Of a DNA stretch of 64,000 nucleotides, positions 1 to 64,000 are shown one piece after another. Each line of letters opens with the position of its first letter. Positions within the stretch are counted from its first letter, which is position 1. The notes beneath the pieces were generated by a model that saw only the letters and a list, made by a program, of their open reading frames with translations, was not told the DNA's origin and ran no database searches. This DNA is from Catellatospora paridis (lineage in GTDB: Bacteria > Actinomycetota > Actinomycetes > Mycobacteriales > Micromonosporaceae), in contig NZ_ML769320.1 in assembly GCF_009720365.1 (NCBI RefSeq), forward strand, positions 106,952-170,951, read 5' to 3'. The position numbers and the translations under genes are program-made.

Positions 1-1
1 C

Positions 2-655
2 GCCATCGACCGTCCCGGCATGGTCAAGGCCGCCGGCGGCGACCTGAAGGTGGCCGCACTGACCACCCTGATGCCGCCGTCGACGCTCGGCTTCAAGAAG
101 TTCGACGCCTACCCGGCCGACATCGAGAAGGCCAAGTCCACGCTGGCGGGCAAGACCCCCGAGCTGGTGCTGGTCATCGGCGACGACTCGGGTGCCCAGG
201 AGCTCGGCACCCAGGTGAAGAACAACCTGGAGAAGGCCGGCTTCAAGATCACCATCAAGGTCATCCCGGCGGACAGCAAGCTGGACGAGACCAAGAAGAA
301 GAACAACCCCTGGGACCTGTACCTGGACTCCTGGGCGGCGGACTGGCCGAGCGGCGCCGCGCTCCTGCCGGTGCTCTTCGACGGCCGCACCATCAAGGCC
401 GAGGGCAACAGCAACACGTCGTACATCAACAATGACGCGATCAACGCCGAGTTCGACCGCGTGCTGGCCCTCGACCCGGCCGCCCAGGCGCCCGAGTGGG
501 CCAAGCTGGACGAGCGGATCATGAAGGAGCTCGCCCCGGCGGTTCCGCTGTACGCCGACGTCATGTTCGTGATGCAGGGCTCCAAGGTCGGTGGCGTCTA
601 CATCGACAGCATCTTCGGCTACCCCGCCTTCACCCGCGCCTTCGTGAAGCAGTAA
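2..655 (+). CDS. ABC transporter substrate-binding protein, family 5 (C-terminal part)
   Basis: This is the last ~217 codons of a gene that starts before the window. The reading frame is open from base 2 (AIDRPGMVKAAGG...). The text has the look of the C-terminal lobe of peptide/nickel-type extracellular solute-binding proteins (SBP_bac_5, DppA/OppA/NikA-like): a Rossmann-like segment (PELVLVIGDD), a Trp-rich WDLYLDSWAADWPSG stretch that in the family forms part of the binding cleft, and the terminal 'VPLYADVMFVMQGSKVGGVY' stretch. In the family the mature protein is lipid-anchored or periplasmic-equivalent and delivers substrate to a permease. The substrate cannot be told from this fragment. 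No permease genes follow; a strong terminator comes right after the stop codon, so this is the last gene of its operon. Confidence 0.85.
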   Translation, partial: AIDRPGMVKAAGGDLKVAALTTLMPPSTLGFKKFDAYPADIEKAKSTLAGKTPELVLVIGDDSGAQELGTQVKNNLEKAGFKITIKVIPADSKLDETKKKNNPWDLYLDSWAADWPSGAALLPVLFDGRTIKAEGNSNTSYINNDAINAEFDRVLALDPAAQAPEWAKLDERIMKELAPAVPLYADVMFVMQGSKVGGVYIDSIFGYPAFTRAFVKQ

Positions 656-673
656 CCGGCGCTCTGTTCCACC

Positions 674-704
674 GGGGCGGCACCCTTCGGGGTGCCGCCC
701 CTTT
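674..704 (+). terminator. Intrinsic terminator after the binding-protein gene
   Basis: There is a perfect 12-bp GC-rich stem (674-685 with 690-701) closed by a TTCG tetraloop (686-689) and followed by CTTTCG. It lies 18 bp after the stop codon. The UUCG-type loop makes it very stable. The T-run is short, as is usual in high-GC actinobacteria. Confidence 0.85.
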
Positions 705-871
705 CGCGTCCCAGGCGTCCCGGTCCTCGCTGAAGAAACTGACTTTCGGGGGGTGCGGGAGCTGGCTTTCGACGGGTGTGGAAGGGCGGTGGGCTGCGGG
801 ATCGTGGGAAAGGCCCAGGGAGACGACGAGGTCGGCCGGGGCGGATCATCAGTTCCACGGGAGGTCAGGTC

Positions 872-1381
872 ATGGCAATGCGCACGCGTCGATTCGCCGT
901 TCTCGCCACACTCACCGCCGCGCTCGGCGCGCCCGTGCTCATGCATGCCGTTCCGGCGCTCGCGGCCCCGCCGCCGCACCTGGTCGTCGAGTCGCACGAC
1001 ACCAGGGCCGCCGAGAAGGCCGCGCGCAAGGCGGCCGCCGCGCAGGGTGTCGCCGACGGGACCGCGATCCAGGCAAGGCTGTCGGCCCGCGCCGCCGCCA
1101 CGGCGAAGCAGCGCGCCGCGGACGCCAAGCAGTCCGCCAAGGCGGCCGCTGCCCGGGTGCGCGCCGATTTGAAGGCCGGGCTCGACGGGGCCCGGGTGGA
1201 GCAGGACGCGCAACTCGCCGACCAGGCCAAGCAGCAGGCGGCGAGCGCCGCCGAGATTGCCGAGCAGGCCGCTGTGCAGGCCCGCCTCGACGCCAAGGCC
1301 GCCGAGAAGGCGCGCCAGAAGGCCGCCGCCGCCGAGGAGATCGCCGAGCAGGCCGCGGTGAAGGCGCAGCTGGGCCGCTGA
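872..1381 (+). CDS. Exported alanine-rich coiled-coil protein
   Basis: This gene encodes a 169-residue protein of unknown function. The ATG at 872 has a good Shine-Dalgarno (GGGAGG, 859-864). Residues 1-30 form a signal peptide (MAMRTRRFAVLATLTAALGA..., ending near ALAA/PP). The rest is almost entirely Ala, Lys/Arg, Glu and Gln in heptad-like order, with an internal near-duplication (AEIAEQAAVQARL then AEEIAEQAAVKAQL), so a long amphipathic helix or coiled coil is expected outside the membrane. There are no cysteines after the signal and no lipobox. It converges on the next gene with a gap of only 9 bp. I do not recognise a family, and low-complexity sequence makes homology claims unsafe. Confidence 0.75.
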   Translation: MAMRTRRFAVLATLTAALGAPVLMHAVPALAAPPPHLVVESHDTRAAEKAARKAAAAQGVADGTAIQARLSARAAATAKQRAADAKQSAKAAAARVRADLKAGLDGARVEQDAQLADQAKQQAASAAEIAEQAAVQARLDAKAAEKARQKAAAAEEIAEQAAVKAQLGR

Positions 1382-1390
1382 CCGGCGCGG

Positions 1391-3106
1391 TCAGGTGAGG
1401 ATCTCGACGGGCGCGGTCTCCTGGATGATCACGGTGGGCGGCAGGTCCTCCAGGGCGTGCCGGGCGTAGATCTCACTGTCCAGCTCCTGCGGGCCCAGGT
1501 AACGCTCGGCCAGCGGGACGGGCAGCGCGGCCCAGTCCCACGGCTCGACGGCGACCGCCGCCCGCACCGTCTCCGGCCGCCGGGCCGCCAGCAGCGCGGC
1601 CAGCCAGCCGCCGAACCCGCGCCCGTACGCGGTGACCCGGGTCAGGTCCAGGTCGGAGTGCTTGTCGGCGATGATGCGCAGCGCCTCGGCGTGATCGGCG
1701 ACGGCCAGGTCGGCCACCCGCCGGTGGGTCACCTTCTCGAAGCTCGGCGACACGCCGACGGTGCCCCGGCCGTCGACCATGACCACCGCGAAACCGGCCT
1801 CGGCCCAGTGCCGGGCCGCGGTGAACGCGTCGTGGTCGTTGCGCACCTGCTGCTGGGTCGGGGTGTCCGGCAGGCACAGCAGCACCGGCAGCCGGCGGCC
1901 GAAGACGTGGCCGGGCGGGTAGAGCACGGCGGTCGGCAGCCGCCGGTCGGTGACCCGGTCCAGGGCCGGGCGGTTCATGGTCGCGGGCACCGGGCGGCGC
2001 GGAGTCAGCTCGGCCACCTGGTTGCCGGCGAACCACACGGTGAGCTGCATGTCCTCGTCGTCGAGGCTGCGCAGGCCGGTCACCACGGTGTCGCCGCCGC
2101 AGGCGGCGCTGTGCCAGCCGGGCACGCTGGTCAGCCGGTGCACCACCATGCCGCCGCTGGTGCTGCTGCGCACCCGGAACAGGTGCTGCTCGGCGGGCTC
2201 GCCCTCGCTGGCCTCGATGAGCAGGTCGCCGAGCTCGCCGCCGGCCGAACCGGGGCCGAGCCGTCCGACCACGCGCCGGACGTACAGGTTGGGCGGGGTG
2301 AGCAGGGTGCCGTCGGCGAACAGGCAGCGCGCGTCGTACCCGTCGTGCGAGATCTCGCCGCCGACCAGCACCCGGCCGTCGGCGAGGTGGCGCGGCGTGC
2401 CCGCGATCGGGTTGACCCAGCGCGGGTCGGCCAGCTCGGCGTGCACCTGGGTCTCCCCGGTGCGGCGGTCCACCGCCAGCACCAGGCCGTGCCCCTGGGA
2501 GCGGCGCAGCGCGGTGATCAGCGGGCCGCCGTCGGCCCAGCGCACCGTGCCCAGGTACGGGTAGATCTCGCGGTCCCAGTGCACGTCGACCCAGCCGCCG
2601 TCCAGGTCGAGCAGGTGCAGCGAGACCTGCTCACCGCTGCGGCGGGTGGCCAGGATGCTCTCCCCGTCCGGGGCCCACCACCAGCCGGTACGCCGGCCGA
2701 ACCAGCCCGCGTGCGGATCGGCCTCGCCCCAGCGGACCCCGTCCGGCTCGCCGGCCAGCAGCTCGTCCTCGGTGCCGACGGCCACCCGCAGGGTGCCTTC
2801 GTGCAGGTAGGCGATGCGGCGGCCGGTCGGGTCGGGCCGGGCCGTGTCGACCGGGCCGGGCGTGGACACCACGGTCACGCCGTCGGCGTCCCGGCGATGC
2901 AATCGGCCGCCCGAGGTCCACACGACGACCGCGCCGGTGCGGTCGAACGCGAAGTCGTCCACCGCCTCGGCCACGGTATGGATCCGGCCCGAAGCCGGTT
3001 CGCACACGTCCAGCACGTGATCATGCAGGTGGCCCACCCGAAGGCCGTCAGCACTGACGGCTATGCGGTGGCCAGGCCCCGGACCGTCAGGCTGCTGCGC
3101 CTCCAT
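1391..3106 (-). CDS. S9 (prolyl oligopeptidase/DPP4-like) protein, apparently catalytically dead
   Basis: The 571-residue product has an N-terminal beta-propeller-like half (repeated 'GRRIAYL..GTL', 'WAPDGESILATRR') and a C-terminal alpha/beta-hydrolase half, as in DPP4-like S9 peptidases. ATG at 3106 is preferred because upstream codons are Arg-rich nonsense. At the nucleophile elbow the family reads GWSYGG; here residues 495-500 read GRGFGG, so the catalytic Ser is Gly497. The protein then stops about 70 residues later, just where active members read 'IHGTADDNV', so the catalytic Asp and His are absent too. The rest of the fold signature (AVEPWDW, AERYLG) is present. Known of the family: all three residues are needed for peptidase activity. 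Inference: a pseudoenzyme or decaying gene. It is divergent from mshB. Confidence 0.8.
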   Translation of the reverse strand: MEAQQPDGPGPGHRIAVSADGLRVGHLHDHVLDVCEPASGRIHTVAEAVDDFAFDRTGAVVVWTSGGRLHRRDADGVTVVSTPGPVDTARPDPTGRRIAYLHEGTLRVAVGTEDELLAGEPDGVRWGEADPHAGWFGRRTGWWWAPDGESILATRRSGEQVSLHLLDLDGGWVDVHWDREIYPYLGTVRWADGGPLITALRRSQGHGLVLAVDRRTGETQVHAELADPRWVNPIAGTPRHLADGRVLVGGEISHDGYDARCLFADGTLLTPPNLYVRRVVGRLGPGSAGGELGDLLIEASEGEPAEQHLFRVRSSTSGGMVVHRLTSVPGWHSAACGGDTVVTGLRSLDDEDMQLTVWFAGNQVAELTPRRPVPATMNRPALDRVTDRRLPTAVLYPPGHVFGRRLPVLLCLPDTPTQQQVRNDHDAFTAARHWAEAGFAVVMVDGRGTVGVSPSFEKVTHRRVADLAVADHAEALRIIADKHSDLDLTRVTAYGRGFGGWLAALLAARRPETVRAAVAVEPWDWAALPVPLAERYLGPQELDSEIYARHALEDLPPTVIIQETAPVEILT

Positions 3107-3162
3107 GGCCGCGATGCTATCGACGCGAGAGGCAGGCGCGTGGCGGTTTGCCTGATGCGGGC

Positions 3163-3168
3163 TAGAGT
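3163..3168 (+). promoter_or_regulatory. Probable leaderless -10 box for mshB (TAGAGT)
   Basis: TAGAGT lies exactly 12 to 7 bases before the GTG start of mshB and there is no Shine-Dalgarno. This is the arrangement of actinobacterial leaderless transcripts. No convincing -35 was found. Confidence 0.5.
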
Positions 3169-3174
3169 GACCGG

Positions 3175-4053
3175 GTGGCTCGCAGCATCCTCTTCGTGCA
3201 CGCGCATCCCGACGACGAGTCGATCGGGACCGGCGCGACCATGGCTCACTACGCGGCGCAGGGCGCACACGTCACGCTGGTGACGTGCACCCTCGGCGAG
3301 GAGGGCGAGATCCACGTGCCCGAGCTCGCGCAGCTGGAGGCCGCACAGGGCGACCAGCTGGGCGGATACCGGCTCTCCGAGCTGAAGAGCGCGCTGGCCG
3401 CGCTGGGCGTGATCGACCACCGCATGCTCGGCGGGGCGGGCCGCTACCGCGACTCGGGCATGATGGGCACCCCCGCCAATGAGCACCCGCGCAGCTTCTG
3501 GGGCGCGGACCTCGAGGAGGCCTCGGCGCACCTGGTCGAGATCATGGACGAGGTGCGGCCCCAGATCGTCGTCACGTACGACGCGAACGGCTTCTACGGC
3601 CACCCGGACCACATCCAGGCCCACCGGGTCGCCATGCGCGCCTCGGAGATCGCCGCGGAACGCGGTTTCGGCCCCTCCAAGATCTACTGGACGGCGATGC
3701 CGCTGAGCGTGCTGAAGGCGGGGGTCGAGGCGCTGGCCGACTCGACGGACAACCCGTTCGCCGCGGTCACCGACGTGGCCGACTTCCCGTTCGGCACGCC
3801 CGATGAGGAGGTCGCGGCCTGCATCGACGGCTCCGACCACCACGACGCCAAGGTCGCCGCGCTGAAGGCGCACGCCACCCAGATCCCGGAGACGTCCTGG
3901 CTCTACTCCATCGCCGGCAACTTCGGCCAGGAGTTCATGGGCGTCGAGCATTACACGCTGGCGCTCGGCGTGCGTGGTCGCGGCGACGGTCCGTACGGCT
4001 GGGAGACGGATCTGTTCAGCGGCCTGCCCGACGGTTCACCCGCCGCGCGGTGA
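3175..4053 (+). CDS. mshB: Mycothiol biosynthesis deacetylase MshB
   Basis: MshB removes the acetyl group from GlcNAc-Ins to give GlcN-Ins, the second step of mycothiol synthesis, in the cytosol with a Zn ion. The 292-residue length fits the family. The PIG-L/LmbE metal motif is visible as HPDDE at residues 11-15 (His11, Asp14) and the second motif GHPDH at 142-146 (Asp145, His146). The GTG at 3175 is supported by the start of the conserved strand ([14 protein letters not shown]) and by a -10-like TAGAGT at -12. It is followed, with a 4-base overlap, by a small membrane protein gene. Mycothiol use fits with the mycoredoxin gene at 45229. Confidence 0.93.
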
Positions 4054-4463
4054 AGCTGCTCGACCTCGCCCTGCGCGGGATCGGGGCCGTGCTCGCGGTG
4101 TTCCTGGGCGGCGCGTCGGCGGTGCTGGAGGCCGTCTACACGCCGTACCGCATCGCCGGCTGGCCCGCGGTGTGGCTGGTGCCGACAGCGCTGCTGGTCA
4201 GCCTGTTCCTGGGTTGGTTCGCCCGGACGGCCACGGGGCTGGCCTGGGGCTGGTGGCTCGCCGCGGTGCCGTGGTTCCTCGTCATGATCTTCGCGGTGGG
4301 CGGCACTCAGGAGGGCGACCAGATCGCCGCGACCTGGCTCGGCCTGCTGGTGCTCGCCACCGGCGGCATCGGCTTCGTCGGCCCCGCCGCTTACCGTGCC
4401 GGCAAGCGCACCACCGCGCCGCCGCGGGCCGCCGCCCCGCAGCTCACGCCCCACCAGTTCTGA
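4050..4463 (+). CDS. Small integral membrane protein (DUF6113-like), coupled to mshB
   Basis: This 137-residue protein starts with a GTG that overlaps the mshB stop (GTGA), so translation is coupled. Four hydrophobic segments are visible (about residues 8-30, 35-55, 62-85 and 92-115), followed by a short basic/proline tail (APQLTPHQF). A small membrane protein directly after mshB is a common arrangement in Micromonosporaceae and Streptomyces, usually annotated DUF6113; I base the family name on position and topology rather than on a diagnostic motif. No catalytic residues are evident. It ends before a palindromic repeat (4497-4543) that probably acts as a bidirectional terminator. Confidence 0.75.
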
Positions 4464-4496
4464 CCGCATCCGCCCTGCTCAGACCGCTTTGCGGTG

Positions 4497-4543
4497 AGGA
4501 AGGGCACCCTGCGCACCGATAGCGTCAAGAAGGTGCCCTTCCT
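4497..4543. repeat. Palindromic intergenic repeat, family A copy 1
   Basis: Inverted arms aggaagggcacc (4497-4508) and ggtgcccttcct (4532-4543) enclose a 23-nt spacer containing 'accgatagcgtcaa'. A second, longer copy lies at 10531-10580. Both sit between the ends of convergent genes, so they probably work as bidirectional terminators. They may also be a mobile palindromic repeat. Confidence 0.75.
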
Positions 4544-4552
4544 CCTGCCAGG

Positions 4553-5308
4553 TCAGGTGTTGAGGGCGTCGAGGCGGAGTACGACGTTCTGGTATGCGGT
4601 TGGTGGGACACGTTCGGTGCTGGTGAACGGGCGCTCGATCTGGTGGATCGTGAACAGCAGCAACGTGATCATGCCGACCACGGCGGTGGTCATGGCGAGT
4701 TGCGTGCCGATGTGGTCGAACCGGAAGAACAGGATCGGCATCCCGGCCAGCAGCGCGCCGAACAGCAGCGCGAACCAGGTCACGTCGCCGATTCGCTTGT
4801 CCGCCAGGGCGAGCCGGTCCTCGCGGGCCTGCATCACGGCGTGCACGGTGGCCTCCGGCGACTCGCTCTCGGGCGGCACCGGCACCCGGGCCGTCGCCTC
4901 CCGCAGGTCGTTCAGCAGCGCCCAGCCCTGCTCGCCGACGGGCTTGCCGGCGCGCATCCGGGGCAGTTCCTGATCGAGGATCTCGCGCAGGTAGGCGCGG
5001 GTGAGCAGGTGGATCGACGCGCGCACCTCCGGCGGGCCGGTCTCGGCCGCCCAGGCCACCGACTGCACCGCCTGCGCCTCGCGGTACGTCGCGTCACGGG
5101 CGTCGTTGCCGATCTGCCACACGTCGATGAAGACGAACGCGGCGACCACGGCGTACAGCGTGCCGGTCATCGAGAACACCACGCTGAGCACGTCGTGGGT
5201 GTCGGCGCGGCGGTCCGGTGGCCACGAGCGGCGGATGAACACCACGGCCAGCGCCGCGATGCCGCAGATGCCGAGAAACCACAGGAGACCGCTCGCGTAA
5301 GCCCGCAT
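4553..5308 (-). CDS. DUF4239 (bestrophin-like domain) membrane protein
   Basis: This 251-residue protein has four hydrophobic helices: residues 3-22 ([19 protein letters not shown]), about 45-65 ([16 protein letters not shown]), about 175-195 ([20 protein letters not shown]) and about 203-223 ([20 protein letters not shown]). A soluble loop (residues 70-165) lies between the two pairs. This 2+2 layout and the phrase 'F.H.IERPF' near the end fit the DUF4239/bestrophin-like family, whose function is not established. The ATG at 5308 was chosen because GGAGGAAC precedes it. The gene is divergent from the repeat-rich surface protein, with only 58 bp between starts. Confidence 0.75.
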
Positions 5309-5331
5309 GAGTTCCTCCAAAAACACTATTC

Positions 5332-5353
5332 GCCCAAACGGGACGTTTAGGGC
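5332..5353. promoter_or_regulatory. Inverted repeat in a 58-bp divergent promoter
   Basis: The sequence gcccAAACG-gga-CGTTTagggc is an interrupted palindrome (one bulged base) midway between the starts at 5308 (-) and 5367 (+). It could be an operator controlling both genes. No regulator is identifiable. Confidence 0.35.
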
Positions 5354-5366
5354 TATACAAGATGCT

Positions 5367-6845
5367 ATGCGTGCGACGTCCAGATTTCGACCCCTCGTCG
5401 TCGGGCTGTTCCTGGCCACGGCCATCGGACTGCCCTCGGCCGTCGCGCTGCTGACCCCGCGCGCCGCGCTGGGTCATGCCGCAGCGCCGCCGGGTGAACT
5501 GCTGCAGGTGCGTTCGGCGGTGCCCAATGCACCGTCCGAGCTGGTCAGTCTGAATCCCGACACCGGCGCGGTGCTGCGCCGGGTCTGGCTGCCACACACG
5601 ATCAACGCCATCGGGTACGACCCCGCGCAGGGCCTGCTCTACGGCATCGCGGCCCGGTTCCGGCTGGTGCCGCTGGGCGGCGGCGGCCATCTCGTCGCGA
5701 TCGGTCCGGATGGGACGGTCGTCGACCACGGGCCGGTCCATGCGTCTCTGAGCAGCGCGAATGCGGGCGCCGTCGTCGGCGGGGAACTGTTGCTCCCGGT
5801 CGGCGGGCGGCTGATCGGGATCGACGTGCGTGCCGGCGGGGCGACGTTCGGGCAGGTCACGAGGAATGTGGCGCTGTCCGGGCCGGTGCGGGTCGGGGAC
5901 TGGGACTACGACCCGTACCGGCAGGCGCTGGTGGGGGTGGACGCGTCGGGGCCGTCTCCCCGGCTGATCGCGGTGGATCCGGTCAGTGGGCAGGTCAGCA
6001 GTGGTGATCTCACGGGTGACCTGCGGCGGGGCGGGACGTACGGCTCCGTGGCGTTGATCGGCGACACGCTGTACGCGACCGGCAACGGGCTGGGCCGGCC
6101 GCTGCGGCAGTACCGCATCGCGCTGTCCACCGGGGCGGCGACCCTGCTGGCCACCTCGCAGCCGGTGTACCTCACCGACGCGGCCTGGCTGCCCGCCACG
6201 CCGAGCCCGTCACCGTCCCCGTCTCCGAGCCCTTCGCCATCCCCGTCTCCGAGCCCGTCACCGTCCCCGAGCCCATCTCCGTCACCATCACCGAGCCCGT
6301 CACCATCACCAAGCCCCAGCCCATCGCCGTCGCCTTCAGTGAGTCCCAGCCCGTCTCCCTCCCCGAGCCCTTCGCCCTCACCATCACCGAGTCCTTCGCC
6401 ATCCCCGTCCCCGAGCCCCAGCCCATCGCCGGCACCATCGCCGAGTCCGAGTCCGAGTCCGAGTCCGGGTCCGAGTCCGAGTCCGTCACCGTCTCCAAGC
6501 CCGAGTCCGTCTCCAAGCCCGAGTCCGTCACCGAGTCCGAGTCCGTCACCGAGTCCGAGCCTGTCGCCGACGCCGAGCCCGTCGCCGTCGCCTGTGCTGG
6601 TGGTGCCGATCGTGCCGTTGCCCGAGCCGCAGGCGCCGCCGGAGCCGTCGCCCGAGCCGAGTCCGTCCCCGGAGCCGTCGCCGTCCGTCCCGCCGAGCCC
6701 GGTGCGGCGGTCCGTGGTGATCGAGCCGGAGCCCGTGCGGCACGTCCGGAGTGTTGTCGAGACCGGGCGGAACACCGTCGTGATCTTCATCCTGGGCCTG
6801 TCCGGCAGTCGCCTGTTGCTCTCCGCTCGGCGGCGTCGCCGCTGA
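5367..6845 (+). CDS. Secreted/anchored protein with beta-propeller-like domain and long Pro-Ser repeat
   Basis: The 492-residue product has three parts. Residues 1-35 form a signal peptide ([24 protein letters not shown]). Residues 40-277 look like a propeller-type domain in which '[15 protein letters not shown]', '[11 protein letters not shown]' and '[14 protein letters not shown]' recur. Residues 278-410 are nearly pure PS/SP dipeptide, followed by a PEPSPE stretch and a C-terminal hydrophobic segment ending in Arg ([22 protein letters not shown]). The end looks like a membrane anchor with a positive stop; there is no LPxTG. The repeat would be an extended wall-spanning stalk presenting the propeller outside. 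ATG 5367 was chosen over the ATG-equivalent at 5307 because the signal peptide begins there. Confidence 0.8.
6199..6594 (+). repeat. Degenerate 6-bp tandem repeat encoding (Pro-Ser)n
   Basis: About 65 units of CCG-AGY / CCN-TCN run without interruption inside the surface-protein gene and encode roughly 130 residues of alternating Pro and Ser. The opposite strand stays open through the repeat as Gly-Asp, which is only a composition effect. Length variation between strains is likely and would change stalk length without a frameshift. Confidence 0.9.
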
Positions 6846-6853
6846 CCTGCGGC

Positions 6854-8263
6854 TCAGGCCGGTCGGGTGGCGGGTGGGGCGCCGCCGGCGCGGGCCGCGG
6901 CGGCTTCCACCATGGCGAGGTCCGCGGGCAGCATGCCGGTGGCGCGTACGCCCGCGAGCGTCAGCTCGATCTGGTGGTCCAGCGCGGCGATGGTGCGTAC
7001 CCGACCAGGGGTCGTCTCGCCGCGGTAGCCGGACAGGCAGCAGTCACGCAGCATGCCCATGGTCCGCAGCAGCGGGATGACGACGCTGGGGTGCGGCGCG
7101 GCATAGTGCCGCAGCTGGTTGAAGGCGTGCTTGACGTACTCCGTGTGGTCGAGGTCGCACGGGGTGAGCAGGATGCGGCCGTCCTGGTCGCGCATCGCCT
7201 GGGCGGGGCATTCGGCCAGCAGCAGCGGGCGCATGACCGAGCCGATGCGCAGGATGACCTCGACCGCGGTGGTCGGGTCGTTGACGGCCTGGGACAGCGC
7301 GCGCAGTCCGACGTCGGCGAGCTGGCGCAGGCCGAAGTCGATGTCCTGCTGCATGGTGCGGGCGACGCCGATGATGACCGCCTCGGCGATCAGGCGGGCC
7401 GCCGTGGCCGGGTCGGCCGGTGGCGGCCACATGGTGACCAGGGGCGTGCCCGCGGTCACGAACGCGCCGACGCGGGTCTCCAGCCGCACCACCGTGTCCG
7501 GTGGCACGGCCGCGACGATGGCGCGCCGGCTCAGCTGCTGCACCCATCCGTCGGTGACGGCGGTGACGATGAGCGGCGGACCGAGGGTGCCCACATCGGG
7601 CGGGTCGACCGGTTCGCCGATCTTGACGCCGATGCGCGGCCCGTACGGCAGTTCGCTGATCAGGCTGTGGGTTTCCCGGGCGACCCGCTGCACGATCCGG
7701 CCGACGTACTGGTTGCGGCTGATCCGGTCCAGGTAGACGACGATCGCGATGACCGAGAGCAGGGTGAGCAGGAGGGCGAAGCCCACGGTCAGCGGGGGCG
7801 CGTGGTCGGCGGCGGTGTCGACGCGCGCCAGCGCCAGCACGCAGAACGCGAACGTGCTGAGCAGCAGGCCGACCAGTACCTGGCCGTGGCGGTCGCGCCA
7901 GAAGCCGCGCAGCACCCGCGGCGAGAACTGGCCGCTGGCGAGTTGCAGCGAGACCACCAGCAGCGAGAAGACCACGCCGGCCGTCGTGATCATGGCACCG
8001 GCGATGATGCCCAGCAGCGTGACGGCGACGTCCGGAGTGAAACTGATCACCCCGCTGGGATCCGTCATGTAGCGCTCGTCGATCTCCGCGAGCAGCATCA
8101 CGATGATGATCGAAGCGGCGAGCATCATGATCGGCAGGAACAGCAGGCTCTCCGCCAGGCGGTCGCGCAGCGCCCGGGAGCGCAACCGGCGTACGTGCGG
8201 GGCCACCTCGTGCTCGTAGTGGGCAGCCGTCCCACTGTCACCATGTCGGACAAACTCGGCCAT
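6854..8263 (-). CDS. DUF2254 membrane protein
   Basis: This 469-residue protein has two hydrophobic helix pairs in its first ~180 residues (about 33-55 LLFLPIMMLAASIIIVMLL, then VAVTLLGIIAGAMITTAGVVFSLLVVSLQLASGQFSPRVL). The motif ASGQFSPR after TM3 is characteristic of DUF2254. A fourth pair (LVGLLLSTFAFCVLALA, VGFALLLTLLSVIAIVVYL) is followed by a ~250-residue cytosolic domain with the family phrase 'QDIDFGLRQLADVGLRALSQAVNDPTTA'. The family is widespread and of unknown function, probably a transport or envelope protein. ATG 8263 was chosen because the helical domain starts shortly after it and upstream codons are not protein-like. It converges with the surface-protein gene (8-bp gap). Confidence 0.85.
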   Translation of the reverse strand: MAEFVRHGDSGTAAHYEHEVAPHVRRLRSRALRDRLAESLLFLPIMMLAASIIIVMLLAEIDERYMTDPSGVISFTPDVAVTLLGIIAGAMITTAGVVFSLLVVSLQLASGQFSPRVLRGFWRDRHGQVLVGLLLSTFAFCVLALARVDTAADHAPPLTVGFALLLTLLSVIAIVVYLDRISRNQYVGRIVQRVARETHSLISELPYGPRIGVKIGEPVDPPDVGTLGPPLIVTAVTDGWVQQLSRRAIVAAVPPDTVVRLETRVGAFVTAGTPLVTMWPPPADPATAARLIAEAVIIGVARTMQQDIDFGLRQLADVGLRALSQAVNDPTTAVEVILRIGSVMRPLLLAECPAQAMRDQDGRILLTPCDLDHTEYVKHAFNQLRHYAAPHPSVVIPLLRTMGMLRDCCLSGYRGETTPGRVRTIAALDHQIELTLAGVRATGMLPADLAMVEAAAARAGGAPPATRPA

Positions 8264-8353
8264 TAGCCACCATTTTCTCGAATGTGGGCCAGCCTCATAT
8301 AACGCGCTAACCTGGTCGCCAACGTCTCCCACCAATGATGATGAGGTGCCGTC

Positions 8354-10066
8354 TTGTCCGTCGCCCCCGTTCCCCACCGACGCTGGCTGATCGCCGGCCT
8401 GGCTTCCGTTCTCGCGCTCACCGCGACCGGCGCCTTCGCCGGCCACGCCTTCAGCGCCGATGTGCCCCGCGGCGCGAAGGTGCTCGGCATCTCCATCGAC
8501 GGCACCGCGGCCGAGGCCGCCGACGCGCTGCGCACCGGTCTGGCCGGCAAGGCCGACCAGCTGGCCGCGCCGCTGACGGTGCGGATCGGCGAGAAGACCG
8601 CCACCGTGCAGCCGCAGGACGTCGGCCTCGCGGTCGACGTGGACGCGACCGTCGCGGCGGCCGTGTCCCGGGGCCACAACCCGTTCGCCGTGCTGTTCGG
8701 CGGTGCCGAGGTGGCGCCCGTGGTCTCCGTCGACGAGGCACGCCTCTCAGCCGCGCTGGCTTCGGCGACCCAGCAGTCCGGCGCGGCGATGACCCTGCCC
8801 GCGGTCACCTTCGACGGCACCACCCCGAAGCCGGTGTACCCCAAGGCGGGCCGCGGGCTCGACCCGGCCGACGCCGCGGACGCCGTCCGCGACGGCTGGC
8901 TGCGCCGCGGCGAGATCGAGGTGAAACTGGGCGAGAAGAACCCGGCCAGCTCGAAGGACGACGTCGACCGGATGGTCGCCGAGGTCGCCACGCCGGCGGT
9001 GTCCGCGCCGGTCACCGTCACCACGCCCAAGGGTGTCGTCACCATGTCCCCGAAGGCGATCGCGGCGAGCCTGGTGATCTCCTCCGACGCCAAGGGCGAG
9101 CTGTCCAGCCGGGTCGACGAGAAGAAGCTGCGCAAGGCGCTGGGCAAGGAGCTGGCCAAGGTCGAGGTGCAGCCGAAGAACGCCACCATCGACGGCTCCG
9201 GCGGCGCGCCGCAGGTCGTGGCCGCCAGCGGCGGCACGCTGGTCGACACCGCGAAGCTGGCCGGCGACCTGCTGCCGGTGCTCAAGCGGGGCGCCGACCG
9301 CGCCGTCTCGGCCGGGCTCACCGACGTGAAGCCCGCGACGACCACCGGCGACCTCGCCGAGCTGGGCATCAAGGAGCAGGTCTCCAGCTTCACGACATAC
9401 TTCACCGGCGGCCTGTCCAGCCCGCGCAGCAAGAACATCGTGCAGATCGCGAAGGAGGTCGACGGCGCGATCGTGCGGCCCGGCGAGACCTTCTCGCTCA
9501 ACGGGCACACCGGTCCCCGCGGCTACGCGGAGGGCTACTTCGACGCGCCCGTGATCATGGACGGCAAGCTGATCCCCGGTGTCGGCGGCGGCGCGTCGCA
9601 GTTCACCACGACGATCTTCAACGCGTCGTACTACGCGGGCATGAAGGACGTCGAGCACAAGCCGCACTCGTACTACTTCACGCGGTACCCGGCGGTCATC
9701 GAGTCGACCATCATGTACCCGACGCTGGACCTCAGGTTCACCAACACCACCCCGTACGGCGTGCTCATCGACACCTCGCACACCGACAGCTCGGTGACGG
9801 TCAGCATGTGGTCGACCAAGGTCTACGACGGCATCACCACGCAGTACGACCCGAAGCGCGACATCGAGCAGCCGAAGAAGGTCGTGCTCGAGGACGGCCC
9901 GACCTGCATCGCTACTGCGGGTAGCGAGGGTTTTACTCAGGACGCCTGGCGTATCTTCCGCAAGGACGGTAAAGAGATCAAGCGGGAGAAGTTCACCTGG
10001 CGGTATAACGCTGAGCCACAGTTCGTGTGCGAGGCGAAGAAGCCGCCGTTGACTGCCAAGCCCTGA
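8354..10066 (+). CDS. VanW-family exported protein
   Basis: The 570-residue protein begins at TTG 8354 (GAGGTG at 8343-8348). Residues 1-35 form an uncleaved or cleaved signal (RRWLIAGLASVLALTATGAFAGHAF). Two related putative peptidoglycan-binding (PG_binding_4-like) regions follow at about 40-150 and 200-330, then a VanW domain at about 345-490, seen in 'PGETFSLNGHTGPRGYAEGY', 'GVGGGASQFTTTIFNASYYAGM' and 'STIMYPTLDLRFTN'. VanW proteins are associated with envelope and glycopeptide-response loci but have no proven activity. The next gene follows after 10 bp and is probably co-transcribed. Confidence 0.88.
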   Translation: MSVAPVPHRRWLIAGLASVLALTATGAFAGHAFSADVPRGAKVLGISIDGTAAEAADALRTGLAGKADQLAAPLTVRIGEKTATVQPQDVGLAVDVDATVAAAVSRGHNPFAVLFGGAEVAPVVSVDEARLSAALASATQQSGAAMTLPAVTFDGTTPKPVYPKAGRGLDPADAADAVRDGWLRRGEIEVKLGEKNPASSKDDVDRMVAEVATPAVSAPVTVTTPKGVVTMSPKAIAASLVISSDAKGELSSRVDEKKLRKALGKELAKVEVQPKNATIDGSGGAPQVVAASGGTLVDTAKLAGDLLPVLKRGADRAVSAGLTDVKPATTTGDLAELGIKEQVSSFTTYFTGGLSSPRSKNIVQIAKEVDGAIVRPGETFSLNGHTGPRGYAEGYFDAPVIMDGKLIPGVGGGASQFTTTIFNASYYAGMKDVEHKPHSYYFTRYPAVIESTIMYPTLDLRFTNTTPYGVLIDTSHTDSSVTVSMWSTKVYDGITTQYDPKRDIEQPKKVVLEDGPTCIATAGSEGFTQDAWRIFRKDGKEIKREKFTWRYNAEPQFVCEAKKPPLTAKP

Positions 10067-10076
10067 GGAGGCTTCG

Positions 10077-10526
10077 ATGAAGGAGCGGTGGCTGCCGGTA
10101 GGCGTGATCGCCGGCGTGCTGTTCGTGGTCAATGTGGTCGCTCGATGGGTGGGCAAGGGCATTGAAGACCCGGACACACAGGCCACGGCGGGGTTCGTCG
10201 CACTCGGCGTGATCGGGCTCGTGTTCTTCGCGATGGCGCTGTACTGGGGCCGCCTGCGGCCGTGGCCGCGCGTGGTCGCCGACCTGGGCGCCGCGGCCTT
10301 CGCCGCATGCCTGCTGAGCATCTTCGTCGGCCCGCTCGCGGCCGGCGAGGGCCCGTTCGCACACGGCGCGGGCGCGTTCTTCAACCAGGTCTGGGTCTAC
10401 GCGGCGGTCTTCGCCGTCGGCACCGGCCTGGGCATGGTCGGCCTGATCGCGTTCGCCGCCGACTACCGCGCCAAGCAGCTCAAGCTCTTCGCCGAGCGCG
10501 CCAAAGCCCACCCCCGCCGCGTCTAA
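10077..10526 (+). CDS. Four-helix membrane protein of unknown function
   Basis: The 149-residue protein starts at ATG 10077, 5 nt after a strong Shine-Dalgarno (GAGGAGG, 10065-10071). Four hydrophobic helices are visible (residues 6-22, 36-54, 65-90 and 100-128), ending in a short basic tail (KQLKLFAERAKAHPRR). It lies 10 bp after the VanW gene and should form an operon with it, which suggests an envelope role. I do not recognise a named family. The stop codon is followed by the palindromic repeat at 10531. Confidence 0.7.
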   Translation: MKERWLPVGVIAGVLFVVNVVARWVGKGIEDPDTQATAGFVALGVIGLVFFAMALYWGRLRPWPRVVADLGAAAFAACLLSIFVGPLAAGEGPFAHGAGAFFNQVWVYAAVFAVGTGLGMVGLIAFAADYRAKQLKLFAERAKAHPRRV

Positions 10527-10530
10527 CCCC

Positions 10531-10580
10531 AAGGAAGGGCACCTTCACATCGCTATGCGTTGTAGAAGGTGCCCTTCCTT
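10531..10580. repeat. Palindromic intergenic repeat, family A copy 2
   Basis: A perfect 16-bp stem (10531-10546 with 10565-10580) surrounds an 18-nt loop containing 'atcgctatgcgtt'. The outer 12 bases match the copy at 4497-4543 and the loop is related. It begins 4 bp after a stop codon and lies between convergent genes. Confidence 0.8.
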
Positions 10581-10617
10581 AACCTCCGTCGTCCGCGGCC
10601 GCAGGTCGCGGCGGTGA

Positions 10618-11568
10618 TCAGCGGAGCTGGTAGCGGGTGTAGTGGTGGTGGCGGGTGAAGCCGAGCTTGGCGTACATCGCCAGGGCCGGGGCGTTGCGCG
10701 ATTCGACCTGCAGGAAGGCGTCGGTCGCGCCGAGTTGCGCGGCCCAGCGGGCCAGCACCCCCATCGCCTCCTCGGCCAGACCGCGCCGGCGGGCGGCGGC
10801 GGCCGTCTCCACGCCGAAGACGCCCAGCCAGCGGCCGTTGCCGGTGACGGTGCCGCGGGCCCGGGCCAGCAGCGCTCCGCTCTCGTCGTACCGCTGGGCG
10901 AACACCAGCTCGGGCACCGCGGTCAGCACGTGCACCGCGGCCTCGGGCAGCGGCCCCCGGTCGTCGGCCACCATCGCCAGGAATTCGGGGGACATGGCCC
11001 GGCTCAGCTCGAACGCGTCGCCGGGCGGTGTCACCGCGATCAGCTCGTCGAGCGCGCAGACCTGGACCTCGACCGTGCACTCGGCGTGCCAGCCGGCCTT
11101 GATCAGCTCCCGCTCGACGCTCGCGGCCAGCGGCAGCGGCACGTCGACCTGCGGCGGCAGTCCCTGGCGGCGGTAGAAGGCGACGACCGCGTCCAGCGCC
11201 GGGGGCAGCGGCAGGCCGGGATCACCGACCGGCAGCGCCGAGTTGGCCCGGCCGGTGTACCCGCCGGCCGCCCGCAGCCGCCAGGCGCCCAGCTCCTCGA
11301 CCACCGGCGGCGGCCAGGCCTCCGTGGCGGCCAGTTCCAGTGCCGCGATCTCGCGGGCGGTCGGGCCGCGCCGCGCCGGCACGACCTTGGCCCGGTGCAC
11401 CTCGGCCAGCGGCACGACCACCACTCCGCGGGAGGTCGCGACGGTGAGGGACGAGTCCCCGACCTCGGTGAGATCGCCCAGCACATCGGTGAACTGCGGG
11501 CGATCATCCCGGTATCCGGCGAATCTGCGTACCACCACGCGGGACCCGAGATCACTCTTAGCCAACAC
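10618..11568 (-). CDS. GNAT N-acetyltransferase, Rv0428c/cg3035-like
   Basis: The 316-residue protein has a small N-terminal beta domain (residues 8-65: 'DVLGDLTEVGDSSLTVATSRG', 'VPLAEVHRAKVVP') joined to a C-terminal GNAT fold. The acetyl-CoA loop is seen as 'AARRRGLAEEAMGVL' (R/Q-x-x-G-L/A type) and the last strands as 'FLQVESRNAPALAMYAKLGF', the classic GNAT ending. This two-part build matches the actinobacterial family typified by Rv0428c. The acceptor substrate is unknown. GTG 11568 is preceded by GGGAGG. A TAGTAT box on this strand (11598-11593) shares bases with a box facing fdxA. Confidence 0.85.
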   Translation of the reverse strand: MLAKSDLGSRVVVRRFAGYRDDRPQFTDVLGDLTEVGDSSLTVATSRGVVVVPLAEVHRAKVVPARRGPTAREIAALELAATEAWPPPVVEELGAWRLRAAGGYTGRANSALPVGDPGLPLPPALDAVVAFYRRQGLPPQVDVPLPLAASVERELIKAGWHAECTVEVQVCALDELIAVTPPGDAFELSRAMSPEFLAMVADDRGPLPEAAVHVLTAVPELVFAQRYDESGALLARARGTVTGNGRWLGVFGVETAAAARRRGLAEEAMGVLARWAAQLGATDAFLQVESRNAPALAMYAKLGFTRHHHYTRYQLR

Positions 11569-11592
11569 TGACTACCTACCTCCCTCACCCGG

Positions 11593-11602
11593 ATACTAGG
11601 CT
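11593..11602. promoter_or_regulatory. Overlapping divergent -10 boxes between GNAT gene and fdxA
   Basis: The sequence ATACTAGGCT reads TAGTAT leftward (toward the GNAT gene, ~18-nt leader with Shine-Dalgarno) and TAGGCT rightward (toward fdxA, ~65-nt leader). The two hexamers share the central CTAG. Confidence 0.4.
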
Positions 11603-11674
11603 TTGACTTGGCCGCGTGGAGCGGCGGAACGTGCACTGTCATGTTCCGTATGAGAGTGCGTGGAGGGACGACCC

Positions 11675-12001
11675 GTGACCTACATCATCGCCGAGCCGTG
11701 CGTCGATGTGCTCGACAAGGCCTGCATCGAGGAGTGCCCTGTCGACTGCATCTACGAGGGCAACCGCATGCTCTACATCCACCCGGACGAGTGCGTCGAC
11801 TGCGGTGCCTGTGAGCCGGTCTGCCCGGTGGAGGCGATCTTCTACGAGGACGACGTGCCGGAGCAGTGGCGCGACTACACCACCGCGAACTACGAGTTCT
11901 TCAACGAGCTCGGCTCGCCCGGTGGCGCCTCGAAGATCGGAAAGATCAGCGCGGACGCGCCGTTCGTCGCGGCCCAGCCCGCCAAGGAAGGCGACCACTG
12001 A
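11675..12001 (+). CDS. fdxA: 7Fe ferredoxin FdxA
   Basis: The 108-residue ferredoxin carries one [3Fe-4S] and one [4Fe-4S] cluster. The first motif C9-x7-C17-x3-C21-x3-C25 and the second CVDCGACEPVCP are both intact, in the order typical of actinobacterial FdxA (Rv1177-like). It carries electrons in the cytosol. GTG 11675 (TYIIAEPC...) was chosen over GTG 11660 because the Shine-Dalgarno GGAGGG (11662-11667) sits just before it and all family members begin near TYII. The stop overlaps the start of dapC, and the pair fdxA-dapC is conserved in actinobacteria. Confidence 0.95.
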   Translation: MTYIIAEPCVDVLDKACIEECPVDCIYEGNRMLYIHPDECVDCGACEPVCPVEAIFYEDDVPEQWRDYTTANYEFFNELGSPGGASKIGKISADAPFVAAQPAKEGDH

Positions 12002-13101
12002 GCACGCCGGTTTCCGGTGCAGGCCGGCGGAGGATCTCCGCCGGCCTGCCCGACTTTCCCTGGGATCTGCTGGAGCCGTCGAAGCGGCGCGCCGCGGCGC
12101 ACCCTGACGGCATCGTGGACCTGTCCATCGGCACGCCCGTCGACCCGGTGCCCGCAGTCATCCGCAAGGCGCTGGCCGAGGCGTCCGACGCCCCCGGCTA
12201 CCCGCTGACGGCGGGCACCGCCGAGCTCCGGCAGGAGATCACCGCCTGGGTCGCCCGCTCCTGCGGCGCCGCGCCCGGGTTCGGCGTGCTGCCGACGATC
12301 GGCTCCAAGGAGCTGGTGGCCTGGCTGCCCACGCTGCTCGGCGTCGGCGCGGGCGACACCGTGGTCATCCCCGAGGTCTGCTACCCGACGTACGAGGTCG
12401 GCGTGCAGCTCGCCGGAGCCAGGGTGCTGCGTGCCGACACCCCGCCCGCGGGGGAGCGCCCGGCCCTGATCTGGATCAACTCGCCCGGCAACCCGCACGG
12501 CCGGGTCGCGTCCGAGGCCGAACTGCGGGCCTGGATCGCGTACGCCCGCGCCACCGGAGCCGTGCTGGTCAGCGACGAGTGCTACCTCACCCTGCCGTGG
12601 ACCGCGACGCCGGTCTCGGTGCTGTCGCTGTGCGACGGCGACTTCACCGGGGTGCTGGCGGTGCACTCGCTGTCCAAGCGGTCCAACCTGGCCGGGTACC
12701 GGGCCGGCTTCGTCGCCGGCGACCCGGACCTGGTCGGCGAGCTGCTGGCGGTGCGCAAACACGCCGGCATGATCATGCCCGCGCCGGTGCAGGCCGCGAT
12801 GATCGCGGCGCTGGCCGACGAGTCGCATGTGGACGAGCAGCGGGCCCGCTATGCCGCCCGCCGCGAGCTGCTGCGCGAGGCGCTGCTCGGCGCGGGGTTC
12901 ACCATCGAGCACTCCGAGGCCGGGCTCTACCTGTGGGCGACCCGCGGCGAGGACTGCTGGGCGACCGTGGACGCGCTGGCCGAACTGGGTGTGCTGGTCG
13001 CGCCGGGCGCGATCTACGGACCCAACGGCGTGAAGCACGTGCGGGTGGCGCTCACCGCCACCGACGAGCGGGTGCGCACGGCCGTGGCACGGCTCGCCTG
13101 A
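11998..13101 (+). CDS. dapC: Succinyldiaminopimelate aminotransferase DapC (probable CTG start)
   Basis: DapC is a PLP-dependent class I/II aminotransferase that forms N-succinyl-LL-2,6-diaminopimelate in lysine/meso-DAP synthesis. The family opening 'ISAGLPDFPWDLLEP', 'DGIVDLSIGTPVDPVP', the 'WINSPGNPHGRV' Asn-Pro motif and the Schiff-base lysine in 'HSLSKRSNLAGYRAGF' are all present in this 367-residue product. The conserved N-terminus lies too close to the fdxA stop for any ATG/GTG/TTG. The only fitting start is CTG 11998, overlapping the fdxA TGA and placed 6 nt after a strong AAGGAAGG (11984-11991). The in-frame GTG 11866 would overlap fdxA by 136 nt and is unlikely. Confidence 0.9.
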   Translation: MSTPVSGAGRRRISAGLPDFPWDLLEPSKRRAAAHPDGIVDLSIGTPVDPVPAVIRKALAEASDAPGYPLTAGTAELRQEITAWVARSCGAAPGFGVLPTIGSKELVAWLPTLLGVGAGDTVVIPEVCYPTYEVGVQLAGARVLRADTPPAGERPALIWINSPGNPHGRVASEAELRAWIAYARATGAVLVSDECYLTLPWTATPVSVLSLCDGDFTGVLAVHSLSKRSNLAGYRAGFVAGDPDLVGELLAVRKHAGMIMPAPVQAAMIAALADESHVDEQRARYAARRELLREALLGAGFTIEHSEAGLYLWATRGEDCWATVDALAELGVLVAPGAIYGPNGVKHVRVALTATDERVRTAVARLA

Positions 13102-13105
13102 TCGG

Positions 13106-14209
13106 TCAGCCCGCCGTGACCGGCACCTGCACCGCCCAGTAGAGCTGGCCCCGCGGGCCGACGAAGAACAGTGCCACCAGCAGGTCGGACGGTTCCGGCG
13201 GCGGCGTGCCGTCGCGTGCGAATCTGCCGACGAATGCGGTGGAGGTCGCGTCCGGTTCGATGGAGACCGCGAGGACCGACGGGTACGTGGTCCCGGCGTC
13301 ACCATGCGAGGTCGGGGCCAGCGCCGACAGCCAGGGGTACCGCTTCCAGGCGTCCGCCATCTCGTTGCCGCCCCAACCGCCGCCGTCCCTGCCGTAGAGC
13401 TGCGGTGCGACCCGGTTGTACCGCTTGTCGAGCAGGATGATGTGAAAACGTCCCCGCGTTGCCGGCTGCGGTACGGCGAGGTCGAATCGGCCGAGGACGG
13501 ACCGTTCACCGTTCGCGTGGACTCCCGACACACCCAGGGCGGCGGCATCGGCGTCGAAGTGCTCCCGGTCGGTCAGCCGGATCGTGGCGACGGGGTGCAC
13601 CGCCTCGGGCCCGTACGGCGGGCGGTCGCGCCACACGCCGAAGCCGACCGCTGCCACCGATGCCGTCACCAGGACGATCGCGATGAAGGGCACGAGACGC
13701 GGCCTACGGCCCGGCGCGGACTCGCCCCACAGTGCCGCCGCCAGGAACAGCACGCCGAGCGCCAGGCCGGTGCCGACGGTGCCTGCCAATACCGCGGTCT
13801 GTCCGTCCAGCGCCAGTTGCACCTGCTCGACTTGATGCAGCAGGCAGAGCATGGCGAGCACCAGGCCGACCGTGGTCAGCGAGGCGACGGCGTGCGCCCG
13901 CGCCGCCAGGTCCACCCCGTGGGCCGTATCGGCGAGCGGGCCGCGCCGCGTGACGTGCTGCACCGTCGCGGTGACGAACACGCAGGTGACCAGCGCGCCC
14001 ACCCCCCAGGCGACGATCTCCCCGCCGTCTCCGAGGCCGGATGACAGCGCCAAGGCGGTGGAGACGAGCGCGGTGGCGGCGACAACGCGGGGCGTACGGC
14101 GCAGCCACGCCGGGACCGGCACGGCGGTCACGGTCTGGGTCGCAGCACCCGCCGCCAGCTCGGCCGACGCCGCGCCGAGCAGCCAGCCTGCCAGCAGCGG
14201 CACGAACAC
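13106..14209 (-). CDS. Multispanning membrane protein with C-terminal extracytoplasmic-type domain
   Basis: This is a 367-residue protein that I do not recognise. It has about six hydrophobic helices in residues 1-190 (for example FVPLLAGWLLGAASAELAAG, VAWGVGALVTCVFVTATV, VASLTTVGLVLAMLCLLHQV, LALGVLFLAAALWG, LVPFIAIVLVTASVAAVGFGVW), then a soluble ~170-residue domain rich in Gly, Tyr and Trp (LYGRDGGGWGGNEMADAWKRYPWL). The start is GTG 14209. It converges with dapC, with 4 bp between stops, and follows the same direction as the three-gene operon upstream. It does not overlap that operon and may be read through from it. Confidence 0.65.
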   Translation of the reverse strand: MFVPLLAGWLLGAASAELAAGAATQTVTAVPVPAWLRRTPRVVAATALVSTALALSSGLGDGGEIVAWGVGALVTCVFVTATVQHVTRRGPLADTAHGVDLAARAHAVASLTTVGLVLAMLCLLHQVEQVQLALDGQTAVLAGTVGTGLALGVLFLAAALWGESAPGRRPRLVPFIAIVLVTASVAAVGFGVWRDRPPYGPEAVHPVATIRLTDREHFDADAAALGVSGVHANGERSVLGRFDLAVPQPATRGRFHIILLDKRYNRVAPQLYGRDGGGWGGNEMADAWKRYPWLSALAPTSHGDAGTTYPSVLAVSIEPDATSTAFVGRFARDGTPPPEPSDLLVALFFVGPRGQLYWAVQVPVTAG

Positions 14210-14241
14210 TCTAGCGTCCGGCGGCTACAGGGGCTGCCCGG

Positions 14242-15528
14242 TCAGTGGGCCGGGATGCGGTGCGGGGCGAGCCGTTCCAGGAAGGCCCGGTTGGCCTCCC
14301 AGCCGTCGACCTGCGGCGGGTCCGTGCCGAGCCAGACCGGCTCCGCCGCCGGGTACGCGTGCAACTGCTCGTCGACCCCGGCCCGGCTGACCACCACGCA
14401 TGCCTGCCGGTGCCGGGAGGCCAGCACGCACAGCCGTCCCGCCTCCAGGTGGAAGGCGCTGGCGTCGCGCCGCCCGCTGAGCGGGTGCCAGGCCAGCACC
14501 ACCTCGTACTGCCGTCCCTGCAGCCGGTTGGCCGTGTCGACGGTGACCCCGGTGATGCCCCGGCGCTGCAGCGCGGCTTCGACGTGTGCCTTCTGGTCCC
14601 GGTGCACCACCCCGACGGCGACGTCGGCCCGGTTCAGCGGCCGCGGCCCCGACGGGTCCACCGTGGACACCTCCGCGGTCACCAGCTGGTGCACCAGGTC
14701 GGCGAGCGTCGCGACCAGGGCCGGGTCGGTGCGCGGCACGTGCGCGGCGGGCAGTTCCAGCAGCGCCCAGCCGTGCTCGGCGGCGTGCGCCAGCGCGGGG
14801 TGGGCGAGGCTGGCCAGTTCGAGCCGCCGGTCGGTCGGTGCGGCTCCGGCGGTGAAGGCGCGGGTGTAGAACGCGTCGGAGATCACGGGTGCGGTGTGCG
14901 GGGCGAGCCGCCAGCTCACCGGCAGCGGGATGACGGGGGTGTCCGGGTGGTGGCGCAGCAGGGTGCCCGCTGCGGTGTCCAGTGGCCAGGTGGCCAGCGA
15001 GCGCACCGAGTGCTCGTCGGCGACGGTGAACGGGGCGAGCTGTCCCGGGTCGCCGACCAGCAGCAGCCGGTCGAACAGGTGCCCGACGCGCACCAGCGCC
15101 GCCGCCGACATCTGGTACGCCTCGTCGATGACGCCCAGCGGCCAGGTGCGCTCGTCGGCCTTGACGTAGGCCCATTTCGCGGCGGTGCCGACGATGACGT
15201 CGCAGCCGCCGAGCTCGCCGAGCTTGGTGCCGGTGCGCACCTTGGTCCGCGGCCAGCCCGTCGGTGGCGTCCACTCCTGGCCGTGCAGGCGGCCGGTGGA
15301 CAGCCCTACCCCGGCCAGCGCGATCACGAGGTCGTCGGCCTGGTCGTTGGTCTGCACCACGATCGGCACGTTCTCGCCGACCGCGACCAGGCGTTTCGCG
15401 AGTTCGCGGACCAGCGTCGACTTGCCCGCGCCGGGCGGGGAGTCGACGACGACGGCCCGGTCGGTGCCGCGTACCCGATTCCAGACCTCCTCGATCGCGG
15501 CCTCGTGCCGCGCTCCGGCGCTGGTCAC
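14242..15528 (-). CDS. SF1-type DNA helicase/ATPase (Dna2/RecD2-like), third gene of a nuclease-helicase operon
   Basis: The 428-residue product has all core superfamily-1 motifs in order: Walker A SPPGAGKST (30-38), motif II DEAYQ (135-139), motif III GDPGQLAP (159-166), motif IV SWR (205-207), motif V DTANRLQG (331-338) and a motif VI-like GRLCVLASRHR (364-374). The DExxQ/GDPxQLxP style is that of SF1B enzymes (RecD, Dna2, Upf1). The GTG start overlaps the preceding stop by four bases (GTGA), which identifies this frame as the real one over the overlapping open frame 14225-15535. The two upstream genes encode an unrecognised protein and a Cas4/RecB-like Fe-S nuclease. Together they look like a split nuclease-helicase machine. 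Confidence 0.82.
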   Translation of the reverse strand: MTSAGARHEAAIEEVWNRVRGTDRAVVVDSPPGAGKSTLVRELAKRLVAVGENVPIVVQTNDQADDLVIALAGVGLSTGRLHGQEWTPPTGWPRTKVRTGTKLGELGGCDVIVGTAAKWAYVKADERTWPLGVIDEAYQMSAAALVRVGHLFDRLLLVGDPGQLAPFTVADEHSVRSLATWPLDTAAGTLLRHHPDTPVIPLPVSWRLAPHTAPVISDAFYTRAFTAGAAPTDRRLELASLAHPALAHAAEHGWALLELPAAHVPRTDPALVATLADLVHQLVTAEVSTVDPSGPRPLNRADVAVGVVHRDQKAHVEAALQRRGITGVTVDTANRLQGRQYEVVLAWHPLSGRRDASAFHLEAGRLCVLASRHRQACVVVSRAGVDEQLHAYPAAEPVWLGTDPPQVDGWEANRAFLERLAPHRIPAH

Positions 15529-17063
15529 TGTGCACCTCGCGACTCGGCTGCCGGGTCGGGCACGGCGCGGGGCACGGGGACGCGGCCCGGCGCGGTGTCC
15601 GGGTCGGCGGCGGTCCCAGTCTGCTGCGCGGGGAGCGTGAGGTCGGTGTCCAGGTCGTCGTCCAGCTCGGGTTCGGGGGCGGGCTTGGGACGCGACGAGC
15701 GGGTCGGCCAGGGCAGCTCGTCGGGCAGGTTGTCGGGGAAGTACTGCTGCGGGCCGAACGGGGCCAGCACCACCTCGGCGTCGGCGTCGGGCAGCAGGCC
15801 CAGCTTGGGCCGGGTGACCGCGCCGCTGGTGACCATCAGCTCGACGGTGTCGTCGGTGGAGCCGCGCACCACCATGCCGACCTTGCCCCACCACAGTTCG
15901 GTGCCCGCGGGCCGGTCGAACGCGGACCCGGTGCGCACCCACAGCAGCGGCCGCAGCACCGAGCGGCCGCCGGAGTTGACGACGGTGTGCTCGGGATCGC
16001 GCTTGATGACGACCCCGGCGACGGCCTCGCCGGTGGCCAGGTAACGGGCCATGACCAGGGGATCGTCCAGGGCCATCTGCCGGTCCAGGGCGGCCGTGCG
16101 GGTCTCCAGCTCGTGCAGGAAGCGGTATGCGGGCACGTCGGACAGTCGCGCGCTGAACGACACCGTGCCCGCCAGCACCCGTTCCCGGTGCCGGGTCCAC
16201 GACCAGCGGTCGGACTCCCAGCGTTTGGCCACGTGCTCGCCCGGCGGCAGCATCCGCACCAGGTCGATCGCCGCCCAGGTGTCGCGCCACGCCCCGTCGA
16301 GCACTTCGGCGGCGGCCAGCTTGAGCCGGCGTACGTCGCCCTGGTGCTTGGCCCGTTCGAGTGCCGGGCGCAGCACGACCTGGTCCCAGGACGGGTCGCT
16401 GGCGGGCCCGGCCGGGGGCATCGCCTCGGCGTCGCGGGCAGCCTGCCAGGCGTCGACGCCGGCGGGCGGCTCGATCCAGGCCAGCAGCCGGCCCAGGTGC
16501 CCGTCCTCGGTGGGCAGCTGGCCGGTGCGCCAGTGCGCGGTGAGCAGGTCGGTCGCGGTGAGCAGCACGTTGGAGCCGGGCAGGTGGCGGCGCGAGGCGA
16601 TCCAGCCCAGGTGCGCCCCGGCGGCGGCGAGCACCGGGTCGTCGAGGGTGCGCAGGTACTGCCCGAGCAGGCCGACCCAGTGCGCGGTGGCCTCGTTGGG
16701 CACCACCAGCTGCGGGGCGTCCACGCAGCAGTGGTCCACGTCCAGCTCGCGGCCGCTGCCGGTGGCCCGTACGACGGGTTCGGTGACGGTGTAGCGGCTC
16801 AGGTAGGTGGCCAGGTCACGGGCCAGGCCGCCGAGCGCGGCGAAGCGCAGCGCCCGGTCCCGCGGTTCGGCGACGGTGAGCAGCTTGGGGGAGTCGCGGA
16901 AGGAGCCGTAGCGGATCGCGACCGGCGCGGACGGTTCGCCCGCCAGGTGGTATCCGGTGAGCAGCCAGGGCCGTGGCGACAGGTGCCGGTGGGCGCGGGA
17001 GGCCGCGGGCACGGCACGGGCCCGCGACAGCGCGAGCAGCCGCTGGTAGACGTCGAGGCTCAC
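15525..17063 (-). CDS. Unrecognised protein between an Fe-S nuclease and an SF1 helicase
   Basis: This 512-residue protein has no family that I recognise. Residues 1-430 look globular and mixed alpha/beta, with Trp-rich stretches (AWRDTWAAIDLV, AGTELWWGKVGMVVRG) and a 'LDVDHCCVDAPQLVVPN' strand. Residues 430-512 are acidic and Pro-rich (PEPELDDDLDTDLTLPAQQ) and probably disordered. No Walker motif, zinc cluster or transmembrane helix is visible. Both ends overlap neighbours by four bases (GTGA), so its amount is tied to that of the nuclease and helicase. Inference: a scaffold, DNA-binding or substrate-recognition subunit of the same complex. Confidence 0.7.
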   Translation of the reverse strand: MSLDVYQRLLALSRARAVPAASRAHRHLSPRPWLLTGYHLAGEPSAPVAIRYGSFRDSPKLLTVAEPRDRALRFAALGGLARDLATYLSRYTVTEPVVRATGSGRELDVDHCCVDAPQLVVPNEATAHWVGLLGQYLRTLDDPVLAAAGAHLGWIASRRHLPGSNVLLTATDLLTAHWRTGQLPTEDGHLGRLLAWIEPPAGVDAWQAARDAEAMPPAGPASDPSWDQVVLRPALERAKHQGDVRRLKLAAAEVLDGAWRDTWAAIDLVRMLPPGEHVAKRWESDRWSWTRHRERVLAGTVSFSARLSDVPAYRFLHELETRTAALDRQMALDDPLVMARYLATGEAVAGVVIKRDPEHTVVNSGGRSVLRPLLWVRTGSAFDRPAGTELWWGKVGMVVRGSTDDTVELMVTSGAVTRPKLGLLPDADAEVVLAPFGPQQYFPDNLPDELPWPTRSSRPKPAPEPELDDDLDTDLTLPAQQTGTAADPDTAPGRVPVPRAVPDPAAESRGAQ

Positions 17064-17992
17064 GGGATGCTCCGTCCGCCGGTCGCCCAACCGTACGCCG
17101 CCGCGGCGCGGGCCAGCTCGTCCGCGATGGCCTGCTCCGCCTCGCCGGACGGGGTGCGCTCGCCGTGGGCCAGGGCCAGCGCATGCACGGCCGTCCCGAC
17201 GGGGCCGCACAGGTTCGCTGCCGCCCCGCCCGCGCGGGCGACCGTGCCGGTGCTTTCGGCGTCCTGGCGGCAGTGGGTGTACATCGGACAGCTCGGGCAG
17301 CCGTCGCCGAACCGCGCCTCGACCGCGGCCAGCGCGCTGACCAGCGCCTGCCCGCCCAGTTCGGGCTCGCGCAGCCGTGCGGGCAGGTCGACGGCGTCGA
17401 GCCGGTCCAGCGACCAGCCCAGGCGGCGCACCTGGGGCGCGACGTCGAGCAGGGTGCCGACCGGGGCGAGGCCGAAGTTGCGCGGCAGCACCAGCAGGCA
17501 GCGGCTGCTGACGCGCTCCGGCACCGGGGCGGCCTGCCGCAGCGCGGCCACCACCACGGCCAGTTCACGGGCGGTGCCGGCGACCTTGGTCGGGTCGGCG
17601 TGACCGTCCAGGCAGGCGTACGACCTGATCTCGACCGGGAACAGCAGCGCGCCGTCGCCGGCCAGCACGATCTGCCCGGGGGTGACCGGCAGGTCGCGCA
17701 GGCGCAGCTTCGGTTCGCGCCACACCCACAGGCCCGCGCCGACCGGCAGCTCCGAGGTCTCGACGGCGGCCGCGCAGTCGATGCCGAGGTGCCGTCCGAC
17801 CAGCTCGGGCAGCCGGGCCGTGGCCAGGTGCGTGAAGGTGCCGTCCCGCTCCCGGGCGTACGGGCTCTGGCCGCCCGGCGGCGCGCCGATGGCGTCGGCG
17901 AGCACCCCGAGATCGACCTGCGCGGCGTCCAGGGCCTGCCGGCGACGGCAGCCGGGCGCGTCGAGCAGCCCGGCTATCCGTCGCGGATCCAA
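17060..17992 (-). CDS. Cas4/RecB-like Fe-S nuclease candidate, first gene of the operon
   Basis: The 310-residue protein has a cysteine layout typical of iron-sulfur RecB-family nucleases (Cas4, AddB, Dna2): one Cys near the N-terminus (C15 in DAPGCRRRQ) and three near the C-terminus in CPSCPMYTHC (C232, C235, C241). Between them, D113 and E121-x-R123 in 'AGDGALLFPVEIRSY' resemble the D-(D/E)xK metal motif, though with Arg in place of Lys. These are direct observations; nuclease activity is inferred. The start is TTG 17992, the only start codon before the conserved region, with GGGGGTG upstream. The stop overlaps the next gene (GTGA). The closest known comparison is the fused RecB-nuclease/helicase proteins, here split. 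Confidence 0.72.
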   Translation of the reverse strand: MDPRRIAGLLDAPGCRRRQALDAAQVDLGVLADAIGAPPGGQSPYARERDGTFTHLATARLPELVGRHLGIDCAAAVETSELPVGAGLWVWREPKLRLRDLPVTPGQIVLAGDGALLFPVEIRSYACLDGHADPTKVAGTARELAVVVAALRQAAPVPERVSSRCLLVLPRNFGLAPVGTLLDVAPQVRRLGWSLDRLDAVDLPARLREPELGGQALVSALAAVEARFGDGCPSCPMYTHCRQDAESTGTVARAGGAAANLCGPVGTAVHALALAHGERTPSGEAEQAIADELARAAAAYGWATGGRSIP

Positions 17993-18031
17993 GCCAGCAC
18001 CCCCAAGTGCGTGCCTAACAGCGTGGGTGGA

Positions 18032-18970
18032 TCAGTCGTTGGCGTGCAGCGCCGCGTTGAGCACGATGCCGGTGCCGGTGCGCGGCCGGGCCTCGACCGC
18101 GCCGGTCACCGAGTTGCGCAGGAACAGCACGTTGGACGCGCCGGACAGGGTCGCCGCCTTCACCACCTCGCCGGTGGAGACCAGCGTGACCTTGGTGCCC
18201 GCGGTGACGTAGCAGCCGGCCTCGACCACGCAGTCGTCGCCGAGCGAGATGCCGATGCCGGCGTTCGCGCCGACCAGGCTGCGCTGGCCGACGCTGATGG
18301 TCTCCTTGCCGCCGCCGGACAGGGTGCCCATGATGGACGCGCCCGCGCCGATGTCGGAGCCCTCGCCGACGACGACGCCCGCGGAGATGCTGCCCTCGAC
18401 CATGGAGGTGCCCAGCGTGCCGGCGTTGAAGTTGACGAAGCCCTTCTGCATGACCGTGGTGCCGGACGCCAGGTGCGCGCCCAGGCGCACCCGGTCGGCG
18501 TCGGCGATGCGCACGCCCGCGGGCACCACGTAGTCGGTCATCCGCGGGAACTTGTCCACGCCGTACACGGCGAGGTGGCGGCCGGCGGCGCGCTCGATCA
18601 GGCGCAGCTCGTCGACGCGGTCCGGCGGGCACACCCCGGCCGAGGTCCAGGCGTTGTTCGGCAGCAGCCCGAAGATGCCGTCGAGGTTGGCCTCGTGCGG
18701 CTGGATGAGCCGGTTGGAGAGCAGGTGCAGGCGCAGGTACGCGTCGGCGGTGTCGCGCGGCGCGTCGGCCAGCGAGGCGATGACGGTGTGCACGGGCACG
18801 ATCCGCAGGCCGGGCAGGGTGGGCTCGGCGCCCTTGAGGTCGGGCGCGTCGATGCCGCAGAGGTCGAGGCCGAGCTGGCCGGTGGGATACCACACTTCAA
18901 GCGTGTGGTCGCCGCTGACGGTGGCGAGACCGAAGCCCCAGGCGGGCCGGTCGGAACGTGTGCTGCTCAC
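18032..18970 (-). CDS. dapD: Tetrahydrodipicolinate N-succinyltransferase DapD
   Basis: DapD transfers succinyl from succinyl-CoA to tetrahydrodipicolinate in lysine/meso-DAP synthesis. The 312-residue protein fits the actinobacterial DapD type (Rv1201c-like): an N-terminal domain ending near '[20 protein letters not shown]' and a left-handed beta-helix of hexapeptide repeats ([44 protein letters not shown]...) with a Glu/Gly active-site region. GTG 18970 is preferred; its start is only 18 bp from that of divergent dapE, so both are probably leaderless or nearly so. The long open frame continuing upstream to 20332 is a composition artefact antisense to dapE. Confidence 0.95.
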
Positions 18971-18976
18971 GGTGTC

Positions 18977-18983
18977 TACGCTA
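18977..18983. promoter_or_regulatory. Shared symmetric -10 element of the dapD/dapE divergent promoter
   Basis: The heptamer TACGCTA reads TACGCT on the plus strand, 12 to 7 bases before dapE ATG, and TAGCGT on the minus strand, 13 to 8 bases before dapD GTG. One 7-bp element would therefore drive leaderless transcription both ways. Confidence 0.55.
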
Positions 18984-18988
18984 CCGGT

Positions 18989-20059
18989 ATGCCGAACCCG
19001 CTGACGCCGCAGGTGCTCGCCGATCCGATCGCGTCGACCCGTGCGCTGGTCGACATCGAGTCCGTGTCTGGCAACGAGCAGGAGATCGCCGACGCCGTGC
19101 AGGAGGTCCTCGAGGCGTGCGCCCACCTGCGCGTGGAACGCATCGGGCACACCGTGATCGCGCGCACCGAGCTGGGCCGCGACCAGCGGGTCGTGCTGGC
19201 GGGACACCTGGACACGGTGCCGCTGGCGGACAACTTCCCGTCCACGATGGACGACAAGGTCATGTGGGGTTGCGGCACCTCGGACATGAAGAGCGGTACG
19301 GCCATCGCCTTGCACCTGGCCGTGACCTGCCCGGATCCCCGCTACGACGTCACGTACTTCTTCTACGAGTGCGAGGAGGTCGAGGCGGCCCGCAACGGCT
19401 TGAAGATCGTCGGCGACCAGCGGCCGGAGCTGCTGGAGTCCGACTTCGCGGTTCTGCTGGAACCGACGTACGGCATCGTCGAGGCGGGCTGCCAGGGCAC
19501 CATGCGGGCGCGGGTGCGCACCACCGGCGTGCGGGCGCACGCGGCCCGCTCGTGGCTCGGCGACAACGCGATCCACAAGGCCGGCGAGGTGCTCCGGCGG
19601 CTGTCGGACTACCAGGCCCGCGAGGTCGAGATCGACGGCTGCCGGTACCGGGAGGGCCTGAACGCGGTGGCCGTCAGCGGCGGGGTGGCCGGCAATGTGA
19701 TCCCCGACGCATGCGAGATCGAGGTGAACTTCCGCTTCGCCCCGGACCGCTCGGAGGAGCAGGCCGAGACGCACCTGCGCGAGGTGTTCGGCGGCTACGA
19801 GGTCGAGATCACGGACTCGGCGCCGGGGGCGCTGCCGGGACTGTCGGCGCCGCCCGCGGCGGAGTTCCTGGCGCTGACCGGGGCGACGCCCGCGGCGAAG
19901 CTGGGCTGGACGGACGTGGCGCGCTTCGCGGCGCTGGGCATCCCGGCGCTCAACTTCGGGCCCGGCGACCCCAACCTGGCGCACAAGCGCGACGAGCACG
20001 TGGAGCTGGACAAGATCGAAGCCGGCGCGGACCTGCTCCGCCGCTGGCTGACGAGCTGA
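18989..20059 (+). CDS. dapE: Succinyl-diaminopimelate desuccinylase DapE
   Basis: DapE is a di-zinc M20 hydrolase that removes succinate to give LL-diaminopimelate. In this 356-residue protein the metal-ligand motifs are visible: '[13 protein letters not shown]' (His and the Asp two residues on), '[11 protein letters not shown]' (bridging Asp), 'ECEEVEA' (catalytic and ligand Glu) and the C-terminal '[17 protein letters not shown]' His. ATG 18989 has no Shine-Dalgarno but a TACGCT box at -12. Its placement next to dapD, with dapC 6 kb away, gathers three consecutive steps of the succinylase pathway. Confidence 0.95.
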
Positions 20060-20064
20060 ACCTC

Positions 20065-20211
20065 TCAGCGGGCCGCGGCGGGCTCCTCGACCGGCTCGAA
20101 CTCCTTGGCGTCGACCACCATGGCGATGCGGCGGGCGTGCACGGTGGCGCGGATGCGCTGGCGCATCGCCTGCCTCTGGCGGAGCACCTCGCTGCGGGTC
20201 ATCACATTCAT
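20065..20211 (-). CDS. 48-residue basic small protein
   Basis: A short gene whose ATG (20211) follows a strong Shine-Dalgarno (GAGGGAGGCG) and whose product is [20 protein letters not shown]..., with a basic N-terminal helix followed by an acidic tail ([16 protein letters not shown]). It has no Cys, no membrane helix and no family I recognise. It converges with dapE, with 5 bp between stops. Codon use (G/C at third positions, GAG/GCC/CGC) is like that of real genes. The predicted helix could bind nucleic acid, but this is a guess. Confidence 0.6.
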
Positions 20212-20351
20212 CGCCTCCCTCGTCGTCGGCCTTATTCAATCCATGCGGTATGACAACCTTGACGCCACAGCATGGCGAAAAGTTGCGTAATCCGCTGGGA
20301 ATTTGCTGCGGATGTGCGCGCCGCGTCGTCACGTAAACGAGCGAGCCGGTC

Positions 20352-20357
20352 TACGGT
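20352..20357 (+). promoter_or_regulatory. Probable leaderless -10 box (TACGGT) of the LOG-family gene
   Basis: TACGGT lies 12 to 7 bases before the ATG at 20364 and no Shine-Dalgarno precedes that ATG. Confidence 0.45.
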
Positions 20358-20363
20358 GATGGC

Positions 20364-21152
20364 ATGACGCAAAGCAACAATCGGTCCGAGCGGCACCGGG
20401 GCCCGGTGACGCTGCGCCGCGACGCGCTGTCCTCGGGCACCGCGGACCAGGCCCTGCTGGACTCGGCGGGGCGTCCGGATTGGAAGGTCCGCGACTCGTG
20501 GCGCACGCTGCGCATCCTGAGTGAATTCGTCGAGGGCTTCGACACGCTCAGTGAGCTTCCCCCGGCGGTGAGCGTGTTCGGCTCCGCCCGCAGCGCGCCC
20601 GACTCGCCCGAGTGCGAGCTGGCCCAGCGGCTGGGCGCGGCGCTGGCCCGGGCCGGATACGCCGTGATCACCGGTGGTGGGCCGGGGGTGATGGAGGCGG
20701 CCAACCGCGGGTGCACCGAGGCGGGCGGGCTCTCCGTCGGCCTGGGCATCGAGCTGCCGTTCGAGCAGGGCATGAACGAGTGGGTCGACATGGGCATCGA
20801 CTTCCGCTACTTCTTCGTCCGCAAGACCATGTTCGTGAAGTACGCCCAGGCCTTCGTGGTGCTGCCCGGCGGCATGGGCACCATGGACGAGCTGTTCGAG
20901 GCGCTCACCCTGGTGCAGACGGAGAAGGTCACCCGGTTCCCGGTGGTGATGATGGGCACGGCCTACTGGAGCGGCCTGCTGTCCTGGATGCGCGACACCA
21001 TGCTGGCCAACGGCAAGATCAACGCGGTGGACCTGGACCTCATCGTGTGCACCGACGACGTCGACGAGGCGGTCGAGCACATCTCGCACGCCGACAAGAC
21101 CCTCGCCGCCGAGCAGCAGGCCATCCGCTCCTCCGGCGGCATCGCGGACTGA
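20364..21152 (+). CDS. LOG-family (TIGR00730) nucleotide 5'-monophosphate phosphoribohydrolase-like protein
   Basis: The 262-residue protein has the lysine-decarboxylase-like Rossmann fold of LOG proteins. The signature PGGMGTMDE is present, together with 'VITGGGPGVMEAANRG' and 'FFVRKTMFVKYAQAFVVLPGG'. Known members release a free base from cytokinin ribotides or AMP; the older name 'lysine decarboxylase' is wrong. The N-terminal ~60 residues (HRGPVTLRRDALSSGTAD..., WKVRDSWRTLRILSEFVEGFD) are typical of the longer actinobacterial form often found beside dapE. Physiological substrate is not known. Confidence 0.88.
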   Translation: MTQSNNRSERHRGPVTLRRDALSSGTADQALLDSAGRPDWKVRDSWRTLRILSEFVEGFDTLSELPPAVSVFGSARSAPDSPECELAQRLGAALARAGYAVITGGGPGVMEAANRGCTEAGGLSVGLGIELPFEQGMNEWVDMGIDFRYFFVRKTMFVKYAQAFVVLPGGMGTMDELFEALTLVQTEKVTRFPVVMMGTAYWSGLLSWMRDTMLANGKINAVDLDLIVCTDDVDEAVEHISHADKTLAAEQQAIRSSGGIAD

Positions 21153-21167
21153 GCCATGGGGCGGCTA

Positions 21168-21244
21168 CGGGTGGTGATCACTGCTTCGTGTCGAGATCTG
21201 CGGCCCGACCGCACTTTCTGACACGAAACAGTGATCACCACCCG
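21168..21244. repeat. Palindromic intergenic repeat, family B copy 1
   Basis: Two 25-bp arms (21168-21192 and 21220-21244) match at 24 of 25 positions across a 27-nt spacer. The arms contain GGTGATCACTG and TTCGTGTC. A related, more diverged element is at 45126-45186. Both lie between the ends of convergent genes. Confidence 0.85.
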
Positions 21245-21258
21245 GGCCGGCGGGCGCG

Positions 21259-22746
21259 TCAGACGCGTTCGCTGAGGCGGTCGGCGGCGCGGTGCAGGCG
21301 GCTGTTGAGTTCGGCCTTGTGCTCCAGGATCTCCAGGTCGATCTCGGCGCGGCGCTTGCGGAGCACGGCTTCGCGCTCGGCGTACTCGGCCTCGATGTCG
21401 TGGTTGAGGTCGCGTTCGGCGACCGCGAGCTGGGCGCTGACCAGCTTGTCGTAGGTGGTGGACCCGCCGACGAACTTCACCAGGATCGGCATGCAGTCGA
21501 CCAGGATGAAGAAGATGCGCACCGCCCAGATGCCCACCGCCAGCACGCCGCTGGAGTCGGCCAGGTCGTGCAGCGCGCCGAGGCGTTCCAGCAGGCCGAT
21601 CTTCCCCTGGTGGCTGCGCTCCTCGGCGACCCGGGCCTGGATCTTCGTCTCGCGTTCGGCCTCGAACGCGGCGTGCGAGTTCCGCGCCGCCGACTCCAGT
21701 TCCGAGATCTGGGTACGCAGGTTGACCAGCTTCACGCCGTTGGCATCGATCTGGCGGGTCCGTTGGAAGGCGTCGGCCTCGGCGCGCAGCCGGCGGCAGT
21801 TGGGCCCGACGCCGCGCTGGCCGGTCAGCCCGGACCCGGAGTCGCCGACGCACTCCCGCCGGGCCATGTCGTTGATGGCGCGCAGCTGGACCGAGTCCCC
21901 GTCGATCGTCTTGGCCAGCGCTTCCGCGTCGGCGCGGCGGGTGCTCAGCTCGCGCAGCGTCGCCACCGGGGACTGGTCGAAGTTGAAGGTCTCGGTGGCC
22001 TTGCAGTCGGCGGGCGCCGGCGGCTCCGTGGAGCCGGGCACCGGGTTGCAGGTCTTGAGCCGCCCGGACAGCTGCGCCAGCGCCTCGGTGCGCTGGTCGG
22101 CGACGTGCTGGATGACCGCGGTCTCGAAGATGCGCAGCACCAGCGGTTCCGCGATGATCACGCCGAAGAAGAACGCCATCAGCACGCGCATCGCCAGCAC
22201 GGGCACCCGGCGGAACCAGCCCTCCCCGAGCCGGCTGGAGACCAGCCAGCGGTCCACGTTCAGGATGAACAGGAACCAGACCAGCACCGGGAACACGGCC
22301 AGCCAGCTCGACGCGCCCATCGCCTGGGTGATCGCGAAGTACATGGAGATGGCGGCGATGGTCGCGGTGCCCAGCACCACGCCGCCGAGCGAGGTGTACC
22401 AGGCGCGCTCCTGCGGCACCCGGTCCAGCAGCCGCTCGTCGACGCCGGACAGCACCCGCAACCGCCGCCCGAGCTGCGGTCGCGGCAGCCGCCGTCGCGG
22501 CGGGCCGGGCTCGTCAGGTGGGGCGGGCTCCTCGGGTGCGGACGGCCGTGCCTCGGCCGACGGTGGCGACGAGGGTTCGGCCGGTGCGGGTTCCGGTGCG
22601 GGTGCGTGGGCGGCCGTGGGCCGTAACGGCACCGTGTCGTCCGGATCGGAGGGACGAGCGTGGCGGCCCGGTGGGTCGGCTTCCGGCTGCGCTGGGGGTT
22701 CCGAGGGGTACACGCCGAGCTCCCTGTCGCTGAGGTTGCGGTCCAT
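21259..22746 (-). CDS. DUF4407 membrane protein
   Basis: The 495-residue protein has a Pro/Glu-rich disordered N-terminus (residues 1-85), then the DUF4407 core: 'LSGVDERLLDRVPQERAWYTSLGGVVLGTATIAAISM' with TM1, TM2 (WLAVFPVLVWFLFILNVDRWLVSS), TM3 (VLAMRVLMAFFFGVIIAEPLVLRIF), a large coiled-coil extracytoplasmic or cytosolic region (residues 180-400), TM4 (VLAVGIWAVRIFFILVDCMPILVKF) and a basic C-terminal coiled coil. The family is common in actinobacteria and has no known function. The start is ATG 22746. It converges with the LOG-family gene across the family B palindrome. Confidence 0.85.
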   Translation of the reverse strand: MDRNLSDRELGVYPSEPPAQPEADPPGRHARPSDPDDTVPLRPTAAHAPAPEPAPAEPSSPPSAEARPSAPEEPAPPDEPGPPRRRLPRPQLGRRLRVLSGVDERLLDRVPQERAWYTSLGGVVLGTATIAAISMYFAITQAMGASSWLAVFPVLVWFLFILNVDRWLVSSRLGEGWFRRVPVLAMRVLMAFFFGVIIAEPLVLRIFETAVIQHVADQRTEALAQLSGRLKTCNPVPGSTEPPAPADCKATETFNFDQSPVATLRELSTRRADAEALAKTIDGDSVQLRAINDMARRECVGDSGSGLTGQRGVGPNCRRLRAEADAFQRTRQIDANGVKLVNLRTQISELESAARNSHAAFEAERETKIQARVAEERSHQGKIGLLERLGALHDLADSSGVLAVGIWAVRIFFILVDCMPILVKFVGGSTTYDKLVSAQLAVAERDLNHDIEAEYAEREAVLRKRRAEIDLEILEHKAELNSRLHRAADRLSERV

Positions 22747-23035
22747 CTTCCCGTCAACACACGCCTGTGTCTGTCGGGTGGTTGCCGGGGTCCGCCCCTA
22801 GGTGGGCCGTCGCCCATCAGGAATCGACATAGGTCTTCGCAAGGAATTGCGTTGAGAGCGCAACAACCTAATGGCTACTTGTATTTGCCGGGCCAGCGTT
22901 ACGAAAAGATTACGCAGAACCTTGTGGTGGGCGACACAGGGAATCTAAAGTCACCTACACCTCCTGGCGTCCGCTCCGCCTCGAGCGTCTCAGGCGTTCC
23001 TCCGTTCCTCCGTTCCCTCCAGAAACGAGTCTTCG

Positions 23036-25096
23036 ATGTCACGGAGCATCACAGGAGCTGCAGCGAGGTCCCGCCGGCCCCGGCGGTGGGCCCCGGTGGC
23101 GGTCGCCTCGGCCACCCTCGCGGCCGTCGGTCTCAGCCTCGTCGGCAGCGCCGGCACGGCAAATGCCAGCACCACCAGCGCCGCCCCCGTGGTGACGCGC
23201 GCCGCGCTCGACCCCGCCCTCGTCGCGGGCCGCGGCGCCGGCGTCGCCTTCCTCGAGCAGGAAGCCGAGAACGCGGCCACCAACGGCACCGTCATCGGCC
23301 CCGACCGCGCGGCGTACACGCTGCCCGCGGAGGCCTCCGGCCGCAAGGCGGTCAAGCTGACCGGTGGCCAGTACGTGGAGTTCACGCTGCCGGCCGCGGC
23401 GAACGCGATCACCGTTCGCTACAGCATCCCGGACGCGCCGAACGGCGGCGGCATCACCGCGCCGCTCAACGTCACCGTGAACGGCAAGAACAAGCAGGTC
23501 ATGACCCTGACCTCCGAGTTCTCCTGGCTGTACAACCAGTACCCGTTCAGCAACGACCCCAACGCCGACCTGCTGCACGCGGACTGGTGGATCACCGAGT
23601 GCGCGTGCGTGCCGGCGTTCACCGAGCCGAAGCCGGTCATCACCAAGCCGTTCCGCCCCATGCACTTCTACGACGAGCAGCGCCTGCTGCTCGGCAAGAC
23701 GTACAAGGCGGGCGACAAGGTGCGGGTCGCCGTCCCGGCGGGCAGCAACGCCGCCTGGACCGTCATCGACCTGCTCGACTCCGAGCTGGTCGGCAAGCCG
23801 CACGTGCGGCTCGTCGCGTCCAACGTGCTGGCCTTCGGCGCCGACCCGACCGGCCGCCGCGAGTCGGCCGACGCGTTCGACCGGGCCATCGCGTTCGCGA
23901 AGAAGTGGCACCTCAAGGTGTACGTCCCGCCGGGCGTCTACCAGGTCAACCGGCACATCATCGTCGACGACGTGACGATCGAGGGCGCGGGCAACTGGTA
24001 CACGGTCATCCGGGGCAGCGAGGTCGCGCTGAGCGAGCCGGCCGAGGACGGCTCGGTGCACACCGGCGTCGGCTTCTACGGCAAATACGCCGAGGACGGC
24101 GGCAGCAGCAACGTGCACCTGTCGGGCTTCACCATCCAGGGTGACGTCAGCGAGCGCATCGACACCGACCAGGTCAACGGCGTCGGCGGCGCGCTCAGCG
24201 ACTCGACCATCGACGGCCTCTACATCCAGCACACCAAGGTCGGCATGTGGTTCGACGGCCCGATGGACAACATCAAGATCACTGACAACATCATCGTGGA
24301 CCAGATGGCCGACGCGCTGAACTTCCGCAAGGGCGTCACGAACTCGCTGGTGTCGAACAACTTCATCCGCAACACCGGTGACGACGGCCTGGCCATGTGG
24401 TCCGACGGCGTGGCCGACGCGAACAACGTCTACGACCACAACACGGTGCAGACCCCGACCCTGGCCAACGGCATCGCCATCTACGGCGGCACGAACAACA
24501 CGGTGTCGAACAACCTGGTCGCCGACCCGATCCGGGAGGGCTCCGGCCTGCACGCCGGTTCCCGCTTCGGCGCGACCGCGTTCGACGGCTACCTGAAGTT
24601 CACGAACAACACCGTGGTCCGGGCCGGCACGTACGAGCTGAACTGGAACATCGGCCTCGGCGCGATCTGGATCTACGCGCTGGACAAGACCATCGACGCG
24701 GACATCCAGGTGACCGGGGACCACTACCTCGACAGCACCTACAACGCGATCATGATGGTCAGCGAGTGGGGCGTGAAGGACCTGGTCCAGATCCGCGGCG
24801 TCAAGTTCAAGAACCTGCGGATCGACGGCACGGGCACCTCGGTGCTCAGCGGCCGGGTCGAGGGCGGTGCGTCGTTCGAGAACGTGGACGCCCGCAACGT
24901 CGGCGCGGTCGGCATCAACAACTGCGGCTCGTTCCACTTCACCCCGGCCGGTTCCGAGTTCGTGGTGACCGACCTGGGCGGCAACGACGGCGGCGGCACC
25001 ACCGGCCCCTGGATGGCCTCCTGGGAACTGCCGAACACCATCACCTGCGACGACCGCCCGCCGGTCGTCGTGCCCCCGGCGCCGTCCCCCTGGTGA
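23036..25096 (+). CDS. Secreted carbohydrate-binding plus right-handed beta-helix enzyme (GH87/mycodextranase-like)
   Basis: The 686-residue exoprotein has a twin-Arg-like basic signal peptide (SRRPRRWAPVAVASATLAAV...GTANA). Next is a ~150-residue beta-sandwich resembling a CBM6/35 module ('VAFLEQEAENAATNGTVIG', 'GGQYVEFTLPAAANAITVRYSIPD'). Last is a long parallel beta-helix (residues ~265-620) opened by 'GADPTGRRESADAFDRAIAFAKK' and full of N-N-T-V/V-S-N-N turns. The Asp-rich 'NFIRNTGDDGLAMWSDG' resembles the active-site region of GH87 alpha-1,3-glucanases/mycodextranases. Hydrolysis of an alpha-glucan is inferred, not proven. The 289-bp gap upstream has no clear gene. A strong hairpin follows. 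Confidence 0.75.
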   Translation: MSRSITGAAARSRRPRRWAPVAVASATLAAVGLSLVGSAGTANASTTSAAPVVTRAALDPALVAGRGAGVAFLEQEAENAATNGTVIGPDRAAYTLPAEASGRKAVKLTGGQYVEFTLPAAANAITVRYSIPDAPNGGGITAPLNVTVNGKNKQVMTLTSEFSWLYNQYPFSNDPNADLLHADWWITECACVPAFTEPKPVITKPFRPMHFYDEQRLLLGKTYKAGDKVRVAVPAGSNAAWTVIDLLDSELVGKPHVRLVASNVLAFGADPTGRRESADAFDRAIAFAKKWHLKVYVPPGVYQVNRHIIVDDVTIEGAGNWYTVIRGSEVALSEPAEDGSVHTGVGFYGKYAEDGGSSNVHLSGFTIQGDVSERIDTDQVNGVGGALSDSTIDGLYIQHTKVGMWFDGPMDNIKITDNIIVDQMADALNFRKGVTNSLVSNNFIRNTGDDGLAMWSDGVADANNVYDHNTVQTPTLANGIAIYGGTNNTVSNNLVADPIREGSGLHAGSRFGATAFDGYLKFTNNTVVRAGTYELNWNIGLGAIWIYALDKTIDADIQVTGDHYLDSTYNAIMMVSEWGVKDLVQIRGVKFKNLRIDGTGTSVLSGRVEGGASFENVDARNVGAVGINNCGSFHFTPAGSEFVVTDLGGNDGGGTTGPWMASWELPNTITCDDRPPVVVPPAPSPW

Positions 25097-25183
25097 CGAC
25101 GCGCAACTGCCAGACCGGATGAGACACGGGCGGGCGTTCGAGTGCACAGACACCGGGCGCCCGACCGGAAATCCGGTACCCGC

Positions 25184-25229
25184 CCCGGGGCGGGACCCAA
25201 GCCGAACCCGGCTCGGGTCCCGCCCCGGG
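25184..25229. terminator. Strong GC hairpin between convergent genes
   Basis: Perfect 15-bp arms (25184-25198 and 25215-25229) enclose a 16-nt loop that itself holds a 5-bp stem (agccg/cggct). There is no U-run. It probably terminates or blocks transcription from both sides. Confidence 0.6.
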
Positions 25230-25347
25230 ACTGCTTTCACCGCGCGGGCGGGCATCCCCGTCGGCATGCCCTGCCCTCACGAAATGATCGAGGCGCCGGA
25301 CGGCCCGCACAGCGGGACGCACGGAGCCTCGATCAGACTGTCGGCAG

Positions 25348-26298
25348 TCAGCTGACGTCGCGGCGGCGCAGCGCGGCCTTCACCTCGTCGATCACCTTGT
25401 TGGCGTCGGGCATGAGCAGCGACTGGTAGTTCTTCTGGCTCTCCTGGTCGACCAGTCCCAGCGACACGACCGCCCGGTCACCGCCACTGACCAGCACCTC
25501 GAGATCGCGGTACTCGACGGCGTTCCAGTGCAGTTCGTCGCCGACCGAGTCGATCGGCCGGACCTCGGTGGTGGGCCACTGCAGCGGCACGGTCCTGGTG
25601 GTCACGGCTGCGACCTGGGAGTACGGATACGTCTTGGCCTGCTCTGCGGTCAATCTGCCGGTGTCGAGCTCGAGGATGCACTCGTAGATGCCGAACTGCC
25701 AGCTGGTCGGGCAGATCACCGACACCAGCGACCGGGAGAACAATGCCCATGAGCCGCTCGCGTCGTAGGCGATGACGGTCCGTCGTGCCGGACCGAGCAG
25801 TGTCAGCGGCTGTTTGTCGTCCGAGGCCGGTCCGTCCTGGCCGTGCGCGATCGCCTCCTGGCGGCGCCGGGTCACCAGATCGGACTCCAGCTGCAGGTCC
25901 TCCCGGCTGATGCGCAGCTCCTGGAGGGCGCGCTGCTCGATGCGGGCCAGGTCCGACTGCAGGTGCGCGCGCACCCACTCCACGGGCGGCTTGGGGTTGG
26001 CCGCCACGACCTTCTGCTGGTAGTCGATCAGCTTGGAGCGGTATGCCAGGCCACCCACGAGGCCGAGTACCGCCGCGGCGATGAAGAACGGTGCTGAGCA
26101 GCACAGCCCGCTGCCGATCCCCGAGGAAAGGTCGGTGGACATCGTCGCCCCGCCCGCCGCGCAGACCAAGCCGACCAGCAAGGCGGCGCCGCCGAAAGCC
26201 ATCTGGACGATCGCGGAGGTGTAGTCGGGCTTGGTCGGCTCCTTGGTGAAGAAGCGCCGGATGGCTGCCGCATCTGCTTCCGGTCTCGGGTATGTCAT
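25348..26298 (-). CDS. Membrane protein of the trypco2/protease operon
   Basis: The 316-residue protein has two hydrophobic helices (about residues 27-50 and 66-88) near its N-terminus. A helical linker follows ('QQKVVAANPKPPVEWVRAHLQSDLARIEQRALQELR'), then a ~170-residue beta-rich cytosolic domain ('RRTVIAYDASGSWALFSRSLVSVI', 'YSQVAAVTTRTVPL') and the end 'ANKVIDEVKAALRRRD'. I do not recognise a family. ATG 26298 overlaps the protease stop (ATGA) and has GGGAGG upstream, so it is translated with the protease. Inference: a membrane-bound target or effector of the protease module. Confidence 0.7.
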   Translation of the reverse strand: MTYPRPEADAAAIRRFFTKEPTKPDYTSAIVQMAFGGAALLVGLVCAAGGATMSTDLSSGIGSGLCCSAPFFIAAAVLGLVGGLAYRSKLIDYQQKVVAANPKPPVEWVRAHLQSDLARIEQRALQELRISREDLQLESDLVTRRRQEAIAHGQDGPASDDKQPLTLLGPARRTVIAYDASGSWALFSRSLVSVICPTSWQFGIYECILELDTGRLTAEQAKTYPYSQVAAVTTRTVPLQWPTTEVRPIDSVGDELHWNAVEYRDLEVLVSGGDRAVVSLGLVDQESQKNYQSLLMPDANKVIDEVKAALRRRDVS

Positions 26299-27446
26299 CT
26301 GGTGCCTCCCTGTCCGCGGCGGCATAGCGCACGCCACACCACGCTGCTCGGTGCCTGGAACTGTTGGCAGATCTCGCGCGCCACCGCAGGGCGCACCATC
26401 GCGGCGAGCAGCCGCACGCTGTCCTCCCCTGGACGCAGGCCGCGACTGCCGCGCGCGCCGTGATCCTCGTTGATCAATAGATGCAGTGCTCTCGCGTGCG
26501 GCAGTGAGGCCGCGACGCGCAAGTGTTCGCACATCCGCTCGACCGATCCGTGGTTTCTGGGCGCCGTGCCGCGCAGCAGCGCCAGCGCCAGCAGGTAGTG
26601 CAATTCCGGGTGCGCGGACGGTTGCGACAGGGCCCGGCCGATGTGGTCGACGGCGCTGTCGTACTGCCGGTGCTGTAGGGCGGCGCGGGCCTGTGCGGCG
26701 TGCCAGGCCGAGACGGGATCCGCCAGTGCTTCGGCGGTCTCCGGCAGGCCGGCCAGGGCCCGCAGCCGGGTGAACCCGGTGCCGGCGCCGCAGCGGCTGT
26801 ACCAGCGGTCCACCCGCGAGGCGAGGAGGCTGCCCGTGCGCGGCGAGGCCGGGTCGTGCTGGGACACCACGCCCACCAAGTGTCCGTGGCAGAAGACCGC
26901 GGCACCCGACATCCCGGACCACGGCGACTCCCCGCCGCCGGGACGCCAGTTCGGCGGTTCCACACTGATTTCGAGGGTGCCGTCGCGCAGGTTCGACAGC
27001 GGGCGGGCGGCGCCCGACGCGTCGTGTGAGTCGCGGTAGGCGGGACCGGCACCGGGATCGCGGAACTTGAAGACGGGGAAGCCGACGGTCCGGTACGGGG
27101 CCCCTTCGGATCCAGGTGTGGGCACCCGGCCGAACGCGACGGAGCGCAATGGCGCGGGTGCGTCGAACCGAGCGAGGCGCAGCAGCGCGACGTCGATCTC
27201 GGGCACGGCCACCGTGACGTGTGCCGACACTTCGACAAACGGCGCGGAGCCTCGCTGGGGGAACATCCGCGCCGACTGGGCCGACGTGCCCCGAACCACG
27301 TGGTCGGCGGTCAGCGCGAGTGATGGGGTGAGCAGGTAGCCCGAGCCGAACGCCTTGCCGCCGTCAGGCAGCACGGTGACGATCTGCACCACCCGGCCAC
27401 CGTCCACCCCATCGCCTTCATCAGCCTCGAACCGCATCGGCGTCAT
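26295..27446 (-). CDS. Trypsin-like serine protease with helical-repeat C-terminus (conflict-system type)
   Basis: The 383-residue protein lacks a signal peptide, so it should act in the cytosol. The trypsin/HtrA-type triad is intact: His49 (LTADHVV), Asp85 (PEIDVALLRL) and Ser180 in GMSGAAV. Residues 235-383 form an alpha-helical TPR-like region ('AWHAAQARAALQHRQYDSAVDHIGRAL', 'ELHYLLALALLRG', 'HLRVAASLPHARAL'). Intracellular trypsin domains linked to helical repeats and to trypco proteins are known from prokaryotic conflict/immunity gene sets. It overlaps the upstream trypco2 gene and the downstream membrane-protein gene by four bases each. Confidence 0.82.
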   Translation of the reverse strand: MTPMRFEADEGDGVDGGRVVQIVTVLPDGGKAFGSGYLLTPSLALTADHVVRGTSAQSARMFPQRGSAPFVEVSAHVTVAVPEIDVALLRLARFDAPAPLRSVAFGRVPTPGSEGAPYRTVGFPVFKFRDPGAGPAYRDSHDASGAARPLSNLRDGTLEISVEPPNWRPGGGESPWSGMSGAAVFCHGHLVGVVSQHDPASPRTGSLLASRVDRWYSRCGAGTGFTRLRALAGLPETAEALADPVSAWHAAQARAALQHRQYDSAVDHIGRALSQPSAHPELHYLLALALLRGTAPRNHGSVERMCEHLRVAASLPHARALHLLINEDHGARGSRGLRPGEDSVRLLAAMVRPAVAREICQQFQAPSSVVWRALCRRGQGGTR

Positions 27447-27736
27447 TCCTCGCGAGCGCGTCCCCGTCCGGCGACGTGAGTCGGACCGTCCGGGTGTTCG
27501 GGAGTGAGTTTCAGCCGGATCACGTTCGAGGTGGTGCGGGCCAGTTTGCCGTCCACCCCCACCTCCACCACCAGGAAGTTCATCTTCGTGCCCGCCCCGC
27601 CGGATTGTTCGATGACCACCGCGACCTCGAGCTCCACCTCTCCCAACCGCAACCGCAGCCCGTCCCTCGGCGCTGCGGCAACCGCAGTGTCGAGCTCAGA
27701 CCTCAACGCGCGTATCAACTCAGCCAGCTCGATCAC
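27443..27736 (-). CDS. Trypco2-family protein
   Basis: The 97-residue protein (MIELAELIRALRSELDTAVAAA..., then 'LRLRLGEVELEVAVVIEQSGGAGTKMNFLVVEVG' and 'NVIRLKLTPE') matches the small trypsin-co-occurring domain 2 family: an N-terminal helix with 'I.ELR.EL', followed by a beta-meander with 'LGEVELEV.V'. The family is named for its frequent presence beside trypsin-like proteases in predicted defence or conflict systems; its biochemical role is not known. GTG 27736 starts the operon, and its stop overlaps the protease start. Confidence 0.85.
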   Translation of the reverse strand: MIELAELIRALRSELDTAVAAAPRDGLRLRLGEVELEVAVVIEQSGGAGTKMNFLVVEVGVDGKLARTTSNVIRLKLTPEHPDGPTHVAGRGRAREE

Positions 27737-28177
27737 ACGCCACCCACCTCAGCTACGGACCGGACAGCTTCCAACCATGCTCGACCAGCATCGATCGGCA
27801 ACATCGGATGTCCAGGCGCGACGGTCGGCCGGTACGCCAGCGTCGTTGGTCCGGAAGCGTCGCCCCCCGATCCGTTCGCACACCGTATTCATGCATTCAC
27901 GTAGCGTTCCGTCGTCAATCAACTCGGATCGCCTGACCGCAAGTGCCGGTCCCGCGACGGCCGGTCAGTGTGCGGTTCTGCCCCCATGCGGCTGCGCCGG
28001 GTGTAACCGAGCTACTCCATTCGTCTGTGATGACGTCGGTCCGCACCGCGCGGCCGCCGTCGCTCCAGGCCTGTTATATGGCATTTCTGAGTTTCTGCCG
28101 GGAGTCCGGATGCTCGCGGCACCACAACCGGCTCGCCTGCTGCCGCGGTGTCGCCCGCACGTGCTGGAATGTTCGGC
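27737..28177. other. 441-bp intergenic region with no gene seen
   Basis: This stretch separates the leftward trypco2 operon from rightward adnA. It is less GC-rich than its neighbours and has stop codons in all frames that could hold a conserved protein. It must hold the two divergent promoters. Near adnA a TGGAAT hexamer (28165-28170) sits 13 to 8 bases before the chosen GTG. I see no RNA gene or repeat. Confidence 0.6.
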
Positions 28178-31100
28178 GTGAGCAGCGTCGTTCAGCGGGA
28201 CTGGCGGCTGGTCCGGGGCAGCGACCCCGACCGGCCGGCGTTTCGTGCCGACCCGGCCCAGCAACGGGTGATCGCGCACGAGTCCGGCCCGCTGCTGGTG
28301 CGCGGCGGACCGGGCACGGGCAAGACGACGACCCTGGTCGAGGCGGTCGCCCGGCGGGTCGCCGACGGCGTGGACCCGCAGCGCATCCTGGTGCTGACGT
28401 TCGGCCGCCGCGGATCGCAGTCGCTGCGGCGGCGCATCGAGGCCCGCATCGCCCGCGGTGTCGGGCACGAACCGCTGGTCAGGACCTTTCCGGCGTACGC
28501 CTTCGGGCTGCTGCGCCGCTCCGCGGCGCTGCTGGGCGACCCATCCCCCCGCCTCCTCTCCGGCCCCGAGCAGGACCTCGTCATCCGTGAGCTGCTGCCC
28601 GGCGAGGACGCGGGCTGGCCGGACCGGCTGCTGCCCGCGCTGGGCACCCGCGCGTTCGCCGAGCAGCTGCGTGACCTGCTGCTGCGCGCCGCCGAGCGCG
28701 GCATCGGCCCCGCCGACCCGCTCTGGCAGCGGCGCGACGACTGGCAGGCTGCGGCCCGCTTCCTGCACGAGTACGAGCAGACGATGGCGCTGCGCGACGC
28801 CTCCACCCGTGGCTCGGCCGGCTACGACCACGCCGAGCTGGTCCGGGCCGCGACCGCCATGCTCCGCCGCGACCCCGAGCTGCTGGCCGCGGAGCGCTCC
28901 CGGCTGTCCGCGGTGTACGTCGACGAGCTCGCCGACACCGACCCGGCGCAGGTGGAACTGCTGCAGCTGATCGCGGGCGGCCTGCCGCTGACGGCGTTCG
29001 CCGACCCCGACTCGTCGACCTACGCCTTCCGCGGCGCCGACCCGCAGATCGTGCGGACCTTCGGCGAGCTGTTCCCGGGCACGGAGCAGGTGGTGCTGGC
29101 CACCACGCACCGGGCCGCGCCCGCGGTCCGCGCCGCGACCGCCCGCATCGCCCGCCGCCTGCCCGGCCACCTGACCGTGGTGCCCGCACCCCGCCAGGAG
29201 CAGACCGCACTGTTCGCGGACGGCACCCGGCCTGCGGCCGCTACGGACGGCGCGGCGCTGCCGACGGCCGTCACCAGCGGGTCCGCGCAGTCGGCGACTC
29301 CTGCGGGCGGTGCCGGAGCGGTTGGGCGAAGCGAGCCGCCGGACGATCCCGATGTCGGCGTCGAGGTGGTGGCGCTGCGCAGCCGGGTGAGCGAGGCCGC
29401 GTTCGTGGCGCACCGGCTGCGGCGGGCACATCTGGTCGACGGGGTGCCGTTCTCGCGCATGGCGGTCATCATGCGTTCCACGAACTCGCAGCTGCCCGCC
29501 TATGAGCGGGCGTTGCGGCAGGCGGGTGTGCCGACGAAGGTGCTGGCCGAGGATCTTCCGCTGCACCAGCAGCCTGCGGTGAAGCCGCTGCTCATACTGC
29601 TGCGCTGTGCGTTGAAGCCGGAGCTGCTGACCGAGGAGGCGGCGGTCGCGCTGCTGCACTCGCCGCTGGGCGGGGCCGACCCGATGGCGGAGCGGCGGCT
29701 GCGGCAGGGCCTGCGCGCGCTCGCGGTGGCCGGTGGCGACCCCCGCGGCTCCGGTGAGCTGCTGGTGGAGGCGCTGCGCGACCCGGCCGAGCTGGCCGCG
29801 CTGGACCGGCGCTGGGCCTCGCCCGCGACGCGGATCGCCATGCTGCTGGCCACCGCGCGGGAGACGGCGGGGCGTCCGCGGGCCACCGCGGAGGAGGTGC
29901 TGTGGTCGGTCTGGCGGGCCAGCGGCCTGGCCGAGCGCTGGGCCGGGGTCGCCACTGCGCCCGCGATGGGCCTGGACCAGCAGCGCCGCGCGGAGACCGC
30001 GGACCGGGACCTCGACGCGATCATGGTGCTGTTCGACGCCGCGGCGCGGTTCACCGACCGGCTGCCGGGCGCGCGGATCGACACGTTCCTCGAACACGTC
30101 GCCGACCAGCAGCTGCCCGCCGACTCGCTGGCCGCCAGCGGCGACCGGGGCGAGGCGGTGCGGCTGCTCACCGCGCACGCGGCCAAGGGCCTGGAGTGGG
30201 ACGTGGTAGTGGTCGCCGGGGTGCAGGAGGGCGTCTGGCCCGACCTCCGGCTGCGCGGCAGCCTGCTCGGCTCCGAGCAGCTCGTCGACGAGGTCGCCCA
30301 GCGCGCCCAGCCCGGTGCGAAGGCGCAGCGCGTCGCGCAGACCGCCGCCCTGCTGACCGAGGAGCGGCGGCTGTTCTACGTCGCGGCGACCCGGGCCCGG
30401 CGGCGGCTGGTGGTCACCGCGGTGGACTCCGGCGCGGTCGGCGGCGCGGACGGCGAGGACCGGCCCAGCCGCTTCCTGTTCGAGCTCGCCCCGCCGGTCA
30501 AGGTGGACGAGGACGAGGTGGCCGAGCTGGCGCTGGCCCGGCCGCCGCGGGCGTTGACGCTGTCGGCGCTCGTCGCCGAACTGCGTTCCGCCGTCACCGG
30601 CCCGGACCCGGTCCGGCGGCACGCCGCCGCCCGCGAGCTGGCCCGGCTGGCCGCCGCCGGGGTGCCCGGCGCGCATCCGGACAGCTGGTGGGGTCTGCCG
30701 GAGCTGTCCGACGACGGCCCGCTGCACGGCCCGGACGAGCCGGTGCGGGTCACCCCGTCCACCATGGAGAGCGCGCTGCGCTGCGGGCTGCGGTGGCTGC
30801 TGGAGCGGCACGGCGGCGCGGCGGCCTCGACGGCCGCGCAGGGCGTGGGCAACCTGGTGCACGCCGCGGCGATGCTGGCCGACGAGGCGATGAGCGACCC
30901 GGCGGTGCTGGTGGACTACGTCGCGGCGCGCTTCGACGCGATCGAGCTGGCCGCGTCCTGGCTCGCCGGGCGGGAGAAGGAGCGCTCGGCGGAGATGCTG
31001 GGCAAGCTGACCCGCTGGCTGGCCGAGAACCCGCGGCGGCTGGTGGCGATCGAGCGCGAGTTCACCGTGCGGCTGGACGCCGAGCCGCCGATCGACCTGG

Positions 31101-31504
31101 TCGGCCGGGTGGACCGGCTGGAGGTCGACGACCAGGGCCGGCTCGTGGTCATCGACCTGAAGACCGGCAAGACCACCACCGCCACCCGCGAGGAGCTGCC
31201 CGAGCACCCGCAGCTGGGGGCGTATCAGGTCGCGGTCGAGGCGGGCGGCTTCCCCGAGGGCGACGAGTCCGGCGGGGCGGCGCTGGTGCAGCTGGGCACC
31301 ACCCACCGGGACGCCAAGGAGCAGGTGCAGGACGCGATCGGCGAGACCGCCGACCCGCAGTGGGCGCACGCCATGGTGCACCGCACCGCGGCCACCATGG
31401 CCGCCTCCACCTTCGTCGCGAAGGTCAACGACAAGTGCCGGGTCTGCCCGGTGAAGAGCAGCTGCCCCGTCTCCGGCAAGGGTCGTCAGGTGGTCGAACC
31501 GTGA
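28178..31504 (+). CDS. adnA: AdnA, helicase-nuclease subunit with degenerate motor
   Basis: AdnA pairs with AdnB in the actinobacterial end-resection motor-nuclease that replaces RecBCD/AddAB. This 1108-residue subunit has Walker A GGPGTGKT (43-50), but the DEYQD box typical of UvrD/Rep proteins reads DELAD (D249-D253), so the Tyr and Gln are lost. A C-terminal RecB-like nuclease carries 'VVIDLKTGKTTTA' (about 991-1003) and Fe-S cysteines (RCGLRW, and KCRVCPVKSSCPV). In mycobacteria AdnB is the main motor and AdnA's is dispensable, which fits. GTG 28178 was chosen over 28148 and 28169. adnB starts 70 bp downstream. Confidence 0.9.
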   Translation: MSSVVQRDWRLVRGSDPDRPAFRADPAQQRVIAHESGPLLVRGGPGTGKTTTLVEAVARRVADGVDPQRILVLTFGRRGSQSLRRRIEARIARGVGHEPLVRTFPAYAFGLLRRSAALLGDPSPRLLSGPEQDLVIRELLPGEDAGWPDRLLPALGTRAFAEQLRDLLLRAAERGIGPADPLWQRRDDWQAAARFLHEYEQTMALRDASTRGSAGYDHAELVRAATAMLRRDPELLAAERSRLSAVYVDELADTDPAQVELLQLIAGGLPLTAFADPDSSTYAFRGADPQIVRTFGELFPGTEQVVLATTHRAAPAVRAATARIARRLPGHLTVVPAPRQEQTALFADGTRPAAATDGAALPTAVTSGSAQSATPAGGAGAVGRSEPPDDPDVGVEVVALRSRVSEAAFVAHRLRRAHLVDGVPFSRMAVIMRSTNSQLPAYERALRQAGVPTKVLAEDLPLHQQPAVKPLLILLRCALKPELLTEEAAVALLHSPLGGADPMAERRLRQGLRALAVAGGDPRGSGELLVEALRDPAELAALDRRWASPATRIAMLLATARETAGRPRATAEEVLWSVWRASGLAERWAGVATAPAMGLDQQRRAETADRDLDAIMVLFDAAARFTDRLPGARIDTFLEHVADQQLPADSLAASGDRGEAVRLLTAHAAKGLEWDVVVVAGVQEGVWPDLRLRGSLLGSEQLVDEVAQRAQPGAKAQRVAQTAALLTEERRLFYVAATRARRRLVVTAVDSGAVGGADGEDRPSRFLFELAPPVKVDEDEVAELALARPPRALTLSALVAELRSAVTGPDPVRRHAAARELARLAAAGVPGAHPDSWWGLPELSDDGPLHGPDEPVRVTPSTMESALRCGLRWLLERHGGAAASTAAQGVGNLVHAAAMLADEAMSDPAVLVDYVAARFDAIELAASWLAGREKERSAEMLGKLTRWLAENPRRLVAIEREFTVRLDAEPPIDLVGRVDRLEVDDQGRLVVIDLKTGKTTTATREELPEHPQLGAYQVAVEAGGFPEGDESGGAALVQLGTTHRDAKEQVQDAIGETADPQWAHAMVHRTAATMAASTFVAKVNDKCRVCPVKSSCPVSGKGRQVVEP

Positions 31505-31574
31505 GCGAGCGCAGCGATCGAACCGGAAGCACAGTGGTAGCTCACGGGAGTGCCGAGCGTGGCGAGGTGCGAGC

Positions 31575-34500
31575 GTGAGCGAGTTGGTCCGTAAGTCCGT
31601 GGTGGAGGAGGGGCCGCGGTGGACGCCGGAGGAGCTGGCGTCGCAGCTGGGGCTCAAGCCGCCGACCGCCGAGCAGGCCGCGGTGATCAGCGCCCCGGTC
31701 GCGCCGCTGCTGGTCGTCGCGGGCGCGGGTTCGGGCAAGACGGAGACCATGGCGGCGCGGGTGCTGTGGTTGGTCGCGAACCAGCACGTACGGCCGGAGC
31801 ACGTGCTGGGGCTGACCTTCACCCGCAAGGCCGCGGGCGAGCTGGCGCACCGGGTGCGGGTGCGCCTGGGCCAGCTGCGCCGGCACGTCGGCACCCGGTT
31901 CACCGAGGGCCTCGACGGCGAGCCGACGATCGCCACGTACCACTCGTTCGCCGCGCGCATCGTCACCGAGCACGGCCTGCGCGCCGGGTACGAGCCGAGC
32001 ACCCGGCTGCTCACCGAGGCGTCCTGCTGGCAGCTGGCCGACGAGGTGGTGCGCTCGTACACGGGGGACATGTCGGCGGTGGAGGCGGCGCCCAGCACGG
32101 TGGTGTCGGCGGTGCTGGCGCTGGCCGGTGAGCTGGCCGAGCACCTGGTCACCCCGGACAGCCTGGCCGCCTGGACGGGCCGCTTCCACGCGAGCGTCGA
32201 CGCGAAGCCGGGCCGGGTGATGGCCGACGTGCGCGACCTGCTGGCCCGCCAGCGTGCCCGGTTGCAGCTGCTGCCGCTGGTGCGTAGGTACGCCGAACGC
32301 AAGCAGCTGCTGGAGGCGATGGACTTCGGCGACCAGATGTCGCGCGCGGCGCGGGTGGCCCGCGACCATCCCGAGGTCGGCGCGGCCGAACGCGAGCGCT
32401 TCCGGGTGGTGCTGCTCGACGAGTACCAGGACACCAGCCACGCCCAGGTGACGCTGCTGCGGGCGCTGTTCGCCGGGGACGTGGCCGTGGTCGAGGGCGG
32501 CGTGTCCGGGCAGGGGCACCCGGTGACCGCGGTCGGCGACCCGTGCCAGTCCATCTACGGCTGGCGCGGGGCCAGCGCGGGCACCCTGGACCGCTTCCCG
32601 GGCGAGTTCCCCGACCGCGACGGTGAACCCGCCGCGCAGGCGCAGCTCGGACGTAGTTTCCGGAACCGGTCGGAGATCCTGTCGGTGGCCAACGCGATCT
32701 CCGCGCCGCTGCGCGACCGGGGCGCCCGGGTGGTCTCGCTCACCTCCGGCAGTGCGGAGCCGGGCATCGTGCAGTGCGCCCTGCTGGAGTCGTACCTGGA
32801 CGAGGCGGAGTGGATCGCCGACCAGGTCGTCACCGCGTGGCGCAGCGAGGCGGGCACGGCCGACGACCAGAACCCGGCGCACATCCCCGTCGACCGGCGG
32901 CCCACCTCGGCGGTGCTGGTGCGGGTGCGCTCGCAGATCGCGCCGATCGAGGCGGCGCTGCGGGCTCGCGGCCTGCCGGTCGAGGTGGTCGGCCTGGGCG
33001 GCCTGCTGGACACGCCCGAGGTGCGCGACGTGGTGTGCACGCTGCGGGTGCTCAACGACCCGCTGGACGGGGCGAGCCTGCTGCGGCTGCTCACCGGCGC
33101 GCGCTGGCGGATCGGTCCGCGTGACCTGGTGGCGCTGCACCGGCGGTCCCGGGCACTGGCGCACGAGCGCCGCCCGGCCGGGGACGATGCCGACATCGTC
33201 ACGGACCGGCTCGACGACGCGGCGCTGGCCGAGGCGCTGGAGGACCTCGGCGAGCCGGATCAGTACTCGCCCGCGGCGTACACGCGGCTGTCGGCGTACG
33301 CCAAGGAATTGGCCGGGCTGCGCGCCCGGCTGGACCAGCCGGTGAGCGACCTGATCGCCGACATCGAGCGCACCGCGGGCCTGGACGTCGAGGTCGCGGT
33401 GCGGGCCGCCGACGCGGGGCTGGCCCGCGCGCACCTGGACACGCTCGGCGAGGTCGCGGCCCGGTTCGCGATCGAGACCGACGGCGCGCCGCTAGGCGCG
33501 TTCCTGTCCTACCTGTCCGCGGCCGAGGACGAGGAGCGCGGGCTGTCGCCGGGCGAGATCGACGTGGCCGAGGGCGCGGTGCAGATCCTGACCGCACACG
33601 CGGCCAAGGGCCTGGAGTGGGACGTGGTCGCCGTGGCGGGGCTGACCAAGGACGTCTGGCCGGGTCCGAGCAAGGGCACCGACCACTTCCTCAAGGGTCT
33701 GGGCGTGCTGCCGTTCCCGCTGCGCGGCGACCGCGACGGCCTGCCCGCGCTGGCCGTGAAGAGCGCCGCCGACCAGAAGGAGCTGGGCCGCGCCGTCGCC
33801 GACTTCGAGCAGCAGTGGAAGGAGCACGACGCGCGCGAGGAGCGCCGCCTGGCGTACGTCGCGGTCACCCGCCCGCGCACCTGGCTGTTCGCCTCCGGCT
33901 ACTGGTGGGGCGACAAGGTGCGCAAGCCGCGCGGCCCGTCCGCGCTGCTGGCGGAGATCGTCGAGGTGTGCCGCTCGGGCGAGGGACACGTCGACGTGTG
34001 GATCCCCGAGCCCGAGCCGGATGCGGTCAACCCGACCAGCGGCGAGGTCGTGACGACCTGGCCGAGTGATCCGCTGGGCGCGCGGCGGCCCACCGTCGAG
34101 GCGGCCGCCGACCTGGTCCGGGCCATGCTCGACGAGCCCGACGGCGGCACGGTCCCGGTCGAGCACGACGAGGTGACCCGGCGCTGGCGGCAGGAGTCCG
34201 ACCTGCTGCTGGTCGAGCGCGACGAGCAGGCCCGCCGGGCGAACCGGGCCGACGTGGTGCTGCCCGCGCACCTGTCGGTGTCGCAGCTGGTGGCCCTGCG
34301 CAAGGACCCGGCCGCGCTGGCCCGGCGGTTGCGGCGGCCACTTCCCGCGGCCCCCGACCCGTACGCCCGCCGGGGCACGGCCTTTCACCACTGGCTGGAG
34401 CAGCGCTACGGCGCCGATCAGCTGCTCGACCTGGACGACCTGCCCGGTGCCGCCGATGAGGACGCCGCGCCCGACGAGGCGCTGGGCGAGCTGAAGGACC

Positions 34501-34865
34501 GGTTCGAGCAGAGCGTCTGGGCCGACCGGGTGCCGGTCGAGGTGGAGACGCCGTTCGTGGTGGAGCTGGGCGGGACCGTCGTGCGTGGACGGATGGACGC
34601 GGTGTTCCGCGACGCGGCGGGCGGCTACGAGGTGGTCGACTGGAAGACCGGCCGGGTGCCCGCCGGCGCGACGGCCACCGCGGCCGCGGTGCAGCTGGCG
34701 GCATATCGCCTGGCCTGGGCGGCTTTGGCCGGCGTGCCGGTGGCCAAGGTCAGCGCCGCGTTCCACTACGTGCGCGACAACCTGACCGTGCGGCCCGCCG
34801 ACCTGCTCGACGAGGCCGGGCTGACGGCGCTGCTGACCTCCCTGCCCGCACAGGACGCCGACTAG
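31575..34865 (+). CDS. adnB: AdnB, lead motor-nuclease subunit
   Basis: The 1096-residue UvrD/Rep-type helicase has a canonical Walker A (GAGSGKT, ~50-56), 'LGLTFTRKAAGEL', DEYQDT (~282-287), 'GDPCQSIYGWRGA', 'ILTAHAAKGLEWD' and 'LAYVAVTRPR'. Its RecB-like nuclease has 'YEVVDWKTGRVP' near residue 1020. Unlike AdnA it has no C-terminal cysteine cluster. The full motor set fits AdnB, which drives translocation while the two nuclease domains cut opposite strands. The length matches mycobacterial AdnB. GTG 31575 is preceded by a short GAGGTG (31563-31568). The 70-bp gap from adnA contains copies of a GTGAGCGAG-type sequence. Confidence 0.93.
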   Translation: MSELVRKSVVEEGPRWTPEELASQLGLKPPTAEQAAVISAPVAPLLVVAGAGSGKTETMAARVLWLVANQHVRPEHVLGLTFTRKAAGELAHRVRVRLGQLRRHVGTRFTEGLDGEPTIATYHSFAARIVTEHGLRAGYEPSTRLLTEASCWQLADEVVRSYTGDMSAVEAAPSTVVSAVLALAGELAEHLVTPDSLAAWTGRFHASVDAKPGRVMADVRDLLARQRARLQLLPLVRRYAERKQLLEAMDFGDQMSRAARVARDHPEVGAAERERFRVVLLDEYQDTSHAQVTLLRALFAGDVAVVEGGVSGQGHPVTAVGDPCQSIYGWRGASAGTLDRFPGEFPDRDGEPAAQAQLGRSFRNRSEILSVANAISAPLRDRGARVVSLTSGSAEPGIVQCALLESYLDEAEWIADQVVTAWRSEAGTADDQNPAHIPVDRRPTSAVLVRVRSQIAPIEAALRARGLPVEVVGLGGLLDTPEVRDVVCTLRVLNDPLDGASLLRLLTGARWRIGPRDLVALHRRSRALAHERRPAGDDADIVTDRLDDAALAEALEDLGEPDQYSPAAYTRLSAYAKELAGLRARLDQPVSDLIADIERTAGLDVEVAVRAADAGLARAHLDTLGEVAARFAIETDGAPLGAFLSYLSAAEDEERGLSPGEIDVAEGAVQILTAHAAKGLEWDVVAVAGLTKDVWPGPSKGTDHFLKGLGVLPFPLRGDRDGLPALAVKSAADQKELGRAVADFEQQWKEHDAREERRLAYVAVTRPRTWLFASGYWWGDKVRKPRGPSALLAEIVEVCRSGEGHVDVWIPEPEPDAVNPTSGEVVTTWPSDPLGARRPTVEAAADLVRAMLDEPDGGTVPVEHDEVTRRWRQESDLLLVERDEQARRANRADVVLPAHLSVSQLVALRKDPAALARRLRRPLPAAPDPYARRGTAFHHWLEQRYGADQLLDLDDLPGAADEDAAPDEALGELKDRFEQSVWADRVPVEVETPFVVELGGTVVRGRMDAVFRDAAGGYEVVDWKTGRVPAGATATAAAVQLAAYRLAWAALAGVPVAKVSAAFHYVRDNLTVRPADLLDEAGLTALLTSLPAQDAD

Positions 34866-35011
34866 GGCGACGGACCGCGGCGCGCCGGGTAGTCCGTTAA
34901 TGGCGGCATCTCAGCCGAACCGCCGCAGAGACCAGTCCGGAAACCGACTGCGTGATGTCGCACGCAACGGGCATTGTGTGAGCGGACACACGCATCCGTG
35001 GGAGGCGCGCC

Positions 35012-35164
35012 GTGGAGTCGTCAATCCGGGAACTGCTCCTGGTGATGCTCCTTGCGCTGATCGGTGTCGGGGTCGCCGGTGCCGTGGTGCTCGCGCCGTG
35101 GCATGCGGCGCAGGCCGGTATCGTCGTGGAGGTGCATCCGCCGGCCGCGTCCGTGGCCGGTTGA
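35012..35164 (+). CDS. 50-residue single-pass membrane protein
   Basis: GTG 35012 lies 6 nt after a strong GGAGG (35001-35005). The product is VESSIRELLLVMLLALIGVG..., with one long hydrophobic helix (residues 8-30), then AQAGIVVEVHPPAASVAG. It stops at 35164, just before the pseudo-mycosin gene, and the two are probably co-transcribed. No family is recognised. Good codon bias and a strong ribosome site argue that it is real. Confidence 0.6.
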   Translation: MESSIRELLLVMLLALIGVGVAGAVVLAPWHAAQAGIVVEVHPPAASVAG

Positions 35165-35208
35165 CGATGATTGTTGTGAACGCCTCGATACCCGCCGGAG
35201 TGCGCGCG

Positions 35209-36426
35209 ATGTCTGGTCCAAAGTCCCTGGTCACGGCTGCTGTCTCGGCCGCCGTGCTGCTGCTGGGCTCGCCCGCGGCCGCGGCCGAGCCGGACGTGGT
35301 GCGCGGTATGCAGTGGCAGCTCACCGGCCTCGACCTGGCCGCGGCGCATCAGCGCGCGACCGGCGCCGGCGTGCTCGTCGCGGTGCTCGACTCGGGTGTG
35401 GACCGCTCCCACCCGGACCTGGCGGGCCAGGTGCTCGGTGGGCCGGATACCGCCTCGAACACCGATGTGGACGGTCGCGGCACCGGACTCGCCGGACTCA
35501 TTGCAGGTCACGGCCATGTTCCGGCGGTGCCTGCCGGTGTGGTGCGACCGGCCGCGACGCCGTCCGCGTCGGCCGGCTGGCCCGCGCCGAGCCCGAGCGC
35601 CGCGGTGACCGACTCCCGTACGGCGGGCGTGCTCGGCGTGGCGCCGGGCGCGCAGATCCTGCCGATCGCGTTCGCGCCCGCGCCCGGCGCGACCGGCGAC
35701 CCGGACGCACTGGCCACCGCGATCGACCGGGCCGTGTTCGGCGGCGCGAAGGTCGTCTGCATCGGCCGCGGTGTCGTGCCCAGCAGCCGGTTGCAGGCGT
35801 CGGTCGACGCGGCCGTGGCCCGCGGCGTGCTGATCGTCGCCGCCGACGCGGACCGGGCCGGCCGCCCGTTCACGCCCTGGCCGGCCTCGTACTCCGGGGT
35901 GCTCAACGCGATCCCGGCGGACCGCGCGGGCCAGGTGCCCGTCGCGCCGCTGAGCGGGCGCACCACCGGCATCACGGTGCCCGGCGTCGACCTGATCACG
36001 ACCGGGGTGGGCGGCGGCTACCGGATGGACGGCGGGTCCAGTGCGGCAGCGGTGCTGGCGGGCGCGGCGGCGGTGGTCTGGTCGGCATACCCGCAGGCCA
36101 CGTTGGCACAGGTGCTGCAGCGGCTGCGGACGACCGCGACGGACGCGGGCGCGCCCGGCGCGGACAGCCGGTTCGGCGCGGGCATGCTCAACCTGTCCGC
36201 GGCGCTGGCCGCGAACCTGCCGCAGGAGGCCGCGCCGAGCGTGTCGCCGAGTCCGGCGGCGTCGAGCCCGGCCGCCGCGTCGCCGAGTGGCTCGCCGCGG
36301 CCGGTCGCGCTCGCGGACAGCCGGGACTGGCGGCGCTGGCTGGTGGCGCTGCCGTTGCTGCTGTTCCTGGCGGGCCTGACGGTGTGGGCGGTCCGGTCGG
36401 CCCGGGTGCGGCAGCAGGCAGCCTGA
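35209..36426 (+). CDS. Mycosin-like S8 protein lacking the catalytic histidine
   Basis: The 405-residue protein has a signal peptide (SLVTAAVSAAVLLLGSPAAAA), a subtilisin-like domain, a Pro/Ser/Ala linker and a C-terminal membrane helix (WLVALPLLLFLAGLTVWAV), the build of type VII secretion mycosins. Asp61 is present in 'VAVLDSGVD', and Ser278 in GGSSAAAVLAG. The histidine motif, normally GHGT, reads GRGT (Arg90), a one-base change, and the oxyanion Asn motif is absent (VVCIGRGV). No ESX genes lie nearby. Inference: an inactive S8 protein. ATG 35209 fits the signal peptide and has GGAG 8 nt upstream; ATG 35167 is an alternative. Confidence 0.8.
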   Translation: MSGPKSLVTAAVSAAVLLLGSPAAAAEPDVVRGMQWQLTGLDLAAAHQRATGAGVLVAVLDSGVDRSHPDLAGQVLGGPDTASNTDVDGRGTGLAGLIAGHGHVPAVPAGVVRPAATPSASAGWPAPSPSAAVTDSRTAGVLGVAPGAQILPIAFAPAPGATGDPDALATAIDRAVFGGAKVVCIGRGVVPSSRLQASVDAAVARGVLIVAADADRAGRPFTPWPASYSGVLNAIPADRAGQVPVAPLSGRTTGITVPGVDLITTGVGGGYRMDGGSSAAAVLAGAAAVVWSAYPQATLAQVLQRLRTTATDAGAPGADSRFGAGMLNLSAALAANLPQEAAPSVSPSPAASSPAAASPSGSPRPVALADSRDWRRWLVALPLLLFLAGLTVWAVRSARVRQQAA

Positions 36427-36645
36427 TCCCGTCCATCTGGCGGGACCGCGGCCGCATCGGTCGCGGGACGGATTAACAGATCGTTGCCGATGACGGCCGT
36501 TCGCGTCCTGCGGGCGGCCGCCGCTGGTGCATGTAAGCTGTATCTCCTATCGTGCCGGTAGGTTATATGGGTTTTCCGGTGGCCTCCCCGCGTCCCGCGG
36601 GCGGGCGGCGCTAACTTGATCAGCGACACGGAGGAGGTACGGGCC

Positions 36646-38085
36646 ATGGGCATCGCGGTGGTGGTCGGCGGCGGCTGCAGTGGCGTGCTCGCCACCCGTG
36701 AGCTGCTGCGGACCGGCTGGCACGTGGTGCTCGTCGATCCCGGCGCCCGCCCCGGCCGCGGGCTGGCCTACAGCACCGCCGACCCGTGGCACCTGCTGAA
36801 CTCGCCCGCCGCCGCGATGAGCGCCGACCCCGACCGGCCCGACGACTTCCTGCGCTGGTGCCGGCAGCGGGATCCGCGCACCGGGCCCGCCGACTTCGTG
36901 CCGCGCAGCTGGTACGGCGACTACCTGACCGAGGTGCTGCGGGCGGCCGACGAGACCGCGCAGGGCCGGCTCACCGTGCAGCGCGGCCGGGTGGCGCGCA
37001 TCTTCGAACCGTCCGTCAACGGCGGCCCGCTCACCGTGCTGCTCACCGACGACGTGGTGATCCCCGCCGACCGGGTGGTGCTCGCGCTGGGCCACCCCGC
37101 CCCGTCCGCCCCGGCCCGCCTCGACGCCGCCGCGGCCCGCTCGGGGGCGTACGTGGCCGACCCGTGGCGGCCCGGCGCGCTGGCCGGCCTGCCCGAGGGC
37201 CCGATCCTGCTCATCGGCACCGGGCTGACCGCCGTCGACGTGGCGCTGACCCTGGCGAACGCCGGCCGGCGCGATCTCACCGCGGTCTCCCGGCACGGAC
37301 TGCTACCCCAGCCGCACCGCCGCCCCGCGGCAGCCTCGGCGACCGCGCCCGGCGGACCGGCGGCCGCCGCGCAAGCCGGGCCCGCACAGGTCACGGCCGC
37401 GCAGACTGTGGCGGCGCTGCCGGAGCTGCTGGCCGCGGGTTCGGTGGCCGGTCTGCTGCGCTCGCTGCGGCGGCTCGCCGCGGACACCGGCGACTGGCGA
37501 GCGGTGTTCGACGCGCTGCGGCCGCACTGGGACGCGCTGTGGCAGAGCCTGCCCGAGCCCGGCCAGCGCCGCTTCCTGCGGCACCTGGCGCGCTACTGGG
37601 AGGTGCACCGGCACCGGATGGCGCCCGCCGTCGCGGACGGCATCGGGGCGCTGCGCGAGAGCGGCTCGCTGCGGGTGCGCGCGGCCGAGCTGTGCGGCAT
37701 CGAGGCCGCCGACGAGGGGGTACGCGTGGTGCTGCGCGAGCGGCACGGCGGCGCGATCACCGCTCCGACGTTCGCCGCGGTGGTCAACTGCACCGGGCCG
37801 GGTCGCATCGTCGAGTCGGACCCGCTGGTCCGGGCGCTGGTCGCGGAGGGCATGGCCCGGCCGGGCCCGTACCGTCTGGGGCTGGACACCGACCCGCACG
37901 GCGCGCTGCTGCGCCGTGACGGCTCGGCGCACCCGGCGCTGTGGACGCTCGGCCCGACCCGGCGCGGCGTGCTCTGGGAGACCACGGCCGCGCCCGAGAT
38001 CAGGACGCAGGCGCGGGCGCTCGCCGTCGCGCTGGGCGACGCGGGCCGCGACCGTGCGCCGGTCGCCGAGTGCGTGGAGTCGTAG
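36646..38085 (+). CDS. FAD/NAD(P)-binding oxidoreductase-like protein
   Basis: The 479-residue protein opens with a dinucleotide fold (IAVVVGGGCSGVLATREL, GxGxxG variant GGGCSG), then 'PGRGLAYSTADPWHLLNSPAAAMS' and 'RSWYGDYLTEVL', features of the FAD-NAD(P)-binding family PF13454. A second dinucleotide motif is at 'ILLIGTGLTAVDVALTLA'. 'NCTGPGRIVESDPL' and 'LWTLGPTRRGVLWETTA' match the family's end. The substrate is unknown. ATG 36646 is 8 nt after GAGGAGG (36631-36637). Its 219-bp upstream gap holds no gene. Confidence 0.82.
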   Translation: MGIAVVVGGGCSGVLATRELLRTGWHVVLVDPGARPGRGLAYSTADPWHLLNSPAAAMSADPDRPDDFLRWCRQRDPRTGPADFVPRSWYGDYLTEVLRAADETAQGRLTVQRGRVARIFEPSVNGGPLTVLLTDDVVIPADRVVLALGHPAPSAPARLDAAAARSGAYVADPWRPGALAGLPEGPILLIGTGLTAVDVALTLANAGRRDLTAVSRHGLLPQPHRRPAAASATAPGGPAAAAQAGPAQVTAAQTVAALPELLAAGSVAGLLRSLRRLAADTGDWRAVFDALRPHWDALWQSLPEPGQRRFLRHLARYWEVHRHRMAPAVADGIGALRESGSLRVRAAELCGIEAADEGVRVVLRERHGGAITAPTFAAVVNCTGPGRIVESDPLVRALVAEGMARPGPYRLGLDTDPHGALLRRDGSAHPALWTLGPTRRGVLWETTAAPEIRTQARALAVALGDAGRDRAPVAECVES

Positions 38086-38156
38086 ACCGCCCGCGGCGGC
38101 GGCTGTGGGCGAACATTTCACAGCCGCTGCTGCCGACGCCTCCTCCGGCAGCTTGC

Positions 38157-38162
38157 TAGGGT
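38157..38162 (+). promoter_or_regulatory. Probable leaderless -10 box (TAGGGT) of the M16 gene pair
   Basis: TAGGGT lies 13 to 8 bases before GTG 38170, and no Shine-Dalgarno is present. Confidence 0.5.
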
Positions 38163-38169
38163 CGGCTTT

Positions 38170-39483
38170 GTGTCCACCGAGACCAGCATCCAGATCCCGC
38201 GCACGGCGTACGAGGTCGAGCGGTTCACGCTCCCCAACGGTTTGCGCGTCGTGCTCAGCCCGGACCGCAGCGCACCGGTGATCGGTGTCGCGGTCGTCTA
38301 CGACGTGGGAATCCGGTCCGAGCCGCAGGGCCGCACCGGCTTCGCCCACCTCTTCGAACACCTGATGTTCCAAGGCTCGGCCAACCTGGAGAAGCTGGCC
38401 CACTTCCGCCACGTGCAGGGGGCGGGCGGCACCTTCAACGGCTCCACCCACCTGGACTACACCGACTACTTCGAGACGGTGCCGAGCAACGCGCTGGAGC
38501 GGATGCTCTTCCTGGAGGCCGACCGCATGCGCGGGCCGCGGCTGACCGAGGAGAACCTCAAGAACCAGATCGACGTGGTCAAGGAGGAGATCCGGGTCAA
38601 CGTGCTGAACCGCCCGTACGGCGGCTTCCCGTGGCTCAAGCTCCCGCCGGTCATGTTCGACACGTTCCCGAACGCGCACGACGGCTACGGCTCCTTCAGC
38701 GACCTGGAGGCGGCCACCGTCCCCGACGCCGCCGAGTTCTTCGACAAGTACTACGCCTGCGGCAACGCGACGCTCAGCGTCTCCGGCGACTTCGCGTCCG
38801 CGCACGCCCGGATGCTGATCGAGCGCCACTTCAGCGACGTGCCGGCCCGCCCGGCCCCGGCGCGGGCCGACTTCGCCGAGCCCGACCTGACCGCCGAGCG
38901 GCGCGAGTCCTACGTGGACAAGCTCGCCCCGCTGCCCGCGGTCGCCTCGGCGTGGCGGGTCCCGGACCCGATCACCGACTTCGCCGGCTACCTGCCGTAC
39001 GTGGTGCTGGCCGAGGTGCTCACCGACGGCGACGCGTCGCGGCTGGTCGAGCGCCTGGTGCTGAAGGACCGCAGCGTCACCAGCGTCGGCGGCTACCTGG
39101 GCTTCATGGGTGAGCCGTTCGAGGTGCGCGACCCCACGGCGCTGCTGCTGCAGTCGCACCTGCCGCCCGGCGGCAGCGTGGACAAGGTGCTGGTCACCAT
39201 CGACGAGGAGCTGGACCGGCTGGCCACCGACGGGCTGACCGCGGGCGAGCTGGCCCGCACCCAGGCCCGGATGGCCACCCACCTGCTGCGCGAGACCGAC
39301 GCGGTGCTGGGCCGCGCGCTGCGGATGGCCGTGCTGGAGCTGCAGCGGGGCAACCCGGGGCTGCTCAACGACCTGCCGCACTCGATCGCGGAGGTGACCG
39401 AGGAGCAGGTCCGGGCCGCCGCGGCCGCCCTGCGCCCGAACCGCCGGGCGTCCATCGAGGTCGTGCCCGGAGGCAACCAGTGA
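38170..39483 (+). CDS. M16 zinc peptidase, catalytic subunit
   Basis: The 437-residue protein has the inverted zinc motif HxxEH (His60, Glu63, His64 in HLFEHLMF) and the distal ligand Glu140 in 'DVVKEEIRVN', so it is a complete M16B catalytic half. It begins directly with the family opening 'YEVERFTLPNGLRVVLSPDRSAPV' and has no signal peptide, so it should be cytosolic. The following gene encodes the partner half. Such pairs form a heterodimeric clamp that degrades or processes peptides; the substrate is unknown. Confidence 0.9.
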   Translation: MSTETSIQIPRTAYEVERFTLPNGLRVVLSPDRSAPVIGVAVVYDVGIRSEPQGRTGFAHLFEHLMFQGSANLEKLAHFRHVQGAGGTFNGSTHLDYTDYFETVPSNALERMLFLEADRMRGPRLTEENLKNQIDVVKEEIRVNVLNRPYGGFPWLKLPPVMFDTFPNAHDGYGSFSDLEAATVPDAAEFFDKYYACGNATLSVSGDFASAHARMLIERHFSDVPARPAPARADFAEPDLTAERRESYVDKLAPLPAVASAWRVPDPITDFAGYLPYVVLAEVLTDGDASRLVERLVLKDRSVTSVGGYLGFMGEPFEVRDPTALLLQSHLPPGGSVDKVLVTIDEELDRLATDGLTAGELARTQARMATHLLRETDAVLGRALRMAVLELQRGNPGLLNDLPHSIAEVTEEQVRAAAAALRPNRRASIEVVPGGNQ

Positions 39484-39544
39484 CCGAGCGAACCATGAGG
39501 CTCAGTGGGGCTCATGCCGTCGACGAGCGAAGCGAGGAGCAGGC

Positions 39545-40867
39545 ATGAGCGTGACCACCCTTCCCGAACTGGATGAGAACCGGCCGCTGGTGCTGCCGGT
39601 GGAGGTCGAGCAGACGCTGCCCAACGGGCTGACCGTGCTGGCCATCCGCCGGCCGAGCGTGCCGCTGGCCGAGGTGCGGCTGCGAGTCCCGTTCGCCAAG
39701 GCCGAGCTGGCCGAGGCGGCGGTGCTGGCGCAGACCCTGTTCTCGGGCACGAGCAAGCGCAGCACCGTCCAGATCGCCGCCGAGCTGCAGACCGTCGGCG
39801 GCGGCCTGGGCGCGGGCATCGACCCGGACCGCCTGCAGGTCAGCGGCAACTCGCTGGTGTCCGGGCTGGACCGGCTGCTGGAGCTGCTGGCCGAGGTGCT
39901 CGACGACGCCGTCTACCCGGAGGGCGAGGTCGTCACGGAGGTGGAGCGGCTGGCCGACCGGATCCAGGTCGCCCAGAGCCAGCCCGCCCACCTGGCCCGC
40001 GTCGCGCTGCTCAAGCGCATCTACCCGGGGCACCCGTACGCGGTGCAGACCCCGTCGGTGGAGGAGGTGCGCGCGGTCAGCCCGGAGGCGCTGCGCGCGC
40101 TGCACGCCCGGCGGCTGCACCCGGCCGGGGCGACCCTGGTCATCGTCGGCGACCTCGACCCGGAGCAGGCGGTGCAGACCGCGGCCAAGCGCCTCGGCGG
40201 CTGGAACGGCGGCGGCGAGACGGCCGACCTGCCGCCCATCCCGCTGCTGGTGCCGGGGCCGCTGCTGCTGGTGGACCGGCCGGGCGCGGTGCAGTCGTCG
40301 CTGCGCTTCGCGCTGCCGGCGGTGGGCCGCACCCACCCCGACCACGCCGCGCTCCAGCTCGCGAACATGATCTTCGGCGGCTACTTCTCCTCCCGCTGGG
40401 TGGAGAACATCCGCGAGGACAAGGGCTACACCTACGGCCCGCACTCGGTGATCGAGCACTCGGTGGCCGGTTCCACGCTGACTGTCTCCGCCGAGGTGGC
40501 CACCGAGGTCACCGCCCCGGCCCTGGTCGAGACGCTGTACGAGCTGGGCCGCATCGCGGCGCTGCCGGTCCGCGAGGACGAGCTGGAGCAGGCCCGGCAG
40601 TACGCGTTGGGCACGCTGCAGCTCGGCATGTCGACGCAGTCCGGGCTGGCCGGGCTGGCCAGCACCTACGCCGGGTTCGGGCTGCGGCTGGACTTCCTGG
40701 CCGAGCACTCGGCCCGGCTGGCCGCGGCCACCCTGGAAGACGTGCACCGGGTCGCGGCGACGTACCTCGCGCCCGCGGTGGCGGCCCCGGTGATCCTCGG
40801 CGATGCCGAGAAGATCCAGGCGGCGGTCTCGGCGATCGTGCCGGTGACGGTCGAGTCGAAGTCGTGA
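39545..40867 (+). CDS. M16 peptidase, non-catalytic partner
   Basis: The 440-residue protein aligns in layout with the previous gene ('VEQTLPNGLTVLAIRRPSVPLAEV') but has no HxxEH; the matching site reads 'LAEAAVLAQTLFSGT'. It keeps the R/Y pair region 'FGGYFSSRWVENIREDKGYTYG', the mark of the substrate-positioning subunit in M16B heterodimers. ATG 39545 has GAGGAG upstream. Together with 38170-39483 it should form one functional protease. Confidence 0.88.
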   Translation: MSVTTLPELDENRPLVLPVEVEQTLPNGLTVLAIRRPSVPLAEVRLRVPFAKAELAEAAVLAQTLFSGTSKRSTVQIAAELQTVGGGLGAGIDPDRLQVSGNSLVSGLDRLLELLAEVLDDAVYPEGEVVTEVERLADRIQVAQSQPAHLARVALLKRIYPGHPYAVQTPSVEEVRAVSPEALRALHARRLHPAGATLVIVGDLDPEQAVQTAAKRLGGWNGGGETADLPPIPLLVPGPLLLVDRPGAVQSSLRFALPAVGRTHPDHAALQLANMIFGGYFSSRWVENIREDKGYTYGPHSVIEHSVAGSTLTVSAEVATEVTAPALVETLYELGRIAALPVREDELEQARQYALGTLQLGMSTQSGLAGLASTYAGFGLRLDFLAEHSARLAAATLEDVHRVAATYLAPAVAAPVILGDAEKIQAAVSAIVPVTVESKS

Positions 40868-40904
40868 GCGGGCTTCGCGGAGCGAAAACGAGTGAGCTGT
40901 ACAG

Positions 40905-41807
40905 ATGAGTGAGACGCCTGCGGCCCGGTCGGATCTCGACCGGGCCGCGTTCCGGCGCGCCGACCCGCAGTGGCTGGCCGACGCGTGGTCCCGCGGCCGG
41001 GTGGTCGTGATCGGAGACGACGGGCGCGCGCTGATCCGCGACGACCGGCTGGTGCTGTTCGGTTCGGACCAGGTCGGCGCCGCCGGTCCGACCGGCGAGC
41101 CGCTCTTCCTCGGCGTCGACGCGGGCGGCACGGCCTACTTCGCGGTGAACCGCGAGCTGCCAGAGCTGCCCGGCGCCGAGCCGAAGCACCTGTGGGAGGT
41201 CGGCGCGGACCTGCCGCCGCGCGACACGGCGCTGCTGACCCAGGCGCTGGCCCTGGTGCGCTGGCACCGCGACCACCTCTACGCCCCGCGCAGCGGCAAG
41301 CCGACGACCGTGGAGCAGGGCGGCTGGGTGCGCCGGGACGCCGACGGGGAGCAGCACTTCCCGCGTACCGACCCGGCCGTGATCATGGCGGTCCACGACG
41401 GCGTGGCCGGTCCGCACGGGCACATCCTGCTGGGCGCGAACGTGGTCTGGGCCGGGGCGGCCAAGCGCCGCTACTCGGTACTGGCCGGCTTCGTCGAGGC
41501 GGGGGAGACCGCCGAGGAGGCGGTCGCCCGCGAGGTGTACGAAGAGGCAGGCGTGCGGGTGTCCGACATCCGCTATCACGGCAGCCAGGCGTTCCCATAC
41601 CCCCGCTCGCTGATGCTGGGGTTCATCGCGGTCGCCGACCCGGCGGCCGCGCCGCTGCGCACCGACCCGGACGAGCTGCTCGACGCGCAGTGGTTCACGC
41701 GCGAGCAGGTCGCCCGGGTGCTGGACGGGTCAGACGACTCCTTCACGCTCCCGAACCGGTCCTCCATCGCCCACCAGCTCGTGCTGCGCTGGCTCCGGGC
41801 GGGCTGA
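40905..41807 (+). CDS. nudC: NudC-like NAD(H)/deNADding Nudix hydrolase without zinc ligands
   Basis: The 300-residue protein carries the full Nudix box (GFVEAGETAEEAVAREVYEEAG) and, after it, SQAFPYPRS, the NADH-specific motif (normally SQPWPFPxS) in altered form. NudC splits NADH and removes NAD caps from RNA. In NudC of E. coli four Cys bind Zn just before 'YPRTDPAVI'; here the stretch reads LYAPRSGKPT...RDADGEQHFPRTDPAVI and the protein has no Cys at all. Its place near adnAB, mrx1 and uvrD2 matches the Rv3199c context. ATG 40905. The last 78 bp overlap the convergent MFS gene. Confidence 0.88.
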   Translation: MSETPAARSDLDRAAFRRADPQWLADAWSRGRVVVIGDDGRALIRDDRLVLFGSDQVGAAGPTGEPLFLGVDAGGTAYFAVNRELPELPGAEPKHLWEVGADLPPRDTALLTQALALVRWHRDHLYAPRSGKPTTVEQGGWVRRDADGEQHFPRTDPAVIMAVHDGVAGPHGHILLGANVVWAGAAKRRYSVLAGFVEAGETAEEAVAREVYEEAGVRVSDIRYHGSQAFPYPRSLMLGFIAVADPAAAPLRTDPDELLDAQWFTREQVARVLDGSDDSFTLPNRSSIAHQLVLRWLRAG

Positions 41808-42986
41808 CGGCGGGGTCAGCCCGCGCGCGGCCCACAGGTACAGCGCCGACACCGCCATCACCACGCTCATGCCGGCCAGCAGCAGCCGGAAGTCGACCAG
41901 CTCGATGAGCACCGCGCCGAAGCCGATCGCGAGCGTCTGCGGCGCGCTGATCAGCGCGTCCATCGCCGCCGAGACCCGGCCCATCAGGGCTGCGGGGGTG
42001 GTGCGCTGCATCAGTGTCATCAGCCCGACGAGCAGGTAGGGCAGGCCGAACCCGGAGATCAGGCAGGTGGCGAAGGCCAGCCACAGGTTCGGGGTCAGGC
42101 TGGTGAGCAGCAGCGGGAGGAACAGCGCGATGCCGATGGCGTTGGCGGACAGCTCGCCGACCCGGCGGATCAGCCAGGCCGACGTCAGGCCGCCGAGCAG
42201 GCCGCCGACGCCCTGGACGCTGATCAGCACGCCGATGAAGGCAGGCGGCCGGTGCAGGCCCTGGTCGACGAAGGCGAAGAAGACGGTCTCGCTGAAGCCG
42301 AAGACGAGGATCGAGATCACGTTGCCGATCAGGGCGCGCCGCAGCGGCACGCTGCCGGTCAGATGGCGTACGCCCGCGCCGACCTCGGCCACCCAGTGCT
42401 GCTCGGTGCGCTCGGGCTTCTGCTCGGAGACCCGCAGCACGGTGATGACGCCGGCCGCGATGAGGAAACCCGCCATGCCGAGCGCGGCCAGGCCCCAGCC
42501 CTTCGTGGCGGCGTAGAGCGCGGCCCCGAGCAGCGGCCCCACCAGGCGCAGGCCCTGCCGCACCGTCTGCAGCGCACCGTTGGCCTCGGCCAGCAGGTCC
42601 GGCGGGATGACCTCCTTGATCAGGCCGTTGAGGGAGCCGCTGACCAGGATGTAGGAGACGCCGTAGCAGATCGCGACGGCGAAGATGATCCACAGGTCCT
42701 CGCGGCCGTCGACGGCCAGCAGCGGGGTCAGCATCACCGCCGAGCCGACCAGGGACGCGATCAGGAACGGGCGGCGGCGGAACCGGTCCACCACGACACC
42801 GAGCAGCGGCGCGAACATCACCGGCAGGACCACGCACAGGATCGCCGCGCCCGCCATGCCGTCGGAGCCGGTGAGGTCCTTGGCCCAGATGGCCAGCGCG
42901 AGCACCAGCATCGACTCGGCGGTCATGCTGAAGAACAGGCCCGCGAAGAGCAGGCGGAAGTCGGGTCGGCGCAGTACGGCGCGCAT
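41730..42986 (-). CDS. MFS transporter (MFS_3/enterobactin-exporter-like), ArsR operon
   Basis: This 418-residue, 12-helix transporter starts with 'RRPDFRLLFAGLFFSMTAESMLVLALAIW' and has the family phrase 'LGVVVDRFRRRPFLIASLVGSAVM' (motif A, D-R-x-x-R-R). Such proteins usually export small molecules or drugs. ATG 42986 has GGAGG and lies 2 nt after the stop of an ArsR regulator, so the two are one operon controlled by the operator at 43596. The 3' end overlaps nudC by 78 bp tail to tail. Confidence 0.88.
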   Translation of the reverse strand: MRAVLRRPDFRLLFAGLFFSMTAESMLVLALAIWAKDLTGSDGMAGAAILCVVLPVMFAPLLGVVVDRFRRRPFLIASLVGSAVMLTPLLAVDGREDLWIIFAVAICYGVSYILVSGSLNGLIKEVIPPDLLAEANGALQTVRQGLRLVGPLLGAALYAATKGWGLAALGMAGFLIAAGVITVLRVSEQKPERTEQHWVAEVGAGVRHLTGSVPLRRALIGNVISILVFGFSETVFFAFVDQGLHRPPAFIGVLISVQGVGGLLGGLTSAWLIRRVGELSANAIGIALFLPLLLTSLTPNLWLAFATCLISGFGLPYLLVGLMTLMQRTTPAALMGRVSAAMDALISAPQTLAIGFGAVLIELVDFRLLLAGMSVVMAVSALYLWAARGLTPPSARPEPAQHELVGDGGPVREREGVV

Positions 42987-42988
42987 GG

Positions 42989-43573
42989 TCAGGCCTCCGG
43001 GGATGGTGGGGGTGGGGGTCGGTCGGGCTCGGGGTGGGACCAGGTGACCATGCGGACCGGGCGGGAGCCCTCGGGTCGGCTGGCCGGATCGGTGATGCGC
43101 TGGTTGTGCCTGGTCAGCACCGCGACCAGCTCGTCCTCCAGCGCCTTGAGTTCGTCGGCGGTGAGCCAGGTGACGTTCTGGACGCTGAAGGCGGCGTGCC
43201 GCCAGGCGGTGTCGTCGGTCTGCCGCTGCTCGTCCCAGCGGTTGCGCGCGGCCAGCTCCTGGGCGAGCAGCGTCGCGTTCAGCTCGCTGCCCGCCTGCAT
43301 CAGCTCGGGCGGTTCGTCCGCCCCGCCCCACCGGTTGCCCATCGGCACCCAGCGCCACGGCCGGTTGCGGCCCACGCCGCCCTCGGCCTCCTCGATGAAC
43401 CCGAACTTCGCCAGTTGCCGCAGGTGCCACGAGCAGTTCGCCGCCGACTCCCCGACCCGCTCGGCCAGCTGCGTGGCCGTGGCCGGCCCGTGCAATCCCA
43501 GCTCGTTGATCAGCCGCAACCGCACCGGGTGCGCCATCGCCCGCAACATCCGCGGGTCGGTGATGTCCCGCAT
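42989..43573 (-). CDS. ArsR-family (HTH_20) transcriptional repressor
   Basis: The 194-residue protein has a winged-helix domain in its first ~75 residues ('RDITDPRMLRAMAHPVRLRLINELGLHGPATATQLAERVGESAANCSWHLRQLAKFGFIEEA'). A ~100-residue helical C-terminal domain follows, as in the ArsR/DUF4180-like regulators found beside MFS exporters. No arsenic-type Cys pair is present, so a metal ligand is unlikely. ATG 43573 was chosen; starting at 43627 would put the palindromic operator inside the gene. It precedes the MFS gene by 2 nt. Confidence 0.85.
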   Translation of the reverse strand: MRDITDPRMLRAMAHPVRLRLINELGLHGPATATQLAERVGESAANCSWHLRQLAKFGFIEEAEGGVGRNRPWRWVPMGNRWGGADEPPELMQAGSELNATLLAQELAARNRWDEQRQTDDTAWRHAAFSVQNVTWLTADELKALEDELVAVLTRHNQRITDPASRPEGSRPVRMVTWSHPEPDRPPPPPSPEA

Positions 43574-43595
43574 CGGCAGTCTCTCCGTCACATCA

Positions 43596-43627
43596 AAAGG
43601 ATGCTTTCGAAAGAAGCCTTTCGTCAA
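43596..43627 (-). promoter_or_regulatory. ArsR operator overlapping its own promoter
   Basis: The palindrome AAAGG-N3-CTTTCGAAAG-N3-CCTTT (43596-43621) fills the spacer between a -35 TTGACG (43627-43622) and a -10 CATCCT-like hexamer on the minus strand. A second inverted pair, CATCAAAAGG (43591-43600) and CCTTTTGGTG (43631-43640), brackets it. Binding here would block RNA polymerase directly. Confidence 0.65.
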
Positions 43628-43745
43628 CCCCCTTTTGGTGACTGCATGACGGGACCGTGATCAACCGGGGCGAAAGGTGTGTCGGTGCGGGGGTGGGGGC
43701 GGGCGGGCGGCTTAGCCTGAGGGCTGGTCACCGACGGAGGTCCCC

Positions 43746-44681
43746 TTGCCGCGAGGATCCAGCCCGATCGTCCGCCGCCAGCGCCTCGGCGTGGAGCTGC
43801 GCCGCCTGCGTGAGACCGCCGGTCTCACCGGTGAGCAGGTCGTCGACCAGGTGGGCTGGGCGGCCAAGTCGAAACTGTCGCGGTTGGAGAACGGGCGCAG
43901 CCGCCCGGACCTCGCCGACGTGCTGGACCTGCTCGACCTCTACCGGGTGCGCGGGCGGGACCGGGACCAGCTGGTGGCGATCGCGCGGGACGCCGGCAAC
44001 ACCCGTGGCTGGCTGCGGGCCTATCCGGTGATGACGCAGCGGCAGCGCGGTTACGCCGAGCTGGAGGCGGGCAGCGCCCGCATCAGGGAGTACGGCCTGG
44101 CCATGATCCCCGGTCTGCTGCAGACACCGGAGTACGCGCGGGCCCGCATCCTCTCCTCGCGCCCGCTGTCCGGGGCGGCTTCGCCGGCCGACGGAGTGCC
44201 GGTGCAGCGCGTGAATCCGGCGGTGGGGCCGGTGGCCGAGCTGCCCGCGCCGCAGGAGCCGGACACCGAGGTGGCGGCGCGGCTGGCCCGCCAGACGATC
44301 CTGACCCGGACCCTGGACGCGCCGTGCTACGAGGCGATCCTCGACGAGCAGGCGCTGCTGGGCCGCGGCGCGCCGGACGACGTGCGTGACGGGCAATTGG
44401 CCCATCTCGCGGCGCTCACTCAGTTACCGAACGTGACGATCAGAGTACTGCCGCGCGCGGCGACGGTCGGCCAGCACTTCATACCGTATACGGGATTTTC
44501 TATCTATCACTTTCCCGACCCGGATGACCCGGAGACGGTGGCCGTCGAGACACTCGCCCGTGAGCTGGTGCTCACCGACCGCAACAGTGTCGAGCGATAC
44601 GCGCGCGTCTTCGGCTGGCTCGGTGATGCCGCGCTGGACCCGGCGCGGTCCGGGGCGTGGATAAGCGCCCGGATCAGCTGA
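43746..44681 (+). CDS. XRE-type regulator with DUF5753 domain
   Basis: The 311-residue protein has a Cro/C1 helix-turn-helix at residues 12-70 ('LGVELRRLRETAGLTGEQVV', 'KLSRLENGRSRPDLADVLDLLDLY') and a DUF5753 ligand-like domain ('YAELEAGSARIREYGLAMIPGLLQTPEYARA', 'LDEQALL', 'VTIRVLPRAATVG'). The build is that of the actinobacterial BldB/WhiJ-linked regulators. TTG 43746 has GGAGG before it. Such genes often sit beside a DUF397 gene; here the following small gene does not look like DUF397. Confidence 0.85.
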   Translation: MPRGSSPIVRRQRLGVELRRLRETAGLTGEQVVDQVGWAAKSKLSRLENGRSRPDLADVLDLLDLYRVRGRDRDQLVAIARDAGNTRGWLRAYPVMTQRQRGYAELEAGSARIREYGLAMIPGLLQTPEYARARILSSRPLSGAASPADGVPVQRVNPAVGPVAELPAPQEPDTEVAARLARQTILTRTLDAPCYEAILDEQALLGRGAPDDVRDGQLAHLAALTQLPNVTIRVLPRAATVGQHFIPYTGFSIYHFPDPDDPETVAVETLARELVLTDRNSVERYARVFGWLGDAALDPARSGAWISARIS

Positions 44682-44858
44682 TCTCCTCGGCAGAAAACTA
44701 CGCTCCGTCACCCGTTCGGGCGGTGCTGCTCGACGATCGTCGCGTCTTGCTTGATTCCCACTGGGGAAATGCACAAGCATGACATCAGCCGAATGTGGAA
44801 TTTCCACCCATGGACTCCACAGTCGACCTCCGCCCGGCAGGCAGTGACGGAGCAGCGC

Positions 44859-45107
44859 ATGCGGTACCTGATCGTTCGCACCGAGGTTCGACCCTTCGCG
44901 CCCGAGGATGTGGTCGCGTCGTTCCTCGATGAGCAACCGCTGCGCGACGAGACCAACACCCCCGAGCAGCGTCGCCAAGTGGCGGAGGCGGACAGCCTCG
45001 ACGCCGCGCTCCAGCTCGCCCGAGCCCTCGCCTCGGTCGGCGCGGTCCGCTCGGGCCGCCAGCGCGTCAAAGTGGTCCGCCTGGACGCCCCCCGCTGGCC
45101 CAGCTGA
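44859..45107 (+). CDS. 82-residue hypothetical protein after the XRE gene
   Basis: The product (MRYLIVRTEVRPFAPEDVVASF..., 'TPEQRRQVAEADSLDAALQLARALASVG', ending VVRLDAPRWPS) is soluble and alpha/beta. ATG 44859 follows GGAG by 6 nt. I do not recognise a family. The 177-bp gap before it is relatively AT-rich and holds the odd palindrome GTGGAATTTCCAC near 44796-44808, possibly a regulator site. It converges with mrx1 across the family B palindrome. Confidence 0.6.
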   Translation: MRYLIVRTEVRPFAPEDVVASFLDEQPLRDETNTPEQRRQVAEADSLDAALQLARALASVGAVRSGRQRVKVVRLDAPRWPS

Positions 45108-45125
45108 CCGGCGCGGCTACGCGAA

Positions 45126-45186
45126 GATCGCCGTTTGGGGTCGGAAAGTGAGGCCTGGCCTCACTTCGCGACCCGAAACAGCGATC
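45126..45186. repeat. Palindromic intergenic repeat, family B copy 2
   Basis: A 61-bp near-perfect palindrome: two 30-base arms around one central base match at 26 of 30 positions. It shares GATC-x-C-x-GTTT, GGTCG and CGAAACAG-GATC blocks, and the flanking 'ggctacg', with copy 1 at 21168-21244. It lies between convergent genes. Confidence 0.8.
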
Positions 45187-45228
45187 ATGAACGCGGCGCG
45201 CGGCGGCCCGGTGTGGCGGAGTGCCGGG

Positions 45229-45489
45229 TCAGGCCGGGTCGGCGGCGGTTTCAGCGAGGGCGGCGAGGTGGGCCTTGACCTGGATGATGCTGGGGTTGGT
45301 CAGGGCGCTGCCGTCGGCGAAGCGCAGCGTCGGCACGGTCTGGTTGCCGCCGTTCACGCTCATCACGAAGTCCGCCGCGTTGGGGTCCTGCTCGATGTCG
45401 ATCACCGTGTAGGTGATGCCCTCACGGTCGAGCTGGCTGCGCAGCCGGTGGCAGTAACCACACCACGTGGTCGAGTACATGGTCAGCAT
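45229..45489 (-). CDS. mrx1: Mycoredoxin Mrx1
   Basis: This 86-residue glutaredoxin-fold protein has the active site CGYC (Cys10, Cys13) in 'YSTTWCGYCHRLRSQLDREG', and the TVPTLRF cis-Pro strand. Mrx1 uses mycothiol to reduce mixed disulfides in the cytosol. It is divergent from uvrD2 (83 bp between starts), as in the Rv3198A-Rv3198c neighbourhood apart from orientation. It fits with mshB at 3175. Confidence 0.92.
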   Translation of the reverse strand: MLTMYSTTWCGYCHRLRSQLDREGITYTVIDIEQDPNAADFVMSVNGGNQTVPTLRFADGSALTNPSIIQVKAHLAALAETAADPA

Positions 45490-45572
45490 GGCGATCCTCG
45501 GGTCGGGGGAGCGGGGGCTCCCGGGGACTCTAGCGGTGGCAACATCAACGACACCTGGGATGATTCCCTGTT

Positions 45573-47750
45573 GTGACCCGAGACGCTGCCCCCGACACGG
45601 CCCGAAAGGTACTTGCCGGCCTGGACGAGGAGCAGGCGGCCGCGGTCACGGCGCCGCCCGGACCGGTGTGCATCCTGGCCGGTGCCGGTACCGGTAAGAC
45701 CCGGGCGATCACCCACCGGATCGCGCACCGCGTGATCACCGGGCAGGTCCAGCCCAAGCACGTGCTCGCGGTCACCTTCACCGCGCGCGCCGCGGCGCAA
45801 CTGCGCGAGCGGCTCGCCGGGCTCGACGCGCACGGCGTGCAGGCCCGCACCTTCCATGCCGCCGCGCTACGTCAGCTGCGCTTCTTCGCGCCCCGGCTGT
45901 TGCGCGGGCGGGAGATGCCGGAGCTGGTCGAGAGCAAGGCGCGGCTGATCGTGCTCGCCGCGGCCCGGGCCGGGGTGCGGGCCGACCGCACCGGCGCGCG
46001 CGACCTCGCCGCCGAGATCGAGTGGTCGAAGTCCTCGCTGGTGGAGCCCGGCGAGTACGTGGTCGCGGCGGCCAAGGCCGGCCGGGAGACCCCGCTGGAC
46101 GCGGCCCAGGTGGCCGCCGTCTACACGGCGTACGAGCACGTCAAGCGCCAGCAGGGCGTGATCGACTTCGAGGACCTGCTGCGTGCCATGTGCTGGGGCA
46201 TCGAGGAGCACTCCGACGTCGCCGAGCAGGTCCGCGCGCAGTACCGGCACTTCGTCGTCGACGAGTACCAGGACGTCAACCCGCTCCAGCAGCGGCTGCT
46301 GGAGGCGTGGCTGGGCAACCGCACGGACCTGACCGTGGTCGGCGACGCGGCGCAGACCATCTACTCGTTCACCGGCGCGACCTCGTCGTACCTGGTGGAC
46401 TTCGCGCGCCATCACCGCAACGCGACCGTGGTCCGGCTGGTCCGCGACTACCGGTCCACCCCGCAGGTGGTGGGTCTGGCCAACGCGGTGATCCGGCAGG
46501 CGAAGGGCAGCGAGGCGCGGCTGCGGCTGGACCTGGTCGGCCAGCGACCGGCCGGACCGGAGCCGGACGCGCGGGTCTTCGCCGACGAGCACAACGAGGC
46601 CACCGCCGTGGCCAGGCGCTGCGCCGACCTGATCGCGGCGGGCACCCCGGCCGCGGAGATCGCGGTGCTGTTCCGGGCCAACGCCCAGTCGGAGACGTAC
46701 GAGGAGGCGCTGGCCGACGCCGGAGTGCCGTACGTGCTGCGCGGCGGGGAGCGCTTCTTCGAGCGGGCCGAGATCCGCCAGGCGATGGTGGCGCTGCGCT
46801 CGGCCTCCCGCGCCGACGGCGGCGACGACCTGGTCGCCACAGTCAGCGCGGTGCTGGTCGGGCTGGGCTGGCAGCCCGAGCGCCCGCCGTCGGGCGGGGC
46901 CGCCCGGGAACGCTGGGAGGCCCTGGCCGCGCTGGTGCGCCTGGCCGCCGACTTCCGCCCCGAGCCGGGCGCCGACAACGGGCTCGCCGATTTCACCACG
47001 GAGCTGGGCCGGCGCGCCCACGCGCAGCACGCCCCGACCGTGGCCGGGGTGACCCTGGCCAGCCTGCACTCCGCGAAGGGCCTGGAGTGGGACGCGGTGT
47101 TCCTGGTCGGGCTCGTCGAGGGCACCATGCCCACCGCGTACGCCCGCAGCGCCGAGGCGCTGGAGGAGGAGCGCCGGCTGCTGTACGTCGGCATCACCCG
47201 GGCCCGGCGGATGCTGTGGCTCAGCTACGGCGAGATGCGCTCGTCCGGCGGCCGGGCCCGGCGGCCGTGCCGGTTCCTGCAGGGCGTGCCGGGGCTGGCG
47301 CCCTTCGGCGGCCAGGCCGCCGCCCCCCGGGCCGAGCGGCCCGCGCCGGGTGCGCCCCGGGTGCCGCGCAAGACCGTGATCGTGAGCTGCCGGGTGTGCG
47401 GGGCGACCCTGCTCGCCGGGCCGGAACGCAAGCTGGGCCGGTGCGCGGGCTGCCCCTCCTCGCTGGACGAGGAGCTGTTCGAGCGGCTGGGCGACTGGCG
47501 GGCCCGGGTCGCCGCGGCGGCGAAGGTCCCGGCGTACGTCGTCTTCACCGATGCCACCCTGACCGCCCTCGCCGAGCGTCAGCCATCCGACAGAGCCGGA
47601 CTCGTGGAGATCGCCGGCATCGGCCCGCGCAAGCTGGAGCTGTATGGCGAGGCAGTTCTCGCCCTGTTGAAGGGCGCATCGGTGGCGGATTTGCTGCCTG
47701 AACAACCGACTTCAGAAGATCTTCAAAAAGATTTGGCAACAGAGCCGTAA
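45573..47750 (+). CDS. uvrD2: ATP-dependent DNA helicase UvrD2
   Basis: The 725-residue SF1A helicase has Walker A AGAGTGKT (36-43), DEYQDVNPLQ, 'GDAAQTIYSFTGA', 'LASLHSAKGLEWD' and 'LLYVGITRARRML'. The UvrD2-specific tail is present: a tetracysteine zinc module (CRVCG...CAGC, about 605-630) and an HRDC domain (about 640-715). In mycobacteria UvrD2 is essential and unwinds 3'-tailed DNA. The start is GTG 45573. The stop codon TAA is part of the AT-tract of the whiB7 promoter, so the two genes abut functionally. Confidence 0.94.
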   Translation: MTRDAAPDTARKVLAGLDEEQAAAVTAPPGPVCILAGAGTGKTRAITHRIAHRVITGQVQPKHVLAVTFTARAAAQLRERLAGLDAHGVQARTFHAAALRQLRFFAPRLLRGREMPELVESKARLIVLAAARAGVRADRTGARDLAAEIEWSKSSLVEPGEYVVAAAKAGRETPLDAAQVAAVYTAYEHVKRQQGVIDFEDLLRAMCWGIEEHSDVAEQVRAQYRHFVVDEYQDVNPLQQRLLEAWLGNRTDLTVVGDAAQTIYSFTGATSSYLVDFARHHRNATVVRLVRDYRSTPQVVGLANAVIRQAKGSEARLRLDLVGQRPAGPEPDARVFADEHNEATAVARRCADLIAAGTPAAEIAVLFRANAQSETYEEALADAGVPYVLRGGERFFERAEIRQAMVALRSASRADGGDDLVATVSAVLVGLGWQPERPPSGGAARERWEALAALVRLAADFRPEPGADNGLADFTTELGRRAHAQHAPTVAGVTLASLHSAKGLEWDAVFLVGLVEGTMPTAYARSAEALEEERRLLYVGITRARRMLWLSYGEMRSSGGRARRPCRFLQGVPGLAPFGGQAAAPRAERPAPGAPRVPRKTVIVSCRVCGATLLAGPERKLGRCAGCPSSLDEELFERLGDWRARVAAAAKVPAYVVFTDATLTALAERQPSDRAGLVEIAGIGPRKLELYGEAVLALLKGASVADLLPEQPTSEDLQKDLATEP

Positions 47751-47786
47751 AACCGTTTGCGCCCTCCCGCCCGGGAGGCATAACCT
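47748..47786 (+). promoter_or_regulatory. Putative whiB7 promoter with WhiB7-type AT-tract
   Basis: TAAAA (47748-47752) lies 4 bp before a -35 TTGCGC (47757-47762), with a -10 TAACCT (47781-47786) after 18 bp. WhiB7 is known to act with the vegetative sigma at promoters that carry an AT-rich element just upstream of -35, so self-activation is expected. The tract overlaps the uvrD2 stop codon. Confidence 0.55.
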
Positions 47787-47878
47787 TCGGTCACACCTCC
47801 AAGAGCGCACATCAGTGCTGCTCCTGGGTGGTGATTCACGTTCTGCACCGACGAGGGCAAGTAGAGGAGGCGAGTCCC

Positions 47879-48232
47879 ATGGAGATCACGTTCATCACCC
47901 CGAACGCTGTTGTGCCGGCGCTCGCCGCTGCCTGCGCTCAGTCGGTCACCGTGTCGCCGACCGCCCTGCAATTGGCACCCGCCGGCCACGCCACGCGTGG
48001 CGCAGTGGGCGCACTGGGTCAGGCGACCGTCACCGGTCTGCCGGTGGCCCAGCTGCCGGTCCTGCGTCAGCTGGCCTGGAACCCGAACCCGATCAAGGTG
48101 GCCGCCATCGGCGCCGCCAAGCCGAAGAACAGCACCACCAGCACCACCCTGGCCTACCGGAACCAGGAGTCCTCGGGCATGAAGCTCGATGGATTCAGCG
48201 GGCTCCCACCTCGAGGTAAACCAAAGGTCTAA
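47879..48232 (+). CDS. Upstream ORF of the whiB7 leader (117 codons)
   Basis: ATG 47879 follows a strong AGAGGAGG and encodes a 117-residue product (MEITFITPNAVVPALAAACA..., ending GFSGLPPRGKPKV). It lies wholly within the whiB7 leader. Its last codons overlap the first copy of the pairing element CCTCGAGG (48209-48216) and its stop overlaps a small hairpin. whiB7/wblC leaders in actinobacteria are known to hold an upstream ORF whose translation state decides termination, so the position of the ribosome, rather than the peptide, is probably what matters. It is longer than most such leaders. Confidence 0.7.
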   Translation: MEITFITPNAVVPALAAACAQSVTVSPTALQLAPAGHATRGAVGALGQATVTGLPVAQLPVLRQLAWNPNPIKVAAIGAAKPKNSTTSTTLAYRNQESSGMKLDGFSGLPPRGKPKV

Positions 48233-48298
48233 ACCAGACCACCGGCTCACCTCGAGGCCGCGGAACCCGTACACCGGGATCCGCGGCCTTAGTTTTTT
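48209..48298 (+). promoter_or_regulatory. whiB7 attenuator: competing CCTCGAGG elements and intrinsic terminator
   Basis: The parts are: CCTCGAGG copy 1 (48209-48216, inside the upstream ORF), hairpin GGTCT/AGACC (48226-48240), CCTCGAGG copy 2 (48250-48257), then a terminator stem (48256-48264 with 48280-48288, 9 bp plus an inner CCCG/CGGG) followed by TTAGTTTTTT. Because CCTCGAGG is self-complementary the two copies can pair and take the first bases of the terminator stem. A ribosome that finishes the upstream ORF would cover copy 1 and allow termination; a stalled one would not. Confidence 0.7.
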
Positions 48299-48353
48299 CC
48301 ACCCCCATGGAAAGCGATCCACGAGATCGAGATGAAAGGAAGGTGACCGGAAG

Positions 48354-48713
48354 ATGAGTCTGGCGTTGGCCCCAGTACTCGACTTCAGCGTCGAGCTGGG
48401 TGCGGAGCTGCCCTGCCGGAAGTTCGACCCGGACCTGTGGTTCTCGGACGCTCCCGCGGAGCTTGAGCTGGCCAAGTCGCTGTGCGGCGACTGCCCGCTC
48501 AAGGTCGAGTGCCTCTCCGGGGCACTGGAGCGCGAGGAGCCCTGGGGCGTCTGGGGCGGCGAGATCTTCGAGCGTGGTGCGGTCGTGGCGCGCAAGCGTC
48601 CGCGTGGCCGTCCGCGTAAGGACGACCTCGCTCGCGAGGCGGCCCTGGTCGCCGAGACCGAGGCGCGTGTCGCCGCGGTCACCGCTCGCGAGTCGGTCCG
48701 GCTCGCTGCCTGA
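48354..48713 (+). CDS. whiB7: Transcriptional activator WhiB7 (WblC)
   Basis: WhiB7 binds a [4Fe-4S] cluster and, with the vegetative sigma factor, switches on intrinsic antibiotic-resistance genes. The 119-residue protein has the four ligands Cys21, Cys44, Cys47 and Cys53, the G-W turn 'EPWGVWGGE', and the WhiB7-only AT-hook 'RPRGRPRKDD'. ATG 48354 follows AAAGGAAGG (48334-48342). It lies between uvrD2 and a UbiB-like kinase gene, the same context as Rv3197A. Expression should be set by the 5' attenuator. Confidence 0.95.
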   Translation: MSLALAPVLDFSVELGAELPCRKFDPDLWFSDAPAELELAKSLCGDCPLKVECLSGALEREEPWGVWGGEIFERGAVVARKRPRGRPRKDDLAREAALVAETEARVAAVTARESVRLAA

Positions 48714-48783
48714 GCAGCAACTCCGCATCACCCAATCCAGCCGCCTGCCGGCTAAGTCACTACCAGCGAATCGGAGAGAAGCA

Positions 48784-48939
48784 ATGAGAAATACCATCAG
48801 CGACATCTATATTATCCACGAAGCCATGAGTCGGGCTCGAATGCTTGAGCCTCAGAACATCCCCTCTGAGGCTTCCCGTTCCGCCCGTCAGATCATGGTC
48901 GCCGCGCGTCGGCGTGCACGTGAGCTGTCGCAGCGATAA
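48784..48939 (+). CDS. 51-residue small protein after whiB7
   Basis: ATG 48784 is preceded by GGAGAG and encodes MRNTISDIYIIHEAMSRARM..., ending ARQIMVAARRRARELSQR. It is helical with a basic end and no Cys. Its codon use is less GC-rich than its neighbours (aat, ata, tat, att). It lies 70 bp after whiB7, before a strong terminator, so it should be on the whiB7 transcript and share its antibiotic response. No family is recognised. Confidence 0.65.
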   Translation: MRNTISDIYIIHEAMSRARMLEPQNIPSEASRSARQIMVAARRRARELSQR

Positions 48940-48949
48940 GTGAATCAAT

Positions 48950-48987
48950 ACGAATGCCCGCCGGTGTTCCGGCGGGCATTCGTGTTT
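48950..48987. terminator. Bidirectional terminator after the whiB7 operon
   Basis: A perfect 15-bp stem (48950-48964 with 48969-48983) with loop TGTT is followed by GTTTCC rightward. It sits between convergent genes and can serve both. Confidence 0.85.
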
Positions 48988-48994
48988 CCACAGG

Positions 48995-50329
48995 TCAATC
49001 GGTCGGTTCGGCGAAGCCGGGGAGCCAGCGCTCCAGGATGGCGCGGTAGTGCGCCTTGGCTTCCAGCTGGCACAGCACGCCGATGGAGCCCAGCGTCACC
49101 CGGTGGATCATCAGGTACGACGGCGGCAGGTTCAGCTGCCGACCCAGCGCGTACGCCGGGCTGCGCGGGCTGGCCAGCCGGGCCGCCTCCTCGCGCAGCC
49201 AGGCCCGGGTGAAGCGGAACTCGTCGGCGGCCAGCGGTTCCAGCATGGGCCGTACGTAGTCCAGCACCGCCTGCGCGTCGATGTCGGCGTTCGCGCGCAC
49301 GAAGCCCTCGCCCTGCAGCCCCTTGAGCACCTCGTCGGCCCGGCCGGCCAGGGCGAGCCGGGTGATCCGGCCGACCGGCTCCGGCAGGCCCTGGGGCAGG
49401 CGGGCGACCGCGCCGAAGTCGATGACGGCGAGCCGGTCGTCGGGCAGCAGCCGGTAGTTGCCCGGGTGCGGGTCGGCGTGCAGGAGCCCGGCCCGCGCGG
49501 GCGCGGAGAAGTGCAGCGTGGCCATCAGCGCGCCGGCCCGATCGCGCTGGGCCACCGTGCCGGAGCCGATGATCTTCGACAGCGGGATGCCCTCCACCCA
49601 CTCGGTGACCAGCACCCGTGGGGCGGCGGCCAGCACCTGCGGCACGAGGATCTCCTCGTCGGCCGCGTACGCCGCCGCGAAGGCGCGCTGGCTGGCCGCC
49701 TCCAGCTCGTAGTCCAGCTCCTCGACGACCCGCGCGCGCAGCTCGGTGACCAGCGGCTTGACGTCCAGCCCGGGCTGGATCACCTTGAACAGCCCGGCCA
49801 GTCGGGACAGCTGGGTCAGGTCGGCGATCAGCGCGTCGCCCGCCCCCGGGTACTGGATCTTCACGGCGACCGGGATGCCGGTGCGCTTGCGGGGCACCTT
49901 CCACACGGCTTTGTGCACCTGGCCGATGCTGGCCGCGGCGGCGGGCACGTCGTCGAACTCGCGGAACAGGCTGCGCCAGTCGCTGCCCAGCTGCTCCGCC
50001 AGCACCTTGTGCACGGTGGCCGCGGGCAGCGGCGGAGCCGCCTCCTGGAGCTTGGTCAGCGCCTCGCGGTAGGGCTCCGCCAGCGCGTCGGGCAGGGCCG
50101 CCTCGAACACGCTCAGCGCCTGGCCGAGCTTCATCGCGCCGCCCTTGAGCTGACCCAGCACGCTGAACAGCTGCTCGGCCGTACGCTCCTGGATCTCGGC
50201 GGAGATCACGTCGGTGGCGATGCCGGTGACCCGCTTGCCGAACCCGAGCACGGTCCGGCCGGCGAAGCCCAGGGGAAGAGATGCCAGCTTGGCGGTGCGG
50301 GAGACGGCACGGCGCGGGATGTCGGTCAC
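48995..50329 (-). CDS. UbiB/ADCK-type atypical kinase (AarF/ABC1 family)
   Basis: The 444-residue protein has the UbiB hallmarks: KxGQ motif in 'LGQLKGGAMKLGQALSVFEAALP', the Ala-rich loop 'AAAASIGQVHKAVW', the ATP-binding Lys in 'VAVKIQYPG', 'LHADPHPGNY' and the metal-binding 'VIDFGAV'. Family members are ATPase-like and linked to quinone or lipid metabolism; the role in actinobacteria is unknown. It corresponds in position to Rv3197. GTG 50329. It converges with the whiB7 operon. Confidence 0.9.
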   Translation of the reverse strand: MTDIPRRAVSRTAKLASLPLGFAGRTVLGFGKRVTGIATDVISAEIQERTAEQLFSVLGQLKGGAMKLGQALSVFEAALPDALAEPYREALTKLQEAAPPLPAATVHKVLAEQLGSDWRSLFREFDDVPAAAASIGQVHKAVWKVPRKRTGIPVAVKIQYPGAGDALIADLTQLSRLAGLFKVIQPGLDVKPLVTELRARVVEELDYELEAASQRAFAAAYAADEEILVPQVLAAAPRVLVTEWVEGIPLSKIIGSGTVAQRDRAGALMATLHFSAPARAGLLHADPHPGNYRLLPDDRLAVIDFGAVARLPQGLPEPVGRITRLALAGRADEVLKGLQGEGFVRANADIDAQAVLDYVRPMLEPLAADEFRFTRAWLREEAARLASPRSPAYALGRQLNLPPSYLMIHRVTLGSIGVLCQLEAKAHYRAILERWLPGFAEPTD

Positions 50330-50395
50330 CGTGCCATTGTTGCCGACTCCCTGGATTTCAGCCCGTTCCGCCAGGTGAAGACCCTGTGGAGAATG

Positions 50396-51367
50396 TCAGC
50401 CGCGCCGCCGCCGGGCGCAGTCGCAGGACGGGTGAGGTGACCAGGTGCGCCGTCGCCAGGGCAGCACACCGTTGATCTCGACAGTCGTGCCGATCGTGGT
50501 GGGCTCGCCCCCGTCGAGGTAGGCCAGCACCTCGGCGGCGGCGAAACCGGCAGCGGTGAGCCGGGTCGCCGCCGGGCACGGGTCGCCCCCCGCTGCCACC
50601 TGGGCGAGCTGGGCCACCAGCCGGGGCCAGGACGGGTCGCGGTCGGTGCGGTGCAGATCGAGGCAGTGCAGGCAGGGCCCGCCGGTGACGGGCACGAGCG
50701 GCCCGACCACGGCGACCCCGTCGCGTACGGTCAGCGCCAGGTGGGGCACCCTGCGGCGCGTTCCGCGGGTGGACACGGCATAGCCCACCTGCACCCGGAA
50801 CGTCGCGTCGGTGGCGCGCAGGGTGCCCGTGCGGGCCCCCTGTGCCGGGTCGCCGGCCGGACCGCTCACCGTCGCCGCCTCCCCGGGCGCGGCGACCAGG
50901 CCCACCTTGCCCACCCCGGCGTCCAGCAGCGCGGTGGCGACCAGCCGGGTCGACGGCCCGGCACCCGCGATGATCACCCGGGCGGCCGCCCGCCGTCGCA
51001 GCACCCGGGCCGGGGTGCCGACGCTCTCCGTGCGGCGCAGGGCGAGCGCGGCCGCCTCGTCGGCGAGCCGCGCACGGTGCTGCGCCGGCAGTGCCGCGGG
51101 CATCAGCGCGTGCGCCGGCAGGACCAGCCCCTTTTCGGTCAACGCGGCGAGCACCTCACGCACGTCGTCGGCGCGCATGCCGAGCCGCCCCATCTCGGCC
51201 AGCAGGACACGTTCGGTGCGGGAGCCGTCGAGCAGTTCGAGCAGCCGGCCCGCCGACCTGTGCGCCAGTTCCAGCACGACCGCGTGCTCGGGGTCGGTGC
51301 CCAGCTGGACGGTGTGACGGTCGCGCCACATCGGGCGCAGCCCCGGCAGCAGGGCCGGGCGGGACAT
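50396..51367 (-). CDS. E1/ThiF-like, TOMM leader-binding-type protein without partners
   Basis: The 323-residue protein has an N-terminal ~100-residue region like the leader-peptide-binding part of azoline cyclodehydratases ('HTVQLGTDPEHAVVLELAHRSAGRLLELLDG'). It is followed by a degenerate E1 Rossmann motif ('RVIIAGAGPSTRLVATALLDAG') and zinc-type cysteines CLHC and CDC. Proteins of this type deliver precursor peptides to YcaO enzymes, but there is no YcaO, precursor or dehydrogenase gene here. Position matches Rv3196. Start ATG 51367 is chosen; GTG 51382 is possible. The upstream region carries three DnaA-box-like sites. Confidence 0.75.
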   Translation of the reverse strand: MSRPALLPGLRPMWRDRHTVQLGTDPEHAVVLELAHRSAGRLLELLDGSRTERVLLAEMGRLGMRADDVREVLAALTEKGLVLPAHALMPAALPAQHRARLADEAAALALRRTESVGTPARVLRRRAAARVIIAGAGPSTRLVATALLDAGVGKVGLVAAPGEAATVSGPAGDPAQGARTGTLRATDATFRVQVGYAVSTRGTRRRVPHLALTVRDGVAVVGPLVPVTGGPCLHCLDLHRTDRDPSWPRLVAQLAQVAAGGDPCPAATRLTAAGFAAAEVLAYLDGGEPTTIGTTVEINGVLPWRRRTWSPHPSCDCARRRRG

Positions 51368-51422
51368 CGGGGATCGGCTCACAGCCGTGAGGGTGCCAGT
51401 GCCCGAGGGCGGTCGGCTGCGG

Positions 51423-51485
51423 TTATCCACAGCCCGTCCCCCGTGATCAAGAGGTTTTCCACAGCCCTGACCTGGGTTATCCACA
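51423..51485. promoter_or_regulatory. Cluster of three DnaA-box-like 9-mers
   Basis: TTATCCACA at 51423-51431, TTTTCCACA at 51455-51463 and TTATCCACA at 51477-51485 are all in the same direction in 63 bp; two are perfect consensus boxes. They lie in the upstream region of the E1-like gene. No oriC genes (dnaA, dnaN) are near, so a DnaA-titration or DnaA-responsive promoter is the simplest reading. Confidence 0.6.
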
Positions 51486-51513
51486 GATCTTGGGGAAGAT
51501 TGTCGGGAAAGCG

Positions 51514-51544
51514 ACAGGAGCCCGCAGTGTCTGCGGGCTCCTGT
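51514..51544 (-). terminator. Terminator of the DUF5679 gene
   Basis: A perfect 14-bp stem (51514-51527 with 51531-51544) with a 3-nt loop lies 14 bp past the stop of the leftward DUF5679 gene. Confidence 0.75.
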
Positions 51545-51557
51545 CTCGCGTTGTTCC

Positions 51558-51713
51558 TCAGGCCTTGCCGAGAATGCGGTTAACGGTCGTACCGCAGACG
51601 GGGCAGGGCCCCTTGGCCATCCGCATGCCAGTCTTGGAAATTTCCACCTTGCCGGTGAAATCGCGCTTTTCCTTGCACTTCACGCAGTAGCCGTTGTACT
51701 TCTCTTCGGCCAC
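51558..51713 (-). CDS. DUF5679 zinc-ribbon small protein
   Basis: The 51-residue protein (VAEEKYNGYCVKCKEKRDFT..., 'MRMAKGPCPVCGTTVNRILGKA') has two CxxC pairs (CVKC, CPVC) forming a zinc ribbon, and matches the DUF5679 family found in most actinobacteria. The function is unknown; RNA or protein binding is likely. GTG 51713 follows a very strong Shine-Dalgarno (GAGGAGGAACC). It has its own terminator, so it is a single-gene unit. Confidence 0.88.
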   Translation of the reverse strand: MAEEKYNGYCVKCKEKRDFTGKVEISKTGMRMAKGPCPVCGTTVNRILGKA

Positions 51714-52019
51714 GGTTCCTCCTCATGATCCACGGTGACTCGTCCCGGCGGCTTGCGCTGTGACGGTCGAAGTCTGCCTGCCCGAATCGATCTGAGTAGT
51801 CAGGTTACGCGGGACACGCCGGAGTCATCACGCTTGCAGAAAATGAGGCTTTTTCTCATAGTCGTCCGCGCATTGAGTTTTGTCCCATATGCGAACCAGT
51901 GGTGCGGGTCACGGTCAGAAGAATTTTCTTGGCGAAGGCCAACTATCCCGGCAAATCTGGCGATGATCACAAGATTGACTCTTGCGCCCCCCTGGCACCC
52001 GGCCGCTAGCGTCCATCCC
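51714..52019. other. 306-bp low-GC divergent regulatory region
   Basis: This region is clearly more AT-rich than its neighbours and has no credible protein gene (a 76-codon minus-strand frame at 51800-52030 has no protein-like character). It holds the promoter of the DUF5679 gene leftward and, at its right end, a -35 TTGCGC (51983-51988) with a -10 TAGCGT (52007-52012) facing the YgjP-like gene. Confidence 0.6.
51983..52012 (+). promoter_or_regulatory. Promoter of the leader peptide/YgjP-like unit
   Basis: TTGCGC, an 18-bp spacer and TAGCGT lie so that TAGCGT is 13 to 8 bases before GTG 52020. Transcription would begin at or next to that GTG, giving a leaderless upstream ORF. Confidence 0.5.
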
Positions 52020-52076
52020 GTGAGTAACACCCCCCTGGTTACCCCCGGGTGCCCCCTGGTCTGCGCCGGTCGCTAA
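52020..52076 (+). CDS. Leaderless 18-residue upstream ORF, Cys-containing, overlapping the next start
   Basis: GTG 52020 begins VSNTPLVTPGCPLVCAGR and stops with TAA at 52074-52076, which overlaps the ATG (52076) of the metallopeptidase gene as TAATG. It has a -10 box at -13 and no Shine-Dalgarno. The downstream gene also has no Shine-Dalgarno, so its translation probably depends on ribosomes ending this short frame. The two Cys codons close to the end suggest response to cysteine supply, but this is inference. Confidence 0.55.
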   Translation: MSNTPLVTPGCPLVCAGR

Positions 52077-52603
52077 TGGCCGCCGCACGCAAACCCGTGG
52101 TAGAGGTCCGGCGCAGTGAGCGTCGGCGACGGACGGTGTCCGCCTACCGCGAGGGGGAGCGGGTTGTGGTACTCATCCCCAGCCAGTTCTCCCGGGCCGA
52201 GGAGAGCGAGTGGGTCGGCAAGATGCTCGCCCGGCTGGCCGCCCGCGATCAGCGCAGCCAGCGCAACGACGCCGACCTGGAAGCCCGCGCCCGCCATCTC
52301 GCCTGCCGCTACCTGCCCGAGTTCGGCGCCGTCGCGGTGCCCGCGTCCGTGCGCTGGGTGGGCAACCAGAACGGCCGCTGGGGTTCCTGCACCCCCGCCG
52401 ACCGCACCATCCGGCTGTCCGAGCGGGTGCGCGAGATGCCGTCCTGGGTCAGTGACTACGTGCTGCTCCACGAGCTGGTGCACCTGATCGTGCCCAGCCA
52501 CAACGCCCGCTTCTGGGCCCTGGTCGGCCGCTACCCCCGCACTGAACGCGCCCGCGGCTACCTCGAGGGCATCGCCGCCGCCGAACACGCCCGCGCCGAG
52601 TAG
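52076..52603 (+). CDS. YgjP-like/DUF45 metallopeptidase
   Basis: The 175-residue protein has the YgjP-like signature: 'RWGSCTPADRTIRLSERVREMPSWVSDYVLLHELVHLIVPSHNARFW'-type layout, with the zinc motif HELVH and the third ligand His in SHN. It has no signal peptide. Family members are small SprT-like proteases, and some are linked to restriction or repair loci; the substrate is unknown. ATG 52076 overlaps the stop of an 18-residue leader ORF and lacks a Shine-Dalgarno. Confidence 0.85.
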   Translation: MAAARKPVVEVRRSERRRRTVSAYREGERVVVLIPSQFSRAEESEWVGKMLARLAARDQRSQRNDADLEARARHLACRYLPEFGAVAVPASVRWVGNQNGRWGSCTPADRTIRLSERVREMPSWVSDYVLLHELVHLIVPSHNARFWALVGRYPRTERARGYLEGIAAAEHARAE

Positions 52604-52686
52604 CCACCCCTCCCGCGCCCCCACCGCGCCCCCGGTCGTCGGCGGCCCCCTGCCGCTCAGCCGTGCCCCGCACCGGGTTGGCCATA

Positions 52687-52745
52687 GACATTGGCCTATC
52701 TGGATGAGAATTCGTGGATCGAACTCATCCAGATAGGCCAATGTC
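52687..52745. repeat. AT-rich long hairpin, palindrome family C
   Basis: Perfect 22-bp arms (52687-52708 and 52724-52745) with a 15-nt loop that holds an inner TTCG/CGAA pair. Its base composition is near 45% GC against about 75% around it. It lies between convergent genes and may be a terminator of foreign origin or a small mobile repeat. Confidence 0.8.
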
Positions 52746-52811
52746 AATTGAAGACGCGGGGCGCGGGGCGGGTCCGCAGGGGCGCGGGGCGACGCGGGTC
52801 CGCGAGGTGGG

Positions 52812-54101
52812 TCAGTCCTGCTTGGGGTCGTCCTCGTCGGCCTTGGGCTGTTCGGGGCCGCCCTCGTCGTGGCTCGGCAGGTCGTCGAGGCCGCTGAGGT
52901 CGAGGACCGTGGTGTCGTCGGCGGCCGCGTAGGCGGCGGGGTCGGCGAAGTCCTCGTCGTCGGGCAGCAGGTCCGGGTGGTCCCACAGGGCGTCACGGCC
53001 GGACACCCCGCGGTGCTCGGTCAGCGCCGCCCACAGCGCCGCGGCCTCGCGCAGGCGGCGTGGCCGCAGCTCCAGGCCGACGAGCGCGGCGAACGTCTGC
53101 TCCGCAGGGCCGCCGGCGGCGCGGCGGCGGCGGAACGTCTCGGAGAGGCGTACGACGTTGGGCAGGCGGTTGCCCGCGGCCTGCTCGACCACGTGCGTGA
53201 CCCAGCCTTCGACCAGGGCGAGCACGGTCTCCAGGCGGCGCAGGGCGGCCTGCTGCTGCGGGCTGTCGTCCGGCGTGAAGATGCCTTCGAGCTGCAGCTC
53301 GGCCATCGACTCGGGGTCGGCGGGGTTGACCCGGCCGAGCGCCTCCTCGATGGCCTCGCGGTCCACCCGGATGCCGTTGGCGTAGGCCTCCACCGCGGTC
53401 AGCACGTGCCCGCGCAGCCACGGCACGTGGCCGAAGAGCCGCTGGTGGGCGGCCTCGCGCAGGGCCACGAACAGGCGCAGCTCGCCCGGGTCCAGCTCCA
53501 GGCCCTCGCCGTACGCCCGGATGTTGGCGGGCACGAGGGCGGCGGTGCCGTTCGGGCCGAGAGGCAGGCCGATGTCGCCGGCCGAGAGCACCTCGACGGC
53601 GAGCTTGGCCAGCGCGGTGCCGAACTGGCCGCCGAACAGCGCGCCGCCCAGGCTGCTGATCATCGCGGCCATCGGGCCGAGCTGGGCGCGGGCCTCCGGC
53701 GGCACCAGGTCGCCCATGGCGTTGACCATGCGGTCGGCGACCGGGTCGGCCAGCTTGCGCCAGACGTCCAGGGTGTTGAAGATCCACTCGTTGCGGTTCC
53801 ACGCGGCGGTGGTGAGCACGCCGCTGGGCAGGGAGGTGGCCGGGTCGAGCCACAGGTCGGCCAGGCGCAGCGCCTCGTCGACCTCGCGGCGGTCGGCGGC
53901 GGTCACGGCCGGGTCGCCCTCGCTGTTCAGCGAGGTGGTGGCGACCTGCCGGGCGAGGTCCCAGTTGACGGGGCCGCCGCCGCTGGAGCTCATCGCCATC
54001 AGCTGCTGCAGCCCGGCGAGGAACTGCTGCATCTGCTGCGGGTCGTTGGGGTCTGGTGGTTGGCCGCCAGGAAGGGCGAACCCGAACGGGGTGTCAGGCA
54101 C
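52812..54101 (-). CDS. DUF2342-type zincin metallopeptidase (Rv3195-like)
   Basis: The 429-residue protein begins 'PDTPFGFALPGGQPPDPNDPQQMQQFLAGLQQLM', the family opening. It carries 'LFVALREAAHQRLFGHVPWLRGHV', in which the family zinc site HxxxH-like 'AAHQRLFGHVPWL' lies, near residues 215-240. The last ~50 residues are acidic and Pro-rich. These proteins are conserved in actinobacteria and their substrate is unknown. GTG 54101 fits the family start, and TACGGT lies 13 to 8 bases before it. It is divergent from the PDZ-Lon gene and matches the Rv3195/Rv3194c pair. Confidence 0.85.
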   Translation of the reverse strand: MPDTPFGFALPGGQPPDPNDPQQMQQFLAGLQQLMAMSSSGGGPVNWDLARQVATTSLNSEGDPAVTAADRREVDEALRLADLWLDPATSLPSGVLTTAAWNRNEWIFNTLDVWRKLADPVADRMVNAMGDLVPPEARAQLGPMAAMISSLGGALFGGQFGTALAKLAVEVLSAGDIGLPLGPNGTAALVPANIRAYGEGLELDPGELRLFVALREAAHQRLFGHVPWLRGHVLTAVEAYANGIRVDREAIEEALGRVNPADPESMAELQLEGIFTPDDSPQQQAALRRLETVLALVEGWVTHVVEQAAGNRLPNVVRLSETFRRRRAAGGPAEQTFAALVGLELRPRRLREAAALWAALTEHRGVSGRDALWDHPDLLPDDEDFADPAAYAAADDTTVLDLSGLDDLPSHDEGGPEQPKADEDDPKQD

Positions 54102-54108
54102 GCCCTCC

Positions 54109-54114
54109 ACCGTA
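54109..54114 (-). promoter_or_regulatory. Leaderless -10 box (TACGGT) of the DUF2342 gene
   Basis: On the minus strand TACGGT is 13 to 8 bases before GTG 54101. The GGAGG in between is too close to the start to act as a Shine-Dalgarno. Confidence 0.45.
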
Positions 54115-54196
54115 CGCGAAGTTGAGCCCAAGTGACTCATACCCACCCCGTGATAGGGGACAAGTCAGGGTCCGGCGAGCGCGCGGACCGCCCGGA

Positions 54197-54202
54197 TAGG
54201 CT
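54197..54202 (+). promoter_or_regulatory. Leaderless -10 box (TAGGCT) of the PDZ-Lon gene
   Basis: TAGGCT is 13 to 8 bases before ATG 54210, which has no Shine-Dalgarno. Confidence 0.5.
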
Positions 54203-54209
54203 GGCCGCC

Positions 54210-55283
54210 ATGAGACGTCGCGGGTTGACTGTGGTGCTGGGCGCACTCCTGGCCGTGCTGCTGCTGATCGCCATCGGGCGGGTGGACGTGCCCTACGTGG
54301 TGGAGAGCGCCGGCCCGACCGTGGACACCCTGGCCGCCGTCGACGACCAGGGCGAAGTCTGCACGCCGGGAGCACCCGGAGCCTCGGAGAGCTGCCACGA
54401 CGTCATCTCGGTGGGCGGCGACGCGAAGGCCACGAAGTCCGACGGGCAGCTGCGGCTGGTCACCGTCAACGTGCAGTCGAAGACCGACCTGATCTCGGTG
54501 ATCCGGGGCTGGTGGTCCGACGAGCAGGCCGTCGTCCCGTACGAGCTGCTCTACCCGCCGGACGCCAGCCGCGAGGAGATCGACCAGCAGGGCCAGGAGG
54601 ACTTCAAGAACTCGCAGTCCAGCGCGGAGACCGCGGCGCTGCGCGAACTCGGCTACCCGGTGCGCATCTCGGTGGAGAAGGTGGTCGCGGGCGGCGCGTC
54701 CGACGGCCGGCTGAAGCCGGGCGACGTGATCGACACCGTCGACGGCGCCGCGGTCACCTCCAACGGCAAGCTGCTGGAGCTGATCCAGGCCAAGCCCGCC
54801 GGCAGCACCCTGAAGCTCGGCGTCACCCGCGACAAGACCCCCACCACGGTGGAGGTGACCACCAAGCCGGCGTCGGCCACCGACGACACCCCGCGGGTGG
54901 GCATCGAGGTCAAGACCGACCAGCCGCACCCGTTCACGTTGAACATCAAGCTCGACGACATCGCCGGCCCGAGCGCCGGTCTGATGTTCACGCTCGGCAT
55001 CATCGACAAGCTCAAGCCGGAGGACCTCACCGGCGGCAAGGTCATCGCGGGCACCGGCACCATCGACGACGAGGGCAACGTCGGGCCGATCGGCGGCATC
55101 CCGCAGAAGCTGTACGGCGCCAAGGCGGCCGGGGCCAAGATCTTCCTCACCCCTGCCGCGAACTGCGCGGAAGCCAAGGCCAACGCGCTGCCCGGACTGC
55201 CGCTGGCCAAGGTGGGCACGCTCCAGGACGCGCTGGCCGCGCTGGCCACGGTGCGTGCCGGCGGGCAGCCGCCTTCCTGTTAA
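54210..55283 (+). CDS. Membrane-anchored PDZ-Lon (S16) protease, Rv3194c-like
   Basis: The 357-residue protein has an N-terminal membrane helix (residues 6-24), an intervening region to 150 with two Cys (C51, C62) that may form a disulfide, a PDZ domain (about 155-225: 'GGASDGRLKPGDVIDTVDGAAV') and a Lon proteolytic domain with the Ser/Lys dyad Ser255 (GPSAG) and Lys300 (GGIPQKLYGAKAAGA). It should face outside the membrane. ATG 54210 is preferred over 54132 because the hydrophobic helix starts there and a TAGGCT box lies at -13. Confidence 0.92.
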   Translation: MRRRGLTVVLGALLAVLLLIAIGRVDVPYVVESAGPTVDTLAAVDDQGEVCTPGAPGASESCHDVISVGGDAKATKSDGQLRLVTVNVQSKTDLISVIRGWWSDEQAVVPYELLYPPDASREEIDQQGQEDFKNSQSSAETAALRELGYPVRISVEKVVAGGASDGRLKPGDVIDTVDGAAVTSNGKLLELIQAKPAGSTLKLGVTRDKTPTTVEVTTKPASATDDTPRVGIEVKTDQPHPFTLNIKLDDIAGPSAGLMFTLGIIDKLKPEDLTGGKVIAGTGTIDDEGNVGPIGGIPQKLYGAKAAGAKIFLTPAANCAEAKANALPGLPLAKVGTLQDALAALATVRAGGQPPSC

Positions 55284-55407
55284 TCAGCTGAGAAAACGGC
55301 CAGGCGCAGGGCCCGTCCAGGCGGGCTCTGCGCCGAAACCGCACGTCAGACGACTCACCACGGTTCCGTGAGGGCGTCCATCGGTGCCGGGCTCTTGCAC
55401 GGCAACG

Positions 55408-55413
55408 TAGGCT
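55408..55413 (+). promoter_or_regulatory. Leaderless -10 box (TAGGCT) of the UPF0182 gene
   Basis: TAGGCT lies 12 to 7 bases before GTG 55420, with no Shine-Dalgarno. Confidence 0.5.
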
Positions 55414-55419
55414 TCCACC

Positions 55420-58347
55420 GTGGTGAACCGATCAAGCCAACTGCCGCACATGAGCCGTCGCGGACGCGCCTGGCTCATCGTGCTGACCGGCCTTCTTGTC
55501 TTCTTCGCCGTCCTGGGCTGGGTGGTGGAGGCGTGGACCGAGTGGCTCTGGTTCGACGAACTCGGCGCGACCCAGGTCTTCACCGGTCAGCTCGGCACCC
55601 GGATAGGTCTGTTCGCGGTGTTCGGCCTGATCATCTGGGCGTTCCTGTTCGGCAACCTGTACCTGGCGTACAAGCTGCGCCCGTTCCTGCCGCCGACCGG
55701 GGTCGAGCAGCAGGCGCTGGAGCGCTACCGCTACCTGCTGGGCCCGCACCTGATGCGCTGGTTCACGCTGGCCGCGGGCGCGGTCGCGTTCTTCGCCGGG
55801 CTCGCCGCGCAGGGGCACTGGCAGCAGTGGCTGCTGTTCGAGAACGCCGTGCCGTTCGGCCAGAAGGACCCGCAGTTCGGCATCGACATCGGCTTCTACA
55901 TCTTCAAACTGCCGTTCTGGCAGTACCTGCTGAACACCGGCTTCACCGTGACGGTGCTGGCGCTGATCGGCGCGCTCGGCGTGCACTACCTCTACGGCGG
56001 GGTGCGGCTGTCCGGCGCCGGTGACCGGATGACCACCGGCGCGCGGGCCCACCTGACCGGCCTGGTCGCGCTGTTCGTGAGCCTCAAGGCGATCGCGTAC
56101 GTGCTGGACCGCCGGGCGCTGCTGCTGGACACCATCTCCGGCACCGACCTGACCGGCGCGGGTTACACCGACATCCAGGCGCTGCTGCCGGCCAAGGAGA
56201 TGCTCACCTACATCTCGGTGATCGTCGTCATCGCCATCCTGATCTTCTCGAACGCGGTCATGCGCAACCTGGTGTGGCCGGGCGTCGCGCTGGGCCTGCT
56301 GGCCATCTCCGCGGTCGCCATCGGCGGCATCTACCCCTGGGGCGTGCAGACGTTCCAGGTGGACCCGAGCCGCAACGTCAAGGAAGCGCCGTACATCGAC
56401 CGCACCATCGCGGCCACGCGCGCCGCGTACGGGCTGGACTCCGCGGCGACCACGTCGTATGCCTCGGACACGGTCGAGCCGCCCGCGTCCCTGGCGCAGG
56501 ACAAGACGATCGTGCCGAACATCCGCCTGCTCGACCCGGCTGTGGTCGCCGAGACCTATACCCAGCTGTCCCAGGTGCGCAGCTTCTACCAGTTCGGCGA
56601 CAAGCTCGACATCGACCGCTACACCATCGACGGCAAGACCGCCGACTACGTGGTGGGCGTGCGCGAGATCGAGTACAGCAAGCTGACCACCGCGCAGAGC
56701 AACTGGATCAACAAGCACACCGTCTACACCCACGGCTACGGCCTGGTCGCGGCGCCCGCCAACACCACGGTCTGCGCCGGCCAGCCGTACTTCGTCTCCG
56801 GCTTCTTCACCGGCCAGGCGCAGGGCGCGGAGCAGGGCTGCTCGTCGTCCACCGACAAGCTGCCCGTGGAGCAGCCACGCATCTACTACGGCGAGCGGAT
56901 GGGCGAGTACGCCATCGTCGGCAAGCCCGACGGCGGCACCAGTGCCGAGTACGACCGGCCCACCGGCGAGGCCACCGACGCCCGCTACACCTACACCGGT
57001 CAGGGCGGCGTCGACCTGGGCTCGACCTGGCGGCGGCTGCTCTACTCGATCAAGTACGCCGAGTCGAACTTCCTGCTGGCCGACGCGGTCAACGACAACT
57101 CGAAGATCCTGTACGAGCGCGACCCGCGCACCCGGGTGCAGAAGGTCGCGCCGTTCCTGACGCTGGACGGCGACCCGTATCCGGCCGCGGTCGGCGGGCG
57201 CGTCGTGTGGATCATCGACGGCTACACGACCAGCGCGAACTACCCGTACGCGCAGCGCATCGACCTGCAGGACGCGACCAGTGACTCGCTGACCGGCGAC
57301 GGCACGTTCCGGCTCGCCCGGCAGGACATCAACTACATCCGCAACTCGGTGAAGGCCACCGTCGACGCCTACGACGGCACCGTCAAGCTCTACGAGTTCG
57401 ACGACAAGGACCCGATCCTGAAGGCCTGGAACAACGCCTTCGGCGGCGAGCTGATCACGAAGAAGTCGGAGATCCCGGCGGAGCTGGCGCAGCACTTCCG
57501 CTACCCGGCGGACATGTTCAAGGTGCAGCGCGACCTGCTCACCCGGTTCCACGTCAACAACGCCAACGACTTCTTCAACGCGCCCGACTTCTGGGCCGTG
57601 CCCAACGACCCGGCCACCGCCGGCACCTCGGCCAAGCAGCCGCCGTACTACCTGCTGACCCAGCTGCCCGGGCAGACCGAGGCGCGCTTCCAGCTCACCG
57701 CCGCGGTGACCCCGCGGGAACGGCAGAACCTGGCGGCGCTGATCTCCGGGTCGTACGTCGACGGTAAACCGACACTGCAGGTGCTGGAGCTGAGCAAGGA
57801 CGGCCGGATCCCCGGACCGGGCCAGGCGCAGCAGTTGATGGAGAACTTCGATGCGGCGCGAACACAGCTCAACATCTGGGGCAACAACGTCGTCAAGGGC
57901 AATCTGCTGTCCCTGCCGTACGGCGGCGGCATGCTCTACGTCGAGCCGATCTACCTGCGCTCCAGCGGGGAGAAGGCGTATCCGCTGATGAAGAAGGTGC
58001 TGGTCAGCTACGGCGACAAGGTGGCCTTCGCGGACACCCTCACCGACGGCATCAAACAGCTGGTCGGCACGACCACCGGCACACCGCCGGTGACCACGCC
58101 CGAGCAGCCGCCACCGACGACCGGCACGCCGAACCTGAACGCCGCCGCCGAGAAGGTCAACAAGGCCATCGACGACGTGCGGGCCGCGCAGCAGTCCGGC
58201 AACTTCGAGGCGTACGGCAAGGCGCTGGCCGCGCTGGAGGCGGCGATGAAGGAGTTCGAGCAGGCGAGCGGGACGACGCCGCCCCCGGCTGCCTCGCCTT
58301 CGGCGCCACCGCCCTCGCCTTCGCCTTCTCCGGCCACCACCGGCTGA
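55420..58347 (+). CDS. UPF0182 large membrane protein (Rv3193c-like)
   Basis: The 975-residue protein has seven hydrophobic helices in residues 15-315 (from AWLIVLTGLLVFFAVLGWVVEAW to LGLLAISAVAIGGIYPW) and a large extracytoplasmic domain (~320-880) with the family phrases 'FQVDPSRNVKEAPYIDRTIAATRAAYGLD', 'PRIYYGERMGEYAIVG', 'PYPAAVGGRVVWIIDGYTTSANYPYAQ' and 'YLLTQLPGQ'. A Pro/Ser-rich tail ends the protein. The function of UPF0182 is unknown. GTG 55420 is supported by the TAGGCT box. Confidence 0.92.
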   Translation: MVNRSSQLPHMSRRGRAWLIVLTGLLVFFAVLGWVVEAWTEWLWFDELGATQVFTGQLGTRIGLFAVFGLIIWAFLFGNLYLAYKLRPFLPPTGVEQQALERYRYLLGPHLMRWFTLAAGAVAFFAGLAAQGHWQQWLLFENAVPFGQKDPQFGIDIGFYIFKLPFWQYLLNTGFTVTVLALIGALGVHYLYGGVRLSGAGDRMTTGARAHLTGLVALFVSLKAIAYVLDRRALLLDTISGTDLTGAGYTDIQALLPAKEMLTYISVIVVIAILIFSNAVMRNLVWPGVALGLLAISAVAIGGIYPWGVQTFQVDPSRNVKEAPYIDRTIAATRAAYGLDSAATTSYASDTVEPPASLAQDKTIVPNIRLLDPAVVAETYTQLSQVRSFYQFGDKLDIDRYTIDGKTADYVVGVREIEYSKLTTAQSNWINKHTVYTHGYGLVAAPANTTVCAGQPYFVSGFFTGQAQGAEQGCSSSTDKLPVEQPRIYYGERMGEYAIVGKPDGGTSAEYDRPTGEATDARYTYTGQGGVDLGSTWRRLLYSIKYAESNFLLADAVNDNSKILYERDPRTRVQKVAPFLTLDGDPYPAAVGGRVVWIIDGYTTSANYPYAQRIDLQDATSDSLTGDGTFRLARQDINYIRNSVKATVDAYDGTVKLYEFDDKDPILKAWNNAFGGELITKKSEIPAELAQHFRYPADMFKVQRDLLTRFHVNNANDFFNAPDFWAVPNDPATAGTSAKQPPYYLLTQLPGQTEARFQLTAAVTPRERQNLAALISGSYVDGKPTLQVLELSKDGRIPGPGQAQQLMENFDAARTQLNIWGNNVVKGNLLSLPYGGGMLYVEPIYLRSSGEKAYPLMKKVLVSYGDKVAFADTLTDGIKQLVGTTTGTPPVTTPEQPPPTTGTPNLNAAAEKVNKAIDDVRAAQQSGNFEAYGKALAALEAAMKEFEQASGTTPPPAASPSAPPPSPSPSPATTG

Positions 58348-58404
58348 ACGACACGGTGAGACGACACGGGGTGAGTGCTGAGACGGCGCTCACCCCGTGT
58401 CGAT

Positions 58405-58434
58405 TTGCACCTGCTGCGATCAACCGGCTATGGT
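58405..58434 (+). promoter_or_regulatory. Promoter of initiator tRNA copy 1
   Basis: TTGCAC (58405-58410), 18 bp, TATGGT (58429-58434), 11 bp before the mature tRNA 5' end. Confidence 0.55.
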
Positions 58435-58445
58435 TTAGAAACCGA

Positions 58446-58519
58446 CGCGGGGTGGAGCAGCTCGGTAGCTCGCTGGGCTCATAACCCAGAGGTCGCAGGT
58501 TCAAATCCTGTCCCCGCTA
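58446..58519 (+). tRNA. Initiator tRNA-fMet (CAT), copy 1
   Basis: A 74-nt cloverleaf. The acceptor 5' strand CGCGGGG pairs with CCCCGC and leaves the first position (C1 with T72) unpaired, a mark of initiator tRNA. The anticodon stem CTGGG/CCCAG has the three G:C pairs of initiators and loop CTCATAA gives anticodon CAT. T-arm GCAGG-TTCAAAT-CCTGT. The 3' CCA is not encoded (CGA follows). A hairpin terminator follows at 58525. Confidence 0.95.
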
Positions 58520-58524
58520 CGAAC

Positions 58525-58557
58525 GAAAGACCCGGCTCCGATGGAGCCGGGTCTTTC
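58525..58557 (+). terminator. Terminator of tRNA-fMet copy 1
   Basis: A perfect 15-bp stem (58525-58539 with 58543-58557) with a 3-nt loop. Confidence 0.85.
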
Positions 58558-58567
58558 TGCATGTGGG

Positions 58568-58573
58568 TAGGGT
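58568..58573 (+). promoter_or_regulatory. Leaderless -10 box (TAGGGT) of the AraC-type gene
   Basis: TAGGGT lies 13 to 8 bases before GTG 58581 and only 10 bp after the tRNA terminator stem, so the -35 region would lie within that hairpin. Confidence 0.45.
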
Positions 58574-58580
58574 GAACAGA

Positions 58581-59006
58581 GTGACGAGGGATGACCTGGT
58601 CCGGCTGCGGCAGGCCCGCGACCGGATGGACCGCGACTACGCGCAGCCGCTGGACGTGGCCGCGCTGGCGCGCACCGCGCTGATGTCGCCGGGGCACTTC
58701 TCGCGCAGCTTCCGGGCCGCCTTCGGCGAGACGCCGTACAGCTACCTGATGACCCGCCGGATCGAGCGCGCCCAGGCCCTGCTGCGCCGGGGCGATCTGA
58801 GCGTGACCGACGTCTGCATGGCCGTCGGCTTCACCTCGCTGGGCTCGTTCAGCACCCGCTTCACCGAGATCGTCGGGGTCAGCCCGAGCGCCTATCGGGC
58901 GAGTGACCACTCCTGGAGCGCGTCCCTGCCGGGGTGCGTGGCCAAGAGGGTCCTGCGGCAGGTCCGCAACGGCGAGGCCGGACGGCGCGCCGGGGCCGCG
59001 GCGTGA
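58581..59006 (+). CDS. AraC-family DNA-binding protein (HTH domain only)
   Basis: The 141-residue protein is nearly all AraC/XylS double helix-turn-helix: 'LDVAALARTALMSPGHFSRSFRAAFGETPYSYLMTRRIERAQALLRRGDLSVTDVCMAVGF'-type layout and 'SLGSFSTRFTEIVGVSPSAYR', followed by a ~35-residue basic tail. It has no ligand-binding domain, as in SoxS/MarA-sized regulators. GTG 58581 is supported by the TAGGGT box at -13; GTG 58563 is a weaker choice. Target genes are unknown; the nearest candidate is the convergent CBM2 exoprotein. Confidence 0.85.
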   Translation: MTRDDLVRLRQARDRMDRDYAQPLDVAALARTALMSPGHFSRSFRAAFGETPYSYLMTRRIERAQALLRRGDLSVTDVCMAVGFTSLGSFSTRFTEIVGVSPSAYRASDHSWSASLPGCVAKRVLRQVRNGEAGRRAGAAA

Positions 59007-59085
59007 CCCGGGAGCGCGCCGCCTGACGTGACGACGCCCGCCCCACCATGCGACGGCGGAGCGGGCGTCTGTGCCGTGCACCGGG

Positions 59086-60573
59086 TCAGGGGGTGACCGC
59101 GATGTTGGTCAGGCCGGTGGTGGCGTTGGTGACGGTGTTGGAGGCGTACACCACGTTGAGGTTGCCGGCGCACTTCGAGGTCGAGGTGACCCGGATCGCG
59201 TACTGGCCGACCCCGCCCAGGTTCGAGCTGTTGGCGCGCCACACGTTGCCGCAGCCGTTCAGGAAGGACGGCGTGGTCGCGGGATTGTGCGTCTCGTAGC
59301 CGTTGACGAACGTGCCCGGCGCGGCGAACGTGCCCGTGTTGTTCTCGATGAGGTAGCCGATGCCCTTGGCGTCGATCCAGGAGTCGGCCGAGTTCTGCCC
59401 GGAGATGCCGCGCCCGTCGAAGGTGTTGCCGCGGATGACGCCGTCGAAGGTGCCCTCCTTGATGTCGATGTGCTCCGCGGCGACGTACGGGCCGATGCGG
59501 TTGTTGAGCACCTGGACCCGGTCGGAGCGGTCGACGCCGCCGGAGTTGCCGTGGCAGGCCCAGTTGGACCCCGCGGAGCCGAGGTAGACGCCCTCGCCGT
59601 AGCCGGGCTGCACCAGGCCGGTGTACTCGACGATCGAGTCGCGGATCACGCCGTCGGCCGAGGAGCGGCGGAAGTGCACGCCCTCGTCCTCGGTGTGGTG
59701 CACGTACACGCTGCTGATCGTCACGTGGTGCGAGTTGTCGAGCACGATGCCCTTCTTCGACTCGGCCACGGTGAAGCCGGTGAGGTTCCAGTACGGCGCG
59801 TTGAACAGCCACAGCCCGTAGCCGGAGTCCCAGCCCGCGGTGGGCGCGGGGCAGGACGGCGCGGTGCCGCTCGGCCCGTCGTTGATCAGCACCGCGGTGC
59901 GCGGCCCGGTCAGCGTGATCCGGGCGTTGGCCGTGCCCGCCCGCGTGGTGGCGAACGCCCCGCGATAGGTGCCGGCCGCGAGCCGGATGGTGGAGCCGGG
60001 GTTCGCACTGCTCAGCGCACTGCTCAACTGCGCGGCGGTGCTCACGTCCACGACCGGCCCGGTGGGCGGCGGGGAGGACGGCGCCGACGGCGACGGCGAC
60101 GGTGAGGCGGGCGCGGACGGCGACGGCGAAGCCGACGGGGACGGCGGGGTGGACGGCGACGGGGCCGGGCCGCCCGCGCAGGAGCCGCCGTTCACGGTGC
60201 AGTTGACCGGGGTGCCGAGCCCGGCGGCGTTGAAGCCGAAGGTCTGCGACGCGCCCGGGTTGACCGTGCCGTTCCAGCTCACGTTGGTGAAGGTGTAGCG
60301 CTGCCCGCTCTGCGTGCGGACCGAACTCCACGACGAGCTGACCGTGGTGCCGGTGGGCAGGTCGAACGCGACGGTCCAGCCGGTGGCGGGGGCGTCGCCG
60401 GTGTTGGTCACCGTCACGTCCGCGCCGTATCCGGTGGCCCACACGCTGACCTGGGTGACCGTGGCACGCAGCACCGGCCCGGCGGCGTGTGCGGCGGTGC
60501 CGGTCAGGTAGGGGACCGCTGCGCCGAGCAGGGCGACGGCCGCCGTGACGGCCACCGTGCGGAGGGTTCGCAT
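59086..60573 (-). CDS. Secreted CBM2 plus right-handed beta-helix protein (polysaccharide lyase-like)
   Basis: The 495-residue exoprotein has a signal peptide (RTLRTVAVTAAVALLGAAVPYLTGTAAHA). A CBM2-type cellulose-binding module follows (about 33-130: 'VSVWATGYGADVTVTNTGDAPATGWTVAFDLP', 'FTNVSWNGTVNPGASQTFGFNAAG'), then a PSPS linker (~135-170) and a parallel beta-helix (~175-495, with 'STIRLAAGTYRGAF', 'VYVHHTEDEGVHFRRSS', 'EHIDIKEGTFDGVIRGNTFDG'). The helix resembles pectate-lyase-like folds; no family-specific catalytic set could be fixed. ATG 60573 follows AAAGGAG. It lies between two tRNA-fMet genes. Confidence 0.82.
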   Translation of the reverse strand: MRTLRTVAVTAAVALLGAAVPYLTGTAAHAAGPVLRATVTQVSVWATGYGADVTVTNTGDAPATGWTVAFDLPTGTTVSSSWSSVRTQSGQRYTFTNVSWNGTVNPGASQTFGFNAAGLGTPVNCTVNGGSCAGGPAPSPSTPPSPSASPSPSAPASPSPSPSAPSSPPPTGPVVDVSTAAQLSSALSSANPGSTIRLAAGTYRGAFATTRAGTANARITLTGPRTAVLINDGPSGTAPSCPAPTAGWDSGYGLWLFNAPYWNLTGFTVAESKKGIVLDNSHHVTISSVYVHHTEDEGVHFRRSSADGVIRDSIVEYTGLVQPGYGEGVYLGSAGSNWACHGNSGGVDRSDRVQVLNNRIGPYVAAEHIDIKEGTFDGVIRGNTFDGRGISGQNSADSWIDAKGIGYLIENNTGTFAAPGTFVNGYETHNPATTPSFLNGCGNVWRANSSNLGGVGQYAIRVTSTSKCAGNLNVVYASNTVTNATTGLTNIAVTP

Positions 60574-60672
60574 CGACTGGCTCCTTTCTAGAAGGATTGT
60601 TGCCAGTCATCGAACACCGTGGAAGCCGTCCTGCCAAGAGGATGGTGTCCATGAATGTGGGCGGTTAACCGA

Positions 60673-60701
60673 TTGGACACGGTCGACAACGGTGACATAG
60701 T
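60673..60701 (+). promoter_or_regulatory. Promoter of initiator tRNA copy 2
   Basis: TTGGAC (60673-60678), 17 bp, CATAGT (60696-60701), 16 bp before the mature 5' end. It differs from the copy 1 promoter. Confidence 0.45.
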
Positions 60702-60717
60702 CTGTGCAAGCACCCGA

Positions 60718-60791
60718 CGCGGGGTGGAGCAGCTCGGTAGCTCGCTGGGCTCATAACCCAGAGGTCGTCAGTTCAAATCTGGCCCCCGCTA
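60718..60791 (+). tRNA. Initiator tRNA-fMet (CAT), copy 2
   Basis: The first 50 nt of the gene, together with 4 upstream bases, are identical to copy 1 (60714-60767 equals 58442-58495). The T-arm differs: GTCAG-TTCAAAT-CTGGC in place of GCAGG...CCTGT, still able to pair. The C1 mismatch, GGG/CCC anticodon stem and CAT anticodon are kept, and CCA is again not encoded. Confidence 0.93.
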
Positions 60792-60800
60792 CGAAAAGAC

Positions 60801-60834
60801 CGAAGCCCGGTTCCTGGCCAGGAACCGGGCTTCG
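60801..60834. terminator. Terminator after tRNA-fMet copy 2
   Basis: A continuous palindrome with 17-bp arms (60801-60817 and 60818-60834), followed by GGCGTTT. It lies between the tRNA and a convergent protease gene and can serve both. Confidence 0.85.
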
Positions 60835-60857
60835 GCGTTTGCGGGGTCAGGCGGCCG

Positions 60858-62345
60858 TCACGGGTTGGTGAAGCCGAGCGCGTACGAGCCCGAACCGCTG
60901 TACGCGTGCACCCGGTACCGGTAGTAGCCGGCGGTGCCCGAGTAGGTCAGCGTCTCCGCGTTGGACGGGGTGTCGCCCTGGGCCACGACGGCCCACGCCG
61001 AGCCGTTCCACTTCTGCAGGTAGAGGTCGAAGTCCGTGCCGGACGGACCGGCCACGCAGCCGCGGTGCGTGCCGGAGGCGGTGGACTGGTAGTAGCTGTT
61101 GTCCGGCTGGTAGGCACTGCCGCCGCTGGACAGCGAGCCGCTGCGGGAGAACTCGTAGCCGGTGCAGCCGCTGCCGCCGGGCGGCGGCGACGACGGCGGG
61201 GTGCCGCCGCCGGTCATGAGGGTCAGGCTGTACGCCGACAGGATCTCGTTGACCGGCTGGAAGTAGGTGGTGCCGCCCGACGAGCAGTTGCCGGATCCGC
61301 CCGAGGTGACGCCCTGGGCCTGGTTGCCGGCGATGAGCGAGCCGCCGGAGTCGCCGGGCTCGGCGCAGACGTTGGTGCGGATCAGGCCGTTGACGGTGCC
61401 CTGCGGGTAGGTGACCGAGGAGTTGCGGGCCTGGATGGTGCCGCAGTGCCAGCCGGTGGTCGAGCCGGACCGGCAGACCGACGCGCCGACGGCGGCCTCG
61501 GTCGAGCCGGACACCGTCACGGTGCCGCCCGCGTAGTTGTTGACCAGGCCGCGCGGGGTGTTGCCGGCGGCCACCTGCACCCAGGCGTAGTCGTTGCCGG
61601 GGAAGCTGGAGCCGCGGAACGTGCCGCTCGGCTGAGTCGTGGTGGACCCGGTGGTGCCACAGTGGCCGGCGGTGACGAAGCCGCCGCTGACCGGGAAGCC
61701 GACCGAGCAGCGGCTGCCGCTGCCGATGTAGTACGCGTTGCCGCCGATGACGTCGATGAACGGCACCGGGGTCTCGGCGGTCGCCTCGACGCGCACGGCG
61801 GCGGCGTCGGCCCCGCTCTGCTTGACGAAGGCGGCCGCGTCGGCACCCGACTTGGCGAGCACCACGACCTGGTTGGCGGTCACGTCGACGTACCAGCCGG
61901 GCACTGCCTTGGGGGCCTTGGCCGCGTTCGCGTCGAGCCGGGCCTTGACCGCGTCGAGCTGGTCGAGGCTGCGGGCGACCAGCTTCGGGGTCGCGCCGGC
62001 GGCGCGCACCTTGTCCGCCTGCGCCTGGCTGGTCACGCCGACGGTGAAGGTCTTCGCGTCGGCCGACAGCCAGCCGCCGCCATAGGTCGCGCCGAGGGAC
62101 TTGCGCAGGGTCAGCTCGGCCTTGCCGGCCTTCTGCTCGTCGGCGAGCCGGGCCTGCACGCCCGCGGGGTCGAGTTTGAGGTCACGGGCCAGCGCCTGGA
62201 GGACCTGGGGCGAGATGCCCGCCGCGGTGGCGGCGTCGGCTGCCGCGGCGGGACCTTGTCCCGCCGCGGCCGGATACGTCAGTGCGACGGTGATCCCCAG
62301 GGTGAGGGTGGCCGCCGCCGAAGCGAAGAGGAGTCTGCGGTTCAT
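60858..62345 (-). CDS. Streptogrisin/alpha-lytic-type secreted serine protease (S1E) with C-terminal domain
   Basis: The 495-residue pre-pro-protease has a signal peptide (1-28), an alpha-lytic-type pro-region (~40-195, 'LKLDPAGVQARLADEQKAGKAELTLRKSLG') and a chymotrypsin fold with His228 (TAGHCG), Asp252 (NDYAWVQV) and Ser333 (EPGDSGGS). A Pro/Gly linker and a ~110-residue C-terminal domain (GCTGYEFSRSGSLSSGGSAY...) resembling a bacterial pre-peptidase C-terminal or binding module complete it. The pro-region is needed for folding in this family. It should be an extracellular protein-degrading enzyme. ATG 62345. Confidence 0.92.
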   Translation of the reverse strand: MNRRLLFASAAATLTLGITVALTYPAAAGQGPAAAADAATAAGISPQVLQALARDLKLDPAGVQARLADEQKAGKAELTLRKSLGATYGGGWLSADAKTFTVGVTSQAQADKVRAAGATPKLVARSLDQLDAVKARLDANAAKAPKAVPGWYVDVTANQVVVLAKSGADAAAFVKQSGADAAAVRVEATAETPVPFIDVIGGNAYYIGSGSRCSVGFPVSGGFVTAGHCGTTGSTTTQPSGTFRGSSFPGNDYAWVQVAAGNTPRGLVNNYAGGTVTVSGSTEAAVGASVCRSGSTTGWHCGTIQARNSSVTYPQGTVNGLIRTNVCAEPGDSGGSLIAGNQAQGVTSGGSGNCSSGGTTYFQPVNEILSAYSLTLMTGGGTPPSSPPPGGSGCTGYEFSRSGSLSSGGSAYQPDNSYYQSTASGTHRGCVAGPSGTDFDLYLQKWNGSAWAVVAQGDTPSNAETLTYSGTAGYYRYRVHAYSGSGSYALGFTNP

Positions 62346-62395
62346 GCTGGGAAGCTATGCGGTATATATAGGCAGGGGTAGATATCGCTTGGGTC

Positions 62396-63373
62396 CTACC
62401 GCGATGCGATGGAAACCCGGGGGCCGAACTGCGGGTTGGCCTTGCCCCATTCGAGGTAGTGCGGGTTGCGGGCGGCCGATTCGGCGTACGCCGCCGCGGC
62501 GTGGGCGAGCATGACGTCGGCGTATCCGGCGGCCTCGCTGCGCGGATGCCAGCCGAGCAGGTGTCGCCACCGCAGCGGCCCGCCGGCCAGCGGCACCGTG
62601 GCGATGCCGTCCACGCGGCGGAAGGTCGCCTTGCACAGGCCGACCGCGTGCCCCGACAGCACCGCGTCGACGGCGTTGCCGATGTCCATCTCGTACATGG
62701 TGCGCGGGGTGAACCCGGCCCGCGCGCAGGCCGCGGCGAAGCAGTCGCCGAAGCAGCCGTCGCCCGGCATGCTGGCCCACTGCGCGTCGGCCAGCTCGGC
62801 CAGGTCGATCTCCCATCGCTGCGCCAGCGCATGGTGCTCGGGCAGCATCACGAAGATGGCGTCGATCGCGATCTCCCGCCAGATCAGCCCGTCCTCCGGG
62901 GCGCCCGGCACGGTGTCGCCGCACACGCCGACGATGCAGAAGTCGAGCTTGCCGGCGACGGCCAGCTCGCAGAGCTGATCGGCCCAGTGCGACGGGTGGG
63001 TGAGCACCTCCACGCCGTCCTTGTCCGCGGCCAGCCGGGACATCAGGCCGCCCAGGATCGGGCCGTTGACCGCGCCGATGCGCCACTGGTTCGGCCGGAC
63101 GCGGGTGCCGGAGAGCTGTGCCGCGTCCTCCTGCAGGCCGCGCATCGCGGGCAGCACCACCCGGGCGCGGGCGAGCACCAGCTCGCCCAGGGCGGTCGGG
63201 GTGGCCCCGTGGCGGCCGCGCTCGAACAGCGGGCCGCCCAGCGCGCGCTCGATGCGCTGCAACTGCGCGGTGACCGCGGGCTGGGCCAGCCCGAGCAGCG
63301 AGGCCGCCTTGGTCACGCTGCCCGTGTCCGCGATCGCGCAGACCACTCTGAGATGCCGGATCTCTAGGTTCAT
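62396..63373 (-). CDS. LysR-family transcriptional regulator
   Basis: The 325-residue protein has the LysR helix-turn-helix at residues 3-62 ('LEIRHLRVVCAIADTGSVTKAASLLGLAQPAVTAQLQRIERALGGPLFERG') and a periplasmic-binding-like effector domain. ATG 63373 follows GGAGCGG; the earlier ATG 63448 would add a 25-residue non-conserved lead. It lies beside the exoprotease gene, same strand, 50 bp upstream, which could be its target. Palindromes near its start may be its own binding sites. Confidence 0.88.
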   Translation of the reverse strand: MNLEIRHLRVVCAIADTGSVTKAASLLGLAQPAVTAQLQRIERALGGPLFERGRHGATPTALGELVLARARVVLPAMRGLQEDAAQLSGTRVRPNQWRIGAVNGPILGGLMSRLAADKDGVEVLTHPSHWADQLCELAVAGKLDFCIVGVCGDTVPGAPEDGLIWREIAIDAIFVMLPEHHALAQRWEIDLAELADAQWASMPGDGCFGDCFAAACARAGFTPRTMYEMDIGNAVDAVLSGHAVGLCKATFRRVDGIATVPLAGGPLRWRHLLGWHPRSEAAGYADVMLAHAAAAYAESAARNPHYLEWGKANPQFGPRVSIASR

Positions 63374-63378
63374 GGCCG

Positions 63379-63429
63379 CTCCAGTCTGGAGGGTGCAACC
63401 GGAGTAGAGAGATCCACGCAGTCTAGACT
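63379..63429. promoter_or_regulatory. Palindromes upstream of the LysR gene
   Basis: CTCCAGTCTGGAG (63379-63391) and AGTCTAGACT (63420-63429) lie within 56 bp upstream of the LysR start and share AGTCTRGA. They are candidates for autoregulatory sites. Confidence 0.35.
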
Positions 63430-63550
63430 GGCTATAGATGGCTGTCACTTGGTGGGCGAGCGGTTGCTCCTTTCGTTACCGGGCGGAACCCCACGTGTCG
63501 GCGTCCTCGCACCGTGTCGCCGACCCGTGGGTGCGGCCCGGGCCGGGGCG

Positions 63551-64000
63551 CTACCGCCGTGCGGTGGCGGAGGGGACGGCCCAGGTCGCCGCGGGCTGCG
63601 ACACGTATTTCCACAGTTCCTGCCTGACCGGCACCGGCTCGCCCACCCCGGGGCCCGGCGACGCGGTCAGGCTGTTCACCGGCGCGGGGCCGGTCAGCTC
63701 GACGTGCCCGGCCAGCCGTCCCGTGTTCGGCTCGAACAGCAGCTCGTCGGCGATCGTGCCGCTGGTCAGGCGTACCGCGTAGAGCCGCTTGCCGGACACG
63801 GTGAAGGCCTCGGCGGCGGTGAGGCCGTCGAGCCTGCCCAGCAGCCGGTGGAAGGCGGCGCGCTGGGCGGCGGGCAGCAGCGGGTCGACCCGGGCCAGGA
63901 AGCGCCCGTACTGCTGCCAGCGGGTGAGATCGTCGATCTCGGCCGGGCTACGGGTGCCCGCTCGGAAGCCGGCGAGCAGCAGGTCCGGGTCGGTGGGCAG
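63551..64000 (-). CDS. 3' part of an unrecognised gene
   Basis: The frame is open from the window edge to TAG at 63551, giving the last 149 residues (LPTDPDLLLAGFRAGTRSPA..., 'AEAFTVSGKRLYAVRLTSGTIADELLFEPNTGRLAGHVELTG', ending ATWAVPSATARR). The 'LLFEPNTGRLAG' strand and length resemble the C-terminal part of actinobacterial CU044_5270-like secreted or membrane-anchored proteins that follow ECF sigma genes. This is a weak likeness only. The 5' end and any signal or membrane helix lie outside the window. Confidence 0.65.
   Translation of the reverse strand: MPTDPDLLLAGFRAGTRSPAEIDDLTRWQQYGRFLARVDPLLPAAQRAAFHRLLGRLDGLTAAEAFTVSGKRLYAVRLTSGTIADELLFEPNTGRLAGHVELTGPAPVNSLTASPGPGVGEPVPVRQELWKYVSQPAATWAVPSATARR

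Follow-up and report, generated by a model that had tools for sequence, protein, structure and literature searches.

What machine is encoded by three overlapping genes set inside a lysine gene cluster, and what does it do there? The genes, here called A, B and C, lie in a stretch of 64,000 nucleotides from Catellatospora paridis, which we refer to as the window. They had been read in the initial annotation as a Dna2-type nuclease-helicase split over separate subunits, serving either housekeeping repair or defence. We follow this reading through the gene layout, distribution, protein folds, selection and neighbourhoods of the trio.

Gene layout at the dap locus

The three open reading frames and their overlaps had been placed correctly: the A-B and B-C junctions both read GTGA on the minus strand (Table 1). 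The trio lies between dapD/dapE and dapC, and its assignment to the lysine gene cluster is borne out by NCBIfam-type models, which identify the flanking DapD (TIGR03535, just below the model cut-off in the stretch scanned), DapE (TIGR01900) and DapC (TIGR03539). The TTG start of A is found 39 bases past the dapD stop, and co-transcription of dapD and A is possible. The gene caller prefers a later start for A, leading to a product of 281 aa. The TTG start is nonetheless supported by the residues that follow it, DPRRIAGLLDAPGC, since they are also kept in L070, a relative of the window genus. The dapD-A gene order is the same in relatives from genera g1, g10 and g39, and the dap-locus position of the trio is common to 10 loci from these three genera.

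Table 1. Features of the trio and its surroundings, in window coordinates
Feature	Position	Strand	Description
gene C	14242..15528	-	428 aa; SF1 helicase core, DNA2/Upf1 type
Walker A of C	15415..15444	-	DSPPGAGKST, residues 29-38; SF1 motif analysis
gene B	15525..17063	-	512 aa; no relative in sequence libraries
barrel of B	15750..16028	-	residues 346-438, small beta-barrel in the structure model; candidate detached helicase domain 1B
gene A	17060..17992	-	310 aa, TTG start; subunit with predicted Cas4/RecB-like PD-(D/E)XK fold and four cysteines
C232, C235, C241 of A	17270..17299	-	putative Fe-S ligands; in 179/179 aligned rows
E121-I-R123 of A	17624..17632	-	ExK position of relatives; alignment of 179 A rows
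C15 of A	17948-17950	-	putative Fe-S ligand; column filled in 152/179 rows, gap in 27
dapD	18032..18970	-	context gene, same strand as A-B-C
AdnAB-like pair	28169-34865	+	two neighbouring UvrD-type helicases, both ending in a PD-(D/E)XK domain
UvrD-HRDC helicase	45573-47750

Distribution and linkage of the three genes

Among 101 genomes of the Micromonosporaceae, 58 hold all three genes, 41 hold none and 2 are partial. A and B are found in the same 59 genomes; C shares 58 of them and occurs in one other. One partial genome lacks C, and its B lies close to where the 10,493-base contig stops; the other has only C, at bases 4-1221 and hence at a contig end. Searching with the B profile, we find 70 positives among the 394 class genomes (324 are negative) and 11 among 296 genomes of the phylum, all 11 inside the class. 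The trio is therefore not essential, given its absence from these 41 family and 324 class genomes. Three plasmid-collection records hold a copy. B of genus g70, probably Streptomyces, clusters with named Streptomyces plasmid copies. The phage records and viral contigs searched gave no relative.

Linkage is described on 178 of 189 fetched loci (L062-L250); the others either repeated a B sequence already counted or had no called B (L080, L122). The window itself (L065) is counted once among the 178, and locus labels come from profiles and gene calls of our own. A neighbours B in 174 loci and is fused to it in 4 (L071, L073, L074 and L076, with the reading frame kept), which accounts for all 178. 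C is the next gene in 109 loci; in 20 more it lies at another place of the fetched region, and in 49 outside it. For example, C is about 34-65 kb from A-B in the genera g4 (Micromonospora) and g11, yet present in the genome, and across the family sample a C that is off the A-B neighbourhood is still found in the genome. Four-nucleotide overlaps are recurrent, both for A/B (90 of 174 adjacent pairs) and for B/C (70 of 109).

The initial annotation had made its reading depend on the three genes not being commonly separate. C goes against this in part, as 69 of the 178 loci have it away from B and 49 of these have it outside the fetched region; A and B are never apart in the loci fetched. Thus, in this sample A and B are inseparable, as their adjacency or fusion is universal, and C, sometimes distant, is co-inherited but mobile in position. 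Together with the co-occurrence in the family genomes, the A-B adjacency argues for an A-B-C association beyond chance.

TM0106-type genes, which encode a nuclease-helicase in a single chain, are found in none of 31 family genomes and in 45 of 148 class genomes, 39 of these above the cut-off. G131 is the only B-bearing genome found among those 39, a near-exclusion of TM0106 and B that may reflect phylogeny alone.

Protein A of the window keeps its cysteines but not the full catalytic triad

The structure prediction for A, a check that the initial annotation had proposed, yields a Cas4/RecB-like PD-(D/E)XK fold that matches the nuclease domains of Cas4, MGME1, AddAB and AdnAB. All four residues of the Cas4/RecB-like cysteine pattern noted earlier are present, and they form an Fe-S-type set that would be expected to hold an Fe-S cluster.

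The active site is a different matter. Scored on the alignment of 179 A rows, the D, E, K triad (D..ExK) is intact in 158 of the 178 loci. At the three catalytic columns, window A has G, E and R, so that the Asp of the relatives' EPD is replaced by Gly and the catalytic Lys by Arg. The replacement of K by R extends to the whole window clade (14 of 14 members, K in none), 8 of the 14 A proteins have also lost E, and several are without D or E, with the cysteines retained. In L066, a close relative with 92% identity across A, position 121 is V. The nuclease motif proposed at D113/E121-x-R123 therefore does not hold as such: its residues are present in A, but the motif is not conserved among relatives. 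Accordingly, an active nuclease in the window copy finds no support, and window A carries a degenerate nuclease motif lacking the catalytic D...ExK. A change of K to R alone need not abolish catalysis, and window A still has E121, with D113 nearby.

The triad also deviates in six loci that apparently fall outside the window clade (L083, L128, L130, L219, L226 and L248), with L219 being degenerate as well (D-L-R).

Proteins C and B and the proposed single enzyme in three chains

The full SF1B motif set claimed for the last gene stood up: the SF1 set is complete in C and all motifs are conserved across 126 sequences. DNA2 is its best PDB sequence match (E 5e-5), and by analogy with the DNA2/Upf1 family C would translocate 5'-3'. 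C also aligns to residues 740-1113 of a 1131-aa TM0106-type nuclease-helicase with an hhalign probability of 99.6, a value obtained from one profile pair with 19 proteins on the TM0106 side. In the same comparison, B has no sequence similarity to TM0106-type proteins and A gives a probability of only 9.8, in its cysteine region. The three proteins add up to 1250 aa, similar to the length of the TM0106-type single chain, and follow one another in the order of its parts.

As had been noted for the 512-residue middle protein, B has no relative in Pfam, NCBIfam, PADLOC or PDB sequences. No NCBIfam model matched A or B at E 1, so the TM0106 model (TIGR03491) is not matched either. The structure model of B (mean pLDDT 84.4) has a barrel that may be the missing domain 1B of the motor; its match to domain 1B of SETX or IGHMBP2 is about equal to those with the barrels of riboflavin synthase and F1-ATPase. 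Because C aligns with the TM0106 motor and B ends in a barrel at the place of 1B, the trio resembles a single enzyme divided among three chains.

Most B proteins have a conserved tail, TPWTHGGPP (B residues about 441-459 in relatives), which is lost in window B.

Selection on the trio

Selection on the trio in the window genus is still purifying, with a median omega (15 pairs each) of 0.34 for A, 0.27 for B and 0.15 for C. For C, the value of 0.15 in g1 is the same as in g70. For A, 0.34 in the window genus compares with 0.22 in the other sets and with 0.48 in g13. This weaker constraint on A also fits slow decay.

Neighbourhoods and defence genes

A fourth gene, c2, accompanies the trio in 63 of the 178 regions, leaving an A-B-C core without c2 in 115. 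In the family, c2 is found in 25 of 101 genomes, 24 of them trio-bearing; a c2 at G020:C1:5865971-5866741 belongs to a genome in which neither A nor B is matched. In another genome, distant c2-like and C-like matches lie 4 kb apart and off the trio (G006:C1 871965-876861), perhaps another variant. A search of the window's genome for c2 found none.

Some copies with c2 form cassettes with known defence genes. Wadjet (JetA) is found in 10 of the 178 regions and SbcC or SbcD in 11, with both in 5 (L063, L064, L127, L234 and L241), and 162 regions have neither label. Wadjet type I is beside cassettes L063, L064 and L234, and type II beside L095, L109, L111, L115, L117, L127 and L241, PADLOC having identified one set of each type; the five g7 regions with Wadjet II represent one inherited arrangement. 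In L064 the SbcCD genes are apparently reduced to remnants (short fragments). All 8 cassette-bearing genomes checked have another SbcD besides that of the cassette, compared to one copy above the cut-off in 10 of 10 cassette-free genomes. JetA1 is found in 13 of the 101 family genomes, never beside the trio.

Other neighbours were observed in single regions. In L219, c2-A-B-C has a NO VEIN-type SNF2 helicase on one side and, on the other, a pPIWI-RE island that includes a separate PD-(D/E)XK protein (11726-18977 and 3977-7309); L226 has the same gene lengths and order. In L135 (7068-14283), a GmrSD-like gene is found inside the operon, between B and C, and L134 has a gene of similar length in the same place.

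G080 shows that degenerate and cassette forms can coexist in one genome: A is degenerate in its fused dap-locus copy (L074) and intact in its c2-A-B-C-SbcCD-JetA2 cassette (L127). The window's genome has a single B and one SbcD. Neither JetA1 nor JetA2 was found in it, which leaves no Wadjet set at the locus. PADLOC-DB 2.0.0 at E 1 gave no family for A or B and weak helicase matches for C only. No defence genes are recognised around the window copy, whose locus is stable.

Discussion

We put it at about an even chance that A, B and C are the separate chains of one Dna2/AddAB-like nuclease-helicase whose cutting activity has probably been lost in the window clade. The Dna2-type split enzyme of the initial annotation is supported by the nuclease-type fold of A, the DNA2 sequence match of C and the co-inheritance of the genes; an active nuclease in this copy is not. 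C would be the ATP-driven SF1 motor. B would act as a scaffold joining A to C, a role suggested by the observed A-B fusions, and may also provide the 1B barrel of the motor. In most relatives, A would cut the strand fed by C, judging from its intact active site. A of the window clade no longer has the catalytic lysine and often lacks further active-site residues, yet selection is still purifying; the window machine would thus most probably be a helicase whose A subunit holds DNA and does not cut it. Such a machine would work on broken or branched DNA, kept in its fixed place beside the dap genes. A role in repair may be redundant because AdnAB-like helicase-nucleases are encoded in the same window.

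Other readings give the trio a different purpose. Genome defence in all hosts, with the window copy an intact member attacking invading plasmid or phage DNA, is unlikely. It draws on the cassettes that adjoin Wadjet type I/II (10 regions) or SbcCD (11 regions), on the second SbcD, on the pPIWI-RE and GmrSD-like neighbours of L219 and L135 and on the patchy presence in the family, but most regions have no Wadjet or SbcCD label, JetA1 of the family genomes keeps apart from the trio, viral sequences gave no relative and A and B are without a PADLOC model. The window copy itself keeps the dap locus, has no c2 and has a degenerate A. Somewhat less doubtful is a housekeeping function in repair or at replication forks for most hosts, from which the defence-side copies would have been recruited later. 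Vertically kept loci (the dap locus and the conserved flanks of the g70 and Streptosporangium/Planomonospora-type copies), purifying selection and the large share of regions without c2 are consistent with it; the many genomes without the trio and the repeated company of defence genes argue against it. Very improbable is a decaying, functionless remnant in the window clade: the active-site loss and the omega of A in g1 and g13 would agree with decay, but the frames are open, the SF1 motifs are kept, C is as constrained in g1 as in g70 and the A-B fusions are in frame.

Preferring the split nuclease-helicase, we find defence a reasonable interpretation where the cassette copies are concerned, but no more than possible for the window copy. 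Judging from their neighbours, cassette copies (with intact A, c2 and often their own SbcCD) would most likely degrade foreign DNA ends. A tentative and rather doubtful extension is that c2-A-B-C with its own Mre11-Rad50 (SbcCD) performs end-processing on the defence side: Wadjet or another nuclease would cut, SbcCD would open the ends and the trio would unwind and degrade, as the bacterial equivalent of resection by MRN plus Dna2, with the window clade having domesticated a nuclease-dead version at the lysine locus. Wadjet is described in PMC10586767 as cutting circular, not linear DNA. If these readings are right, some family members would answer what becomes of DNA after Wadjet linearises it, and a whole actinobacterial nuclease-helicase family has been overlooked, two of its three subunits being without a Pfam or NCBIfam model. 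The window clade would be a natural experiment, with the motor kept and the nuclease lost, and the intact cassette, intact resident and nuclease-dead resident forms provide a testable set for separating cutting from unwinding.

Comparison with known systems

A search confined to open-licence literature found no description of the trio, including in passages of PMC10693628, PMC10586767, PMC10482375, PMC7159879, PMC3702460 and PMC12904381. Gabija is another nuclease-helicase defence, according to PMC12904381, and the trio has no Gabija gene. Wadjet (JetABCD) is a neighbour of some cassette copies, but the trio itself has no Jet gene.

Cas4 has the same predicted fold and four-cysteine layout as A; A differs in having a helicase partner, and no CRISPR context was seen for it. 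AddAB and AdnAB share the RecB-like nuclease fold and an SF1 motor with the trio. Their motors are UvrD-like SF1A and their nuclease is fused to the helicase; an AdnAB-like gene pair is separately present in the window. The TM0106-type enzyme of actinobacteria (TIGR03491) has a motor that aligns with C and a similar total length and order of parts, but it is a single chain and B has no detectable sequence relation to it. Eukaryotic Dna2 is likewise one chain and resembles the trio in its Fe-S PD-(D/E)XK nuclease fold and SF1B motor. Here, nuclease and helicase are not joined in one chain, the only fusions being those of A and B in 4 of 178 loci; instead, the machine is spread over three genes, with a middle protein that matches no Pfam or NCBIfam family and an A without the full catalytic triad.
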